64,000 nt of DNA from positions 806,001-870,000 of the forward strand of contig MSJH02000840.1 of the NCBI GenBank assembly GCA_001931875.2. The letters are read 5' to 3'. The position numbers were made by a program, and so were the translations under genes. The notes beneath the pieces are model-generated. The model searched no databases. It was not told the origin of the DNA and was given only the letters and a program-made list of their open reading frames with translations. This document shows positions 1 through 64,000 of the stretch, in pieces (position 1 is the stretch's first letter; each line of letters starts with the position of its first letter). This stretch comes from Byssochlamys sp. IMV 00236. Taxonomy: Eukaryota > Ascomycota > Eurotiomycetes > Eurotiales > Thermoascaceae.

Positions 1-905
1 GGATTGTGTGTTTTGCATTGGCCATTCAGTGTACATGTTCTGCGCGAACCAACAGCAATTGGCATGGAGTTCTATCATGAGATCGATACTGCTTCATTAT
101 GCGTGGATGGTGATGTTAGTTTACAGTCTGTCTGTCAGTTTATTTTGAGCATGAGATGAAGCTACTGTCGTGGGGACATGAGAGTCATTTCATCGTGAAG
201 ATTAAGGGTTTAGGAGGAGAAGAGGTGAGAAATCCAGAAGTTGACCGTGAGAGAAAGAATCCGACGAATTGCTAATTATGACGATGATATCATATCATGG
301 GCGGAGCACTCGGCAAGAGCAAGACGCGTCACCCTCTTATCAGATAGATCGGAAGAATACCCGATTCGAAGTGCGATTTCACGCTTCTTTACTCCGCACG
401 CTCCGTTAGTCCGTAACAATGTTATGATGGAATATGCTCTCTTTCAATGAGTTAAGAATTTGTACATTCAAGAATCATATCGAGTTGTAGACTTAGGAAA
501 GGCAAGCTAGAGTTCGATTTCCATCGGCCCCCAACGAAACGACGATAGGAAAGATGGGAAAAAGACACATATACACGTACAACGTTGCATTAACAAGCAC
601 CAACGCCGCTCCAGCCAGCCTCCAAATGCCCATTGACCCCACCATTATAATGGACTCCCATTACTTCGCGGCGTGTGCCACTAATGCATAAATCATGGTA
701 TCACAAGAACTAGAAAGAAAAGAAAGAGTAGTTGTAGTCAATGGTTCAGACGGCCGCTCCCACCAACCGCCGAACGCCCGTGTTTCCAGCACGCATTTCA
801 AAAGGCAAGAAACGGACCGCAACCGTGTATCAAGTAGCTCCTGCAGCGTACACCGCTTGAGGTCCGTTTCAGGTTCATATGAATGGCAGACCTAAATAAG
901 GATAC
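1..905. other. Left-edge intergenic stretch
   Basis: I see no convincing gene here. The open frames are short, lack recognisable domains and show no splice pattern. The right part is probably 3' flank of the Maf1 gene, which ends at 906 on the minus strand. Confidence 0.5.
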
Positions 906-1982
906 TTAAACTTCCATCGAATCGGCTATCTCCTCGCTCATGGCACGTACTGCGCCATTACTTCCAGATCTTGACCTGAAGTCTTCATCGCTCAGGACGT
1001 AATTGTCATATTCGTCAACGGACTCACGGCGATCTGGGGTTTGAGTAACTGCTTCATGATCGTATGGGTCCTTGTTCCTGAAACCGGGACGCTCCCCGAG
1101 CCAGTACCTAGCGCGTTTCCGCGCTCCAAGGTCAGGGGTCAAGTAACCATCGTCAACTGTCCTTTTGCCAACCGGTGTTTCAGTCCCATCTGGAGGAGAA
1201 TGGCTGAGAATACTGATCCCCCGGAGATAGATGTAACAGACGCGCTTTCGGTTCTTGTTGAAAAAGAAGTAGTTCAGACTCCAAATAGCACCGTCATCTG
1301 CATCTGATGGATCCTCTTCCGGAGAGTACGAATATACGGCACATTCCTTCAAGGACATTTGCTCGTCGATTATCCGCCACATCCTCGGCCCCCATGTGGG
1401 AGTAGCATCTGGAGCATATGGAGCTGTGGTGGTCGTGGGAGACGGAGGAGTCCGGTCGCTTGTAAGACGAGGCTTGAGGTTGAAAAGCGTAGTATCAATG
1501 GTATTCATGACCCTCTTGAGGCTCCTTTCGCGGCGGAAGTCGGTTGGGCGCAGGATGTGAGAGAAATCGTAGTCAGGATGACTCGCATTGAGTGTTGCGA
1601 TAAGATACGCAAAGGTGCGTCGACTGGAGTGCTCGCTCAAGGGCCCAAAGGGACTCGATCTCGAAAGGTTGAGGGAGATTGCCGCGTCGGACGCGTTCGG
1701 CGGAGACAGGGATGCCGAGAGGCGCAACAAGCTCTCATACTGGGATTCCAATGACTGTTCGATGTTCTTGTATAGTTTCCGGTCTCCCCCAGCTGCCTTT
1801 GTAGTGTAGAGATCGCATCCTCCAACGACGTGGCAGTCCACCGTGTCGAAATTGAGAGCACCAGTGACGTCCTCGAACTCGCGAAGAGGTAAGAACTGGA
1901 CGTGCCATATGTCAGTTAAAAAGCTCCAAGGCCAGTGCAATCATCGTTGATTCTCTGTGAGACTATTGTTACCAACCTTCAT
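906..1982 (-). CDS. maf1: Maf1, repressor of RNA polymerase III
   Basis: Maf1 is the conserved negative regulator of RNA polymerase III, acting in the nucleus under nutrient and TORC1/PKA control. The protein is about 331 residues. The N-terminal Maf1 signature (FLPLREFEDVTGALNF, then GGCDLYTTKA) and the second conserved block (WSLNYFFFNKNRKR) are present. A basic KRAR stretch near residue 275 could be a nuclear signal, and the acidic tail is typical of fungal members. The start was chosen by splicing. The first exon is only ATG AAG (1977-1982); an intron at 1896-1976 then joins it to TTC TTA CCT, giving MKFLPLREFED, the expected N-terminus. The donor is the slightly weak GTTGGT. A start at 1940 in the open frame would add residues unlike the family. 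Two tRNA/5S-related features are relevant biologically but no regulation is visible. Confidence 0.9.
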
Positions 1983-2586
1983 GTTGGTGAGTCTGCGACT
2001 GCTATCTTGCAATGTCTGGTGACGTGGCTTATCGGACAGGCGGTGAAGCAATCAAAGCGGGATCACACCGGAAGATATGAAGTCGGGGGACCAAGTCGCA
2101 ACTGATAGATGATCTGATATATGCGACAAGAATATCGTCAGCGAAACAGCTGGCTGCTGCGCGCCTGGTTGCAAATCTCGGGAAGTTGTAGGGTCGTTGA
2201 TAGCCGGTTGTAGCGCGACGATCGGCGATAAGGCTTTCCAGGCTGGCTGCAAGGACAACGCTTACGCGATCGACTGGCAAATCACAAGTGTATCTAACAA
2301 ACAGAAAATCTGATGGACAGGGCCATGGAGAAGATAGGAGATGGAAGACACAGCAGGGACAGGGGATAAGATATGGGAGGTGATACGATCACGGGGTGGA
2401 GATGCGCGGTTGCGACAGCCGAGGGGAGATCCATCACGTGGTTGCGGCCTGGACCACTGATATAGCGCGATTACTTCACACTCCACGACCGGAAGCGACA
2501 CTGGAGGAGAGCAGACAATGGGCCAGCACGGATGCGATCGCTCAACGTCATGGAATGCCTTTGGCACCTCCCAGGTCTGGCCGGTC
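1983..2586. other. Maf1 upstream region
   Basis: This stretch lies between the Maf1 start and the most distal possible AP-1 sigma exon. It probably holds the Maf1 promoter and the AP-1 sigma 3' flank. The open frames in it overlap each other on the minus strand and have no recognisable content. Confidence 0.4.
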
Positions 2587-2634
2587 TTACCGGATACCCA
2601 ATTCTTTCATGTTCGCAAGGATCTCCTCTGTGTC
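2587..2634 (-). other. Alternative last exon of AP-1 sigma
   Basis: This candidate 48-nt terminal exon is preceded by a pyrimidine-rich CTTTCAG acceptor and encodes DTEEILANMKELGIR then TAA. It is in phase with the donor after LEDME at 3118. The ending EEILANMKELGI is similar in style to the conserved metazoan sigma-1 tail, as I remember it. Whether one or both ends are used cannot be settled from sequence alone. Confidence 0.5.
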
Positions 2635-2763
2635 CTGAAAGCAGTAGAATGTCTCTCAATTAGTGACAGTCAAGTAGGTAATGAAACGCCTATGTATGTC
2701 CAACGCCCATAATCCACCGCGTAGCATAAAGAAGAATCGCAAGACACATCCGCCGGCGGATAA

Positions 2764-3729
2764 TCACATAATCTTGGTCACAATATCTTCCTCGACCTGA
2801 GGTGGGCAACGGAGATTAGCTCAGTGTCGAAATTGTGCTAATGAGCTATTCCATTGATAGGACTGAACTCCGCCAAGAAAGGGAGCCTGTGGAAGACGAC
2901 ACAGGTGGAAGCAGATAGAAACAGCAAGACCAGTGATCAGGAAACCAAGCAGGACACAACCGGAAGAAATGTATGCCAAAAAGGACATGAGGCATCTGGA
3001 ACCGAGCTGTACAGTAACCAGGATCAAGATGTAGCAAGGCCAGCATCCCTCCGACTGATCACAACAGAGTCCACGATGCATCTCTCGGTGCCAAAAGAGA
3101 AATCACATCTCACTCACCTCCATATCTTCCAGGCTGTCCTGCTGGCTGATGCACCTTAGCACGTTCTTCTTGCTGCTCTCCTGCATCTCCCCGGCCAACA
3201 GTAGTTCATCTAGGATGAAATATGCCTTCTGAAAGTTGAAGATGATGTCTAGCTCGCACACATTGCCATAGTACTTGTCCATCTGCTCCACGTAACGATG
3301 CACGATCTCGAGTGTAATCAGTTCATTATCGGTCGAGGCGCAACCGGCGATAAAGAATAAGGAGGCATAACGTCGGTACACTATCTTTGAGTCTGGTGAA
3401 CGAATAAGTCGAGTCCAGTCAATAACAATTCCAGCATGCCTACCTTTGTATTCGAGGAAGTTGCACATGCGCGTCCGTCGTGACAGAACGAGCTGAGTGA
3501 CATCTTTGATAATCTTGGCCTTCTCCTTAGGAGAAAGAGTGGTGAACCATTTGGCAAGGCGCTGGAAAGAATTTGTTTGGTGAGCTGGAGTCAACGGGGC
3601 AAGTAGTGCGGTGGGCCACGAGACGTACCACTTTGCCTTGTCTTGACAGAAGGATGAGATAGCTGCAGAACACGTTAGTAACGATCAGTCGGTAGTGGCA
3701 GCAGGATAGAGTATTTACGTGATCGCCAT
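2764..3729 (-). CDS. aps1: AP-1 clathrin adaptor sigma subunit
   Basis: This is the small (sigma) subunit of the AP-1 adaptor, which acts in clathrin traffic between the trans-Golgi and endosomes. Splicing gives an N-terminus [20 protein letters not shown]. The first exon is 11 nt (3719-3729), followed by a short exon ending GGC AAA GTG, then CGC CTT GCC AAA. A 51-nt in-frame intron interrupts the main exon between NFLEYK and DSKIVYRRY. Family hallmarks include [44 protein letters not shown] and [14 protein letters not shown]. After LEDME there are two possible terminal exons, both in phase 0. The proximal one (2764-2796) encodes [10 protein letters not shown] and needs a 321-nt intron. The distal one (2587-2634) encodes DTEEILANMKELGIR. 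I report the proximal end; the distal end resembles metazoan sigma tails more closely. Confidence 0.88.
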
Positions 3730-4457
3730 AATGAATGCCGAAGAGATGCGACAGGGAGTGGTGTGCCTTTTTGCGTTGGTGACGAGGTTCGAGACTACAG
3801 CCAGGGGAAATTGTACGGGCGGCGCTTCTGCGACTCCGCGAGGGGCTTGAACTACGTCCCCACAGCTTAGTCTATCAAGCGACGCAACACCAGAACAATA
3901 TGGTAAGCTTATGACTGACTCAATACAACTGCGGCATAGAAAGGCATTATTGTCAATGGTTATCATTTCTAGATCGCATGTTGCTGGATCTCACTGTTCT
4001 CAATCACAAAATAGCATGCGCCTAACTATATTATTGGTCTGTTTATACACGTGGCATTTCTGTATCCGAGACCTCATCAAACTAGGTACTATGTAGGTAC
4101 CTAGGTATGAGTACGGAGATCGTAGTATTGAACTTTTTGCTACCTTTGTCACACATTGCGAAGGTGTACATACCCTATCCATTTCACCATTGTCCTCCTG
4201 GATCTGCAACCTGGCAACATCAGGCTGACGTGACAAGGCCTTTCATCAATCCCTTCACCTTTTAGTTTACTACTTTTGTTCAGTTGAATCCAGCTATGGA
4301 GATAAATATTCTCAAGTCATCTTATTCCTTATAACTTTCTTCTATACATCCCCGAACTTCGACTTCGTCTACCTACACCTCCGTGGACCGGGTTTGTCCT
4401 CGCGGCACAGGCTCCTCACACATTAGAAAATCCGTCTACCCCGCTGACTGATTTGCT
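3730..4457. other. AP-1 sigma upstream region
   Basis: No gene is apparent. This stretch probably contains the AP-1 sigma promoter. It holds a short run of overlapping GTAGGTACCTAGGTA-like sequence near 4085-4108 but nothing I can name. Confidence 0.4.
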
Positions 4458-4820
4458 TTATTGGAGCTCCCTGAAGTAGTCAGTGAATAACTTCTGCATG
4501 CTGACAAAGGAAGTATCTGAAAGTCCCGCCTCCTTGAGCTGGAGGGCCTCGTCGAGCTACCAGTAAGGTATAATGCCAGCGATAAATAACGTATACTCAT
4601 AGCCCTGGAACTGCCATCGCTCTCACTTGGACGTATATGCAGGGCGATCTTTCCTTCGGATCATGCCCGTCCAATCACAAGGTCGATTGATATACTTTGG
4701 TGACAAAGGAAAATAATCATGATGGGTGAGTTTCTCGATAGGGAATAGATTGTCCATCTGGGATGGTCTTCGACGGCGTAGGACCCTGAAAATGGAAACG
4801 AAGTGATGACAGTGATCCAA
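4458..4820 (-). pseudogene. Eroded gene fragment with two in-frame stops
   Basis: One continuous minus-strand frame reads as protein-like sequence (HDYFPLSPKYINRPCDWTG, ERWQFQGYEYTLFIAGII, LKEAGLSDTSFVSMQKLF, then TDYFRELQ and a TAA at 4458). It is broken by an in-frame TGA after AYTSK and a TAG after GIIPYW. Both stops are one C-to-T step from CGA and CAG codons, as expected for repeat-induced or deamination-type decay. I do not recognise the family. There is no obvious start codon or complete domain, so this is best read as the 3' part of a dead gene. An alternative is an unusual intron hiding one stop, but no good donor and acceptor pair removes both. Confidence 0.35.
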
Positions 4821-5068
4821 CTATTTGTGCGACGGAGGCACTGTAGAAGTGGTCATCATTGTCTGTTGTTACTCATCAAACGTACGTATGTAGTAAATCT
4901 TTCTTCTTCCCTAGCGGGCATTTGGTTGTCCATGGCTAGGTATTTTAACATCGAGCCCCTCGAAGAGAGAGGTTGGTTTATCAACAACATACTGCTTCTT
5001 TCCTCCTCTCCTCACGCAGACTTGAAAAATTCCATCCATTCCATTTTCATGGTATCATACCAAACAAA

Positions 5069-5669
5069 ATGGTGGCATGCCAACTATTCCAAGCCATAGT
5101 GGCTAGTCTCATGATCGGGGTTTCTTTCAGCGCACCTCTTTTCAAGCGCGAAGCTGCCACAGTCCTCTCCGATCTGGATACTATCAGCAAAAACCTCGCA
5201 CTTCTAGACTCAAATATACTGAACTTCGATGGTAGTCGCTCCGATACCATTCCTCTCTCAGACAGCACATGGACCATCATGAGAGACCTGAACAAGACCA
5301 TACTCGACACAAACAAGTCTGCTACGTTCGACCCAACTGATAGCGTCACTGTCACAGAAGCATCTGTTGCGCTCGAACCTGTGATTCTTAGATCCTTGAA
5401 CGATATAAGCGCAAAAGTGGGTATTCTGCATCCTATCTTATTATCATCTGCTAGGACATAAGTGCTAACGTATATAGCATTCGAAACTCGTATCTGCTAA
5501 CCAAGGTGGCGTGGCATTCGCCCGGTTGGAGTCACTGCGTACTCTCACGGATCAACTTGCTCGCGCGTTGGAAAAGAAAGTGACTGCGACAAATGCTAGC
5601 AACATCGCGTCTGTTACTTCAGATGTTGACTCTGCCTACTCGAGCGCCATTGCACTTTATATGACTTGA
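5069..5669 (+). CDS. HsbA-like secreted hydrophobic surface binding protein
   Basis: The spliced product is 179 residues. It starts MVACQLFQAIVASLMIGV, a clear signal peptide, followed by a KR dibasic site, and continues with an amphipathic helical body of the HsbA/cell-wall galactomannoprotein type (VLSDLDTISKNLALLDSNI, later ALEKKVTATNASNIASVTSD). Exon 1 is 5069-5416, a 61-nt intron starts GTGGGT and ends TATATAG, and exon 2 is 5478-5669. The start at 5069 was chosen because the signal peptide begins there; an upstream in-frame ATG at 4973 would bury it. Family members are secreted, bind hydrophobic surfaces and can recruit cutinase-like enzymes; for this copy that role is inference. Two NxT/NxS sequons lie in the mature part. 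Confidence 0.8.
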
Positions 5670-5952
5670 CGGTAGAGGGGTCTATGTGTAAATGAAGACG
5701 CTCGACACGACTCAAGATATAGCTACGGCATACTGTTTTAATCCGCCGCAGGATGAACCATGCAGCATACCAGCAAAGAATTAGTGAGGTCAGCTTAAAC
5801 AAAATATGTCTCATGATTTGTGCTATCGGCGTATATTAGAGATTACAGGCACTGAACCACCTCAGCCCCTCAAAATAGTCTATGTACTCACATAAAGCAT
5901 GTACGTACGGTCATAAACCAGTCGTGAATCACGTAAAAGCTCCCAATTTCCA

Positions 5953-7443
5953 TCACAGCTTCCCATAATTTTCTATTAGTTTGTCCACCAGCTTCGTGTG
6001 ATTGAGTGATTTGAGCGAATCAGCGCTACCGTCACCCAAACTATCCGTCAAGTTTAATGACGACAGGAGATGGGATCCATTCCTCTGGTTTATCCCGTGG
6101 ATTGTGTTGATAATTAATCCCGCGATGGGTACCTGTGCCTTAAGAGTGAGATTTTTCAGCACCTTCTCGTAATAGGGAACAGTAACGCCCTCGTAAGTGA
6201 CGCCTGTCCCGATAGAAGTGAGTTCGATATAGCCATTCTGAATCGCACTCCGCTGAGTCTGCAGGATACTAGATAGATTCTGTATGATCTTGTGCAGATC
6301 TAAAAAGCCACGAACAGGTGCACTGTTATTGCCGGGCCGGATAACAAGGTCGTTTATCGTAGCGTTTCCGATCACCAAATCCCCGCTCAGCAAGTTTAAG
6401 GTTGTATTTCCCTGGGCATTGTAAGCCTTACAGTCGCTCCATGGATAGCGAGAACACGAGTACTTACAATCTCCAGCGTCATTACTGACGGGTTGGGCAA
6501 TGAAGCATTGGCGAGAAGATTCGTACCGTCAGCCTCGGGTGGCAGGAGCAATCTGGAGTCTTCGATTGCAAATCCTTTGAACTGATTGAGAGCTAGGTGC
6601 GATAGTCAGAATGGTGCTCGCGGGAGCCTTGTGGCAATATCTGTTCCTACCATTTGATGGGACCTCTTTGTACATATTCAAGTTAGCATGTAGCTTCCCC
6701 ATATGCACTGTTGATTTGCCTTCCATCCCCACCACGCCTACATCAAGGTTCACAGCATTATCCACGAACGCCTGCCAGCCTGTATGGTTTATGATCGGCG
6801 TGAATTGATTAGAAACACCAAGTGTGGTATTCCCATGCACCTTCGTGGCTGGTAGGTACAGGTTGACGAATGGGCTAGGGCCAACTTGCGGAACAAAGAG
6901 ACCGAGAGTCATGGCATCCATGTAAACTGAGAACCCAGCAAGATTTAGAGCAGACAGCATGGTCAGTACCACAGAGTCTGGTCGAGGTTGCATGATATGC
7001 GCTTCTGTGATCACGAGCTTCGATTTATCAAGTACATCTTGTGCAATGGCGGGGACAATAAAAACAAATCTTATTCCAATGTCAGGATTGCAAAAGAATG
7101 GTCATGGACAAGGGCGACACTCACAGGATAGGCAGAAGTATTGCAGCCAGTACTATTGCAAGCAGGACATAGCAAAACCAGAAGCGGCGGAGATGGCGCT
7201 TGATCTTTTTCCCTTTGGCATGAGTAGACGTGCCATCAGCACCTTCTACGTATGCGGCCCCCGCAACCTCGCTTTCTGTGACGGCGTCAGTGCGATGGGG
7301 AGCAGAATAAGATCTTTTCTGTGGCCCTTCATACCTTTATCCCCGAGAGTAGCTGCTAACGGGCCCCGGTTTGCGCCAATGACATATTTGGACTCTTTGT
7401 CTTTCGTATATGCCTTGCTGTCGTCCTTTTCGTGGGAGCTCAT
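5953..7443 (-). CDS. DUF3712 single-pass membrane protein
   Basis: I assembled five exons. The N-terminus (MSSHEKDDSKAYTKDKESKY) is hydrophilic, then a basic KGKKIKRHLRRFW stretch precedes one transmembrane segment (FCYVLLAIVLAAILLPILFV). The rest is a long lumenal or extracellular region of the fungal DUF3712 type, with repeated beta-rich stretches (LVITEAHI, GNTTLGVSNQFTPIINHTGW, GNATINDLVIRPGNNSAPVRG, LINTIHGINQ-like) and many NxT/NxS sequons. Introns begin GTATGA, GTGAGT, GTAGGA and GTAAGT, and all junctions keep frame. The family has been compared with AsmA/lipid-transfer-like domains, but the function is not established. It is transcribed convergently with the HsbA-like gene, 283 bp away. 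The architecture is secure; the function is unknown. Confidence 0.82.
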
Positions 7444-8332
7444 GATGACAAACGTCCAAGGACCTGATATTCAAGAGGCAAAGGCGCTACAGAATCATGA
7501 CCAGCATGGACTTTGGCGCGATCGTTGTCAGAATGACCCTGGGGAGTCGGGACAGACTTTTCTGGGGTAGTTATAGTAAACATGCACAAGATCTGGGGAC
7601 GAGCGCCCGCTCTTTTAAAATGGTTACGCCCCCATCAGTATCTGCAGTAAGCTCTGAGACTAATCTCGCGGGGCGCCTTCCGCCTTCAAGAAATCTGCCA
7701 GTCATCTTCTTATATTTTGGGCAGGTTGGGATAAGTAAGGTTGTACTCTGTAATTTTTCACGCATTGTCACAAGAAGCGGAAACGAAGATCAGCACACAC
7801 TTGGCCGCCCTAACGGCGCCGGTACTCGACCGGAGCTTGGACTAGGCAATAGCAGCAATCGAACTCCTGCTTGATTAGAAAAGGAATCCTATTTGTTTGT
7901 TCCCAACATCGCTGAAGTTCTCCACCTCTACGGAGTAGATCTTCGGGTCATCCATCCGCGCTGGAGAACAGGTTATCCATAATCCATGTTGGATTGCAAG
8001 GGAAAGGACAAAGCTATGGGCCAGGAACCAATGCTGTATCTGCGAAGAAGGCGGAGGGATCGTCCTTTCCTGGACAATGTTCACACGGTCGGGCTATTTT
8101 CTTTCATACTAACACTCGATTGCTTGTTATGAGCGTTCAGTTAAGATCGGCCTAAATACTTCAGCTTGGCATCAAATCGCATTTGCGAGCGACTAAGCAC
8201 CATTAGCTCGTTACTGACCTGATTCTCCTGCTTCTTGTTCTGCATTTACTTCTGTCCCATCTGCAACTTCGATCACTGAGCACCACACGAGAACTCGAAT
8301 CCAGCTTCTTACAGCGGAAAGGCCGTGACAAG
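7444..8332. other. Divergent promoter region, DUF3712 and MpaB-like genes
   Basis: Two genes diverge from this 890-bp region. Short ORFs on both strands have no recognisable content. I see no repeat or RNA gene. Confidence 0.4.
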
Positions 8333-9208
8333 ATGGCGAGTAAAATGGAAGAAACGACGACAAAAGAGATGATGGAAAAGCCTGATGTGGATATCAACAG
8401 CAATCCTTCTATGTCTTCTCATTCGGATTTGCTGGAGGCTCTCAGCAAGATGCAGGAGCTCCCTGACATACTGCAAGAAGGTATTCTTTTCATGGGTGGA
8501 GGGGTCGCGATCCTGCTACAAGCAGCCATACCAGGCGTCATCAAGGAGCCACAAGCGAGCGAGGATCTGGCAGTCCATCTCCTGGAAAATATTCAGACGA
8601 CGACAAGCTACATCTTCTGCTTGACATTTGGCAGCAAGGCACAGAGAAAGTCCCTCTTAGACATGCTTAATCGCGGCGGACATCTTCTGAATGGCAGCGA
8701 TCCTATATTCCGTCTCTGGGTTACCGCTACCCTCTATGCAACTGCTACGGATATATACCAGAGGATATATGGGAGAGTCGACTACCGCACCGCGGAGCGA
8801 GTCTACCAAGAATATACTCTGCTAGTCAGCGCACTCAACATTCCTCCAGAGCTGTGGCCAAAGGATCGTCAGAAGTTCTGGACGTACTGGGATGATACTA
8901 TTGTGAACATACGTGATTGCCCCTTCAGAGGACTAGAGAAGGATCTAGTCCTCAACTTCAAAAGGTTACCCGGTTGGATACGACTTATGAAACCATTTCT
9001 GCAGGTTCTAACGAGCGAAATGCTTCCACCAAATGTCCGGAAAGGATATGGACTTAAATCATCGAAGGCTCGCAGAGCCTTGTACAGAGTAACTATGGGC
9101 TTCGCAGTCGCCGTCTATCCTACGTTACCAAAGTCCATTCGCTCTTATCCCCAGAGGTTCTACTTGAAAAAGTTAGAGATCACATTAGGAGACGCCGCCT
9201 CCGCTTGA
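8333..9208 (+). CDS. MpaB/rubber-oxygenase-like protein (DUF2236)
   Basis: This intronless 291-residue protein belongs to the ER-bound oxygenase MpaB / latex-clearing protein fold (DUF2236). The sequence shows the family's glycine-rich start (MGGGVAILLQAAIPGV, residues 54-69). It also has the NRGGHLLNG block, with a candidate haem-ligand histidine near residue 117, and RLWVTATLYATATDIYQRIYG (127-147), the typical central helix. The C-terminal half is basic. MpaB itself cleaves the prenyl side chain in mycophenolic acid biosynthesis; most fungal homologues have no known substrate. The histidine usually found in the first block is replaced by Ile-Pro here, so activity is uncertain. It stands alone upstream of the accessory metabolic block, and I did not see the block's promoter motif ahead of it. 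Confidence 0.78.
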   Translation: MASKMEETTTKEMMEKPDVDINSNPSMSSHSDLLEALSKMQELPDILQEGILFMGGGVAILLQAAIPGVIKEPQASEDLAVHLLENIQTTTSYIFCLTFGSKAQRKSLLDMLNRGGHLLNGSDPIFRLWVTATLYATATDIYQRIYGRVDYRTAERVYQEYTLLVSALNIPPELWPKDRQKFWTYWDDTIVNIRDCPFRGLEKDLVLNFKRLPGWIRLMKPFLQVLTSEMLPPNVRKGYGLKSSKARRALYRVTMGFAVAVYPTLPKSIRSYPQRFYLKKLEITLGDAASA

Positions 9209-9938
9209 GAGGAACAATCATCTCCACAGGTTTTTAGTACTATTCCATAGCAATTACTGCCGACGCACATCCTCCACAGTCCATCCATGCTTTGACTACA
9301 AGCTTGGAAATCGGAGGACCATGTAAGCTGAAACATACCACGGACAAAGTACATCTCTGCAAAGAAAGAGGGCGGCCACTTGTGAGTACCAGTGGCGTGC
9401 TGCTATGTTGGGACCGTACCTCCTTCTCATTCCCCTGGATTGAATCATTTCTCGGGCATGTATCCATAAACAGATAGCCGGTCTGAGCAGTTGACCACTC
9501 AAAATTTCATGGCGGAAAGTGTCCAAGATCCGTGTCAAAAATACCGTTCCTGGAAATAGTAGTCATGAACTAGTCTCATAAATTACCACCGCAGCACGCT
9601 TATCCTTAGCTGACCCGTGCCCCAGACCCGAGGCGCAAACTCCCCGCGTGGAGGCGGATTCAGGCGCGGTTCCGGCTTGCCGCGATGCAGTGGAATTCAA
9701 TGTCGATTCGCTGAGTGTAGCTGTGGAGAGATTACGGTTGCCTATCTCGGGCAGAGAAATGATGATCTATGATTCTATAGAGTCCTTGACTCCTTGGCGA
9801 GATTGCTCAATGATAGCGGCTACATCTAAGCTTCCGTTCTCTGTCCCGCTTCCCCAACGCTGGCTAAATCAGGTAAGAGGCAATTACTGCAGTATACTCA
9901 AGGTACAGGAGCTGAATGAGGCCGTTATTGCTACCAAA
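9209..9938. other. Intergenic stretch
   Basis: I see no supported gene. Several overlapping short frames exist on both strands but none has a domain, consistent splice sites or a plausible N-terminus. Confidence 0.4.
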
Positions 9939-10854
9939 TCAAATATTCTTCTGCCTATTCTTTAAAATCTCCATTATACCCTGCAGCGTATCCTGAATCT
10001 CTGCAACCCGACGCTGCATCGTATTTTGATACTCTGCAAGCTGATCCTTCATCGTATTTTGGAACTCTTCAAGCTGACCCTCTAGCCGACCCTCTAGGCG
10101 ATCAAAACGCGCGGAAAATAGCTGTTCCAACCGTCTTCCTAGAACCTCGTTTTGATTCTTAAACTCCTGTTTGAGCTCCTGGATATCCTGGCTCCGAGCC
10201 TCCTGCATGTGCCGAACCATTGGTTCCATACTTTTCACGAAGCTGGATGAAAATGATGACAGGATAAGAGGGAGATTCTGCGCCGTGATTGCAGTCTGAG
10301 CTTGTCTAAAAGATCTCGAGGAGCTCCTACTACTAGGCGGTTCAGGTGACGGTGAGGATTCTGGTGTAGGAGACTGCGAGTCCAATTCTTCAGTTCGTCG
10401 CCTCTTCCTCCCCCTCCTGCCTCCCCGTGGACCCCGATGGATATTATTTTGTCTAGCAGCAAACCGCTCCTCTCTCTCCTTGCGTTCGGTTTGCTTTAGT
10501 TTGTCGATAAATTCGATCCAACTATCCACCGCTTGCTTCCAATGTGTGTCTGACGCAGCAACACCTGAAGCTTGGATTGCAGCATCGATTTCACGTCTTC
10601 TCCTCTTCTCTATTTGCCCAATTGACCGATCGACACGAGCATAAGCTCTTCCGAACTGTTGCTGCATCCAGTTGCCACATCTTTCCCAAAATTCTGCGCG
10701 CGGAACTCTTTTCTCGGCATACTCGTGGCGTCGACTCAGTAACCAACGGATAATCTGCACCTCTTCTTCCTCCGAGAAATAAACACGTTGCCTTCGGTTT
10801 GAAGGTCCTAGTTGCAGCAGGCCAGAGCTATCGCGAAACGTAGGTAAAGGACTG
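9939..10854 (-). CDS. SANT-like/coiled-coil protein, 5' exon unresolved
   Basis: The main exon encodes about 300 residues. It starts near PTFRDSSGLLQLGPSNRR, then EEEEVQIIRWLLSRRHEYAE and RVPRAEFWERCGNWMQQ, a tryptophan-spaced helical region like a Myb/SANT-type DNA-binding fold. A basic patch follows (RGPRGGRRGRKRRRTEE), then a Ser/Pro linker and a long C-terminal coiled coil with imperfect repeats (RLEGRLEGQLEEFQNTM, DQLAEYQNTMQRR). No ATG lies upstream in frame. An acceptor (branch ACTAAC, then TCTAG at 10855-10858) implies one or more 5' exons that I could not place. I do not recognise a named family. A DNA-binding accessory protein of a transposon, or an expanded lineage-specific family, are both possible. 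Confidence 0.6.
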
Positions 10855-10858
10855 CTAG

Positions 10859-11357
10859 ATGGAATATGTTAGTTCGTGATACCGACGGTTGGCGTAGGAA
10901 TTTGGTGTGTCAGACTTCAATATGGTTATTGGCCGGCTCATTTCTACCCTCCTGCGATCTTTCTGATGACGAGCAGCAATTCTATAATAATAATCGGTCG
11001 CGATCTCCTACCGAAGAATGTACAGTACGTGATCACATTCTCCTGCACCGCGTAACGCGTCAGCGACGTGAAGGCTTTGGCGTTAGTGGAGTTCGGCGAA
11101 CTATCTGCAAGAGGTTGGCGTATCTTCATGCCAAGGCGCAAACCTTACCCGTATAGGGGATATGCCGATGCCAAAACTGCGTTGCAAAACTCCCTCTATC
11201 TGTATTCAAAGCGCTACTCATGCGATCGAATGCCCTACAGACCTTGTCTTCAGTACAGTACGATGTGAAAGGGCCTGAGATGGGGCAGCTTGCGGAAGCG
11301 GGCTGCAGCTCACGTTTGTCTCCGAGCTCCAATCAAACTAATATTTCTCTATCAAGG
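10859..11357. other. Upstream of the SANT-like gene
   Basis: This probably holds the missing 5' exon or exons of the coiled-coil gene and the 3' flank of the BVMO gene. A minus-strand open frame at 10944-11141 is a possible source, but its junction cannot be decided. Confidence 0.3.
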
Positions 11358-13432
11358 CTATAGATGTATAGCATCTATTTCCGACACCAGCTGTGTGGCA
11401 GCGAAGATTTTTCTGGGAGCCGTTTCCTTAGCACCGTCTTCTTCCCACGATATGTCTGACGCCTGACTTGATGCTGCTCCTGCATCTGGGGAGGACACGA
11501 TGCCTTTCAGCATCTGTTCCCCCAAGCTATCATCTGTCTCACTATCACTGCAAATGTAGCTGCCACGAGCAACTCTTTCCAAAGCCTCCTTTGGTAGGTT
11601 CGGATGTGACTGAATGTAGTAACTGAGATCCTTATCTTTGTCACCAGAGGTCTCTATACTTGCAAGTCCTAGACCCCAGTACTCAAATCGATTCTTCGTG
11701 TACTGCCAATTCCAATCTTCCCAGCGGTCGCTCTGAAGGAACTCTCGATAATGCAGACCACTCCCTGGCCAGACAGCAGTTATTTTTCCCTCTGCGGTCT
11801 TGTACCATGACCGACAAGACCCCGTCCACACCATGTGGCGCATGAAATCTTGCGTATGGGCATTGAAATCAGACTGGACATCAGCGCGGATATCGAAGGA
11901 CGCCACATGTTGAGTGATCGTTTTGCGAAGCACGCGGATAAAATAGTCTGCTGTTGCTTCCAATGAGCCCATAAGACTCCCATTAGCGATTGGCGTGTTG
12001 GGACCCAAGAAGATGAGGTAGTTTGGAAATCCGCTGACAGCCAGTCCGCAGTATGAGGTTGGGTCATCCTTCCACAACTCGCGTAAGTCAATACCATTTC
12101 GGCCGATAATTGGGAAGCGTGGGCGAAAAGATGTGTCGAATCCAGTTGCAGCAACAATGATGTCGACAGCCCTCTCAACTCCATTGCAGTCGCGTATACC
12201 GCTTGGTGTAATTTCTTGGATGGGTGTAAATACGGGCTCAACGTTATCTTTCTGCAGCGCTGCAAGGTAGCGCTCGCCAGGACTTGTGCGTCGACAGCCA
12301 GCTTCAAAAGAAGGGATAAGATTCTGCTGCAAGTGCTCAGAATGGATCAACTCGCGCATATGTGTCTCGAGCTTTGTTCTCCATTGTCTCTGTTCGTTAC
12401 TGCCTTTGAAGAAATTACGATGCATGCCGGTGAAGGATGCCTCCATATCCTTCCGGACGCGCATGTAGTACTCCAGATCATCCCGGAATCGTTCTTTTTC
12501 TGCCTCGGTGTAAGTATGATTCTGTTCACCCTGGAGCTTACTACCAAATGGTCCTGTAATCCAAGATGGCGTGCGAATGTATATGTCAACGTGCGAAGCA
12601 ATTGACTGTATTTCCGGAAGCGTTTGTATAGCGCTTGCGCCAGCGCCCACAATAGCCACTCTTTTGTCCTTGGCATCAATGGTGTCATCCCATGCGGCTG
12701 TATGAGCTAATTTACCCTTGAAGCTATTCAGGTTGTTGAGACTGGGAAATTTGGGATTATTGAGAATTCCTCCCGCGTTCACGAGGACATCGCATTCGAA
12801 TACCCCTTTCCCCTCAACGGAGACTGACCACTGAGAACGATGCTCCTCCCATACCGCACGTTCCACTTTGCTGTTGAATTGGATATAAGCATCAATGCCG
12901 TAATGTGAAACAACAGCTTTCAGGTATGTTTGTATCTCTGACGAAGAGACATAACTGATCTTGTCAGTGAATCTGTAGCCATATCTGGACAGCGACTTAC
13001 ACTTTTGACCAATATGGGTTTGGACAGAAGGTATATTGGTAAATATGACTGGGGACGTCACATGCACACCCTTCAAAGATATCAGTCAAAGGGCAGAAAA
13101 GATCACTAGGTCTCAGTCTGACCTGGATACCGGTTTTCTAGCCATGTGCCCCCTACGTCGTCGTTCTTTTCGAAAATCTGTATGTCAACTCGGTCACTGA
13201 AAGCTTCTCGGAGCTTGTAGGCTAGAGTTGATATCAGTATCCATTTTGTGACTAAAAACAGAGTCTATTATACCCATCAAAATTCCTGATACTCTGAAGT
13301 ATATGTTATGTGATGTTAGTTCATCATCGCTGCAGTCGGGGGTTGATATTCTACTGACCCTGCTCCTATAATGATACATCTCAACGGTTTTTGGGCTTGA
13401 CCAAAGCGTTCAGATGTATACTCCCCTGCCAT
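11358..13432 (-). CDS. Baeyer-Villiger-type flavin monooxygenase
   Basis: Four exons give a class B flavoprotein monooxygenase of about 634 residues that uses FAD and NADPH. The N-terminal Rossmann motif is rebuilt across introns: CIIIGAG, then VSGILM, then AYKLREAF, with FEKNDDVGGTWLENRYPG after it. The Baeyer-Villiger fingerprint FxGxxxHTxxW is present as FKGKLAHTAAWD. The NADPH-binding motif is GAGASAIQ, and the late ATGFDTSF motif is intact. The start at 13432 (MAGEYTSERFG) precedes the first Rossmann strand; donors are GTCAGT, GTATAA and GTCAGA. Such enzymes insert oxygen beside ketones or oxidise N and S atoms; the substrate here is unknown. The gene is divergent from the Rieske oxygenase with a 673-bp shared promoter, suggesting joint control. 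Confidence 0.88.
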
Positions 13433-13656
13433 ATTTGGAAGATATCGCCGAATAATCCTCGTTCTCTCTTTGGTGAGACGAATGTGTGGTATCTGTGAGA
13501 AAGCGAGGGAGTAATCAAAGAGGGAGGGGAAATACGTGATTACACTGGGTTATCGTTGTCAATCCCAAAAGCGGCACCACAGATAATCTCTCCCAGACAT
13601 GACTATCAACTTCATACACTAATCTATCCACCTGCATGGCCGAGTTGTACAGGCAC

Positions 13657-13669
13657 CGGAGCTCCTCCG
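13657..13669. promoter_or_regulatory. CGG-N7-CCG candidate activator site
   Basis: The sequence CGGAGCTCCTCCG is an inverted CGG pair with a seven-base spacer. Its right half abuts the shared motif. This is a plausible binuclear zinc-cluster binding site. Confidence 0.4.
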
Positions 13670-13684
13670 CTCACATGACCGGAG
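13667..13684 (-). promoter_or_regulatory. Shared motif copy 1 (BVMO/Rieske)
   Basis: On the minus strand this reads CTCCGGTCATGTGAGCGG. It lies about 235 bp upstream of the BVMO ATG and about 420 bp from the Rieske ATG. Confidence 0.5.
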
Positions 13685-14105
13685 ATAGATCCAGATACGC
13701 CCGTTGACCCATGACGCGGAAACAACGCAAGACACACCCAGGCATATCAATGTATTCTTATTCGTGAAGTCTATATTGACTATCTTGTTTGACAGCTTGT
13801 GATGAGACCTTGGATATGCGGTCCGTCTCCTCCCGTCGCAGGTACTAACTAAGTACTTAGTAGCTTCATGTGTTCCGGGAACGGGGTTGTCCGAGTTGCG
13901 TCCGGGTGGGGCCGGTGAGAGGATACGGCATCTATATCAGCAGTAATGGATGGGACAATGCATTGTAATGATGTGGTAGCTACGGCTATAGTCACCCGGA
14001 TATTTCAATCTCATCGTTTTTATCTATAGTGGCCTTAGTCCTCTCTTCCTGAACAAATTCTCTCTCCAGCTAACCTCTAATCACGTTTATTCTCATCTTT
14101 ATATC

Positions 14106-15424
14106 ATGGTCTCCACGGTAAAATCATTCTTTGGCTATGGAGGGCTTAATATAGGAGAGAAAAGCTCTCCTATAACCCCAGAATCAAGTGATGCACAACT
14201 GAGAGCTCTGCCAGCCTCTTGGTACCGCTCTCCGCAGATGTATGAGCTGGAGAGACGCGCCATATTTTCCAAGAAATGGTTGTTCATCACGCATAAATTG
14301 AGATTCACCAAGCCGGGAGATTTCCTTCGATTTGAAGAAGCAGGCTTTTCTTTTGTCCTCTGTCTTGATCGCGATGGCAACCTGAATGGTTTCCACAACG
14401 TCTGTCGCCATCGGGCGTATCCAGTCGTGACTGAAGACCAAGGGAACGCTAGAATCTTTGCTTGCAAGTACCACGGCTGGTCATATGGGATAAATGGAAA
14501 GCTTGCGAAAGCGCCTCGATTTGAAGACGTCCCAGGCTTCCAAAGGGAGAACCACGGACTGTTGCCAATCCATGTTCACGTCGATGCTTGTGGTTTCGTC
14601 TGGGTGAACCTAGACGCATCATCAACACCGACTGTTGCATGGAATGATGATTTTCTTGGGGTGGATAGACAAGAGAGGTTCCGAAATTTTGATTTCAGCC
14701 AGTACAGATTCGATCACACGTGGGAGATGAAAGGCGACTATAACTGGAAAACCCTCGCCGACAATTACAATGAGTGCTACCATTGCACAGTTGCACATCC
14801 AGATGTTGCGAATATAGCGGATCTCTCGTACTATTATGTCGAACCCAAAGGCGGGCATATCCAGCACTTCTCCAGACCGAAAGCTGGTATTAAAGAGTCC
14901 GAGGATGTCAAGGTTGCCAGCACCTATTATTTCCCAAATTCCTGCATGACTGTTTCGTAAGTAGATGAGGTAGATCATGTTTGTGTTATGTGCACTGACA
15001 ATTATACAGACCGCATTTCTTCTATCTCATGCGATGTGTTCCCACGTCAGTGACAACTGTTTCGATGGAGTATGAAGTGTATCGTCATAAGGACGCTACT
15101 GATGAAGAATTCGAGCACGTCGATTCATTCTTCAAGCGCGTGCTGAATGAAGATAAAATCTTGTGCAACAACACACAGAGAAATTTGAAGGCAGGGGTTT
15201 TCGTTAACGGGCAGCTTCATCCTGAATTAGAAAAGGGTCCTCTATATTTTCAGAGCGTCGTTCGGAAAGTTGTGAAAGAGCATCGGGAACAGGAGGCAGT
15301 AGAGAACCGGGAAATCTGGCCGGCTAGTCAACCCTTGGCAGGACTGCAAGCTACTGATGAAGATATCGCGTTTTGCTCCGGCCTTGCTTGTGAGCCAGAG
15401 AAAGCTGCGCAGCTGGCCTGGTAG
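14106..15424 (+). CDS. Rieske non-haem iron oxygenase, choline-monooxygenase-like
   Basis: Two exons (14106-14956 and 15010-15424) encode 421 residues. The Rieske [2Fe-2S] ligands are C100, H102, C120 and H123 (CRHRAYPV and CKYHGWSYG). The catalytic iron site is NYNECYHCTVAHPD, with candidate ligands H226 and H231. This is the alpha-subunit architecture of the choline monooxygenase / glycine betaine or carnitine oxygenase group, which hydroxylates or demethylates quaternary amines. No reductase partner is encoded nearby, so electrons must come from elsewhere. The intron (GTAAGT..ACAG) is phase 2 and restores a TCA codon in SPHFFYLMRC. The link to quaternary amines is supported only by family resemblance and by the sarcosine-oxidase-like gene 7 kb away. 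An aromatic substrate is also possible. Confidence 0.88.
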
Positions 15425-15944
15425 CCACGAAGTCGAATAATAAAATCTGTTGTGCTTGGTAACATATCGACCGTCAAGGACTTTTAATCACATTTATAAC
15501 TGGTTTCTCATAGCCTGGAGATGTAGGTATAATAGCGAAGAGTACAAAATTCCATCGATCAAGCAGCATGCAGAATAGGTGTAGATGCAGCTGTAGTGTT
15601 GACTACTGGTAAGTTAGGTAATTCTCCGGTAAATACCGTATCTGAGCCGACGATGCCGTATCGTAAGTGAGCGGCCCAGCAAGTCCACCGTTCCAAGGTC
15701 GCCAACCTCCGCATGCACTTCCTCTGTCAGATTGCCTCCTCTAAAAATGTCCTGTACAAGCAGTACAGCTTCGAGCTTGATTTTATCAATAATCCGTTGA
15801 TTCAACTCGCTATGGCTCGCCTCAAGTTGATTACGTGAACCGCATTGACAGGCGATCCTAAGGTAGTACCTACCAACCCCGCCCGCCAACCTACAACGCG
15901 ATAACAAGATAGTGTTGATTAGAGAAGGATCATGATCGGCCATC
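15425..15944. promoter_or_regulatory. Promoter region of the Zn2Cys6 regulator
   Basis: No gene is supported here; an antisense frame at 15614-15982 overlaps the regulator's first exon and has no domain. At 15627-15638 lies CGGTAAATACCG, a perfect palindrome with CGG and CCG six bases apart, about 300 bp ahead of the ATG. This is a candidate site for zinc-cluster autoregulation. Confidence 0.4.
15627..15638. promoter_or_regulatory. CGG-N6-CCG palindrome before the regulator
   Basis: CGGTAAATACCG is a perfect 12-bp palindrome, consistent with a zinc-cluster dimer site. Confidence 0.35.
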
Positions 15945-18389
15945 ATGTCATTATCAAATAGATCCCGCGTAGCCAAACGCATGCACCAGGCCTGTGAGAA
16001 TTGCAGGTGAGAAGATTAAATATATCTGCAGCCATGGATGTCCACTAATCCATACAGGAGGAAGAAGACGCGGTGTCCAGGGGAACGACCATCTTGCTCA
16101 ACCTGCACAAGACTGTATCAAGTTTGCAATTATGCAGGCACCAGCTCTCAATCTGACCAGCGGCAACCGTTGGGTGGCCAGCTAGACATGGTATGTCTGC
16201 TAATGTCATCTAAAGAACGAACTGACTCGGACAAGGAAGGGCGGCTGGCACAGCTGGAGGAAAAGATGCAGCTCATGTTAGAGAGAGCAATGTATGTGAA
16301 CTATAACTCTATCTATATTGAACATATAGGTAACCATAATACAGCCCACAGCCTTCGGTTCGAGGTAGAACACCTCAATCAAACACAAGGAGATCGTTCA
16401 GTCATCAGACAACACCGGAATCACCAGCGCACCAAATGCCTGGAACTGCGGCATCATCAAAGTAAGATATCTCTCAATAAGATATTTATCGAAGACTCAT
16501 GACTGTAGTTCCGATTCGTTACCCCCAAGAGACGTTGTCTTTGACGTGGTGCAACAATACTTTACATACTGTCATCGACAACCGCTATGGCTCTTCGACG
16601 ATAATGATATCCCATCTCTTGTCAACTGCACCGAAGAGCTTATATTTTCGTTACTGGCACTTGCGGCTCGATACTCAAATCATGCATACTTTGATGGACA
16701 GTCTCAGGTATTCGCTCATAAATACGGCGAGATCGCGAGAGGCCTTATCATGTTCAGGATTGCCCAGGGTACAGTCAAACTTACAACCATCCAGAGCCTC
16801 TGTCTGCTTGCTCTAGCTAATTTTGTTGGTGAGTTATTTTGGCGAAACTCGGCACGGAAAGTGCTGACAGTTTACAGCGTTGGACACGCATCTGGCGTGG
16901 CTTCATATCGACCTCGTTAACTCTCTGATTCGAAACTCGAATATGGACATCGAGACAAATCAAGAAGATGCTCAATCCATACTCGAATCTAAGAGACGAG
17001 TGTACTACAGCATCCACCTGTTGAACCAACTCTACTCACGAAGGTCTATGGCCTTGAATATGTTGGAGGACATAAACAAACCGAAGTACGTTGGATCGAA
17101 ACAAGATCCGTTCTACGAATCCAGTAAACCTCCACCCTTGACACCCAGAGAGACATTAGGTGAACACGAATCTCAACGGGGAGGGATATGGACATATATG
17201 GTTCAGCAGTCATCATTATGGAAGGAGGTACGGGATTACGTCGCACGCTGTGCTGATGGCAACTTGAAGCCCCCTTGGTCGCCAGATTCAGGTTACGCCG
17301 TTATTGGAGCTCATCTAATGGACCTTGAGACGAATTTTCCGACACATTATCGATACGACGCGGCTCGCTTCTCTGAGCGTTCTCGAGATGAACTCCATCG
17401 CAACCGGGAATTCTGGAGTCCGTGGCTGTACTTGCAATTCGCATATCATGCCATTCATAGCGTCCTAAACCATCCCTTCTTATATTCGGCACGCCCGCAT
17501 CAATCTATCCAGCTTGCAGTACCCAATACCTTCTGGAAGACGTCTTCAGAGCTGGCCCTGCTTCATTCGACGTGGATTGTCCGATTGATTGAAATGGTAA
17601 CTGAAAAGGAATACCCAGTGTCCGATCCATTCATTGCACATACTGCTGCGGTTTCGGCAACTATACACCTTTATTACTGTCGTGCAGCCGATAGCCGTGT
17701 CCGGACCTCGGCACAGACAAAGTTATCAAAGTGCATGACATTTATAAGCGACTTGGGCATTGTCTGGCCACTCTGCCATTCGATGGTTCGTATACCACAC
17801 AACCCTCTAGACCTGACAAAACTGATACAAGATATAGTATGAACGCTTAGACACCCTTATTCAATCAGCGTTAGGTTCCGGCGGGCAGTCTGCAGCACAC
17901 GATGCTAGCTGTAGGACTGTGTCGATCAAGACAGCATTGATGTGGGATATTCTTGATTATACATGCCCTCATAGAGGCTCTCACAGACCTGGCAGGGGAC
18001 TTTTCGATCCATCACTTGTACAAGACCAGAATAACGAATCTGACGATGAACAAACTGTCGAGACACAGATATTCCATCGACCTACAGCCGAGGCTGACAC
18101 TTCCAATGGGGGACAAGAGCTGCCCCCTTATTCTGATCGCGCCATGTCCCGAAACCGTGCTCGGGCAAATCACACAAGCAGTAACTCAGAAAACACGGAA
18201 GATAGACTATCTAGACAGCCGTCAGTAGCCCAACATCCGTCGCAGCTTCATCAGTCGGATATTGCAAGCTGGCAAGGACCGGCATTCTTGGGGAATGTCT
18301 CGATCATGGATATCACACATGACCCTTTCTTCCCGCTACAGGATCACTCTAGTCCGTATCTAGGGTTTTGGGACACAGGAAATTTATAG
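15945..18389 (+). CDS. Zn2Cys6 transcription factor of the oxygenase block
   Basis: The gene has about seven exons. The start at 15945 gives MSLSNRSRVAKRMHQACENC; an intron then splits the zinc cluster, which continues RRKKTRCPGERPSCSTCTRL and ends with C in YQVCNYA. All six cysteines are present with the normal spacing. A short coiled segment (GRLAQLEEKMQLMLERAM) follows, then the fungal-specific regulatory domain (YCHRQPLWLFDDND, LLALAARYSNHAYF, WLHIDLVNSL, RRVYYSIHLLNQLYSRR). A poorly conserved Ser/Asn-rich tail ends DTGNL. Donors include GTGAGA, GTATGT, GTATGT, GTAAGA, GTGAGT and a weaker GTTCGT. Position beside the BVMO/Rieske pair suggests it is their activator. The stop lies only 50 bp from the convergent cupin gene. 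The C-terminal intron is the least certain. Confidence 0.85.
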
Positions 18390-18439
18390 TACCAGGCAGA
18401 TAGAATATATGCACTAATAACTATCCATATTACGAATTT

Positions 18440-19122
18440 TCATGAAGACTTCCACAAGGTCACCAGTGCACCATCCTTCCCTAACACAGGATCATGGTTC
18501 GGTATGGGGACCGAAGATATTTCATTTCGAAGACCCTCTACATCGAGTGGATCCTTTCCAAGCTCATTGCGCCAACGCGGGCACTCCTGCGATAGTCAAT
18601 CAGTCGCGATGTACAGTACATGAAAGGTAAGCAGTGCCCTCGAGCCATAGTCGTTACGAACCTTGGGGTAAACGCCGATGTACCGATAATCCTTGGTGCT
18701 CTGAAGACAACAATGCGCAGTTCCCGCCGGCAGGACGATTACATCTCCAGCATAGACGTCGACCTCAAGACCTCCATCTTCATCGCTCTGTCCGCAGCCT
18801 AAAAGAAGTCTGGATTCACCCTGAAATACACCTATCGTGTCCCATCATAAGCAAGCATTCGACACCATTGTACATACATACAAAAACAGACAGACAGACA
18901 GACAGACATACCATAACACTCATGTGTATTCGGATGGAAATGTCTCACAGGGATATGGCCCCATACCCCGCGTTTCTCCCACTCATTCGCCTCTAGGAAC
19001 TCTGTTGTTTTCTCCTCCGATAAGGGCAACGGTAACGCATCGCGGTAAATGAGGACCGGGAATGAACTATTCAATGCATACTTGTTTGGCGGGATGACGT
19101 GTTGTTCTGGAATCAACCCCAT
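18440..19122 (-). CDS. Single-domain cupin protein
   Basis: Three exons encode about 175 residues. Cupin motif 1 is HFHPNTHECYGVFQG, matching HxHx4Ex6G and split by the first intron. Motif 2 is GDVIVLPAGTAHCCLQ, matching Gx5PxGx2H. The metal ligands expected from the fold (two His and Glu in motif 1, His in motif 2) are therefore present. The N-terminus MGLIPEQHVIPPNKYALNSS and tail ending LVTLWKSS resemble the YjlB-type small cupins of bacteria and fungi, whose reaction is unknown. The first intron donor GTATGT runs straight into a (GTCT)n tract. The second intron starts GTTCGT. The gene is convergent with the regulator and carries the shared promoter motif about 360 bp upstream. A dioxygenase or isomerase role is possible but not shown. 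Confidence 0.85.
18887..18908. repeat. (CAGA)n microsatellite at a splice donor
   Basis: About five and a half CAGA units (GTCT on the coding strand) sit within ten bases of the 5' splice site of the first cupin intron. Slippage here would change intron length but not coding sequence. Confidence 0.8.
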
Positions 19123-20128
19123 GATGGAGTGGTTGGTTATACGTTGTTTTTTTACGACCCTAAATTCTGCAATCGCAATGCATGGATCACGATAATAATA
19201 AATAGCTAGATGCGATACAATCTGGTCTGTTGATGCGGGGGTCGACGCTGATCCACCGGGTACGAATCCCAGATTAGGAAAGCGTATCCTAATGAGTTAG
19301 AGACCGGTCCAGGAGGATTCGAGACTCAACTGATGCTCCACAAGATATATGTATATGACGTGTCTTTAGGGTAACTGCTCGTGTGACTCAAAGGAAGGTC
19401 TCGATATTCGAGATCGTGGAGTATTTTGAGTGTTGAGTGTTTCTTATCAAGCATCTTGCAGCGGAGATTGTCCCGGAGGCCGGTCACATGAGCGCAGGTC
19501 TCGGGACACGGACTGCGTGAATACATATCCAATCATTGTATTGAGAACTAGAGAGCGTTGATAGTTATGGTGATTGGTTCGATGTATGATCTCTTGTTCG
19601 GGGTGAAGTTGACTTATTGTTCTATCTGAAGGGCTTAAACTGAAGATGTTCAGATGTTAAGCAGCTTGTATTTCTAACGAGGGAAAGCTTAAATAAAGCT
19701 TTATCTACATCGCTACTTACATGCTCTAGAAAACTCACTATCCGGAATCAGATATCTGCGTGCTGTTCCATAACCTTAGTGTAATAAAGTTTTAATCATA
19801 TCAGGACCCAAGATAAATAAACAAGGACAGGGGCAGTTCTCGATATTTATATCTGAGAGCCCACCTGACGTTAGGAGGCAATTAAAAGCTCAAACCTGGT
19901 AGGATATTGACATGGGAGGTGCGGCTATGTAAACGTATTCTAGACTGCTCATCTAATAGCACTGATAACAGAAATAACAAATCATAATCTGATTATTCAA
20001 TATCTGCTCTATCTTGGGAGACGCCATAGTGGTGGGAATCACCCATTGAATGGCGACTAGATATATCCAAGATATGTCAAACCACCCACTATACCTGCTG
20101 CTGCCTGCGTACGGCGAGGATATTGTCT
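19123..20128. other. Cupin upstream region
   Basis: This 1-kb AT-rich stretch holds the cupin promoter, including one shared motif copy at 19480-19495. A tRNA B-box-like string near 19258 has no cloverleaf around it. I see no gene. Confidence 0.4.
19480..19495 (+). promoter_or_regulatory. Shared motif copy 2 (cupin)
   Basis: The sequence is CCGGTCACATGAGCGC, about 360 bp upstream of the cupin ATG at 19122. Confidence 0.5.
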
Positions 20129-20890
20129 CTATTCATGGTCCTTGAGACTTTTCAAGAACGTAATAACTGGTTCATTGTTTGCGTAAGTAGCGATACTTAA
20201 TGCAGTCTTACGGTACGGATCCTGTATCCAAGGATCGCCCCCTTTCTCCACTAGGAATCTTACACATTCCAAAGAGCCCTGTAAAGCGGCGAAATGGAGC
20301 GGTGTCCCAAGTCCAGCCCTGTAGTTATGTGCGAAATCTCGAGGCGAATTTTCATCGAGAAGCTTGTTGATAATGGTCGCATTGAAATTCGGGTTCTTGT
20401 CATATATATATTTCAGGACTTCAAGGTTGTCTGGATGTGATCTCAACGAAGCATAATGCAGCAGTTGTCCATGCTCAATTGATCCACCGTGTTGGAAGAG
20501 GAGTTGAATTACTTCAAACGACGCGTGTTGAACAGCACAGGACAGTGGAGTGTAATCTCGGATGGGGCATCTTTTGTCTGGACTGGCGCCACGGTCCAAA
20601 AACCATCTCAGCAGCTTGATGTCGTCGAATGTATACCTGTATTTCATTAGATCCGCCAAGCTGCAAATCGAGAGAGTTGCTGCTTACACAAGGCACGAGG
20701 GCGTTAGACTATCGACGTGTGTATCGATATCCCAACCGCGCTGAATGAAATCGTCAACGATCTTGTAACGTTTCATTCGTGTAGCAAGGGCAAAGTGGTT
20801 CATGCTCATGGGGACATCGCGATCAAGCAATTCGATGGCGTCATCATCTCTGCCATCGGTGATTGAGTTATAAAGATCCTCCATTTGCAC
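20129..20890 (-). CDS. Ankyrin-repeat protein
   Basis: Two exons encode about 240 residues. Exon 1 starts MQMEDLYNSITDGRDDDAIE. A short intron (GTAAGC..TTTGCAG) then joins TPSCLV to LADLMKYRYTFDDIKLL. Ankyrin-type helices recur: LLRWFLDRGASPD, YTPLSCAVQHASFEVIQLLFQHGG, GTPLHFAALQGSLECVRFLVEKGGDPW and KTALSIATYANNEPVITFL. No other domain, signal peptide or membrane segment is seen, so it is probably a small cytosolic or nuclear binding protein. Partners are unknown. It lies inside the accessory block and has a copy of the shared motif about 150 bp upstream, which is the only reason to link it with the metabolic genes. Ankyrin genes are abundant and variable in Aspergillus, so it could equally be a bystander. 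Confidence 0.8.
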
Positions 20891-21700
20891 TGAAAGTAGT
20901 AGAATTTGGATGTATCTGGATAAAGTTCGAGAGCTTGGGAACGGCTGGCGGTTGTACGCTCAGCAGCTTCTACCATCGACTCATATCCAGGAAGTGATCA
21001 AGGCGATCAGCTAAGTAAGTACTTCAACCGTGTTAGTTCGGTCACATGAGACCTGGAGATCACAAATTGACGAGCAAAGCCTCAGTGCCCATTTTCCAGA
21101 TCCTTTTAGATTAGGATCCAGTTCCACTTCGGATGTCCTGGGCGCTACTATTATCATTTTCCCGACTGTAGCTTCAACCATACTCTCCGATTAAGCCACT
21201 GTTCGTAGTTCGGGCAAGCCACTGGGCACAATAAGATGACAGGGCTTGTGAGGGTGAAAAACGGACACTATCATAGATTGCGGAACCAGAAAAGTGAAAA
21301 GTCACATAGGCGCAGCGCGCTTAAGTCCATATCCAGTTGTTGTGGACCTTTCGATTGACCAGAGATGCTGCAGTCAGTTTCCGATAGTTGAATCCACAGC
21401 ATGACCTTGCACCGTCAGTGTGTGTTCTTAGTCCACAGGCAGGTCAGAAACAGGGGCTTAAAATTTCACTACAGGTTAGAATCGGACAACTGTCTGCTAC
21501 TAAGTGATACTGTACTACAATAGAAGACTACCTACTCAAAAAGCGAGTGAAGGATCTAGTCAGGACCTCACAATTGAAGAAGAAATAATAGAAGATGTCT
21601 ATATTGAATGAGAAGGTTTGGTTGTTGTACTGATCCCCACGCTTAGGCGTCTTGGAAAGTATATATCTTCTCTCATACATGCCCACTAGATGTGCATTCT
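20891..21700. other. Ankyrin upstream and oxidase downstream region
   Basis: No gene is supported. It contains shared motif copy 3 at 21039-21050. Confidence 0.4.
21039..21050 (+). promoter_or_regulatory. Shared motif copy 3 (ankyrin)
   Basis: The sequence is CGGTCACATGAG, about 150 bp upstream of the ankyrin ATG. The left flank is T rather than C. Confidence 0.45.
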
Positions 21701-23031
21701 CTACAACTTCGCTTGCTCTTGTGCAGTCAACAGCCTGCGCGCAGGACCGCGTCGACTTCCGTCATTGCAAACCATCGGTCCTGTAGTCTGACTGCTCTTT
21801 TCCAGTCTCCATTTCTGTCTCACCTCCGGGGACGCTTTATCCTCGAAGCAGTCGGCAATATACTGTCCAAGAATAGGAAGGAACTTGAATCCACTGGACG
21901 AACGTTAGGTCTTGGCTGTGGTGATGGGCATCCATGTACTTACTGGCCGGCACCTCCAATTGCAATAAACAGACCCTTGATTGTCGGGTGGTTGTCAACC
22001 ACAAAGTCGCCTTGGGGAGTGTCTGTATACCAACATAACCTCCGGCGCACCCACGGCTTATCTGCTAGCTTGGGAAGGATTTGGCGGAGCCCTTCACGCA
22101 GAGCTTCGTCTGCATCGTCGGGTAGATAGGAAGACGCAGCATTATTGACATCGCGTTTCGGAGAGGAAATAGTCCGCCCATCCACTTGAATAGATGTATC
22201 GAATCCGTGACTGTGGCGGGCTACCTTCAGAAGGTTTGTGTGTGGAGTTGGAGGAAACACGAAGAATCCAGAGGTCATATTGATAACCACTGGCATTCGA
22301 GAAATCTCTGCCGCTTCTTCTGGTGTCAATTGGATAAACCCAACCGGTTGGGCTGATGATGAGACTGCATGAGTTAGGTCCAGGTATTGATTAGACCAAG
22401 CTCCCGTCGCGAGAATCACATTCGAGCTCTCAATTGGTGGTCCGTTTGCAACGTGAACACCGGTTACTTTGGAATCATCGATCCTGAGCGATGTCATTGT
22501 CCCCCGAGGGCCTGTGACGAACGATACTCCAAGTTCACTGCATCTCGCAGCCAGCGCAGTGATGGCACCCGCTGCATCCGCCCAGCCAGCGTTTGGATTT
22601 ATATATCCGGTGAATTCTTGCTTCACATCTTTTAGATGCGGGAATTCGTCGATAAGTTGCTGCGTAGTTTGGAAGTCCTTGAAAGTTTGCCCCTGGCTGC
22701 GCAGCAAACCTTTAAGCTTCTCCAAAAATGCATCGCTTTTCTCCTCTGAGGTCAAAACAAATCCAGTGTTATAATAGTAAGGATGAAATGGACCCGATCC
22801 CCAGCTTTGCACAGCTTCTCGCGCCAGCTTCATGTAAAACGGATCGGAATAGTCATAGCGCACGATGCGAGAGATATCGACGCTACTACCATCTGGAACT
22901 GGTGGTAGCATCCGATCGAGTACGGTCACATTCTTGTATCCCCGCTGACATAGCTCCAGGGCTGTAGAGAGGCCGAAAACCCCTGCTCCAACTATAACAA
23001 TGGGATCTTCCTTGGAAGTTGTTGTACTCAT
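21701..23031 (-). CDS. Sarcosine-oxidase-like FAD amine oxidase, peroxisomal
   Basis: Two exons (21944-23031 and 21701-21893, with a 50-nt intron between them) encode 426 residues. The N-terminal FAD-binding motif is IVIVGAGVFGLSTALEL. The DAO/monomeric sarcosine oxidase signatures continue with SSVDISRIVRYDYSDPFYM, PNAGWADAAGAITALAARC and RRRLCWYTDTPQGDFVVD. Across the intron the sequence reads IAIGGAGHGFKFLPILGQYI, the conserved C-terminal FAD block. The last residues are QAKL, a peroxisome-targeting PTS1 tripeptide (AKL). Family members oxidise N-methyl or secondary amino acids (sarcosine, pipecolate, fructosyl amino acids) to imines with release of H2O2, which fits peroxisomal location. 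The exact substrate cannot be told from sequence. Shared motif copy 4 lies about 125-140 bp upstream. Confidence 0.88.
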
Positions 23032-23063
23032 AGTGAATATTATGACTGATAATTGTTTTCAGT

Positions 23064-23078
23064 AAAAAAAAAAAAAAA
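23064..23078. repeat. Poly-A tract ahead of the oxidase ATG
   Basis: Fifteen consecutive A on the plus strand (T on the coding strand) lie about 35 bp upstream of the oxidase ATG. This may be a promoter T-tract or part of the 5' leader. Confidence 0.7.
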
Positions 23079-23154
23079 GGCCGAGAAGTATTTATCTCAT
23101 CTCTCGTGTGTTTGTTGACTGCTTTAACGCTCTGCCACACCGCGTCGTCCAAGG

Positions 23155-23170
23155 CCGATCATGTGAGCGG
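23155..23170 (+). promoter_or_regulatory. Shared motif copy 4 (sarcosine oxidase)
   Basis: The sequence is CCGATCATGTGAGCGG, with one mismatch (A for G) in the CGG. It lies about 125-140 bp upstream of the oxidase ATG at 23031. Confidence 0.5.
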
Positions 23171-23787
23171 GATTCGGGGGAGATCGAAAGTACTCGTGGC
23201 TGCATTGATTGTTACCTGCACAACTTGGCTTATCTTAGGTAGGCTAAGGATATCGCATAGTACATACTTACAGTGGCTCATACAGAGACTTTGCAGTTTC
23301 CAGACTAGCAACAGCATGAGGTTGTTTACGAATGGTAATTGCGGAGAATCCCAATATACCAATCAACTCGTATGTCTTGCTCACCCACTCACTCGATTCT
23401 AGAGATACAAAGGGCTACTTACGTTTGTCGCAACTACTGCATGAACCGGTCAACTATACCAATAAGTGCGTCTGAACTTCCACTCAGCTGGTACTCGCAG
23501 TCGGTTAGCATCCCTGGCTTAACTGGCGCCATATTTTTTTTGGGGGGACAAGCGCTCATGACGTCTTGTCCTGTCAGGTTCCTGATATTGAACTCTCCAC
23601 AATGTTCAGTAGCCACGTTCATCAAAGAAGAAACCGTCATTAAAAAGTGAGAGAAACAAAAACAGAAAACATACAACAGCAGGGATTTTCTGGCGGTCTT
23701 GAACCTTTTATTAAACTACTATCATTTTCGAGGAACCAGGAAATTGCTATTTCCATTTCAGGGCTATCTATAGACTGTTGGACGACC

Positions 23788-24894
23788 CTAGTGATTGCCA
23801 GACGACCATTCTGTATCACGAAATGGATCGAAGGGTTCACTGACCTCTATCGAGCCCAACCTTAGGGCTGTAGACGGTGTCTCCTCGAGCGGGGGGTCCT
23901 CCATTGGTCGCTTCCGTTCTGATGCAGACTGTCTCGTAGCAACCGGTGAGAGCATTGCAGCATGGTCCATTATCTTGTGCAGATGCGAAATCACCGTAAT
24001 AGCCCCTTCAGGATTGTCCCATCTGGTCTCCAGCCTCGACCACTAGATATAAAAAGCATGGTTAATCCAACGCTTTAGCATGTCACTAGGCAAAGGAATG
24101 TCTTACTTTTGAATTGTTATCTAAACGCATGAAGATGAACCGATAGCTGTCTGTGGCAACTCCATATATCGTGGTATCAGATCTACCCGCTTTCTTCCTG
24201 GCTGAGTGGATTATAGCTAACTAATAATCAGCGAACCTGGTCAAGGACGTGATAATGGGATAACAACTCACCCATGTAGGTCAATGTCTGCCATTCTCCA
24301 GTGCGATCACCCTCGTGAGTTTTGGCCTCCACCACGACCATATTACTCTCGGGCTCGTCAACTGTTTCGTACCACAGCGAATAATCGGCCCTACCATTGA
24401 GGATGATCTCTCTATTCTTGTGCATGACCGGGCATTTGAGCGGTGTCTCAAATTGTAGATGGAGGGATTTGTACGAGGCAACGCTCTCCCTAGATGCTCC
24501 CCAGGTCTGGCCCCATTCCCCCTTCTTTTTCGCCGCAAGAGTAGTCATTAAGATAGCGTCGAGACGGGTACGGACAAGGGCTTCATTCTCCCGTGATCCT
24601 GCCATGCAGAGGTTATAGTCGTCTAGTATGGACTCTACAAATGTTTAGCACATAAACAAAACTGCATAAGGTGAGGGTCTCACTCAAATACTGCGGCACA
24701 GTCTTCCGCTCGTGTGGTTGGAGCGACCAGTCGAAAGATAAGTCGTCCGTCAGACGGAAAAACTCACGCACTTCCGAGTGCGTCATGTCAGCGACTGGTT
24801 TGGTTTTTGCGCTGAATGGTAACAAGAAATCTCTCAGAGATGAACGAATGCGCTGTGGGACCCTGCGCAGGACATCCTCCATCCATTCCTCCAT
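23788..24894 (-). CDS. PD-(D/E)XK nuclease-like protein, copy A (catalytic residues present)
   Basis: Four exons (24684-24894, 24272-24634, 24107-24216, 23788-24042) encode 312 residues with all phases consistent. The core reads ILNGRADYSLWYE, then SNMVVVEAKTHEGD. This places a candidate active site at D154, E173 and K175, the D..ExK pattern of the PD-(D/E)XK superfamily. An upstream helix, ALVRTRLDAILMTTLAAKKK, and a downstream block, YMAIIHSARKKAGR then IYGVATDSYRFIFMRLDN, are shared with two neighbouring copies. The last exon is a charged, probably disordered tail. This family is common and expanded in filamentous ascomycetes, and no function is established. It could act on nucleic acid, or be a remnant of a mobile or conflict system. 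It is the only one of the three local copies with the full ExK motif. Confidence 0.75.
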
Positions 24895-25749
24895 TTTAAA
24901 AGCGGTTGAAGATCACCAGGACAGTCACATCAGTCTGGAGAGGACAGGCAGGGAGGAAGCGTTGAACCAGAAGACCCGTTAAAATAGGCGCGCCCTCAGA
25001 AACGACAGAATCGCCTCGATATCAGATGAACGACGCGTCGTCAGGGTAGGACTAAGTCTCCCGACTATGCCTGTCTAATAGGAAGACCTACCAACCTGAT
25101 CCTGAATTACATACTTCACATCGGATATGTTCTAGAACGGCAAGATATTGCTCTGTCATATAGGTTTCTAAGGTGGAGCTATCTGGGCAGAAATTCCCTG
25201 CGAGGGAAAACGATCGACGCTACAATGTAGGTGTTTTGGACAGCTGATGTCGTAGAGTCGAACACGTCGTTAAGACAGAATAGAGTCTCTGACGACGAAC
25301 GTCCTCGGAGACAAGATATCTGAACTGATCGTGGGCTTCAGACCTTACGATCGGGCGACATTGGCTGGTCAAAGTCTAGCTTTGGCATGCAAGAATCCAC
25401 AACGGATCTATCCGTTATGCAGATCCTCGCGTGCCATAAGATCGACCGTACGACGGAGGCTGGCTAGACAACCTGCGGCGCTAGGTCGCTCGATCAGTGG
25501 TAACAGCGACAGGTTCAGTAGATCTACGACGTATATACACGCGCAAGGTAAACACCAGTCAGGGACAACCAGCTTCCTCTGGTAGGAGAGAATGTATATT
25601 CTTCGGGATATCCCTTCCCTTACTACTATGAATCCGTGATAGAGCTGTGCTGTATCGTGGTTGGACGTTGGGAAGCTTTGGACTGATCAACTTCGGAGTT
25701 AAATTATCCTGGAAAGAGGAAACAGTTCAAGATAGCCAATGAACGAACG
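24895..25749. other. Intergenic stretch
   Basis: No supported gene. A plus-strand frame at 25331-25585 has no domain or start context. Confidence 0.35.
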
Positions 25750-26030
25750 CTACCCAAGTGCAGAAAAGGCTTCCTTGAGTCCTTTAGACCGATATTTATC
25801 TCTGGTGGAATCCCCTGAAGAGTAATGGTAGGAGAAACCTGTACATAAATCTCCAGTTGTGTGATTTTTCGAAACGGACAGATCTCTCGTATTTTGGGAT
25901 TTAATTCGCCACTCGTACCATGCACTCTGGCCAAAGTTACATGGACCATTCCCAGACCATATATATATACCTATAGGCAACGGAGAAGCGTGTAGGCCAT
26001 CCATGTATACAACTGTGCATAGTGGCAATC
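25750..26030 (-). CDS. Possible small hypothetical gene, incomplete model
   Basis: A minus-strand frame reads like protein: IYIWSGNGPCNFGQSAWYEW, then KNHTTGDLCTG and RDKYRSKGLKEAFSALG before a stop at 25750. A 24-nt in-frame segment inside it could be a tiny intron or coding. An acceptor near 26030 suggests a 5' exon. The frame at 26096-26290 (MYILGLIAVYSVLSRN) is a candidate, but its phase does not match the simplest donor. I do not recognise a family. Cysteines and a possible hydrophobic start would suit a small secreted protein. It may also be non-coding. Confidence 0.25.
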
Positions 26031-26635
26031 TTTAAATTACAGTAAGTTCCACAGTGCGGCTGGATATCTCGTGATGCAAAAAAGTGGACAAATGTTCAAT
26101 TGGGTTTATGTTTACCTGTTTGCATCCTAGGGTGGCCAAAGTTGTGCTCATAGAGGTGGAGAAGCGTAGAAGTCAGCCTGCGAGATTCAAAGCTGGTCGC
26201 ATACATGAAGTTGGGACTTTTTCTTGTGCTTTTTAATTTGATGTTCCGGCTCAGAACGGAGTATACAGCAATTAGACCTAGTATATACATGTATTGAGGC
26301 TAGGGTATTGCCGTAATTTGAAAGGAATGTTGTTCAGTTATTGTGATACTTAACCATCAAGGTACAGCAGCTGGACCGTACATGGCAAGAAGTATATACG
26401 CACTATTTCCCTTCGAGCCATGGTAACCTTGGTTATATTGGGTCACCAAGATGTTTCCGTGTCGACTACGGCTTTCTTCTCTGCCTGAAAACAAAACTTC
26501 AGAGACACTCCCAAAATGGATTATAAGTCTCTCACTAGAAAGCTGTAACTTATTTTGAAAGACTACAGAGAACACCACCATGGAAATCCTCATGATGTTT
26601 CTGACTGGACAACGCTTAAATGTGCCAAACTTCTC

Positions 26636-27808
26636 CTATTCTCTCTTACCTGTTAACACCGAAGGTTTAATTGTCGCATGTAATGACTTATCACCCCAGT
26701 CGGCATCATCGATAAAACAGCAAGCAATTTCACTTGCAGTTTTGTCTTCCTCCCAGTGAGATCCATAATTAGTCTGCATAAGATGAATGGCGCCCTCCAC
26801 GATGCGAGTTATATATGTGTATATCTCCCGCTCTGATGTTGTCCAGTTCAGTACTCGGACCGTATACTGTCGTTAGTATTAGCCATACTTAAACTAGAGA
26901 CCGGGAATGATTATCGAGTGCACTTACGCGACCATATTCATCCAAGTACACAAAAGCCCAGTCAGATTTATCAGAATAAATTCCATAGAGGGCAGAATTC
27001 CTCCCTGCTCTCTTGCGAGCACCGTGGATTGCACCTACACGTAGTCAGTAATCTCTAGGGGCATCAAATAGGCTACGACAGATCCGTTTGTATTCCTTAC
27101 CCATATAAGAAAACAATATTGGAAGATCAATATCTCCCTGAGTTGGCGCGTGGAAAATTATCAAATTCATTTCAAGCTCTTCCCTGTCTCCGTACCAGAG
27201 CACATAGTCCATTATGCCACTCATTCTGTACTTTTTATCTCTGCAGCGAAAGCACGTGCGGACTATCTGGCCACGTTTAATTTGTATCTGGGTCAAGGGA
27301 TCGTTATAGGGCCGGTAGTCTTCGTCTTCTGGAAGAGGTGCGGCGACTCTGCGGGCCTCGCGCTTCTTCGCGTGGTTGATTGCAAGAGTGATGATCATGC
27401 TGACCTGCGACGGAATCAACATATTCTTGAAGTTAAACGAAGTATCAAAATCATCTAGCATTGGTTCTGGGCATATATTAGTATTATTATTATTAGGTTC
27501 TTTTTTTTTTCGTATTCTGGAGGAGTCAAACAAAGATAATCATTACCAAGAAAGGTAGGTATTTCGTATATTTCATCCTCAGCGAGAGCCCACTGCGTAT
27601 GGTCTTCGTATCTGCCGGGACGAATACCGAAGAAATCTATGACATTGAAAAATTGTTGTTTGTCCTTGCAGAGCTTCTCAATCTGGGCATATTGACTTTC
27701 CTCCACCGATGGGCGGGAGGAGGTGGCACGGGAAATCAATCTGGCGTGACGCTCTAGCCAGTAATATGAATTGTGGATAATGGCTCTGGCATTCATAATG
27801 GTATTCAT
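26636..27808 (-). CDS. PD-(D/E)XK nuclease-like protein, copy B (active site lost)
   Basis: Four exons (27547-27808, 27101-27466, 26928-27034, 26636-26866) encode 321 residues in consistent phase. It is a paralogue of copy A. It shares AEDEIYEIPTFL, an equivalent helix (IITLAINHAKKREARR), GIMDYVLWYGD, and YMGAIHGARKRAGRNSALYG after the third block. Where copy A has VVVEAK, this copy has LIIFHAP, so the expected Glu and Lys are gone while the Asp-Tyr pair remains. The protein is otherwise intact, with no premature stop, so it is likely expressed but catalytically dead. The start is taken at 27808 (MNTIMNARAIIHN); a longer N-terminus is possible. The final codons GGTAAGAGAGAATAG also look like a splice donor, so another 3' exon cannot be excluded. 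Confidence 0.7.
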
Positions 27809-28072
27809 GATGGGCAGTGACAATTTAGTATTAGTATAAGGCAGTAGATGGTGTAAAGGAACGGGAAGAATTCCTAACACAGCGAAATAGCTGGTATTAA
27901 ATCAAGGAAGGCCATTCCGGACCACATTGGATGTTTCCATGGTATAAGACTCGGACATGCGGCTACCGAAAAGGATAAATTGGTGCAGGCATCATCGCCC
28001 TGTCATTTTCTTCTCAACGTAGCTGAATATTCAAACCACCGCGCTTCTCCAAGTTCACCGACTCTCATCATT

Positions 28073-28941
28073 ATGGGTCCACTGAACATCGCTAATAAGT
28101 CCCATTTCGACGAAGACGATGCTATAGTAGTAACTGGAGAGAATGTCAACTCTATATTCGGCCTCCATATAGCTCAAAACCAGTGGTCTTATTGGGATTT
28201 GGCAGAAGAAGAAATTATATCTATTCCGCGTCATCTTCGTTAGTATATCATATCCTTGATTTAGGCGATCAGTGTTTGACCAAGTCGGCGAAGAATTAAT
28301 CTTGCAGGAAACTGAAATTGAGAAATGGTACTCAGATTCCGTTCTTCGAACACGCCTGGAGGCGATCTTTGCGACTACTTTGGCGTCAAGGAAACGCGAT
28401 GTTCTCTCGGAGTCCACGAGTTCGGCGAAATCTACTCTATACCAAACCGCACGTTGGGTTTCTGGAGTGCCCTTCTCGGCTAAAGGCGGTTATAGGGGTC
28501 GGTGCATGAAAATAAATACTCTGATCGACTATGCATTATGCCATGGACAACTGGAGAAGGTACAAGATATCAAACTACTTGTCAACGTGGTGGATTCGCG
28601 AGATAATAAATGTGCTAGAACAAGTCTGGGTGAGTTCTCAAGCTATGTGTTACGGCTTTAACTGTTGCAATCGACTGAATTCACTGATAATTCTATGCCA
28701 GCCTTGATCAATTGGGTTCGTGAGGAAAAGGGAAAAGACAGAATTCCTCTATTTGGAATCTCTGTGGATGTCGATAACTTTATGTTTATACGGCTAAATA
28801 TCGACTATTCAGTAAGATACGCCATACTCGCGACTTCTGACGCCTATCTCCCTTTACCATAGTACGTTGATAACTGACAAGGAGCTCTCGTGTTTAGTAT
28901 ACCGTACACTACATGTCATTGAGCACGGGCGCAAGACGTAA
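28073..28941 (+). CDS. PD-(D/E)XK nuclease-like protein, copy C (degenerate, short)
   Basis: I place four exons (28073-28238, 28273-28629, 28702-28811, 28882-28941), about 230 residues. Shared elements are LAEEEIISIPRHL, VLRTRLEAIFATTLASRKR, LIDYALCHGQ and PLFGISVDVDNFMFIRLNID. The active-site strand reads DIKLLVNVVDS, so the ExK pair is missing. The first intron is only 34 nt, at the lower limit for fungi, and the last acceptor is ambiguous. An earlier AG at 28862 would end the protein at 28877, whereas the AG at 28881 restores ELSCLVYRTLHVIEHG, similar to the end of copy B. Copy C is divergent from copy B across 264 bp. It may be a pseudogene in the making. Confidence 0.55.
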
Positions 28942-29108
28942 CCGGGTCATATCCCTTATTTCCCGCTTCATCGATCACGCTATATGCTCTACATGAGATG
29001 TATGTTTGTCTTTGGATAGCAGACCAGCAGATGTAGCTCTGCGTGATACATGGGTGCAGAATCTAGTTCTAATTCTTCTTGTCCGGGAGACTTTGATTCT
29101 GTAGCCAC

Positions 29109-29422
29109 CATAGGGAAGCCTGGATAGAAGTAGTCGGTGTTACCAAATTCGACCGGAGCGCTGAATGGCTTTACATTATATAGACTATGTCTCTAGACAT
29201 CATAGTATCATTGTCGGCGTACAAATTAAACGCCAGGTAATCTGCAATCATCTGTTACACAAGTTCCCGCATGGGATTGGATCGAACCTACTAGATTGCT
29301 AGATTACTAGGATCTAGATTCTTTGGGTGCTAGAGATAAATATGGGATCAAATCCTCCCTAGACCTAGAGTCAAGCAAGCAGTTCAGATTCTCCTTCCGT
29401 GCTATTAAAGATTCGACAATGA
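29109..29422 (+). repeat. Left arm of a long inverted repeat
   Basis: This roughly 310-bp arm matches the reverse complement of 30708-31035 along its length. Shared anchors include CATAGGGAAGCCTG, ACTAGGATCTAGATTCTTTG and ATCCTCCCTAGACCTAGAGT. Many differences are C/T or G/A transitions (for example CCCGCATGGGATTGG against CCCATATGGAATTGG). That pattern is expected of repeat-induced point mutation. Confidence 0.8.
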
Positions 29423-30383
29423 TAAGGCTAATAGATATGGCCAAGCTCAAGAGAAAAGTTAAAGGAAGTGGTAAAAAGCTTGCTCGTATTGAGTAGGTAT
29501 CTATGACATCCCCCTTTATTGATACATAAATGGCAGCCCACGAGGGACCCACTAAAGAATGATCATCTAGTGAATTGAAAAGATAACCGTTTTTCGCGAT
29601 ATTAAGCCGCTTCTCTCGCTCCAAGAGCACAAGTAATAATGTCGAGTGTGATAACTCCGTTGCATGACTCTTGAACCCTAGTTACAAAAAGATCGATGTC
29701 AATCCTTTACTACACAATTTCGAGATTGATATATTGCTTTGATTATGTCGCGGTATGCTTATATTGGACTCCTGCCTGCCTTGCACGATCATAGCTATTT
29801 CTGGGATGTATACAAGCTGACACTATGTTAGAATGGTTCTTATTGCAGCACGATTCTGAATCACTGGAGCATGAAGGAGCCTTTTCCAGTTAAGGTTACA
29901 CTGCGGAGTTCTGCACACGGGGAATTGATTTTAAGGGAGGAATCTCTGAACGGATTAAAATAGGCTCGATGGGATTGTATCCCCAGCATCTATACAATGA
30001 AAGATAACGAATATGTATATACATACTTATTCAGTTAGTCACATTCAATATTCTCAGGAGTATCCGATGCCATAGGGGGTTTGAATGTTCTTTCCCTCTC
30101 TTCTAGATGTCGCTAATATTGACACGGGCAGGCCTCGCATACTATTAAGCCCTGTAAGATTATACCTGTTGGAAAGCACGACGAAAATGTTACCAGTAAA
30201 TGTAGTCAGACTGAAGAAAGGTAGGTAGAAATGCTTAATACTTACCAGACGAGTAGATTTTGGAACCCTCCTTTCCGTAATTCAGTATTGCTGGAGACTA
30301 GGTTCCCAGTCCCCAAAAAGCTTGGAAATTTCGATTTCATATCCCAACTTGACTATATCATCTCTTTGAAGTGTTTAACCATC
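29423..30383. other. Spacer between the left arm and the 5S gene
   Basis: AT-rich, with no supported ORF or transposase-like sequence. Confidence 0.4.
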
Positions 30384-30502
30384 ACATACGACCATAGGGT
30401 GTGGAAAACAGGGCTTCCCGTCCGCTCAGCCGTACTTAAGCCACACGCCGGCAGGTTAGTAGTTGGGTGGGTGACCACCAGCGAATCCCTGCTGTTGTAT
30501 GT
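30384..30502 (+). rRNA. 5S ribosomal RNA
   Basis: The 119-nt sequence begins ACATACGACCATAGGGTGTG and ends CCCTGCTGTTGTATGT. Its two ends pair (ACATACGAC with GTTGTATGT) to make helix I. Internal regions include AGCCGTACTTAAGCC and the control region GGTTAGTAGTTGGGTGGGTG. It is followed by T-rich runs (GTTTTTATC then nine T) that serve as the RNA polymerase III terminator. Fungal 5S genes are dispersed single copies, as here. It lies between the two arms of a long inverted repeat. One base (GCCGGC rather than GCCGGG, as I recall the usual fungal sequence) may be a variant. Confidence 0.92.
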
Positions 30503-30522
30503 TTTTATCTTTTTTTTTGCTA
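30503..30522 (+). terminator. Pol III terminator of the 5S gene
   Basis: A T-rich run of five T, then a nine-T tract, lies directly after the 5S 3' end. Confidence 0.7.
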
Positions 30523-30707
30523 TATAAATAGCTACTAACTCTATAGGTAATACTCGACTGCATTCAACTGCCACAAAAGAAGATCCCGCGAGAATGTAGT
30601 GCACACTCTTGTCAATTGCTCGACTCAGTCTCTCCGCGTCCCTGTTATATCGGAGATCTCCTTTTCGAATTAGTGATGCTTTTTGACAACCTGGGAGAAT
30701 GTGTGTG

Positions 30708-31035
30708 ATAATTGTCGAATCCTTTAGCACGGAAGCAAGATCTGACCTGATCGACTTGAATTGCTTGCTTGACTCTAGGTCTAGGGAGGATTTGATCCAA
30801 TATTTATCTCTAGTATACAAAGAATCTAGATCCTAGTAATCTAGTAATCTAGGAGGTTCGATCCAATTCCATATGGGAACTTTATATAAGAGATGATAGT
30901 AGATTATATAGCGTTTGCTTTATATACCAATAATAAGACTTTGATATTTAGAGATGTAGTCTATATAATATAAAGCCATTGAGCGCCCTGGCCGAAATTG
31001 GTAACACCGCCTACTTCTATTCAGGCTTCCCTATG
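30708..31035 (-). repeat. Right arm of the long inverted repeat
   Basis: This is the inverted partner of 29109-29422. It is more AT-rich than the left arm, so it appears to have suffered more transitions. Part of it (around 30785-30835) recurs near 60.45 kb. No target-site duplication could be assigned with confidence. Confidence 0.8.
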
Positions 31036-32003
31036 CTCTCCACATCAGCTATCTACAGTCTATGCTTGGTAAATTTCATTGATGGCCGCGATAAGTATGA
31101 GAAATTTGTTTGTTATACAAATAGTAAGTGACTGAAACGCAATTCTCCGATTTTACCTCTGCTAATCCAAATTCATTACAATCTGATTGTATCCATAGGA
31201 ACAATGTTTATTGTGCTTTTGCTAGGCGAAATATCTTCTATTTATCCTGCAGCTGGTGGCATGAACATCCTTTCCCCTCCTCCTCATCGATCCTAGTATA
31301 CGAGGACTAACCCATTTGAACCTATCATTTTAACCCCCTCAGGTTAGTTTCACCGGGCTTTCCAACCCGTGAAGTATGGCATTGTTGTCCCCTCTCCATA
31401 TAGTTAGCAGGCCGGTCATGTGACCGGAGTCGATTGCCTGTCGAGCGATGGCTTTTTTATCCCAGTCATTTCTCAATAATATTGATATCTAGTCTGTTTT
31501 CGTCTTAAACTCCGTCGTATTCATCAGCCTTATCATCAAATTTGGCCAATTGCATGCTGCACTGAATTGGTTTGTGACCATTATTCCGCCGGTCTTTCGT
31601 CGTCCCTGCTTCACGCCCACCAATTGGTGGCTCTAAACTGGGATATCGCACGCGACCAATTTCCCCATGTCTGATATCTGCCAGCCTGAAGGGTGAGAGG
31701 TCGTAACACTTCAACGAAGTATTGATAGGCTATCCCCGACATCTTCCCAGCTTGATGCTCATCCCCGCGAGAGGAGAGGATTTGTATCGAGATGGCTAGC
31801 ATCGGCCATGGCTTCGAACTATTCCTTATCGGGAAAACCTACAACCCACGTGCGACAATGTCCTTCTTGTCTGGAGCGATAAGAGGGGTTTGAGCGAACA
31901 TGTATTTAGAGATCTGGTCAGAACTGTTGCTGCTATATTTCTGGTGAGTCTGCCTCTTTTCTTGTGCTCTTGGTCATTTCCATTGCATTTTTCCAACGTC
32001 AGC
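31036..32003. other. MFS gene upstream region
   Basis: No gene is supported. It carries shared motif copy 5 at 31412-31427, about 580 bp ahead of the MFS start. Confidence 0.4.
31412..31427. promoter_or_regulatory. Shared motif copy 5 (MFS), perfect palindrome
   Basis: CCGGTCATGTGACCGG is a near-perfect 16-bp palindrome with CGG and CCG eight bases apart around TCATGTGA. Confidence 0.5.
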
Positions 32004-33810
32004 ATGGACACAGATATCGCAAAAGGGCCTCAGGTCAAGCCTGACCATGTCGCCGCGGAGCTTCCGACGCGGGATCATGAGTCTATGGACAATGGCGATG
32101 CGACAGAAGTCGTTGCTCTGGGTAGTGTAGATCACGCGTTGGCTGCGAAAATGCGCCTTGTGAACGAGGTGCGCATGAACACGATACCTTGAATATCTTT
32201 ATTCTGACTCTTCTTAGGCCATTGAACAGCTTGGTCTCACTGGATACCATGTCAAGCTCTTTTTCCTGAATGGCTTTGGGTAAGTTTACGTAGTGTCTCT
32301 GAATACCCCGCCGAAAAGGATTCAAGCTCACAAGATAGATACGCCGTGGACTCGCTGCTGCTCTTTCTCATGAGTATCGCTGCCAGCCAAGTGGTCTTGG
32401 AATATAATCCACCATTCACCCACGGGGCTCAGTTGGCCTTTTACATTGCTCTATTTATCGGAGCTCTTTTCTGGGGGTCTACAGCGGATATTGTTGGACG
32501 CAAGTTTGCCTTCAATTTCTCATTGCTCATTAGCGCAGTATTTGCCATTGCTGCCGGTGGTGCGTCCAGCTATATCGGCTGGGCAAGTCTGGTTGCCGTA
32601 TCTGCTTTTGGATCCGGAGGCAATTTGGTCCTTGACACCACTGTGTTCTTGGAGTATCTGCCCGGGAGTAAGCAATGGCTTCTGACCTTATTGGCGGCAT
32701 GGTGGGGGGTCGGTCAGTTCGTGGCTGGAGTCATCGCGTGGGGATTCATGTGTGCGTACTTTCTAGCCCCAGAGACCCCTTGAGCAGACCCTTCAGATTA
32801 CATTCATAGAGCTAACTCCGAAATAGCCAACTACAGCTGTCCTAGTGATGGATCAGTCCCATGCACCAAGGAGAATAACATGGGATGGCGGTATCTGTTT
32901 TACACCTCAGGTTCACTGGTATTCGTCATGAGCATCGCGCGTGTCTTGATCATCCGCTTCCATGAGACGCCGAAGTATCTCCTTTGTCAAGGACAGGATG
33001 AACTGGTCGTTGAACAACTGCGGTCCTTGGCGGAGAAATACCACCGTCCATGTGATCTTACTCTCGAGCGTCTCGAAGAATGCGGGCAAATAACTACGAC
33101 TCACGCTAATCAGCCAACTTCTCCTGTCGAGATCTGGGTACATGTGCGTGGCCTATTTTCTACGAAACGACTCGCTATTTCCACAGCGCTAGTCTGGTTC
33201 TCCTGGGCTCTAATAGGTCTGGGATACTCGCTATACTACGTATTCCTGCCTGATTACCTAGCTTCTCGCGCTGAGAAGTCCGGCGATTCATCCGCATATA
33301 TCACCTGGAGGAACTATGCCATCACGAACCTCATGTCTATCCCAGGCCCTATAATAGCTGCTTTCATGTCTGAGACAAGGCTTCTGGGTCGGAAATACAC
33401 AATGGCGATCGGCGCCATCATGACCAGTAAGATCCAGCCGCTATCCGCTATCCTACTAAAGGGACCCCCAACTGATTGGATCAATAGTGGTCTTCTTCTT
33501 CGCTTACACCGCAGTGCGTACTGATGCACAGAACCTTGGCTTCAGTTGCGCTATCTCCGTCACTATTAACATCTACTACGGCACATTGTACGCCTACACG
33601 GTGGAGGTCATGCCTTCCGCCCACCGCGGAACTGGGAATGGCATTGCGGTGTCTTTCAACCGCCTCATGGGAACCATGTCAGCAGTTGTGGGCACATTTG
33701 CGTCGACTTCGAGTTCCGTCCCGATCTACGTTTGCGCAGCCATGCTGGGTGTAGCGGGCATCACGGCCGTTCTCTTTCCGTTTGAAACTCGGGGAAAGAG
33801 GAGCGTCTGA
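32004..33810 (+). CDS. Major facilitator superfamily transporter
   Basis: Five exons encode about 525 residues with a hydrophilic N-terminus (MDTDIAKGPQVKPDHVAAEL), then about twelve hydrophobic segments. The conserved loop 2-3 signature reads GSTADIVGRK. The first half contains FYIALFIGALFWG and LVLDTTVFLEYLPGSKQW. A central cytoplasmic loop (PKYLLCQGQDELVVEQLRSL) splits the halves, and the second half ends FPFETRGKRSV. This layout fits the SP/SV2-like organic-ion and sugar transporters. The substrate is unknown; uptake of an organic cation or acid would fit the oxygenase block. Donors are GTGCGC, GTAAGT, GTGCGT and GTAAGA. The last junction rebuilds an ATG codon in TMVFFFAYTA. The upstream motif links it to the 11-23 kb genes. 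Confidence 0.87.
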
Positions 33811-34005
33811 AACATGCAATGATGCATGTTCTATTTTACATGGTCATTTGTTCGTTGATGTTATCAACATGATGTATATATCCACCATGATTATGAATGT
33901 TTCGTTTCTACTATTCCCTGTACTAAGGATTGCGGATTTCACATGATACCCAGCAAGGTTGTCCACACTCAAGTATTAAGTTACCTAAGACTACACGATC
34001 CATAA

Positions 34006-35492
34006 CTATCCCCATGTAAAACTATCCACAACAGCAGGATAGTAATCTTCCCCATACGTCCTATTCAAAACCACATGTCCGGAAACCGTCCCGTCCTCCA
34101 ACCTGACCCACGTCTCAGTGTGAGAATCTAACGTCCGTTCGTCAAGTAAGATCTGTCTCGCACCGCGCGTCCAGCTCCCATAGCCTCCATATCCACTATG
34201 GCGGCCAAAACAAAGAAACAGTCCGTTCCCCGTGAGGTTCATTCCTGCCAACGTGCTGTTCCAGCGATAACACCTGTACGTGAACGAAAATTTGCAAATT
34301 CAGCTCGAGTTATCGCTTCGCAATTCTATTCGGGAGAAATACGCACCAGTCATCACCATGATCGTGTCCACTAAATGTAGCTATGAGTCCTTCTGTTGAA
34401 AGCAGCGCTTTCATAAATGGAATATCCTGTCCGTCGTAGGTGGTTCCTGTCTGTGGCGCTAGGGGGTTATCGTCGTTGATTCCTGGTTCGTGGTGCGGAT
34501 CGACTCTTGCTTCTTGTTGGAAAGCTAGCATTGCTTGTATGGGAATGTGGAAAAATGCCAGGGATGGGATAGTGCGGTTGTATTGTCGAGTGAGTTGGGC
34601 GTTGGTTTGGATGAACCATTTCGCTACCTTTTGATATCGTTAGCAACTGGGTATATAATGTAATTCATCTTTTAATTTGATGGATATCCAGCATTCCTTG
34701 CCAAACATTCTGCCGCATGGCTGACAAAAGCATCAAATTGACGGTAGTTAACTTAATAGTACCGACTGACTTACCGATTCATCAACCCATTCACCCAGCG
34801 CAACCTTCTCCCCATCCTGATCTAATTCCTGAAAACAATTCCCTCCCCTACTATCGAAAAACCACAAGATCACCACCGGCCCCTCCTCATCTTTTCCCTC
34901 ATCAGCCCCAAAAACAGGCAAGTAATAATTCGACACTCCCACTTTCCCCACTTCCCCGGGAACCATCCGCCCCGTCAAACTATTCGGATATCGCTTCTCG
35001 CGGGCGAAAATCTCCGCCCGGGAGAGGTTATAGTCGCTATCGTGGTTGCCGTACGTGGATTCCCAGAGGAGGTCACGGTCTACGAGCGGTTGGACGATGG
35101 TGTCTATGTAGGAGGAGGAATTGGAGAGGTAGGTGTCTTCGCCGGTGATGAGGTCGCCGTTGAGGATGGTGAGGTGGGGTTGTTCGATGGATAGGATGGT
35201 GTTGAGGACGTGGGTTGTGTTGGTGTCTTGTTGAGGGCCCCAGGGGAGGTTCTCGGCTGGGAGGGGATGGGATGGTTAATATCATACAGTAGGTAAGTAT
35301 GGATTGGTGAGTTGAATAGTGTGGGAATTATTGGATGGATAAAATGCTGGTTCTACCTTCACCATAGTGCAGGTCGGAGAAGATGGTCAATTTGAATGTT
35401 CCGTCTTTTGTGAACCGTAGAGGTGGTTGTTGATGTTGTTGTAGGGAAAATGCCACAGCTGCAGTGGCTATTATTCCTAGGAGGAGCTGCAT
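34006..35492 (-). CDS. Secreted calcineurin-like metallophosphoesterase
   Basis: Four exons encode about 400 residues. The N-terminus MQLLLGIIATAAVAFSLQQH is a signal peptide. The dimetal phosphoesterase motifs are complete and in order: DLHYGE (motif I), NGDLITGED (II), YGNHDSD (III), FFHIPIQA (IV) and SGHDHGDDW (V). Many NxT/NxS sequons fit secretion. The third intron splits the tryptophan codon after GHDHGDD, and the rest reads CYRWNSTLAGMNLTGNGL. Fungal proteins of this class hydrolyse phosphoesters outside the cell or in the vacuole; the substrate is not known. The second intron is longer than usual (about 150 nt). The gene is convergent with the MFS gene with 195 bp between them. I see no shared motif upstream. 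Confidence 0.88.
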
Positions 35493-36127
35493 CGCAATTG
35501 TTTAGCTATCTCAGCGCGAATGCATAATCCCAAGACTGAAGAATACACTTGACAAGTATATATACCCAATTTATAGAGAGATTATATATTTGCGGGGTTC
35601 GAGAACTTTTTAAATGTTCGCTTTAGCAATAACTTGACTGCATTATTGATGCATGGTAAGTCGCATTGGTGCCGGCACGTTGCATCGCTGACTCGTCTGA
35701 GAGGTCAGATGTATGCATGCATCACAACGCTAAGCAGGTACCTTATCTTTACTTACCTGGCAACTTATCTATAGCCTGCGTTGACAGTAAGGTGGATAAT
35801 TTATATGCGGCTCTACGGGACAATTGTTTCTTGAATGTTTCGATATGCTTCACTACTATAGTATGCAGGATCAAGTCTCAAGCTAGTGCAGCACATACTC
35901 TAACGTAGACCTTCAGTTTGAGTATCGGAGTTTGTGAATCGGAGTTTGTGAATAGCACTTAAATGTCAATTCGACAATTGGTATCGTGTAGACTGAACTA
36001 AACTAGTTTAATAAAAACACATAGGGGAATCATGAAACTGTCAAGATCGCAACATGCCATCCATCTCCCAACTCAAAATCGTCGAGTCGTCGAAGGTCAA
36101 TCAATATGAACCCATCCATTGTTCAGC
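35493..36127. other. Phosphoesterase promoter region
   Basis: No gene. A short direct repeat (TCGGAGTTTGTGAA twice near 35925-35952) is the only structure I notice. Confidence 0.4.
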
Positions 36128-36748
36128 TTAGTTACCTCCCTTCTCCTCAATATCCGCCTCCGCACCACGCTGTCTAGCCTTGCCCTCATCGTGAATCTGG
36201 CGGTACTCCTCCTCCTTGGCCCGATCACCAGTGATAGCAGCGCCGATGCTGCCCAGAGCGCCCTGCGCGCGGTCCGTGTAGCCCTGGCCCAGGTCCTTCA
36301 GCTGGCCCTTGGCTTCCTGCGCCTTGCCGCTCTGGTTCTGCTCAGCACCGGTCTGGCGCAGGTTCTCGTTTCCAATCACGTTGCCGGCGAATTCTTTGGC
36401 GGAGCCGATAGTCTGGTCCCATTTGCCGCTGGTGCGGTTCTCGTCGTCCTTCACGGCGGCTCCCGTGTTGGGGTCTGCGGAGATGGGACCGAGCTTTGCG
36501 GTAGTGTGGGAGGCTTCGTGCTCGGCTTGCGCTTGTTGCTTGGTGGTTTCGCCTTGGGCCTGGAGGATGTTGTTAGTGATTTCTTGTTTCTTTTAAAAGT
36601 ATCGAGCAAGTATAGGGGAGTGACGAGCTTGACATACCTTGTCAGCGTTGCTACCAGTCAGAGAGCCCAACGCGCTCTGGACGGCGCCAGCCGCAGAGTC
36701 AACGTAGGACTTGAGAGTAGAAGAGGAAGCTCCGTCGTTCGAAGACAT
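36128..36748 (-). CDS. CsbD-like stress protein
   Basis: Two exons encode about 175 hydrophilic, Ala/Gly/Gln-rich residues. The start MSSNDGASSSTLKSYVDSAA and a short intron (GTATGT..CTCCAG) lead into AQGETTKQQAQAEHEASHTT. The CsbD-like repeat follows (SGKWDQTIGSAKEFAGNVIG, then KAQEAKGQLKDLGQGYTDRA). The family is associated with general stress in bacteria and with conidia and osmotic or oxidative stress in fungi, and members are probably disordered. A TATA box and an AGGGG element sit together about 150 bp upstream, in line with stress control. A long open frame on the opposite strand is only an effect of its GC-rich codons. Confidence 0.87.
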
Positions 36749-37584
36749 TTTGGTATATGATACTGTCAAGTAGGAACTTGGTTGGTCTGTTGTGTGGTTT
36801 GATATAGATAGATCAAGAGTAGATGTAGATCCGTGGTTCAGTTGTGATTCTGGAACTTTTTCTGACAACTCATCCAACAGACGATGAGCACCACCTTTAT
36901 ATACCCCTCTCATTCATCCATGTCTGATATTCTCGAAATTCACTCGCATTCCTGGTCTGATATCAATGACATCACCTAGAATATATTTCTTGGCTGGATC
37001 CGGATGTGTGACGTCACCTCTCACGTGATGACATCGGCCTATTGAGGACGAGATCGAATAGATAACGAAATCCAACAATGTTCTGCGAGGAAACAAAACA
37101 ATCTTCCACGTGGAGCATGACACGCAAGCGGCAAAAGACAAACAGGATCGTTGAGCCGCCATGGCGTGACGGCTGTGCTTGATCGGCGTGCTGCTCGTCA
37201 TCCATGATGTCGCTCGGAGTGGTGTTCTAGAATTAATTCGTGAGACAGGATTACCGAGTAGTAGTAGCATGTTGGACGCGAGGAAAATCAATCTGAATAT
37301 TAAGAAACTGTCTTGATAGGACATTATGCTCCTTCGGTAACCGAGACCCATATGTACATCTCTCGGAATGTAGACGGTTCAACCGTAGCACCAGCAGGTC
37401 AAGGTGAGTTGAGTGGCTATGCACGCTCAAGGAAATCTCTGTACGACAAAACGAAAGCCAATGCCTGGAACCCAAAATGCCAAATAGCTTTCCATCCAAA
37501 ACGCCAGCCAGAATTTTATATAAGAAAAGGTCGTACACATCATCATCCACATCGTACACGGGCAGTTGTAACCCGACAAACACA
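36749..37584. other. CsbD-like promoter and IDO 3' flank
   Basis: Apart from the TATA/AGGGG element I see nothing; the minus-strand frames here lack domains. Confidence 0.4.
36896..36908 (-). promoter_or_regulatory. TATA box with adjacent AGGGG (STRE-like) element
   Basis: On the minus strand AGGGG is followed directly by TATATAAA, about 150 bp ahead of the CsbD-like ATG. AGGGG is the core of the stress response element bound by Msn2/4-type zinc fingers. Confidence 0.5.
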
Positions 37585-39107
37585 CTACCAATGGCAGATG
37601 CCGCCTTCACTGTCATCCATGGCCCACGTACCTGCCATGCCGACGATCTCGATGTGACCGTCAGCATGCTCGTCAACCTTGCCTAGAGAGGCAAAGCTAG
37701 AGCCTGCCGGACCATTGCTCAGCAGACGCCTAGCCCAAGCATCGATGGCTGGTTCGCCTGTCTCATCGCGCGCCTGTTTCAGGAACGGAATCAATGCTGT
37801 CCCTCCCGTGCCGCGAAGCTTCTTGCCTCCCGGCTTGTTCGAGTCTCCCTGTCTGGTATTGGCAATATTCATGGCGATCGGCCGCTTAGGGCTGATTGAC
37901 CGTGACTGGGTTCGCGACTGTCTGGATTTGATGATAATGTAGCGCGACACCATCTGGATGTGCTTGTCACGCAACTCCCGCAACATCGCGAGACATGCAT
38001 CGTAGGCAGTGCTGAGGGCCTTGTCTGACCGACGCGCTTCAACATACTCGCGAATGTTGGCGACGCTGGTGACATGTTCGAGGAACCGTCGATGTGGACC
38101 AGGCATGTACTCTCGCATCTCATGAATAAAGTTGTGCCGTGCTTTGGGCGCTGCACCGTCTGAGGAATTCTCATCCTTGTCACTACGGGTGACGCCAGTT
38201 GGACGATGCTCTATGCCCAACACGATATCGAAGAATTGGATTATCGAGCTCTGCGCGTTGCTTCCACCGCCGTACTGGCGGTAGTCCTTCTTTCCGCTAC
38301 CGTCGTCGTAAAACAGGCCATTGGGTAGGCCTGCATCCTGCATGTTCCTGCTGCCTGCGAGGAAGGGCCGGATACGGTGGTAGAAAACGTGAGGGTCACA
38401 GTTCTCATACATTCGTTGGAGGATAGTACTAACATCATCCACGATCTCCGCGAAATCCTGGAGACACTCGATGACGACACTAGTATTTCCTAATCGGGCA
38501 GCAGAAATGGCCTGCAGCATCAGGGGAATACTGGGTGCCGCGCGAGCCTCAATGGCTACGGAAACGAGGTAGAACCATTGTTCGTCCAGCGAGCCCGTGA
38601 AGGTGTTGATGCAGGCGATGTTGCTGAGATCATCCGCCGGCTCATCAGGGAAGATGGGCCGGTAATTCCACAGGCAGAGACCAGCATATGTGGCAACCGG
38701 AGGCATCTCCAGACGCTTGCAGACCTCGAATAGAGGAATCGTCAATTGAGGTGGAATCCGCTAGGAAGATAATCAGAACGGTCTCACAGAACCCTCTCTC
38801 ACCAAACTTAGCTTACCTCTGCCGGCTTGTCGCCACCCCAAACATAACCATGCAGCATAAATGTCAGGACGGTATACGCTCTTCTCCATTCGGCGTCGGT
38901 ATGGAGGTACTCAGTGGAGAGAACGGTCAATCGGTCAATTGTCTGGCGGAGTCTCTTGCTCAGCAAGAGCCTCTGCAGGCTGGCGACAATCGACTCCCAT
39001 GGCGCGTAGTACGGGTCTGGTAGAACATCTAGTGGCAGCTCCGGTGGGAGAAAGCCATGATCTGGTGAGATGCCGTAGTCGGCGAGGACAGGGACCGGTG
39101 GAATCAT
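37585..39107 (-). CDS. Indoleamine 2,3-dioxygenase
   Basis: Two exons encode about 488 residues. This haem enzyme opens the indole ring of L-tryptophan to N-formylkynurenine, the first step of the kynurenine route to NAD. Exon 1 begins MIPPVPVLADYGISPDHGFL. The intron (GTAAGC..TTCCTAG) joins PAE to RIPPQLTIPLFEV. Family signatures include YAGLCLWNYRPI, HNFIHEMREYMPGPHRRFLE (holding the proximal haem histidine region) and the substrate-loop motif LRGTGGTALIPFLKQARDET. Aspergilli carry several paralogues and I cannot say which this is. Its tail after GKVDEHADGH is longer than in the compact enzymes and could contain one more small intron (a GTACGT donor near 37630). Confidence 0.88.
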
Positions 39108-41194
39108 CGTGCCGTCGACAATCCGTCGAGAAGGACAATGATTCCCCGAATGAAGGATATTTTGTCTTGGGTGTGAAGTGAAGTGAAGGAGGATAGATAC
39201 AACGACCTCACGTGGCGAGACCGGTGACAGGCTTCCAGAAGCCTTCGTTGATGTTCCGGACTTCGGAGGCGACTGTTACGTCTTAGGGCTAGCCACTCCT
39301 GCCGGATCCGGTAATCCCCAGGAACTGGGTGGCCAACACACAGTAGGGTGGATGGAACGGTAGACAGCAAAGGGTAAAAAGAGGAGTAGGAAATGTAGAG
39401 GGCACAAAACAGTGTACCTTCAATAATAAAGGAGTATGAGAAAACTCAAAAAAAGTAAACTTATGGCGTGATTTTCCCCGGTAAGAGTGAACTGCAAGGT
39501 ACAAGCGCCGCGTGCCAAGTCCGAGGAATGTACGCACTCCTACCAGATAAGATAGAGAGCGCTGGGGAGGAGGGTCCAGTATTTAGGAACCCAGCGGGCC
39601 AAGGAAAGGTCGTGAGGGACAACGGAAGCAGCGGAGAGTTGCGTATGAGGGGAACGGGGAGGGTTTAAAAAAGAACAGAAAAGAAGAGACTCAAAAAACG
39701 CCCGCTCACGCGACACGGAACCTTGAGGGTCACGGCGAGGGGAATACTGGGAATAGTCAATCATTTAGAGTAATCAATCACCTTCTGGACCGTCCCGGGT
39801 CTCCCCCCTAAAGCTAAAAAAATATTGACGAATTTCTTGGGCTTCGGGAATATCCAGGGAACCGCATGAGACGGACAGGGTGCCAGACCAGAGCAGAGTT
39901 TCCACGGCCGGTAATTATTAGTAGTTGTCGGCGACATTCATTGCTGACATCAAGTAATGACCATTATTATTAATCTCTTGTTATTAATCTCCTGTCGAAA
40001 TGGAAAACCGCGAAATGTAGGAGACAGAAAAGAGGCGTGGAACAGCCTAACAGGTAAGCTCCACGGCCTCCCCAACTGACCGTGGGACAAGAACGGATCC
40101 GACATAGGAGTTGGAGAAGGTTGTTAGACCGTTAGACGATTGCGTCGTCAGTCAATCCCGCGCTGGAGTGGGCCATGAAGCCCCTCATCACGACGACGAT
40201 GGCCGTGTGGAGAGAAGAGGAGAGGAGAGGATAGGATGGCAGTGGAAGAGAAACTGCCGTGGTCGAGGTCGAGCAGAGGGTCAGCGCATCACCTAGATAG
40301 CTTGGTAGTCAGATTGTCAGTTATAGTTATCAAATTTAATATGCTCCGGTGCTGCGGCAGCCCTGTTTGGGGTTGGATGGAGTTCACGAACTAGGAACTA
40401 AGTGATGCCACTTCTTCGCAGTGGCGTTGTTGGTCGGGGTGGAAGCGAGAGGGGAGGAGAATTAGGGCGAGTGCTAGAGAATGAACCGGAGGCGGCACCA
40501 GCACAAGGACGAGCGCAGCAGGCGTGGACGATGCCGTTCGGTTGTTTTAGTGCGCGCAACCGGCAGCTCTCGGTTACACCCACGCCACCCCATTTTGGGT
40601 CTGCGGTGACTCGTGAGACCCAACGGTTGATCCTGTTTGGAATCTGGGATGATGGATTGTTATTGTTATTGTTGTGATATAACTAACTACGGTCAGAGAA
40701 TATAATCCCCCAACTTAGGATCGATCCTCATGTCAGCAACGGCGGCAATGTCCTCACAGGACTAGATCTAGCATGTCACAGAGTACCTACTTAACTCTAC
40801 TAGTTACTTCGTCACGGCGTACAAATTTGTTCGTGGATATCCTATCCATCTACGAGGCTAGCTTAGCCAGATCGGGCCAATGTCTATGGTACGCTAGGTA
40901 GCAATCTCATAATCGAACCCGGGTCAAGAGAGGAGTGTTCAAGGTCATTAAATATTCTTCTGTACAGATGCCGCTCAGATCAGACCTAGAGTACATCAAA
41001 TTCATCCATCCATAGGTTACGGAAGGTATTACACATCATGCCAACGCCAAGCCCCGAGGAAAAGAATAGCTGCCAGACGAAGAACCCACGGCAAAAGAGC
41101 GTCTGCGCTGGATAAACAATACAAAAGACGGACAAGAAGAGCCTCGGGATTGACCAACAAGGCCGTCCATAACATACAGCCCTCGTATCGAGAC
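39108..41194. other. 2-kb gap between IDO and Nfs1
   Basis: No gene, RNA or repeat can be supported. GC-rich frames on the plus strand (for example 40402-40677) have no domain. It probably contains the IDO promoter and the Nfs1 3' region. Confidence 0.4.
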
Positions 41195-42987
41195 TTAGTG
41201 CGCACTCCACTGGATGGTGTTCAGGTCGATACCCTCCTGGACCAACTCCCACAGTGGGCTCAGCTCACGCAGAAAGTGCACTCGGTCCCGAACGGCCTGC
41301 AGCACGTAGTCGATCTCTGACTCCGTCGTGAATCGGCCAATGCCAAAGCGGATACTACTGTGAGCACTCTCGTCACTGCTTCCCAGCGCCCGCAGCACGT
41401 AACTGGGCTCCAGGGAGGCCGATGTGCAGGCACTACCCGAGGACAGCGCAATATCCTTCAAGGCCATCAGCAGGGACTCGCCCTCAATGTAGGCGAAGGA
41501 GACATTGACGCAACCCGGGTAGTGTCTGTCGGGATCACCGTTCAACGAAGTGTGTTCCATGGAGAGAAGACCGTCCAGCAGACGCTTCGACAAGCGTTGG
41601 ACGTGCTTGGTGTCATACTGTGTGTCTCTGGTCAGCAACGAGTCAATCACTCAATATGGGAGTGACCATGATGTCAAATCAGCAAAGCGACAACCAAGTT
41701 CATTACCCCTGCTACGCACGTCATAGAGCTTGGCAACACGCGGTCAAGCGTGCAGCTACCGCCAAGACATCTTGGAAAGCCATGCATATTTCGAGCGAAT
41801 AATCATGTTGGCTGAAGAGTGTGTATGGAGAGACAGGAAAGCGAAAAGTTGGGACTTACCTCCATATCCTCCTTGGCGATGCGACAGGCTTCGCCAAAAC
41901 CAACCACCTCATGAGGCGCGAGAGTACCGCTGCGCAGACCTCTCTCCTGACCACCACCGGTGATGATGGGGTCAAGACGGACTCTGGGCCTACGGCGAAC
42001 GTAGCAGGCTCCGATACCCTTGGGACCGTAGATCTTGTGGCCGGAGATGGACATCAGGTCCACATTCCACTTGTTGACATCAATCGGGATCTTTCCAACC
42101 GCCTGAGCGCCATCCGTGTGGAAGAAGATCTTCTTGGAACGACAGAGTTTACCGATTTCCTCGACCGGCTGGATGACACCAATCTCGTTGTTGACCGTCA
42201 TGATGCTGACCAATGCCGTATCCGGACGAATGGCGGCCTCGAGGTCTTCCATCTTAATCAGTCCATTGCTCTGCACGGGAAGGTATGTGACATCGAATCC
42301 CTCGTCCTGAAGATGTCGGCAGCTGTCGAGAACACACTTGTGCTCTGTCTGGGAAGTGATGATGTGCTTCTTCTTGCCGGAGCGACCGAAGAATCGAGCA
42401 ACACCCTTGATGCTCATGTTGTTACTCTCGGTGGCTCCACTTGTGAAGATGATCTCCTTGGGATCGGCCCCAATGAGACTGGCGACGTGCGATCGCGCCT
42501 CCTCAACGGCCTTTTCCGTCTCCCAACCGTAGGCATGTGTGCGGGAGTGAGGGTTGCCGTAAAGGCCCGTAAGGAAGGGAAGCATCGCATCGAGGACGCG
42601 AGGGTCCAGAGGCGTGGTTGCCTGCATGTCGAGATAGATGGGACGAGTGCCCTCATCCATGATAGTGGCGTGCTTCAGGATACCGGCTGATGGGCTCATC
42701 GAGGCATCACCCGCTACGGCAGAGCCCGGCAGCGGGACATCCTTCGGCTGCACGCCCGTCTGGTTCACGAAAGCCTTCTGCTCGGCTTTAATGGCAGCGT
42801 CGACGTTGACCTGAGCGCTACCAGGCTTCGTTTCAGAGACATAGGAGCGCTTGGAGGCAGTCGACCGACCGGGTCCAGACAGAACCCGCAAGGGCGGCGA
42901 ATGCCTCAGGAGGCTGTTGGACGACGACAGGCGTCGTGCGTAAACCCGAGACGCCTGTCTCAAGGCAGAGGGTGCCACGTTAGACAT
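41195..42987 (-). CDS. nfs1: Mitochondrial cysteine desulfurase Nfs1
   Basis: Two exons (41860-42987 and 41195-41617) encode 516 residues. Nfs1 takes sulfur from cysteine for iron-sulfur cluster assembly on the Isu scaffold, with Isd11 as partner. The start [20 protein letters not shown] is a basic amphipathic mitochondrial presequence. The PLP enzyme core follows: [44 protein letters not shown] and [18 protein letters not shown], with the PLP lysine in GHK. The mobile-loop catalytic cysteine is in [20 protein letters not shown], and the tail IQWSAH is the conserved Isu-binding end. The 242-nt intron (GTAAGT..ACACAG) joins AKEDME to [10 protein letters not shown]. Upstream ATGs at 43149 are in frame but would extend past the targeting signal. 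Confidence 0.95.
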
Positions 42988-44290
42988 GTTGTGATAGAAC
43001 TCTGCGACTGTACCGAAGCAGGAGGTACGGTGTCGATGCCAGAGTTGGTATGGTGCCGAAGAGTTGAGGTGTGTTTTATCTTTTCGAGGTGGGAAAAGTT
43101 GGGATCTGATTATATCACCAAGTCTTGGCGTGGCTCGGGCCTCATCCACTAACGCCGCTCGGGATTATCTGATCGGAGCTCGGGGTTACCTCACCCTTTC
43201 GGACATCGGAAACGACCCCAGGCATCTCTTTTATGGTATGGATGTTGTCTCCAGGCAGCGAGAAAACCATAGCTGGATGCCACTGAAACACTGGTGCCTC
43301 AAGATCAGTGAGTGATATGAGATTCAAGGCCTTGATTCAGGCTGAAGTATTGCTGGAACCGTTATCATTCAAGTCCAGGCCAAGGCGGCAAGGGCGGCAG
43401 CTCAGCGTATCCCCAAACCTCCAGCCATAAAAGATCAGAAAGTTGCAATTGTTAGATCCATTGCCAAAGGCATCGAGTTGTTCTCTGTAAGCTGCGTAGA
43501 ATAATAGCCGGAACTTGTCGGTTGTAAATAACTCCGCATTTTGCCGGATATATATCAGTTCCCCATTGTTGAACCAATAGACGTGAACAGCACTTGTTCT
43601 CCTCAATGCAGAGACAGATGAGACAAATAGGGACACTATATAAGCGCTAGATGACAATGTCCAAGAGGCCTCTGAGGAAAAGGGACAAGAGATTGAGAGA
43701 TCTGTAGTGAATAAATTGAAGACAGCAAGGTGATCTTTATGAACACCTTGTGCGCCGCTTCGGCTCGTCTGCTCCGAGCGAGCGCCACATCCAGAACAGG
43801 GAAGCCATCTCACGTGATATCTCGGCTCCGGCAGTCCAGTTATCCATTTCTAGGTTGAGTTGCTGCCCCTCTCTCCTGTTCGACTTCATTCTATGCCAGG
43901 TAGCCGTCAGGAACCCGAGGCTTTTATACGAGAGTACTCTACTCTACTCATCTCACGTCTTGCGTGATTCAGTAACTAAACCACCAGCCTCATCGAACAC
44001 CTGTGGATCTCCCCTGGTGAGCCTTACCAGAGTTAGTGAACTATCGTGAGACCCTTATGTCATAGCTCAGCCACACGGTCAAGGATCACTCTCCGCTTCC
44101 AGAAAGCGCAAGACGGCGTAGCGGACAGTTTCCGACCGATACAAGAGGGCCACTCCACCCCACCGTCCGGCAGTCAGCTCGAACATCCAGAGATTGCTTG
44201 CTCCCTTAACTTTTATTTCAAGGGCTGCTTCATCACTCACTACCCCTCATCATCATTCTGGCAACGATCTAACAGAGGGGTACAGCGAAG
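42988..44290. other. Divergent promoter region, Nfs1 and BAR/SH3 genes
   Basis: A minus-strand frame of 158 residues (43337-43813) lies here without recognisable domains, splice pattern or start context, so I treat it as non-coding. Confidence 0.4.
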
Positions 44291-45675
44291 ATGAGTCTGA
44301 GGGGCTTACAGAAGAGCATCGTCCGGGCGCCACAGACGTTCAAGGCAAAGTTCAATATAGGAGAGCACACCAAGGATGCAGTCTATATTGATGCAGACCG
44401 GCGCTTCCAGGAGTTGGAGAAGGAGACCAAGAAACTGCATGACGAGTCTAAGAAGTACTTCGATGCCATTAATGGTAGGGAACCCCGCGTCTCCCTGGAC
44501 AGAAGCGTCCGATATTGACTACCCACGGTAGGCATGCTCAACCATCAAATCGAGTTTTCCAAGGCCATGACGGAGCTGTATAAGCCCATCTCCGGTCGCG
44601 CATCTGATCCCAGCACGTACACAATCGAGGGCAATCCAGAAGGCATCAAAGCGTGCGAGGAATATGAAGCAGTCGTCCGCGAGCTCCAAGAGAGTCTGCA
44701 GCCGGAACTAGAAATGATCGATAGTCGTATCATCAGCCCTGCCGACCAGCTGCTCGAAATCGTTAAGGTCATCCGCAAGGTGGGCGTCAAGCGTGACCAC
44801 AAGCAACTGGATTATGATCGACACCGCGCCACGTACAAGAAGCTGCAGGAAAAGAAGGACAAATCCTTGAAGGACGAAAAGGCACTCTACAAGGCGGAAA
44901 ACGATGTGGAACAAGCTACCCAGGAATTCAACTACTACAATGACTTGCTCAAAGAGGAACTACCGAAGCTGTTCCAGCTTGAGGCGGAGTTCATCAAGCC
45001 GCTGTTTCAATCCTTCTACTACATGCAACTAAACGTGTTCTACACGATGCACGAGAAGATGCAGTCAATGAACATCAGTTACTTCGACTTGACTCTCGAT
45101 GTCGAAGAGGCGTTCGAGAAGAAGCGTGGCGACGTCAAGGAACGAGCGGAGGCGCTGACTATCGTTCACTTCAAGACTACGGGTGGACGCAAGCCAGGCA
45201 GCAAATTGACACTACCCGGCAAGGATAAACTGGCCCGTGAGGAGAAGGGTAGCCTGTCTGGACGCCGCCAGACTCTAGATTCAACCGACAACCCACCTCC
45301 CCCGTACTCTGCTTCCCCCGGAAGCACGTCAACTTTCGTCGGTCGTGCAAACAGTACCGGCGGTAGTGTCCTCTCTGCGGCTGCCAAGTCGAAGGGACCT
45401 GCCCCTCCACCACCGAGCAAGCCATCCCGACTCAGCTATCAACCTGAGACTGTTACCGCTCTCTACGACTACGAGGCACAGGCAGCTGGGGATCTCAGCT
45501 TCTCGACGGGAGATGTCATTGAGATTGTACACCGCACCGATAACACAAATGAATGGTGGACTGGCAGGATTGATGGCAGGGAAGGACAGTTCCCAGGTAA
45601 TTTCCTGCATCCTCGGCTTATTTTTCAGCGAGACGCTAACGTGTGGTTGCAGCCAATTACGTGCAATTGAACTAA
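44291..45675 (+). CDS. Rvs167/Hob1-type BAR and SH3 protein
   Basis: Three exons (44291-44474, 44532-45596, 45653-45675) encode 423 residues of the amphiphysin family, which bends membranes and links them to actin during endocytosis. The N-terminal BAR domain spans about residues 1-240 ([77 protein letters not shown]). A Pro-rich linker follows ([22 protein letters not shown]). The C-terminal SH3 domain reads [20 protein letters not shown] through [16 protein letters not shown] and is completed by the last 23-nt exon as ANYVQLN. The final exon is easy to miss but is required for the SH3 ending. No regulatory signal is evident. Confidence 0.93.
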
Positions 45676-46135
45676 CAAGCATTGACTATTCCATCCCCAA
45701 TCGTCGTTCCTGTTGTCTTTTGGAGAGCTTTCCGTAGCTCTTCCGATATCTCTTGATTTTACAGGATGTTTTACTGCCATAGATAGAACTACTTTGCATG
45801 CATTCTTGTCTCCTGTACATAGTACCCCAGCTTGTTTGTTGAAGCGAAGCGCGGAAGGAGTCCCTTATCGGCGTTGTGGGTTCATCCTATAGTGTTCACT
45901 TAGTTTCCATTAGTTGCATGGGCGAGGATGCTTGAATCTCTCCAGTTTACTGCTGACCTAGAACCACGTAATGGTTGTACTAGTGTTGACAGTATAACAG
46001 GTCTTAATCAAGACATTTTGACCTTACCATTGCATTTTTCGTGTCTGGCTAGCACCACATTAATTCAACTAAAGCAGCGGCCAAATACAGATTCCATGTC
46101 CCCAGCATTTGTACGACAAAAGTACTCTCAGTCCA
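45676..46135. other. Intergenic stretch
   Basis: 3' flanks of two convergent genes; nothing else seen. Confidence 0.4.
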
Positions 46136-46449
46136 TCACATTAAACCGCCATAAGTCCCTCCTTCCTCGTCCAATTGCTTATCCTTGTGGATATAGTCTT
46201 TGAATCCCCTTTCACCCTTCTTGAGATCATCCACGAGCCTTTGTATCTCACTTTCTTTCTTGGGTGACTCTTTGTTCCGGACATGGCTCTCTTGCGCATG
46301 GACCTCATTGGCACCATCGTTGTGATGTCTGTGGTTGAAAATCTCCTCCGAAAACCACCCACGGTGGTGAGGTTGTTGAGAGTCTAGATTAGGCGTAAGC
46401 TTATAATTGCAGTTATATCATTCCAGATGCCTGGCTTACTGGACGACAT
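46136..46449 (-). CDS. Small hydrophilic protein, 85 residues
   Basis: A first exon of ten bases (ATGTCGTCCA, 46440-46449) is joined across a 55-nt intron (GTAAGC, branch CTAAT, CTAG) to 46136-46383. The product starts MSSNSQQPHHRGWFSEEIFN and continues through HRHHNDGANEVHAQESHVRN, KKESEIQRLVDDLKKGERGF and DYIHKDKQLDEEGGTYGGLM. It is strongly charged and His/Asn/Lys-rich, without signal peptide or membrane segment. I do not recognise a named family. The composition resembles small fungal stress or conidiation-associated hydrophilic proteins, but that is only an impression. The reading frame, phase and splice sites agree well, and other frames through the same DNA are poor. Confidence 0.65.
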
Positions 46450-47442
46450 GGTTTGAGGGGGAAAATTCTCAAGTAAATGTATGATATAGGCTTTCTTGGT
46501 AGATAAATTGATTTCGCAACTGTGGTTCATGTTCTATAATTCCCTTCCAGACCAAACTCAACACGCTTTATATACCCTGTGCAGAACTATATTCTCCGTT
46601 ATTCATGGTAGACATCATTTCCGCAACCAGGACGGAGGGGCGATGGCGTGGGGGCATCCGGGGAAAACGCAATAAACTTTCTAGATACATGTTCTCACAT
46701 ATACGAGATTTATGAGAGGGCTATAGTCCCAAATACGAGTCAGAAATTTTAATTATGAGATCGAAGAGATACCAAATGGGGCTCTGTTCGATGCGCAACT
46801 GGTAGAGAACTGCTGAGCCTTTTCTCTACATACTACCGTAGACCTTGTTCGGGTTGTTCTGGACTACATCTGCAGTTTATGCATAATGTTTTCACATTTC
46901 ATATGACATGGATAATATTGCTCTAGCTCAGCTTGTATGCGTCATTAAGTTATCCAGGATCACATGCGGGTCGAAGAGTGGCCGAATCCGGAAACACAAA
47001 TTAGCGAATCAGATGACGAGGATATTTCCCCTACCACTCTATCATAGCGATCTGTTTGCTTCACGACGCGCAAGAGAAACATGAACATAATGTTGTGAAG
47101 ATTTGTATATTTGAAGTACTGGAATTGTGAATCTGATGTACTGTATTTGGTTGGTGGGAAGTTGGACTTGTGGATTTTAGTACATGGGGATTGCTTTTGC
47201 AAAAGGTAATCTAGCCTATCGGGGAGTGTCACATCATTTTTATTTTCTCGTTTTAATAACATTATAATCAAGCAAGATTTCGTTCCTATTGGATGTTTTC
47301 CTGGGTGCGTACTGGAGCAGCGTATGTGTAATTAATTTCTATCATTTATTATGAGCACATCTACCTTGTACTGTATCCTGATGTATTCAAGCGTTGGTAT
47401 AGCTATCCTCAAAAGCCTCAAATCACAATAGATCCCGGTAAC
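46450..47442. other. AT-rich intergenic stretch
   Basis: No gene supported; an open frame at 46960-47271 lacks any domain. Confidence 0.4.
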
Positions 47443-48015
47443 TTAGGTATAATCTGGTCCAACAGTGATAGCTTGCGCCCCAACAGGAATCTCGACCGCA
47501 CCCACGTCGTCTGCGGAACCATCAAGACCTGACGCTACTGCATAGAAAGCAACAGCTGATGAGGAATCTCCCAAGCGCGTATGTGTTTGCATGTTTGTCG
47601 CCCTTGAACCCTCCTCCGAGGTCAAGTGCTGGAATCAGAAACATGGAGTAGCTCATCCAGAAGGCCGCATATGCACAGTGCACTCTGCCCCCAAACGTAT
47701 TTCCAACTCGAAACTCCACGAGTCCGGCAACGAACTGGGCGAGTCCTCCTATGAAAAAAGCAAGTCCGAATACTATCTGATGAGAAGATCTACCCCAAAC
47801 CCATAGAGACAAAAAACAAACGTAGTGACTGCGAATCTAAGAAGCCCCAATGGACCGGAATTTTCAAGTTTTATGTACGGAGGAGCCAAAACTGGGAGAC
47901 AGTGTAATTGCAGTTTCCCTCCTGAGAACCAGGCTGGTTCCTCCCAGTCATTTCCTGGCATGTCGAATCTCGTCTCCTTCTGTTTCTCCGACATGCAGTC
48001 TGCATGCGAAGACAT
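47443..48015 (-). pseudogene. Broken GPR1/FUN34/YaaH (acetate transporter) gene
   Basis: Three minus-strand frames carry successive parts of one acetate-permease-family protein. The first has NSGPLGLLRFAVTTFVFCLYG (first membrane helix). The second has VFGLAFFIGGLAQFVAGLVE, RVGNTFGG and AAFWMSYSMFLIP. The third has SSAVAFYAVASGL and VEIPVGAQ (the C-terminal region). Between the first two frames only about 17 bases remain where the family has a helix-helix linker, and no intron fits. Between the last two, several membrane helices are missing and the frame shifts. These small and large deletions mark it as dead, though the sequence between breaks is well preserved, so inactivation is recent. 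A functional homologue would import acetate and be about 270-290 residues. Confidence 0.75.
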
Positions 48016-49231
48016 GGGAGTGTCTTTGGAAGAACTGATACATAACTGTAGATGTGTATCATTCGGTCAATCTCCTCTGGACTTCAATTTCACGTTAATA
48101 TAAATTTCCTAAACACTAACCGGTCCTCAAAACCTAAAAGTTCAATAACCTTATTTAGTCTACATTCTCCAGATTAGTGCGGAGAGAATCTGCATCCACT
48201 GTCCATGGGAGCCCCAGGATAATTCATGATCATCTCCGCACGCCGATCACACCAGTGATGGTCGACGGTATAAAACTAAGGACGTCAATCTGTGGAGAAC
48301 GACAATATCGTAAACGGAGAAAAGAAACCTACTTCTGTTGGTCTTGTGGCCATTGCTAGATGTAGTGCTGAGTTTAATACCGATTCAATCTTTTGGCGGA
48401 AAACCAAAAGGTCTGTATGGTATTCGTCATGCTCACAGCAGCGTCCCCTGTTCGTTTTATTATTTGTAGTGTTGCGAACTGTAAATCCACAGCTGTGAGA
48501 ACGCGTAAATAAATGACGTTCAATCGTGTTCTCTAGCAATTATCTCAACAGCACATGCACCTCAATGTTTACATCATAAGAAGTGTATATTCTCTTGAGT
48601 GTTTCCTGCTCACTCACATAATGGCAATTTAATAAAAAGTCGACACTCTTTAGACCACCAACAGAACTTATAGTCAGAGAAATATTCTACAAGAGCTCAA
48701 TTCGACAATTCACTTTGGAGAAGGAGGAGTTCGCAATGTTAGATTTACGTTGTTCTCGGGATGTTCCCCACATCGAGTGATTGGCCAGCTACTGCTTCCA
48801 AATCTGTCCCGATCCGCTCCCGCGCTCTGCTCACATCATTCTACAACTATGAGAATTGCTACATCTCCTTACACTCACCGGTACTGAATGACATCAGTAA
48901 TAACGAACTTCCCCTTCTACATCCCCAACTCCCTTCTGGTCTGACTGCGTGATCAGCATACCATACCGTGGCTGCCAAGGTCTTACGCTTTGATCATACG
49001 GCCATATGGGCCGGGAAAATGGAGAGTTCGTTCGGTAAATGATACTTCCGGTATTATCGCTTCTATCGCTCAATACACCTCGCTCCAGTATCTATACAAA
49101 GACCATTAGTAGTGCCAATCAATGTTCGCCATGCCAACTCCATGCTCAATAAATCATGTTGCGCAACTCGTGTGCGAAAGTCCCAAACTTATAAACTGCC
49201 CAGAAACGAATGCATGCTCGAAGACTGATCC
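48016..49231. other. Intergenic stretch
   Basis: The right end of the acetate-transporter relic and the 3' flank of the RING gene. I see no supported gene in the 1.2 kb. Confidence 0.4.
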
Positions 49232-49693
49232 TCATAAGTTCAGAATCTTTTTCATCCATAGAAGTACTGCATCTCGAGAGGCGCGTAGTTGGTCTTTTTC
49301 CTGCGCCCCCGCCGGCAATGGTACTGTCTCCTCGACCAAGTATGCCCGACGCAGGTCATAGAACTTTCGCCGGCATATCGGGCAGCTCCCATCCCTTGTG
49401 CAAAGCCATCGATCGATACATGGTCGGTGGAATATGTGGTTGCAGGGTAATCGACGAAAGATGGTAGTTGAATCGGTATCTTCGCAGCAAAGTTGGCAGC
49501 AGCCTGGAAACTCGCCAGCTAGATCAAAGGTCAGCTATTGCGGTAAGCAGTGAGTGAAGCTGCGCATATGCTCACCGTCATCTGGGTACTCGTAGCCCAC
49601 GTAGCAGGGCATGCGGGCTAATTCGATATCCCGTTGACGCAGTGGTCCTTTGTCTGTTCGCGAGGGAACTCTCAGGTATGTAGTAGTAGACAT
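49232..49693 (-). CDS. RING-H2 finger protein, putative E3 ubiquitin ligase
   Basis: Two exons (49576-49693 and 49232-49518) encode 134 residues. The start MSTTTYLRVPSRTDKGPLRQ leads into a RING-H2 domain near residues 46-90: CCQLCCED, then RLPCNHIFHRPCIDRWL, then GSCPICRR. The eight ligands follow the C-x2-C..C-x-H-x2-H-x2-C..C-x2-C order. No membrane segment or other domain is present. Short RING-H2 proteins usually act as E3 ligases that recruit an E2 enzyme; substrate and location are unknown. The intron (GTGAGC..ATCTAG) is phase 1. It was found from the zinc-ligand pattern on the strand opposite to the longest open frames. Confidence 0.82.
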
Positions 49694-50049
49694 TAGGTAT
49701 GTATGTATGGAGTACAGTGATCAGATTTGAGGAGATTTTGTCAGCTAGGAGAGACGGGGGAGGCTATATAATAGTATCTTTCTATCATGATCGAAGTTTT
49801 TGTTTGCTAAATGGACTGTTCCTTATGCTAGCAATGCCGTCATAAGCGTGAAATGGACGCACTTTTCCTCAAATCGCCATAATTACCCCATACCTCAACA
49901 GCGGACTTTTCTCGGAAACGTGTCACCGTATGCTGTCGCTGCAGACGAGCCACTAGATAATAAGTGGTTGCAGATCCGGCCTCTTTTTCAGCTTCGTCAG
50001 ACGCGAAGGTGATTACTATCAGTCTTGGCAGTCATATGATGGTTATCGG

Positions 50050-50480
50050 CCGAGAAATCTTAGAATTTCGAGTCAATCTACCTCCGGCGTATCTACCTAT
50101 ACTATGTATTTGACTCTCTATATGATAATCTTTATTTATGCACCGAAATTAGGGACCAAGGGATTAAAGGGTTGAGAAATTAAAGGATTAAGGCATCAGG
50201 AATAGTCAGAATAAGGATCATCCTCGTTGGGGTTTAATTAAATTGCTAAGTAACCATTTAAAGTAGAGCTACCTTAATTACCTAGCTTCTTAAAGGCCCA
50301 AGTAGGAATCTACAACTGCTTAGCAAATACGTAATAACCGCTTAATAACTAACTGCTGGAGAAACTTGGCGTATAACTTAAAGAAATTAAAAGTAGAGGT
50401 AAATAATAACGTGTACGATATCTAAGAACCTAAAAAGCTTATTAAGGGTCTTGGCATCACATAACTAGAAAACGGGTATG
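50050..50480. repeat. AT-rich segment, probable RIP-decayed repeat relic
   Basis: The segment is rich in TTAA, TAATAA and TAAAG strings and stops occur in every frame. This resembles relics of transposons after repeat-induced point mutation. No source element can be named. Confidence 0.4.
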
Positions 50481-50503
50481 GGTCATCTGACCATCAGATG
50501 ACC
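50481..50503. repeat. Perfect 9-bp inverted repeat
   Basis: GGTCATCTG and CAGATGACC flank a five-base loop (ACCAT). It could be a transposon-end remnant or a protein-binding palindrome. Confidence 0.5.
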
Positions 50504-51242
50504 TGTGTACTTGTACCCTATATAGCATCCCGGTGATACTGACTCAAGCAGGATTTGGGATAACTATCCAACTAATCAGTTAACAGTTATCGTAATATGT
50601 CCTGGTCCAGACTGTTCCAGCTCCGGATACTCTTCGTTATTAGGTGGACAGAACGTCGGATGATGGTCTAAAGTAACGTTTTCCAGTCATACGAGTGTTC
50701 CTGTGTTCCAAATGCTATCCGTCCTCTGTTACGGTAGAGATCCAGTCAGACCAACAAGGAGTTCCCCTTTTTGGCCAACTGGCAGAAAGCCATCATCCTC
50801 TTTCCCGCCTTGACAGGTAGGTACTTATTGAAGATATGGACCTCAGATATAGACGCAGTGATACCGTGCAATGAGTAAGCCATGGGACCCATATCCGAAT
50901 ATCGAAGTACTATACTATTTCTTTACTACTAGAAAGGAAGGAATAGACATGTTGGGGTGCAATCCTAGAACATGCGTGTTTCATAACTCGTAGACTGTAA
51001 GCTGGGAATTCTACGACCGTCTTCTCAAGGCACTTCCAATCGAACACGTAGAAAGGCAGATCTGGTTCCAATTTATCATTTACTCTAAGGCCCAATATAA
51101 GAAAGTAGCTCCATACTCAATCCAGTCAACAGTCCCCGAAAGAAAGAAAGAAAAATCACCATAAAGAAGACATCTGGAAGTTCAAAAATAACTCCACCGT
51201 TTGAAAGGACTCTCTGGCTAATGGCTTTCTCCCTGAACTGTT

Positions 51243-51662
51243 TCAACAACAGTCCCACGCTTTGGCCATGACTCTCACGTTAGGATGCTTTTCCTTGAAC
51301 TGCTTCATCCAGTCCTGTCCCTCAACGAGGTCTTTGTACCTCTGCGCGCGCCCTGCATCATACACCCCTATGTCCAATATAACAGTAGGCACTGCATCCC
51401 TCACTGTTTCTCCCTCTCGATGCGTCATGGCCAAAATTGGACCCACGCAAGGCAGGACTGGGCCACCGTCAAGCCTTCTGATAGTATCGATCTTCAATCG
51501 GCCAAGCAAGTGGCAGATCGGGCCTGCGATCTCTTCGAATATAGCGACTGCAAGGTCGGTATTGGAATATACGACCCATCTCTCGTTGGAGTCGTCATAT
51601 AAAAACCCCCAGGGTTTATCGCAGCAGTCTGCGGGGTTCGGGAATTGCGTTGGTGGTGGCAT
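51243..51662 (-). CDS. Orphan hypothetical protein, 139 residues
   Basis: A single uninterrupted frame starts MPPPTQFPNPADCCDKPWGF and ends VRVMAKAWDCC. It reads as soluble and globular (ERWVVYSNTDLAVAIFEEIA, VPTVILDIGVYDAGRAQRYK) with no signal peptide, membrane segment or known motif. Two Cys-Cys pairs sit near the ends. I do not recognise it. Amino-acid composition and codon pattern look coding, and an intronless gene in this gene-poor region would suit a lineage-specific gene. It may be a fragment of a longer gene, as the upstream region could hold exons. Confidence 0.5.
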   Translation of the reverse strand: MPPPTQFPNPADCCDKPWGFLYDDSNERWVVYSNTDLAVAIFEEIAGPICHLLGRLKIDTIRRLDGGPVLPCVGPILAMTHREGETVRDAVPTVILDIGVYDAGRAQRYKDLVEGQDWMKQFKEKHPNVRVMAKAWDCC

Positions 51663-52632
51663 ATTTATCGTAGTGGTTTTTTGAAGCGGGTTAAAGTGGT
51701 TTCTTGGTCTTTGTAGTGGACCGTTGCGGAATAAAGAGGATATATGGAATGATGGTCTTGGTCTCCGTGGTTCTTGCTTTGTATAATGCAGTGGAGTTGT
51801 CTAGTATTGAGAATATAGAATGTTGCTGTTCTGGTCGAGCTGCTGTATTTATAATGGCCATGGTAGCCGTGACTCAACACGAGAGTCATGGATTGACGCA
51901 TACTGGTGGTAAGATGATTGAATATCCCATATAATTGATAATAAATGAATGGCTTTTGCAGCACAGTTTTTTATAAAATCATCGGCTGTTTCCTACTAAC
52001 TGACGCATTGAAAGAGTATGACCACTGACGGTCGGACAGCAGAAAAGTTGATTATATTTAATTGCAGAAAAGATTTTATTGTACACTAGAACACAGGACG
52101 GGGATTCCCTATCTTTAATACCTTCCTTGAGCAAACAACGGTCTATGTATTACGTATATAGAAAATTCTACAAAGAAAATTATGTGTACTAATGTATATG
52201 CGGGTACTTAACAGTCAAACAAGCAAAGCAAACTACGGCTACCGGCCTCTACAGCTCTTTTACCCGTAGAATAATCAATAAAGAGTCTTTCAGTAGTAAC
52301 CTTTCTATTTCCAATACTGTCAGAATATATCAAACAAGAGAACCATCGATGCAAACTTAGCAGATTGCTACTCTAGGTACAAATCGAAGTATTTGTTAAG
52401 AAATGCAGGAACAAAACAAACACAGAGCAAACAAACAAACTCGGAGCTAATGGTAAACTCATACATCAAGAGTAGGGTGTAGCAGCAATCTATCTACCCG
52501 AGAAAAGGAGAAAATTATGATGACGCCATGCTCAGTAGAATAGATATCGAATACTCAATAACCAAACAACTATCGACACCAGATTCTAGACTCCCCAGGT
52601 TCCAACCCAAGCTCACTTCCCCTTCCCTGGGA
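51663..52632. other. AT-rich intergenic stretch
   Basis: No gene or structured element recognised. Confidence 0.4.
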
Positions 52633-52974
52633 TCATAGTTTCGAGTTGCCCGAGCATATATTCAGTATCTCAGTAGGGGGATCTCCCTCACCACGTGCGA
52701 ACCTCGGGGCTCCACAAAAGTGCTTCGCAATCTTGAAACCATTCCTAAGTAGCAATGAGGAGAGTTGAACAAACTCTGCGCTGCGTGACATAACACCCCC
52801 TAGAGACCATAGTGGCATCAATCTGCCGGTAGTGGTCATTCCAATAGGCATCCAGTTGCGATAGACTGATGGGAATTGTGGATAGTTCATTAGGTCGTTG
52901 AAAAATTTGTCCCATGGTTGGCCGGGACCATCTAGTTCGATGTAGACAATTGGGTGGACCATCGTAAGTGCCAT
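52633..52974 (-). CDS. Orphan hypothetical protein, 113 residues
   Basis: A single frame starts MALTMVHPIVYIELDGPGQP and ends ILNICSGNSKL. It has a mixed, globular-looking composition (DKFFNDLMNYPQFPSVYRNW, SLLLRNGFKIAKHFCGAPRF) without signal peptide, membrane helix or named motif. I do not recognise the family. It lies 1 kb from another orphan of similar size and orientation but shows no similarity to it by eye. It could be a real lineage-specific gene or part of one. Confidence 0.45.
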   Translation of the reverse strand: MALTMVHPIVYIELDGPGQPWDKFFNDLMNYPQFPSVYRNWMPIGMTTTGRLMPLWSLGGVMSRSAEFVQLSSLLLRNGFKIAKHFCGAPRFARGEGDPPTEILNICSGNSKL

Positions 52975-53567
52975 ATTTGGAGTGGTGGAGATGGGAGCTT
53001 TTGAACCTTGATAAGCTAAATAAGTATTTAAGTGGATCCCTGTGGTTGTCTAGAATAGAAGCAAGTAATAAGTATAGAGTTTTTAAGTATGACCTGAATT
53101 CTGCATCAATAATATAGCTCTTCTTGAGTCAGAATATAGGTGAGTAAGAAGTTGAGAGAGTCATAGTATGTATACATATGGATTTCCTGACTCAATGTAC
53201 TGCATTGGTGAAAGCAATAACATAGATTCCCTTAATCATATTCATAAATGGCATATATACTCCTAGTTGGAAAGAATTCCTTCACCAGGAGGCTCCGAGA
53301 ATAACAGAAAGCTAGCTGCACTCTATACAAGAAATATAGTTAAGACATAGATTCGGACAAGATTTTTAATAAAATTATCTCTATGTTCTATCTGCACTTT
53401 GCTGTTCTGAATAATACAATGCTGTCACCAGGACACAGGATATCATAAACAGAAAGATAATGTCTGTCAAAACGAATAACGCCACAAATCCAACCGGACA
53501 TTTCTCATAAAGCAGTAGGTACTGAGTAGGGACTCCACTATATGCAGATAAGTCACCAGATATCTCG
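52975..53567. other. Intergenic stretch
   Basis: A frame at 53381-53593 with one hydrophobic stretch overlaps the arrestin gene's stop codon on the same strand and lacks further support. Confidence 0.35.
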
Positions 53568-54987
53568 CTATGCCACATATATCGGAGGCTCATCGCGTGT
53601 TCGTAGTAAAAAGTCAGCCTGGTTGGACAGCGCTTCCGCCCCCAGACTTAGTCTATCAGCGAGTACTGCTGATAGGCTCTCTAGGAGGGAAGGTCGTCGA
53701 TCCCAAGGCTTTCCTGTATATCGAATACTAACGGGGACTGATAGGTCGACAGTGGTCCGGCCACAGCCTTCAATCTCCATGGACATACAGAGTGCATATC
53801 GCCGCGATGCCAGGGAGGACGCAAATGTGGGTTCCGGGAAGGTGTCTCCGGAATATTCAACCACGAGCGTCGCCTCTGATTCCCATTCACTGCCTTGACT
53901 CATTGGAGTGTTCCCATTCGACTTTGCTGGCTTCCATGGCGAAAATCTTAGTTTCCGCTTATGGTTCATGTGGTAGGTTGAATGTTTCGTCATCCACGGT
54001 GATCTCTGCGCTTCTTTTCGAGTAGGCATACGCTGCTGTGGCATGATCGATACGAACGTTGTCGAGCGTAGCCTGGAAATGACTGTTCCATAGAACGGTT
54101 CCGGAGACCCACAACTATGACACGCGCGATTATATCGCAACTTGATCTTGACAGACGCAGAGGCGCTCTGCCTCTCACTGGAAAACTCGAATGGTGTCGC
54201 TTCGCTTGTTTCGACGTGCAGTTCTCCCACGCGACGGAATGGCCACAAGGCCCGTAATGTTTTCTTTTCTGACAGAATGTACTCTCCTGGAAAATCGCTC
54301 GTGCAGACTGGTGGCTCCTGGTCCAGAGTTGGAAACAACGATATCGGCCGCTCCATCTCCACGGTCACAGTCCCATTGCGAACCAGCTGGGCGCGAATGC
54401 CATAACTGATCTTAGATTTTCCGCGGCAACCATGAACGTGCGAATTCGGACTCCGATTTTCAAAGGCGACGTTCATCGAAGATGGTAAGCATTGAACGAG
54501 ATCCGTGCCCTCCTTCAGGCCATTTGGAGTCAAGACCTGGCGAGGAACCTTGAAGCAGAATGGAAATAACCGGGTCCCCTCTGTTCCGTATGCTTCTTGT
54601 ACTCCTCGGCAGTCTGTTAAGCGGACAAGCTGGATAATCCATCAGTAAGCCGGCACGAATCGCAAAGGGATCTTAATACTTACGTCTTGTCCCATCCGCA
54701 TCCGATAGAGCTCCGTCATAGGCCAGTCGATATCCATCACACTCAGAACGTTCAACACATTCCCTGTAAAGATCAGCAATATGTCAAGCATTTTCCGTAT
54801 ATTTGCTTCACCCACCAAATAACGTGATTTTCACCGAATCAAACTCCTCCGTAATGTTCTCATCGAGACCGGTGACCACAACTGTCCCGCTGACACCATC
54901 ATCGGAGAGGAAGATCGGACTCTTATCTTTGGAGTGGTGATGCTTGAGCGCCCCATCACGGAAGATGATATCAACTTTGACCGTCAT
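53568..54987 (-). CDS. Arrestin-like protein
   Basis: Three exons encode about 445 residues. Exon 1 starts MTVKVDIIFRDGALKHHHSK and contains the arrestin N-fold strands (GVSGTVVVTGLDENITEEFD, SVKITLFG). The second encodes VLNVLSVMDIDWPMTELYRM. The third continues LVRLTDCRGVQEAYGTEGTR, LFPFCFKVP, then the middle and C-terminal fold with HGCRGKSKISYGIRAQLVRN. Introns begin GTGGGT and GTAAGT. Fungal arrestin-related proteins adapt Nedd4-type ligases or signalling receptors. No clear PPxY motif is visible, so I cannot assign it to the ART group or to PalF. Many fungal members of this kind are uncharacterised. Confidence 0.75.
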
Positions 54988-56471
54988 TCCAGCGAGTTTT
55001 TCCGCTCTTCAAATCGTTTATGTTCGCAGGGCTCAATTTCGTCTGGGGGAAAGTGTGCGCTCTGCTTTTTTTTAATCCCCAGTGGCAGCGCCACTTTATC
55101 ATGGATAAAAATAAATCTACCCCAAGAATGCAGGGAACCTCGCCCGTCGCGCGTTGTATTTTTAGGAGGGTGTCACAACAGCAGATGACCTGAAACCAGT
55201 CGGGAACACAACGCAGAATGTTGACCGACGTCAAGTCAGCGCGCCCACAGGCTGCTTGATGGACAGGGAAAAGGAAATGAGAAAGAGAGCAGCACAACCG
55301 GTCGCAATAGGTGGAGAACGTAGAATCTACAATAATGTGTGCCCTGGGAGACCACAGTCTATATAAAGCATTTCTTTTGTTTCTAGGTACCGTATGGGGC
55401 ACGCGATAGAGCTGGTGGAGACGGACAGCCCGTATGGCCTCCTGCAGGACTGTCATAGATACCTGCAATGCCCGATCCACCATCGGACATGCCTCGCAAA
55501 ATCAAGCTAGCAAACGCCAGTTTTTTCTGCTTCGCGAAGCCCTATGGAATGTCTAGACTGGATGATGTCCGACTGATTTCACTAAACTTGCTCGCCACTG
55601 TCCGCCGTCGGTGCCGGCTCGGAACTCAACGGAAAACTGTCGGTGTCTAGTCGCCGATAGGAGTATGACCAGCAAAGAAAAAAGAAAAAAGAACATTTGG
55701 GACATTGGGCTTCCGAATATCCCCGATTTATTATTGTTTTTCCTCTCTTGTGTACTCGTGATATGGAGAACTTGTCGATCATCTTGTTTTTCGGTGGAGA
55801 GTATGGATGCCTGATAAGGCTGATGGCCGATGTAAGATAAAAATGCCGTTATCTTTTATCGGTCGCCAATTATTACACCGGATCAATTTGTTTCTAAACA
55901 CCACAACATCTCTTCAGCATACAGTATACACTTGATTACAACAGCTAGGCTTAGTCCATGAGACTTTTTATTTTGTACTTTTGCCACTGTAATCCCAAAC
56001 TTATCGAGATATCTATCATGACGACCATGAATATACAGCATACCGACGTGCATGTGATTGGCAGATCAAATACAACATGACCACATAGATCGTCTCGCCT
56101 GATGAACCTCGGTGCGAGAGGCTCTGATAACAGTCTCGGCTAACTTGGTTTCAGGTTCCTTCGTCCGTTCCAATCTCTAGCCGCTTTGGTGTTTGTGAGG
56201 CTGGAAGACGCCTAACGGTACCACATGATAGACGCCACCAATTGGCCGACGGATGACAACATCTTACTAGTGAGCATGGGCGCATTCATAGATGCCCACG
56301 ATATATGACCTGATATTGATATCTTGCAAAGCGGGCCTAAGAAAAGTTGAATCACTGACAGATTCGTGGGTATCTATGAGCAGGAGATGCGTCTCTATAC
56401 TGCTTAGTCGTCGCTCATCATTCTTCAGTATATCCTTCTGCACGGATGATCATTGTAATACCTGAAACACA
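54988..56471. other. 1.5-kb intergenic stretch
   Basis: I see no supported gene. A minus-strand frame at 54971-55483 overlaps the start of the arrestin gene out of frame and has no domain. Confidence 0.4.
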
Positions 56472-58428
56472 TCAGCCTCCCTCAAGGCCCATGCCTTTTC
56501 CAATCTTTCGAATCAGAGCCCGCTTAAGGAACGCTTCTCTTGCTAGACCTCTCGTGTGTCGCGACCATGTATCTACACCAATGATGCCTTTAACAAGAGC
56601 AGACTGCAAAGCGTAGATGGCCTGCTGAATGCCGCTCTCATCTGCCACGAGGTCGTACAGTTGCTTGCCAACAACCGTAGGTGCGACGAGGACATCATCG
56701 ATAGGCGGGAGCCCTCTTCTGCTATCACCGCTCGCATTGGACGGTCCTTCCGTCCCTGGTGGTGCCGGTGAGGAGATACGGGCCTGCGCATCTGCGATCA
56801 CGGCGTCTGCACGGTGAAGGGACTGCTGGAGGATAGAGGTGTTGGACTGAAGCGTCGCATTAAAGTTATTCAACGCCGCGATCTCGCCTTGCAGGGTGGC
56901 GATAGCCCCTTGCAATGCTTTGGATTGGGATAGGAGAGGCTGCACTGCAGACTTCGACTGGCCCACGTTGGATTGAAGAGTCTCGGTGAGTGTCTTGGAG
57001 ACCGCGTGCAACAGTGCGTCCTTCTCTGGATTCGGTGGGATCGGTGGCGCAGGACCCGAGGGTGCCATCGACGGTAGTTCTAATTCGAAAGGCGATGTAA
57101 GGAGATCCGGGGTCTGAGGTTTGGGAGCTGGTGCCGGAGCTGGTGCCGGTTGATTTAGAGGGGCTTGTGGCGGAGTATAGTATTGTTGCTGAACTTGGTG
57201 GGGGGGTACTTGCGGAGGTCGATAAGCCGGCTGGTATTGTTGGTAGGTAGGCTGTGAGGGCTGCGAATATCCCTGAGGCAGTGGAGCTACAGGAGGTTGC
57301 TGGTGCGCGTATGCCGTAGTAGGAGGTAGTGGACTACCAGGAGTAGCCCTCTCGTCTGCAAACCGCTGGGGAGGTACGGCTGCGTTGCGTAAGCTGCTCG
57401 AACGCTGCGGCGAGTAGTGGAGTGGTCTGTTCGGCGCTGTATTGTTCGGTCCATTCTGATATTGGAAGGATAACCTCCTCGAATCGGCCGTCTCTTTGGG
57501 AGGAAGCGGTGGAAGCGGAGGCGGCGACTTATATCTGTCTGGTCCAGGCTGCCTTTGCTCCGGTGTCTGTGTTCGACCCGGCTTAGGAGGGAGCTGAGGA
57601 GGAGCTTGGGGGTTCGACGGTGCTGGCGCAACTGGGCTCGGCGATGGGTTGAGTTCCCGCGGAAGGGGAGGCAGCGGAGGTGGAGCGGGAGCCTGCTGCT
57701 GTTTATATTTTACCGGTGGTTCTTTTGCGAACACCTCTCGGAGAATGGTCAGAAAGTCGACAATGGAGGATCTCTGCTCAAACCGATAGTCAGTGTCTTG
57801 TTCTGATGGGCCATCGCAATGCCACGAAGTGGGTAATTGCTCATATGTTCTCTAATTGTTTCCGCGTCAGGAATACTCACATCCCATGCCTCAGCCCAAT
57901 GCGCCAGATAATGATGATATACTCTCCCCTCGAGTGTGACATGCTGTCCGACGCGGATGACCATGTCCTGCGTAGGCGTCACGTAGACCATCGGTGGTTC
58001 CATAGGATAGGCCGTAGGAATCCATAGCTCAATGGGAAACTTGTATATAGCACCGCGAAAGTTCACTGGCAATGTTCCCACGAGGTGGAGGAGAAGGGCG
58101 GAGACGCCATTCTCGAATGCTATCAAGTCGTCAGTATCCGATCAGCAGTAGAGCGGGACAAGACTACGATGTCTTGTAACTCGAGTAGAGGGAAGAACTG
58201 ACTGTAAACATCCGTCCGCGGGCCCAGCGAAGGATACTGTGCAAGAGCTGCGGCGACATCGTAGTATGTCCGGTTCGCATCGCGGTAGGTCTGGTTGGGA
58301 TCGTAGTGATCCTGCGAGGACGTTCGTTAGCGCAAGGTAGTTGTAGACTTACACTGCAGCATCGGGGGCCTTACCTTGGACAACACGCCGTAGAGCCAAC
58401 TCAGCGTGCTCTGTGGCACAGCAGCCAT
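56472..58428 (-). CDS. vps23: ESCRT-I subunit Vps23/TSG101
   Basis: Four exons encode about 570 residues. Vps23 binds ubiquitinated cargo and the HRS/Vps27 complex on endosomes to start multivesicular-body sorting, and in fungi links to alkaline-pH signalling. The UEV domain is rebuilt from exons 1-4: MAAVPQSTLSWLYGVLSK, DHYDPNQTYRDANRTYYDV, TFENGVSALLLHLVGTLPVN, YPMEPPMVYVTPTQDMVIRV and WDRSSIVDFLTILREVFAKE. A long Pro/Gln-rich linker follows. A coiled coil (TLQGEIAALNNFNATLQSN) and the C-terminal steadiness box (VVGKQLYDLVADESGIQQAI, LKRALIRKIGKGMGLE) close the protein. The start at 58428 is forced by the UEV N-terminus. The convergent-looking long plus-strand frames here are shadows of the Pro-rich coding strand. 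Confidence 0.93.
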
Positions 58429-58796
58429 GGTGAGAGTGCCGTTGCGAGGTATCGACTCATGGTGGTTGGAGTCGGAGCTCGCGTGCTTGTCGTTGTTGGA
58501 ACTCCGCATGCCTAGACTCCCCGCAGTGGGTTTTCTTGGCTGGCCACAGCTGGATAACTACCTACTCTACTTACTTAGGAGCATCAACATGCTGTATGTA
58601 TTTGGAGGATTATTCGATGTCTCGGTCGCAATGCGACTTTTTGATGATATTTGTCATTGGATTTCAGCTCTTTTGGTGCTATTTCAAATAGATCCTAATC
58701 CATGAACATACGTGGTTGACTGGCAGATCTGAAAAAAGAAATAGAAACACGCCTCTTCACCACCTCCGAGCTCGCCCTTCGTCCTCCTTAGCTTCC
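58429..58796. other. Vps23 promoter and receptor 3' flank
   Basis: A compact 368-bp gap between two minus-strand genes; nothing else seen. Confidence 0.4.
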
Positions 58797-59960
58797 CTAC
58801 ACCGTTCCAGAAGCAACAGTCACATCGTGCTTCACACCAAGCGCATTACCCGCCTCCAGATCAGAGTGAAGGGCATGCATATGCGCTGCTGTCGGGCTCG
58901 AGCTAGCCACGGGGGTCGAATTGGCGGGACCCGACGTCGAAGACTGTCTGCTCTTCTCTGAGCTTCCGAAAGAAATCGGCTTCCAAAGTCTGTGGCGTCC
59001 AGTCGACCCGCTGGACGGCTGGCTACCACCTCCAATCAAAGACGTCGCCCACAGAGAGGTCAGAGGAAGTGAAATCGCAACGAGAGTGAGAACGAAGGAG
59101 TCCATTTCAGGGACGTTGACGCAGTACTGCAGGATTGCAAAGATGGCTGTATCGTGAGTTAGTACGCTTTATCATCGCATAGGTACAAATGACATACATG
59201 GAACAATCAATGTCTGGCAGCTCATGATGAAGATCACCTGCATCGCGCCGAAGCGTTTGATTCCCATCTTCTTGCGTTTCTGAATGGCATGCCCCAGCTT
59301 GAAGATGAAAATAAAGCTGAAGAAGCAGATGCTGATAATTGTGGTGATATTGGTGGCGCTTTCTAACCAGACAGCATCGAAGTTGGCCGCTTGCACAATA
59401 GCAATCGAGTTCTCAACAGCCAGACCCAGGCGGAACCCTATCGCAAGCAGAGCGACAATCACCGAGATACCCAGCAGTATGTTCTTGTGAATCTGACGAA
59501 GCGTGACGCAGATAACTTGGGTCTGCAGGATGAGAGAACACTCAATGGCAACCAGCAGCATCACTTCGAAGACAACGGCCAGAATGGAGTTGGCATAAGC
59601 GCTGGCTGGGACTCGGGAGTAGTCGCCAGAGAAGTAAGGATAGACCTTGGAGAACTCTGTCGTGAAATAGACGCAATCGCAGATCAAGCGGCATGCATTC
59701 AAGATCAGAGCAGAGCTGTTGAGCAGGAAGACCGGAGACAGTCGCTTGTCGCTCTTGGTCAGGAGAAGTAAGAGGACAAGCAGGGCCAAAGATGCACCAA
59801 GCTGAGAGCTGTACACGATGCAGATCTTGATGCCATACTGAACGAAGTCGTCCATTTCTCCGACGGAAACATTGAGAGGAGATCCGTCCGCCAGATGGAA
59901 AGTCAGGCTCTGCGTGAAGGGGTCGAAAGGTTTCTGCATGGTTCCGTTGATGCACGACAT
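58797..59960 (-). CDS. preB: Ste2-type alpha-pheromone receptor (PreB/GprA)
   Basis: Two exons encode about 371 residues of a class D seven-helix receptor for alpha-factor-type pheromone, which signals through a heterotrimeric G protein during mating and hyphal fusion. The start at 59960 (MSCINGTMQKPFDPFTQSLT) precedes an extracellular N-terminus with sequons. Helices include IVYSSQLGASLALLVLLLLL, LNACRLICDCVYF, ILAVVFEVMLLVAIECSLIL, KNILLGISVIVALLAIGF and IISICFFSFIFIFKLG. The intracellular loop KRKKMGIKRFGAMQ is the expected G-protein contact. The intron (GTATGT..ATACAG) lies in helix 6-7 and joins LIVP to SIFAILQYCVNVPEMDSFVL. The cytoplasmic tail is Ser/Thr-rich, as in Ste2. A start four codons upstream is not an ATG. 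Confidence 0.92.
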
Positions 59961-61324
59961 GAGTTGATTCAAACGATGGATATCGAGAACGATGAGTCTT
60001 CAGTTGAAGCTTTAAGCAAATATTGAGTAGCTACTTGGTAGAGATGATAACGGTCAGAGAAGAGGTCTAGGAAGGTGATGTAGGACAGACATATCTATAA
60101 GTACGAGAAGAAGGTTACACGGGGTGTGATAGATATACAAGAACAATATAAAATGCTTCGTATTCATGGAAGCGTAATACTTATCCAGAAGAAGAGTATA
60201 TCTCATGTGGCCTATACACTTTCCGCTTTAGGCAGTGGGGTCGTGGAGAGAACAATGTGTGAGTGAAGGAGAACAATCCTAAGGGAGGATTTAGTGGAAT
60301 TCGGATTGTCTATTCTCCGCGGACTGGGTCACATTGTAGTCCAAATAGAACAATATCAAGTATAACGAGACTAAGTGTGAAAATAGTATTGAATTTTGAA
60401 AAGCCTGGAGGTATCTTGAATCTCCTCTAGGTCCGTGGGGAGGTTACTCCCGTATTTATCTCCTGGGCATACAAAGAATCCAGATCCGGTATGATCTAAC
60501 TATCCTATGATTAGGATAATCAAGTAATCAAAGAATCTGCTGCCAATGGATGATATGATAGATCACTTGCGCCTCCAGAAAGCTGCCACCTAAATAAAGG
60601 CCCAACTGAGTTCCCACATGGGATTAGGATTGTACAAGGGATTTGTTTGGGGGGTCTACTCGATCATATTGAATTAGTAGCCTATCTATGCCGATATTCT
60701 GCGGATTGAATTTACTTTGAGGGCTGTAATTAATATATAGAATAGAAGCTAATGGCAATGAGAGAGTTTGCTGGGCCATATCCAGGCACCAGGCACCAGC
60801 CACGGTTAGATCTCACTGTCATGGATGATCCTTGAATATATCGACTCCTTCGAGGATTTCCTCATTATTAATTCCACTTTTCATACTACCTAGTCACTCC
60901 GTAGAAAGACTCTTCATCAGCTCGAGACGAAGAATGAAATCACGTTCCCCCGATATTATTTTATTATTTCTCCATCTGTAGTACAGCTGCTGCGGGGCTT
61001 GCAACTGTACGTGCCCCGCAATCGCGGGTCCGAAGGAGCCGAACATAACAGCATCGCTTTTGTGAATAATATATGAAGAGGTTGTCTTCCTTTATTTCTC
61101 CATAAAGCTGTGGAAACGTATAAAACGTATCAGGTCATCTCCAGTATTATTTGAATTGCTTGTTTTGACGAATTGTGACGGTTGTGGTTCGTTCGCGGCC
61201 AAGTGTTCTCCACTGTCGTTTTATGATATCATCAGGAGTTCGTCTACCATCCGCCCATCTACCATCCGCCATCTACCGTGTTCCAATCTTTCCATACACC
61301 CGGAATCATAACTTCAAAGCAGTC
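59961..61324. other. Receptor upstream region with a repeat copy
   Basis: The 1.36-kb gap holds the preB and aldo-keto reductase promoters and, at 60430-60650, a diverged copy of the inverted-repeat sequence seen at 29-31 kb. No gene is supported. Confidence 0.45.
60430..60650 (+). repeat. Diverged third copy of the inverted-repeat sequence
   Basis: GTATTTATCTCCTGGGCATA, then CAAAGAATCCAGATCC, matches the right arm around 30790-30835 (ATATTTATCTCTAGTATACA, then AAGAATCTAGATCC). CTCTAGGTC precedes both, and TTCCCACATGGGATTAGGAT follows later, matching TTCCCATATGGAATTGGATC. The spacing differs. It appears to be a solo, degraded copy of the same element. Confidence 0.6.
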
Positions 61325-62508
61325 ATGGCGTCTTCTCTCGATATTCAAACTAAGTACAAGCTCAATTCGGGATATGAGATCCCGGTACTAGGATATGGTG
61401 TAAGTCCTTCTTCTCCCTTCGCGTCGATCATGCATGTTTTACACGACGAATCCTCTGGAATGCAATGCTGATACGACAGTGATCTTCTAGGTTTACCAAA
61501 CGTATGTATCCTGCGTGGGTGCTGATAGACTGGAAATCTAACGTGAGACAAGCCCCGCCGACATAACAGAGGAAGTGACCAAGAAGGCCTTCAAAATTGG
61601 TTATCGTCACGTATGTTCCAATCCCCTCACTTTTCAATTGAATATATAGTTCTACTCTTAACTTGGTCTGACTCACCGAGCCTTGATAGGTGGACTCTGC
61701 CCAAGCGTACCGTAACGAGAAGCCATGCGGTCAAGCGATCAAGGATTCAGGACTTCATCGCTCGGAGATTTTCTTTACTACGAAGATATCAAGGCAACAG
61801 ATGGGATATGAAAAGGCAAAAGCATCGATCGATGCCAGTCTCAAGGAGGCTGATGTTGATTACTTTGACCTGTAAGCTTCCTTTCGTGTATTTCAACGTG
61901 ACGACATGATCACTTATAAGGTGAAAGAATTCTCATCCATGCACCATACGGTGGGAAGGAAGCCCGCCAGGGTACTTGGCGAGCCCTTGTCGAGGCCCAG
62001 AAAGAAGGCAAAACGCGCTCGATCGGAGTCTCCAACTATGGCGTTCACCATCTAGATGAACTTGAGGAGTACATCAACAGTGGCGCAGGAGGCAAGATCG
62101 ATGTCGGACAATATGAACTTCATCCCTGGCTTCCTAGACCCGACATTGTCAGCTGGCTCCAGAAACGGAACGTTGTCGTGGAAGCGTACAGTCCTTTAAC
62201 CCGAGCACAGCGTCTGGAGGAACCAGTTCTACTGGAGCTAAGCAAGAAATACAACAAGACACCCGGTCAAATCCTCCTCCGCTGGAGTCTGCAGAAGGTA
62301 TGCCACCCTCGTCATGGTGCATTATGGTTTACTATATGCTAAGTCCTGCCAATAGGGTTTTGTTCCCCTTCCGAAATCTGTCACCCCTTCCAGAATCGAG
62401 GAGAACGCCAACATTTTCGACTTCCAGCTCACAGTGGACGACATGAAGGCCCTTCACACGAATGAGTACTCGCCAACTACCTGGGATCCGACTGTGGACA
62501 GGAGCTAG
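61325..62508 (+). CDS. Aldo-keto reductase
   Basis: Six exons encode about 280 residues of an NADPH-dependent aldo-keto reductase, fungal 2,5-diketo-gluconate-reductase-like. The start MASSLDIQTKYKLNSGYEIP was chosen at 61325; an earlier frame lacks family similarity. A tiny exon, VYQT, is followed by PADITEEVTKKAFKIGYRH, then VDSAQAYRNEKPCGQAIKDS. The catalytic tetrad is visible: Asp and Tyr in DSAQAY, Lys in FFTTKIS, His in ILIHAPYGG. The SIGVSNYGVHHLDELEEYIN motif, QYELHPWLPRPDIVSW and the cofactor-binding PLPKSVTPSRIEENA complete the barrel. Donors include GTAAGT, GTATGT and GTATGT. The substrate is unknown; such enzymes reduce aldehydes and ketones in the cytosol. Confidence 0.9.
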
Positions 62509-62927
62509 ACATGCGGTGGTGAGCAAGCTTTACATCAACATGTATAGTTGATTGAGCTGGCGATATTGTGTGTTCCTATTATGTTTTATCAGCAGCAAAC
62601 ATTGTCGTCGTATCAGCACAAATGAAGTTGCCACTGCATAACGCTTATACTAGATGCTAAAATAAAAGACATCGCCTCAAAACGTCTCTCTCCGTCGAGT
62701 CTTGATTAAAAGTGATGCAAGTACAATTGTAGGCAGATTCTAAGTTAAAAGAATGTCGTATATTAAATAGCACGGAAGAATACTGATTATAGGATTACTC
62801 GAATAGTTTACCGGGTTACTAATCCCTCTAGGATATTTTGAGGCCCTTAAAACTCGCAGCCTATATATAAAGGCTTTCGCGTGAAATGAAGTTATATTGC
62901 AGGAAGAATTAGCAATATTTCTAGATG
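62509..62927. other. Convergent intergenic stretch
   Basis: 3' ends of the reductase and of a regulator; AT-rich, with nothing else seen. Confidence 0.4.
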
Positions 62928-64000
62928 TCATAGGATTGATGTCGTACTTTGCGAATATCTCACAGCCTTAAACCCTTCTACATCGGCCACATGTGAGATC
63001 ACCATATACAGCCAATGAGCTTCCTTCGACCCAGGTTCAGCACTTCGATAGGCAACCTGCAAAGGAAACATAAGCTGAATAGAACCAGTTTGGCCTGGAT
63101 AGCTCGCAAATTGGTAATAAACTAATCGACAAAGCTCGGCGACAATATCCTGGAGTGATCCCTGACCGGGAGCCAACAGGATAGAAAGATGTGGCTTCCA
63201 ACTACTATGCCCTTCAAAGGGCGATGGGAGCATGAGAGATGCTGATATTTTCCTCCAGATGCGGTGGAGAAGGGCCAGTATTGAGTTGTATAAGCACAGT
63301 TCAGCCACGCGCATTGGCTCAGTGAAGAAGATGGCCGTCGGAAAAGGATATGCGTCGAGTTGAACCACATTCATATCCCTTAAAGCATTCCGGTTCACGC
63401 TGAAGTAGGTGCTCGAGAAACTTTCCTCCCACTTCACCCGCCATTCATAGAGTCTTTCAACAAGATTCTTGATTCGGACCCCTACAAGGGTGATCCCTAC
63501 AATGGTGGATGTAGCAAAACAATCTTCCGGGGTGAACGAGCTGTCTTGGAGGTTTTTCAGGTCTTCTAATATGCCAGGCAAATCACAGAAGTGGTCAAGA
63601 AGGAGGTCCATCGCGGATTTCGGCTCTCCGTTATTCGCCCAAGGCTCGACCTTCCAGTCATCCTCCTCCAAAAAGCATCGTTGGCTCATAACAAGATGGG
63701 CAAGAATCTTAGAATGTCAGTGTCAATAGGAGGTATCGGATTGAGTGCATCGTACTCACGATCATACACCGCGTGGTGAGAAACAGTTCTTTATCCACGC
63801 CGGTCTGATGCCGTACAGGTCCTCTGAACTTCATCTGGATTTCCCAATCATTCACCAGCCCAGTATATCCAACCCTATAATACTTACAAGTTGTCCAATG
63901 CCAAGAAAATGAGTTATCCATCCAGTTGAATCCTGAAATGTTACTACCTCATACGCACCAAGCAGTAAGGTATTGGCTAAAGTCGATATATCTGAAACCT
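62928..64000 (-). CDS. Fungal transcription factor, C-terminal part (cut by the window)
   Basis: Only the 3' portion lies in the window. The last exon reads ILAHLVMSQRCFLEEDDWKV, then DLPGILEDLKNLQDSS, VAELCLYNSILALLHRIW and AELCRLVYYQFASYPGQTGS, ending at 62928. This is the C-terminal pattern of a Zn2Cys6 regulator with a fungal-specific transcription factor domain. The preceding exon contains HQTGVDKELFLTTRCMI, joined through an intron (GTGAGT..TCTAAG). Another intron (GTAAGT) begins near 63890, after HWTT. The zinc cluster must lie beyond 64000. Targets are unknown. Confidence 0.7.

Follow-up and report, generated by a model that had tools for sequence, protein, structure and literature searches.

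The window, a 64,000-nucleotide stretch of Byssochlamys sp. IMV 00236, carries an unannotated accessory block in which genes for oxidative enzymes, a transporter and a zinc-cluster transcription factor lie together, with short dyad sites in the promoters between them. Its features, with positions in the window, are:

11358..13432, minus strand: BVMO/FMO-like monooxygenase
13667..13682: strong site CCGCTCACATGACCGG in the shared BVMO/Rieske promoter, with BVMO at 234 bp and Rieske at 423 bp
14106..15424, plus strand: Rieske non-heme iron oxygenase, 421 aa, carnitine/glycine betaine monooxygenase-like
15668..15674: regulator promoter, lone half-site TGAGCGG
15933..15939: lone half-site TGATCGG directly ahead of the regulator ATG
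15945..18389, plus strand: Zn2Cys6 regulator of 715 aa in 7 exons, with a Fungal_trans domain; proposed to bind the sites
18440..19122, minus strand: small cupin protein, 175 aa
19480..19495: strong site CCGGTCACATGAGCGC, cupin ATG 357 bp downstream
20129..20884, minus strand: ankyrin-repeat protein, 242 aa
21038..21053: partial site TCGGTCACATGAGACC, core and one half-site only, ankyrin ATG 153 bp downstream
21701..23031, minus strand: DAO-family oxidase, 426 aa ending in AKL, of the fructosyl amine / monomeric sarcosine oxidase group
23155..23170: strong site CCGATCATGTGAGCGG, DAO-family oxidase ATG 123 bp downstream
31412..31427: strong site CCGGTCATGTGACCGG, MFS ATG 576 bp downstream, arms palindromic and centre TG not
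32004..33810, plus strand: MFS transporter, 520 aa, SV2/SLC22-like

The Rieske oxygenase is closest to CntA (6y8j) and to the GbcA model, and its outright identification as GbcA was rejected, as its 127.7 bits do not reach the cutoff of 670 for the NCBIfam GbcA equivalog. The DAO-family oxidase could not be called a sarcosine oxidase outright, because fructosyl amine oxidases score above sarcosine oxidases, a closeness that makes the substrate of the pathway uncertain. The first FAD-binding motif of the BVMO is seemingly disrupted in this assembly, and P. variotii has intact copies.

A regulator at 15945-18389 had been anticipated by the sequence-only reading, and both domains of a Zn2Cys6 protein were detected there. 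The zinc cluster CX2CX6CX5-12CX2CX6-8C is present (CENCRRKKTRCPGERPSCSTCTRLYQVC; Pfam Zn_clus at 31.7 bits, cutoff 21), as is Fungal_trans (PF04082 at 28.1 bits, cutoff 23), and the protein is 99% identical to a P. variotii protein of 715 aa. Matches found for the protein include Gal4, Put3 and Ppr1, and its residues 11-82 align in sequence to Gal4 5-74, a segment that spans the Gal4 dimerisation helix. Seven of the 120 relatives listed (169 were found) are gene models that also contain a Rieske-type oxygenase, while in Scytalidium lignicola a BVMO (g9795), a joined Rieske and regulator (g9796) and an MFS gene (g9799) bear neighbouring numbers, each on a contig of 61,996. Syntenic clusters are also present in Rasamsonia byssochlamydoides (TF 6883, BVMO 6885) and in other Paecilomyces. 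The promoter of the regulator holds two half-sites in 521 bp where 0.25 would be expected, both of them lone half-sites, through which the regulator may act on its own gene.

Five near-identical sites had been claimed for the block, and four of these stand as strong sites. The site at 13667-13682 matches CCGGTCAYRTGAGCGG without mismatch on the minus strand, and those at 19480-19495, 23155-23170 and 31412-31427 carry one mismatch each, but the fifth, placed at 21039-21050, is partial, with four mismatches to CCGNTCAYRTGANCGG. Its standing as an equal of the others was rejected, its 12-mer CGGTCACATGAG occurring at five listed places in the genome against three for the control. All five are intergenic and lie ahead of block genes, as had been proposed and as the gene models confirm; those at 13667 and 23155 lie within open frames, 105 and 118 codons long from stop to stop, which we take to be chance frames. 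The MFS site had been described as a perfect palindrome and is not one, since its arms (CCGGTCA/TGACCGG) match while the central TG breaks the symmetry, giving one mismatch per strand. An extra match to CCGGTCAYRTGAGCGG, at two mismatches, lies inside an ORF at 24428-24443.

The element conserved among these sites is an everted pair of RTGANCGG half-sites, CCGNTCA-NN-TGANCGG, which amounts to CCG-N10-CGG and fits a Zn2Cys6 dimer. In the 12 half-sites of the six strong sites (the ankyrin site being excluded), the tally along TGANCGG is T 12, G 12, A 11, N, C 12, G 12 and G 11, with the outer CGG retained in 11 of the 12. CCG-N10-CGG is intact in three of the five block sites and in two sites outside the block, at the loci C555 and C669; the cupin site departs from it by one letter, and in the ankyrin site it is broken.

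Within the window, CCGGTCAYRTGAGCGG at up to three mismatches returned 10 rows against 0.89 expected, a count in which palindrome-like places appear on both strands, and none of 100 shuffles reached 10. We also scanned the 47.4-Mb assembly, using the motif written backwards as the control and treating all genome counts as lower bounds. Exact copies of CCGNTCAYRTGANCGG occur at three places among the matches listed, all in the block. Allowing one mismatch brings the listing to 14 places, against eight for the control; the 14 comprise four in the block, one each at C555 and C669, and eight others, so that the excess of six over the control equals the four block sites with C555 and C669. The shorter CCGNTCANNTGANCGG occurs exactly at five listed places against one for the control, three in the block, one at C555 and one within an ORF adjoining a PAP1-type bZIP gene. 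The genome scan that the sequence-only reading had put forward as a check against random expectation thus gave, among the matches listed, an exact form confined to the block and six one-mismatch places in excess, but no excess for CCGGTCAYRTGAGCGG at up to two mismatches genome-wide (20 + 24 rows listed against 22 + 22 for the backwards control), so the claim for the motif rests on close matches. No recognisable target was found at the eight other one-mismatch places, on C124, C233, C624, C711, C800, C809, C812 (264141) and C837 (562444), as judged from 3-kb loci or ORF lists with a Pfam scan limited to three C711 ORFs. C711 is a possible exception, an MFS, a Zn2Cys6 and a sulfatase gene lying around a site there.

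The two sites outside the block were not used in making the pattern, and both lie ahead of paralogous or pathway-related genes. At C555 the site is 296 bp upstream of a paralogue of the Rieske gene; this paralogue has no Rieske domain match and is missing about 50 residues in the alignment, and because it is without the iron-sulphur ligand segment, the target at this locus may have decayed. Among the matches listed, none of the regulator paralogues is on C555. At C669 the site precedes by 109 bp a gene for a dimethylglycine oxidase (1043 bits to 1pj5, with 688 residues used), which adjoins paralogues of the regulator (37%) and of the Rieske oxygenase (54%). A search for CCGNTCANNTGANCGG at up to two mismatches found nothing in the DNA retrieved for the surroundings of the Rieske gene on C669, the Rieske-like pieces on C646 or the regulator paralogue on C809, and C820, where an MFS paralogue is present, has no place among the listed one-mismatch matches. 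Among the matches listed, the exact sites are confined to the block for which a regulon of about 20 kb had been predicted, but with the close matches at C555 and C669 this regulon may reach two loci beyond it.

How far such a pattern could arise by accident is a fair concern, given that it was chosen after the sites had been seen and that the fifth site is weak. A pattern-free search of 13001-32000 for 16-mers with copies within two mismatches, low-complexity words excluded, recovered two four-copy families, the block motif and an AT-rich family around ATATTTATCTCT, two copies of which sit in inverted-repeat arms. Dinucleotide shuffles gave no four-copy family in 30 trials of one run or in 148 of another (0 of 178 together), although they understate the background somewhat, because the real DNA has this second family. 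The lack of a genome excess at two mismatches would also suit a chance resemblance among a few 16-mers. Set against this are the shuffles themselves and the two sites outside the pattern-making set, which fall upstream of paralogous or pathway-related genes. The flanks (40 bp per side at seven sites, those at C555 and C669 included) have a mean identity of 30% and at most 41%; because they are unrelated, the sites cannot be put down to the copying of a mobile repeat, and a repeat-derived origin was rejected. Chance or a repeat relic is thus a highly improbable source of the motif.

Two further readings accept the sites as real and differ on what binds them. The sites might be E-boxes bound by a bHLH factor, in which case the CCG/CGG flanks would either be incidental or make contact with another protein; SREBP- or Ino2/4-like proteins would be the candidates, and several fungal bHLH proteins favour TCACATGA-like sites. 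CANNTG is indeed present in every site, the partial one included, but the dyad CCGNTCA-NN-TGANCGG contains CANNTG automatically, which accounts for the resemblance. The bare core TCAYRTGA occurs at 11 places in the window against 6.5 expected, a count equalled or exceeded in six of 100 shuffles, and five of the 11 are the block sites, so no enrichment of the core independent of its flanks was found in the 64-kb window. Together with the near-constant outer CGG, the confinement of the exact flanked form to the block among the listed matches and the Zn2Cys6 gene within it, this led us to reject the E-box as the primary element and to consider a bHLH binder unlikely; of the E-box-like core flanked by CGG triplets proposed earlier, the flanks are kept, whereas the core is not needed as an element in its own right. 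Alternatively, the sites could belong to another Zn2Cys6 protein, such as the C669 or C809 paralogue, for which the numerous Zn2Cys6 paralogues and the site at C555, with no regulator paralogue listed there, could be cited. The gene at 15945-18389, however, lies amid the densest set of sites, and its pairing with a Rieske gene recurs in other fungi, leaving a different owner improbable. Cross-binding by the C669 paralogue is plausible, since the stretch RRKKTRCPGE is identical in both regulators.

The reading we prefer is that the sites are probably operators of the block's own Zn2Cys6 regulator, making up a pathway-specific regulon for betaine-like demethylation together with two other loci, and that the protein encoded at 15945-18389 is most likely their binder. 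The sites, how rare they are, where they stand in promoters, their coincidence with paralogues and the gene families are observations; we infer the identity of this binder, its activating role, the inducer and the substrate, as follows. A homodimer of the regulator, acting as a pathway-specific activator, would bind the site with one zinc cluster per CGG. Its coiled coil would fix the gap at 10 bp, and the zinc cluster or linker would read the inner TGA. An inducer would then jointly switch on the BVMO/Rieske pair, the cupin, the DAO-family oxidase and the MFS transporter, and the block regulator or its C669 paralogue would also act on the C669 dimethylglycine oxidase and the possibly decayed C555 gene. 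By its look, the gene set would serve to take up a quaternary ammonium or betaine-like compound and to N-demethylate it oxidatively.

Gal4, Put3 and Ppr1 bind inverted CGG-Nx-CCG sites, and Leu3 is a pathway-specific Zn2Cys6 regulator with dyad CGG sites. The block resembles these systems, and also TerR, the regulator of the A. terreus terrein cluster (PMC4360782), in its Zn2Cys6 and Fungal_trans domains, a regulator within the gene cluster and CGG dyads of fixed spacing in promoters. It differs from Gal4, Put3 and Ppr1 in that its triplets are everted, CCG-N10-CGG, with the inner TGA/TCA kept. The strings CCGN10CGG, CCG-N10-CGG and CCG N10 CGG were not found in a literature search, and no work on the block cluster or site was found among the matches listed, judged by title and abstract start. 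With bacterial quaternary-amine demethylation (CntA/GbcA, dimethylglycine and sarcosine oxidases), the system shares the affinities of its Rieske oxygenase and the C669 dimethylglycine oxidase; in contrast, it is fungal, has a Zn2Cys6 regulator and added BVMO, cupin and MFS genes, and its oxidase is most like fructosyl amine oxidases. The route from choline through betaine to glycine in Aspergillus nidulans likewise has a dimethylglycine oxidase gene (AN8654, up-regulated on choline), but the available part of that account names no regulator or site for it (PMC4830055). A wider proposal is possible, though we advance it tentatively and lean slightly the other way: that a conserved, Rieske-tied family of fungal Zn2Cys6 proteins acts through an everted site not described so far, two RTGANCGG copies around a 2-bp centre, and that three unlinked loci form a single regulon for uptake and N-demethylation of a betaine-like compound, the first such fungal regulon with a defined site.

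An unannotated accessory cluster is in this way turned into a small circuit made up of a regulator, the operator it probably uses and, at three loci, seven promoters predicted to be its targets, one of the seven having a partial site and one standing before a possibly decayed gene. Regulator, inducer and substrate become directly testable, and the site offers a handle for finding the regulon in other moulds. If the betaine reading is true, it would locate in filamentous fungi the control of quaternary-amine demethylation, which is a step in the use of choline and the turnover of osmolytes.

A regulon governed by the local zinc-cluster protein (window 15945-18389, forward strand) is well supported as a prediction from the promoter sites of the block at 13667-31427. 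The sequence-only reading had described five near-identical sites; four of them are strong matches to the 16-letter pattern CCGGTCAYRTGAGCGG, while the fifth, at 21038, is partial. The sites and their distances to the ATG, measured on hand-spliced gene models of the window, are as follows.

Candidate sites in the block
13667: strong site, common to two genes, 234 bp from the ATG of the BVMO and 423 bp from that of the Rieske gene
19480: strong site, 357 bp from the ATG of the cupin gene
21038: partial site (core and one half-site only), 153 bp from the ATG of the ankyrin gene
23155: strong site, 123 bp from the ATG of the DAO-family oxidase gene
31412: strong site, 576 bp from the ATG of the MFS gene

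When up to three mismatches to CCGGTCAYRTGAGCGG are allowed, the window yields 10 rows against 0.89 expected, and none of 100 shuffles reaches 10. A pattern-free search for 16-mers (13001-32000, up to two mismatches) recovered two four-copy families, the site motif and an AT-rich one with two copies within the arms of an inverted repeat. No four-copy family arose in dinucleotide shuffles (0/30 and 0/148), which somewhat underestimate the background of real DNA, given that real DNA holds this second family. Across seven sites (21 pairs), the 40-bp flanks on each side have a mean identity of 30% (maximum 41%), and the cores a mean of 78% (minimum 56%).

The candidate site consists of two everted half-sites (CCG-N10-CGG), each carrying TGA on its inner side. 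Six strong sites (the four of the block and one each on contigs C555 and C669; ankyrin site excluded) supply 12 half-sites, which, read from the centre outwards, follow RTGANCGG, with R in 11, T in 12, G in 12, A in 11, any letter, C in 12, G in 12 and G in 11, while the middle two letters vary (CA, TG, CT, CG). The MFS site, initially taken for a perfect palindrome, is an imperfect one. The CGG flanks of the supposed E-box-like core are retained. CANNTG is implied by the everted pair itself, which explains the E-box likeness without invoking a second factor, and the window shows no enrichment of TCAYRTGA alone. Zn2Cys6 dimers contact a rigid pair of CGG triplets, and the block regulator has a canonical zinc cluster, a Fungal_trans domain and residues 11-82 that align to Gal4. 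Cross-recognition of the sites by its C669 paralogue is a plausible inference, since RRKKTRCPGE is identical in both proteins. An exact-string search of a collection of papers found none with the CCG-N10-CGG layout. The regulator's own promoter carries two lone half-sites against 0.25 expected, which can at most hint at autoregulation.

In the proposed genome-wide scan, where all counts are lower bounds, exact CCGNTCAYRTGANCGG occurs, among the matches listed across the assembly, at three places, all within the block. Up to two mismatches to CCGGTCAYRTGAGCGG give no excess (20 + 24 rows versus 22 + 22 for the backwards control). At one mismatch, 14 places are listed versus 8 for the control, four in the block and 10 outside. 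Two of the latter are C555:246828, with a Rieske paralogue 296 bp downstream, and C669:15176, with a dimethylglycine oxidase gene 109 bp downstream that adjoins paralogues of the regulator and the Rieske protein; the other eight equal the control in number. Because the C555 and C669 sites did not enter pattern-making, they provide an independent test, and the predicted regulon probably extends to these two unlinked loci. Exact matches to CCGNTCANNTGANCGG, in which the centre may be any letters, are listed at five places versus one for the control: three in the block, C555, and C812:537932, inside an ORF adjoining a PAP1-type bZIP gene. The 12-mer CGGTCACATGAG, common to the cupin and ankyrin sites, is listed at five places (two in the block) versus three for the control; as about 5.6 chance occurrences are expected arithmetically on both strands, the ankyrin site alone is not strongly supported.

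In the fetched DNA, CCGNTCANNTGANCGG with up to two mismatches was not found around the C669 Rieske gene, the Rieske-like pieces of C646 (two non-colinear matches) or the C809 regulator paralogue. Contig C820, which carries an MFS paralogue, has no place among the CCGNTCAYRTGANCGG-type matches listed, and C555 has no regulator among the paralogues listed. At C711:30501-36500 (L035), an MFS gene with a Zn2Cys6 regulator and a sulfatase gene beside it has a one-mismatch site, CCGATCACATGACAGG, close to its start, possibly marking an extra target or else a chance match.

Widely conserved genes border the block: Maf1 and a clathrin adaptor at one end, indoleamine dioxygenase, BAR/SH3, Vps23 and STE2 at the other. 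The block regulator shares 99% identity, and its length of 715 aa, with a Paecilomyces variotii protein, which identifies the source as P. variotii or a very near relative. In this assembly the BVMO seems to carry a broken N-terminal FAD-binding motif (13090-13432, reverse strand); inspection by eye found no canonical splicing that preserves it, and P. variotii has an intact protein (P0121) that is 96% identical. A strain pseudogene and an assembly error are both possible. Other features of the block are spliced ORFs at 23800-24900 (reverse strand) containing VVVEAKT, a stretch suggestive of PD-(D/E)XK-type proteins (no Pfam match in the portion scanned), ORFs at 26700-27810 and 28070-28870, and, between the DAO and MFS genes, a ~1.9-kb element (29100-31044) whose terminal inverted repeats measure 163 nt and 126 nt (79% and 92%) and enclose a 5S rRNA gene (30384-30503, 84.6 bits). 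The assembly comprises 47.4 Mb in 840 contigs, the window being C837:806001-870000. Some of its contigs have a low GC content (0.37 at L002 on C124, 0.38 at L006 on C7, 0.41 at L008 on C233) and look foreign. For P. variotii, moreover, an assembly of 47 Mb is large; it may therefore contain a contaminant.

Among 120 of 169 regulator relatives, seven gene models also contain a Rieske-type oxygenase (five of the seven lack the zinc-cluster string KTRC), and a further two (P0063, P0101) are fusions with a DAO-family oxidase; such fused models are probably annotation errors that expose adjacency. A comparison of neighbouring gene numbers covered BVMO, Rieske, regulator and MFS. In Scytalidium lignicola, BVMO (g9795), Rieske plus regulator (g9796) and MFS (g9799, the closest foreign MFS among the matches listed, 77%) have neighbouring numbers, all on contigs of 61,996; Rasamsonia byssochlamydoides has regulator 6883 and BVMO 6885, and Rhinocladiella mackenziei has regulator/BVMO pairs 03241/03243 and 05103/05102. 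From these fused models and neighbouring numbers, BVMO, Rieske and regulator, with MFS in Scytalidium, appear to form a putative cluster in other fungi; the ankyrin gene is an unproven candidate member.

The C555 Rieske-type gene (L034, C555:244001-250500, at 1358-2603, reverse strand), adjoined by a mandelate racemase-type gene, is without the segment of the iron-sulphur ligands: residues 99-152 are missing from the alignment, direct alignment shows the gap too, and Pfam finds the catalytic domain only. Given this loss, it may be a decayed gene that has kept its promoter site, or else encode an oxygenase-like protein of other function. The C669 protein (L033) is a dimethylglycine oxidase with DAO, FAO_M and GCV_T domains, scoring 1043 bits to the bacterial dimethylglycine oxidase 1pj5 versus 231 to the mitochondrial enzyme 5l46, a striking closeness that suggests horizontal transfer.

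The closest solved structure to the window Rieske protein is a bacterial carnitine monooxygenase, and its closest NCBIfam model is GbcA, at a score far under cutoff. For the window oxidase, fructosyl amine oxidases are nearest and monomeric sarcosine oxidases next; its C-terminal AKL is a possible peroxisomal signal. In A. nidulans, choline up-regulates a dimethylglycine oxidase gene (PMC4830055). The relatives of the Rieske protein and the oxidase, the C669 dimethylglycine oxidase and this choline response favour demethylation of some betaine-like compound as the predicted pathway; a pathway-specific Zn2Cys6 regulon is of a known kind.
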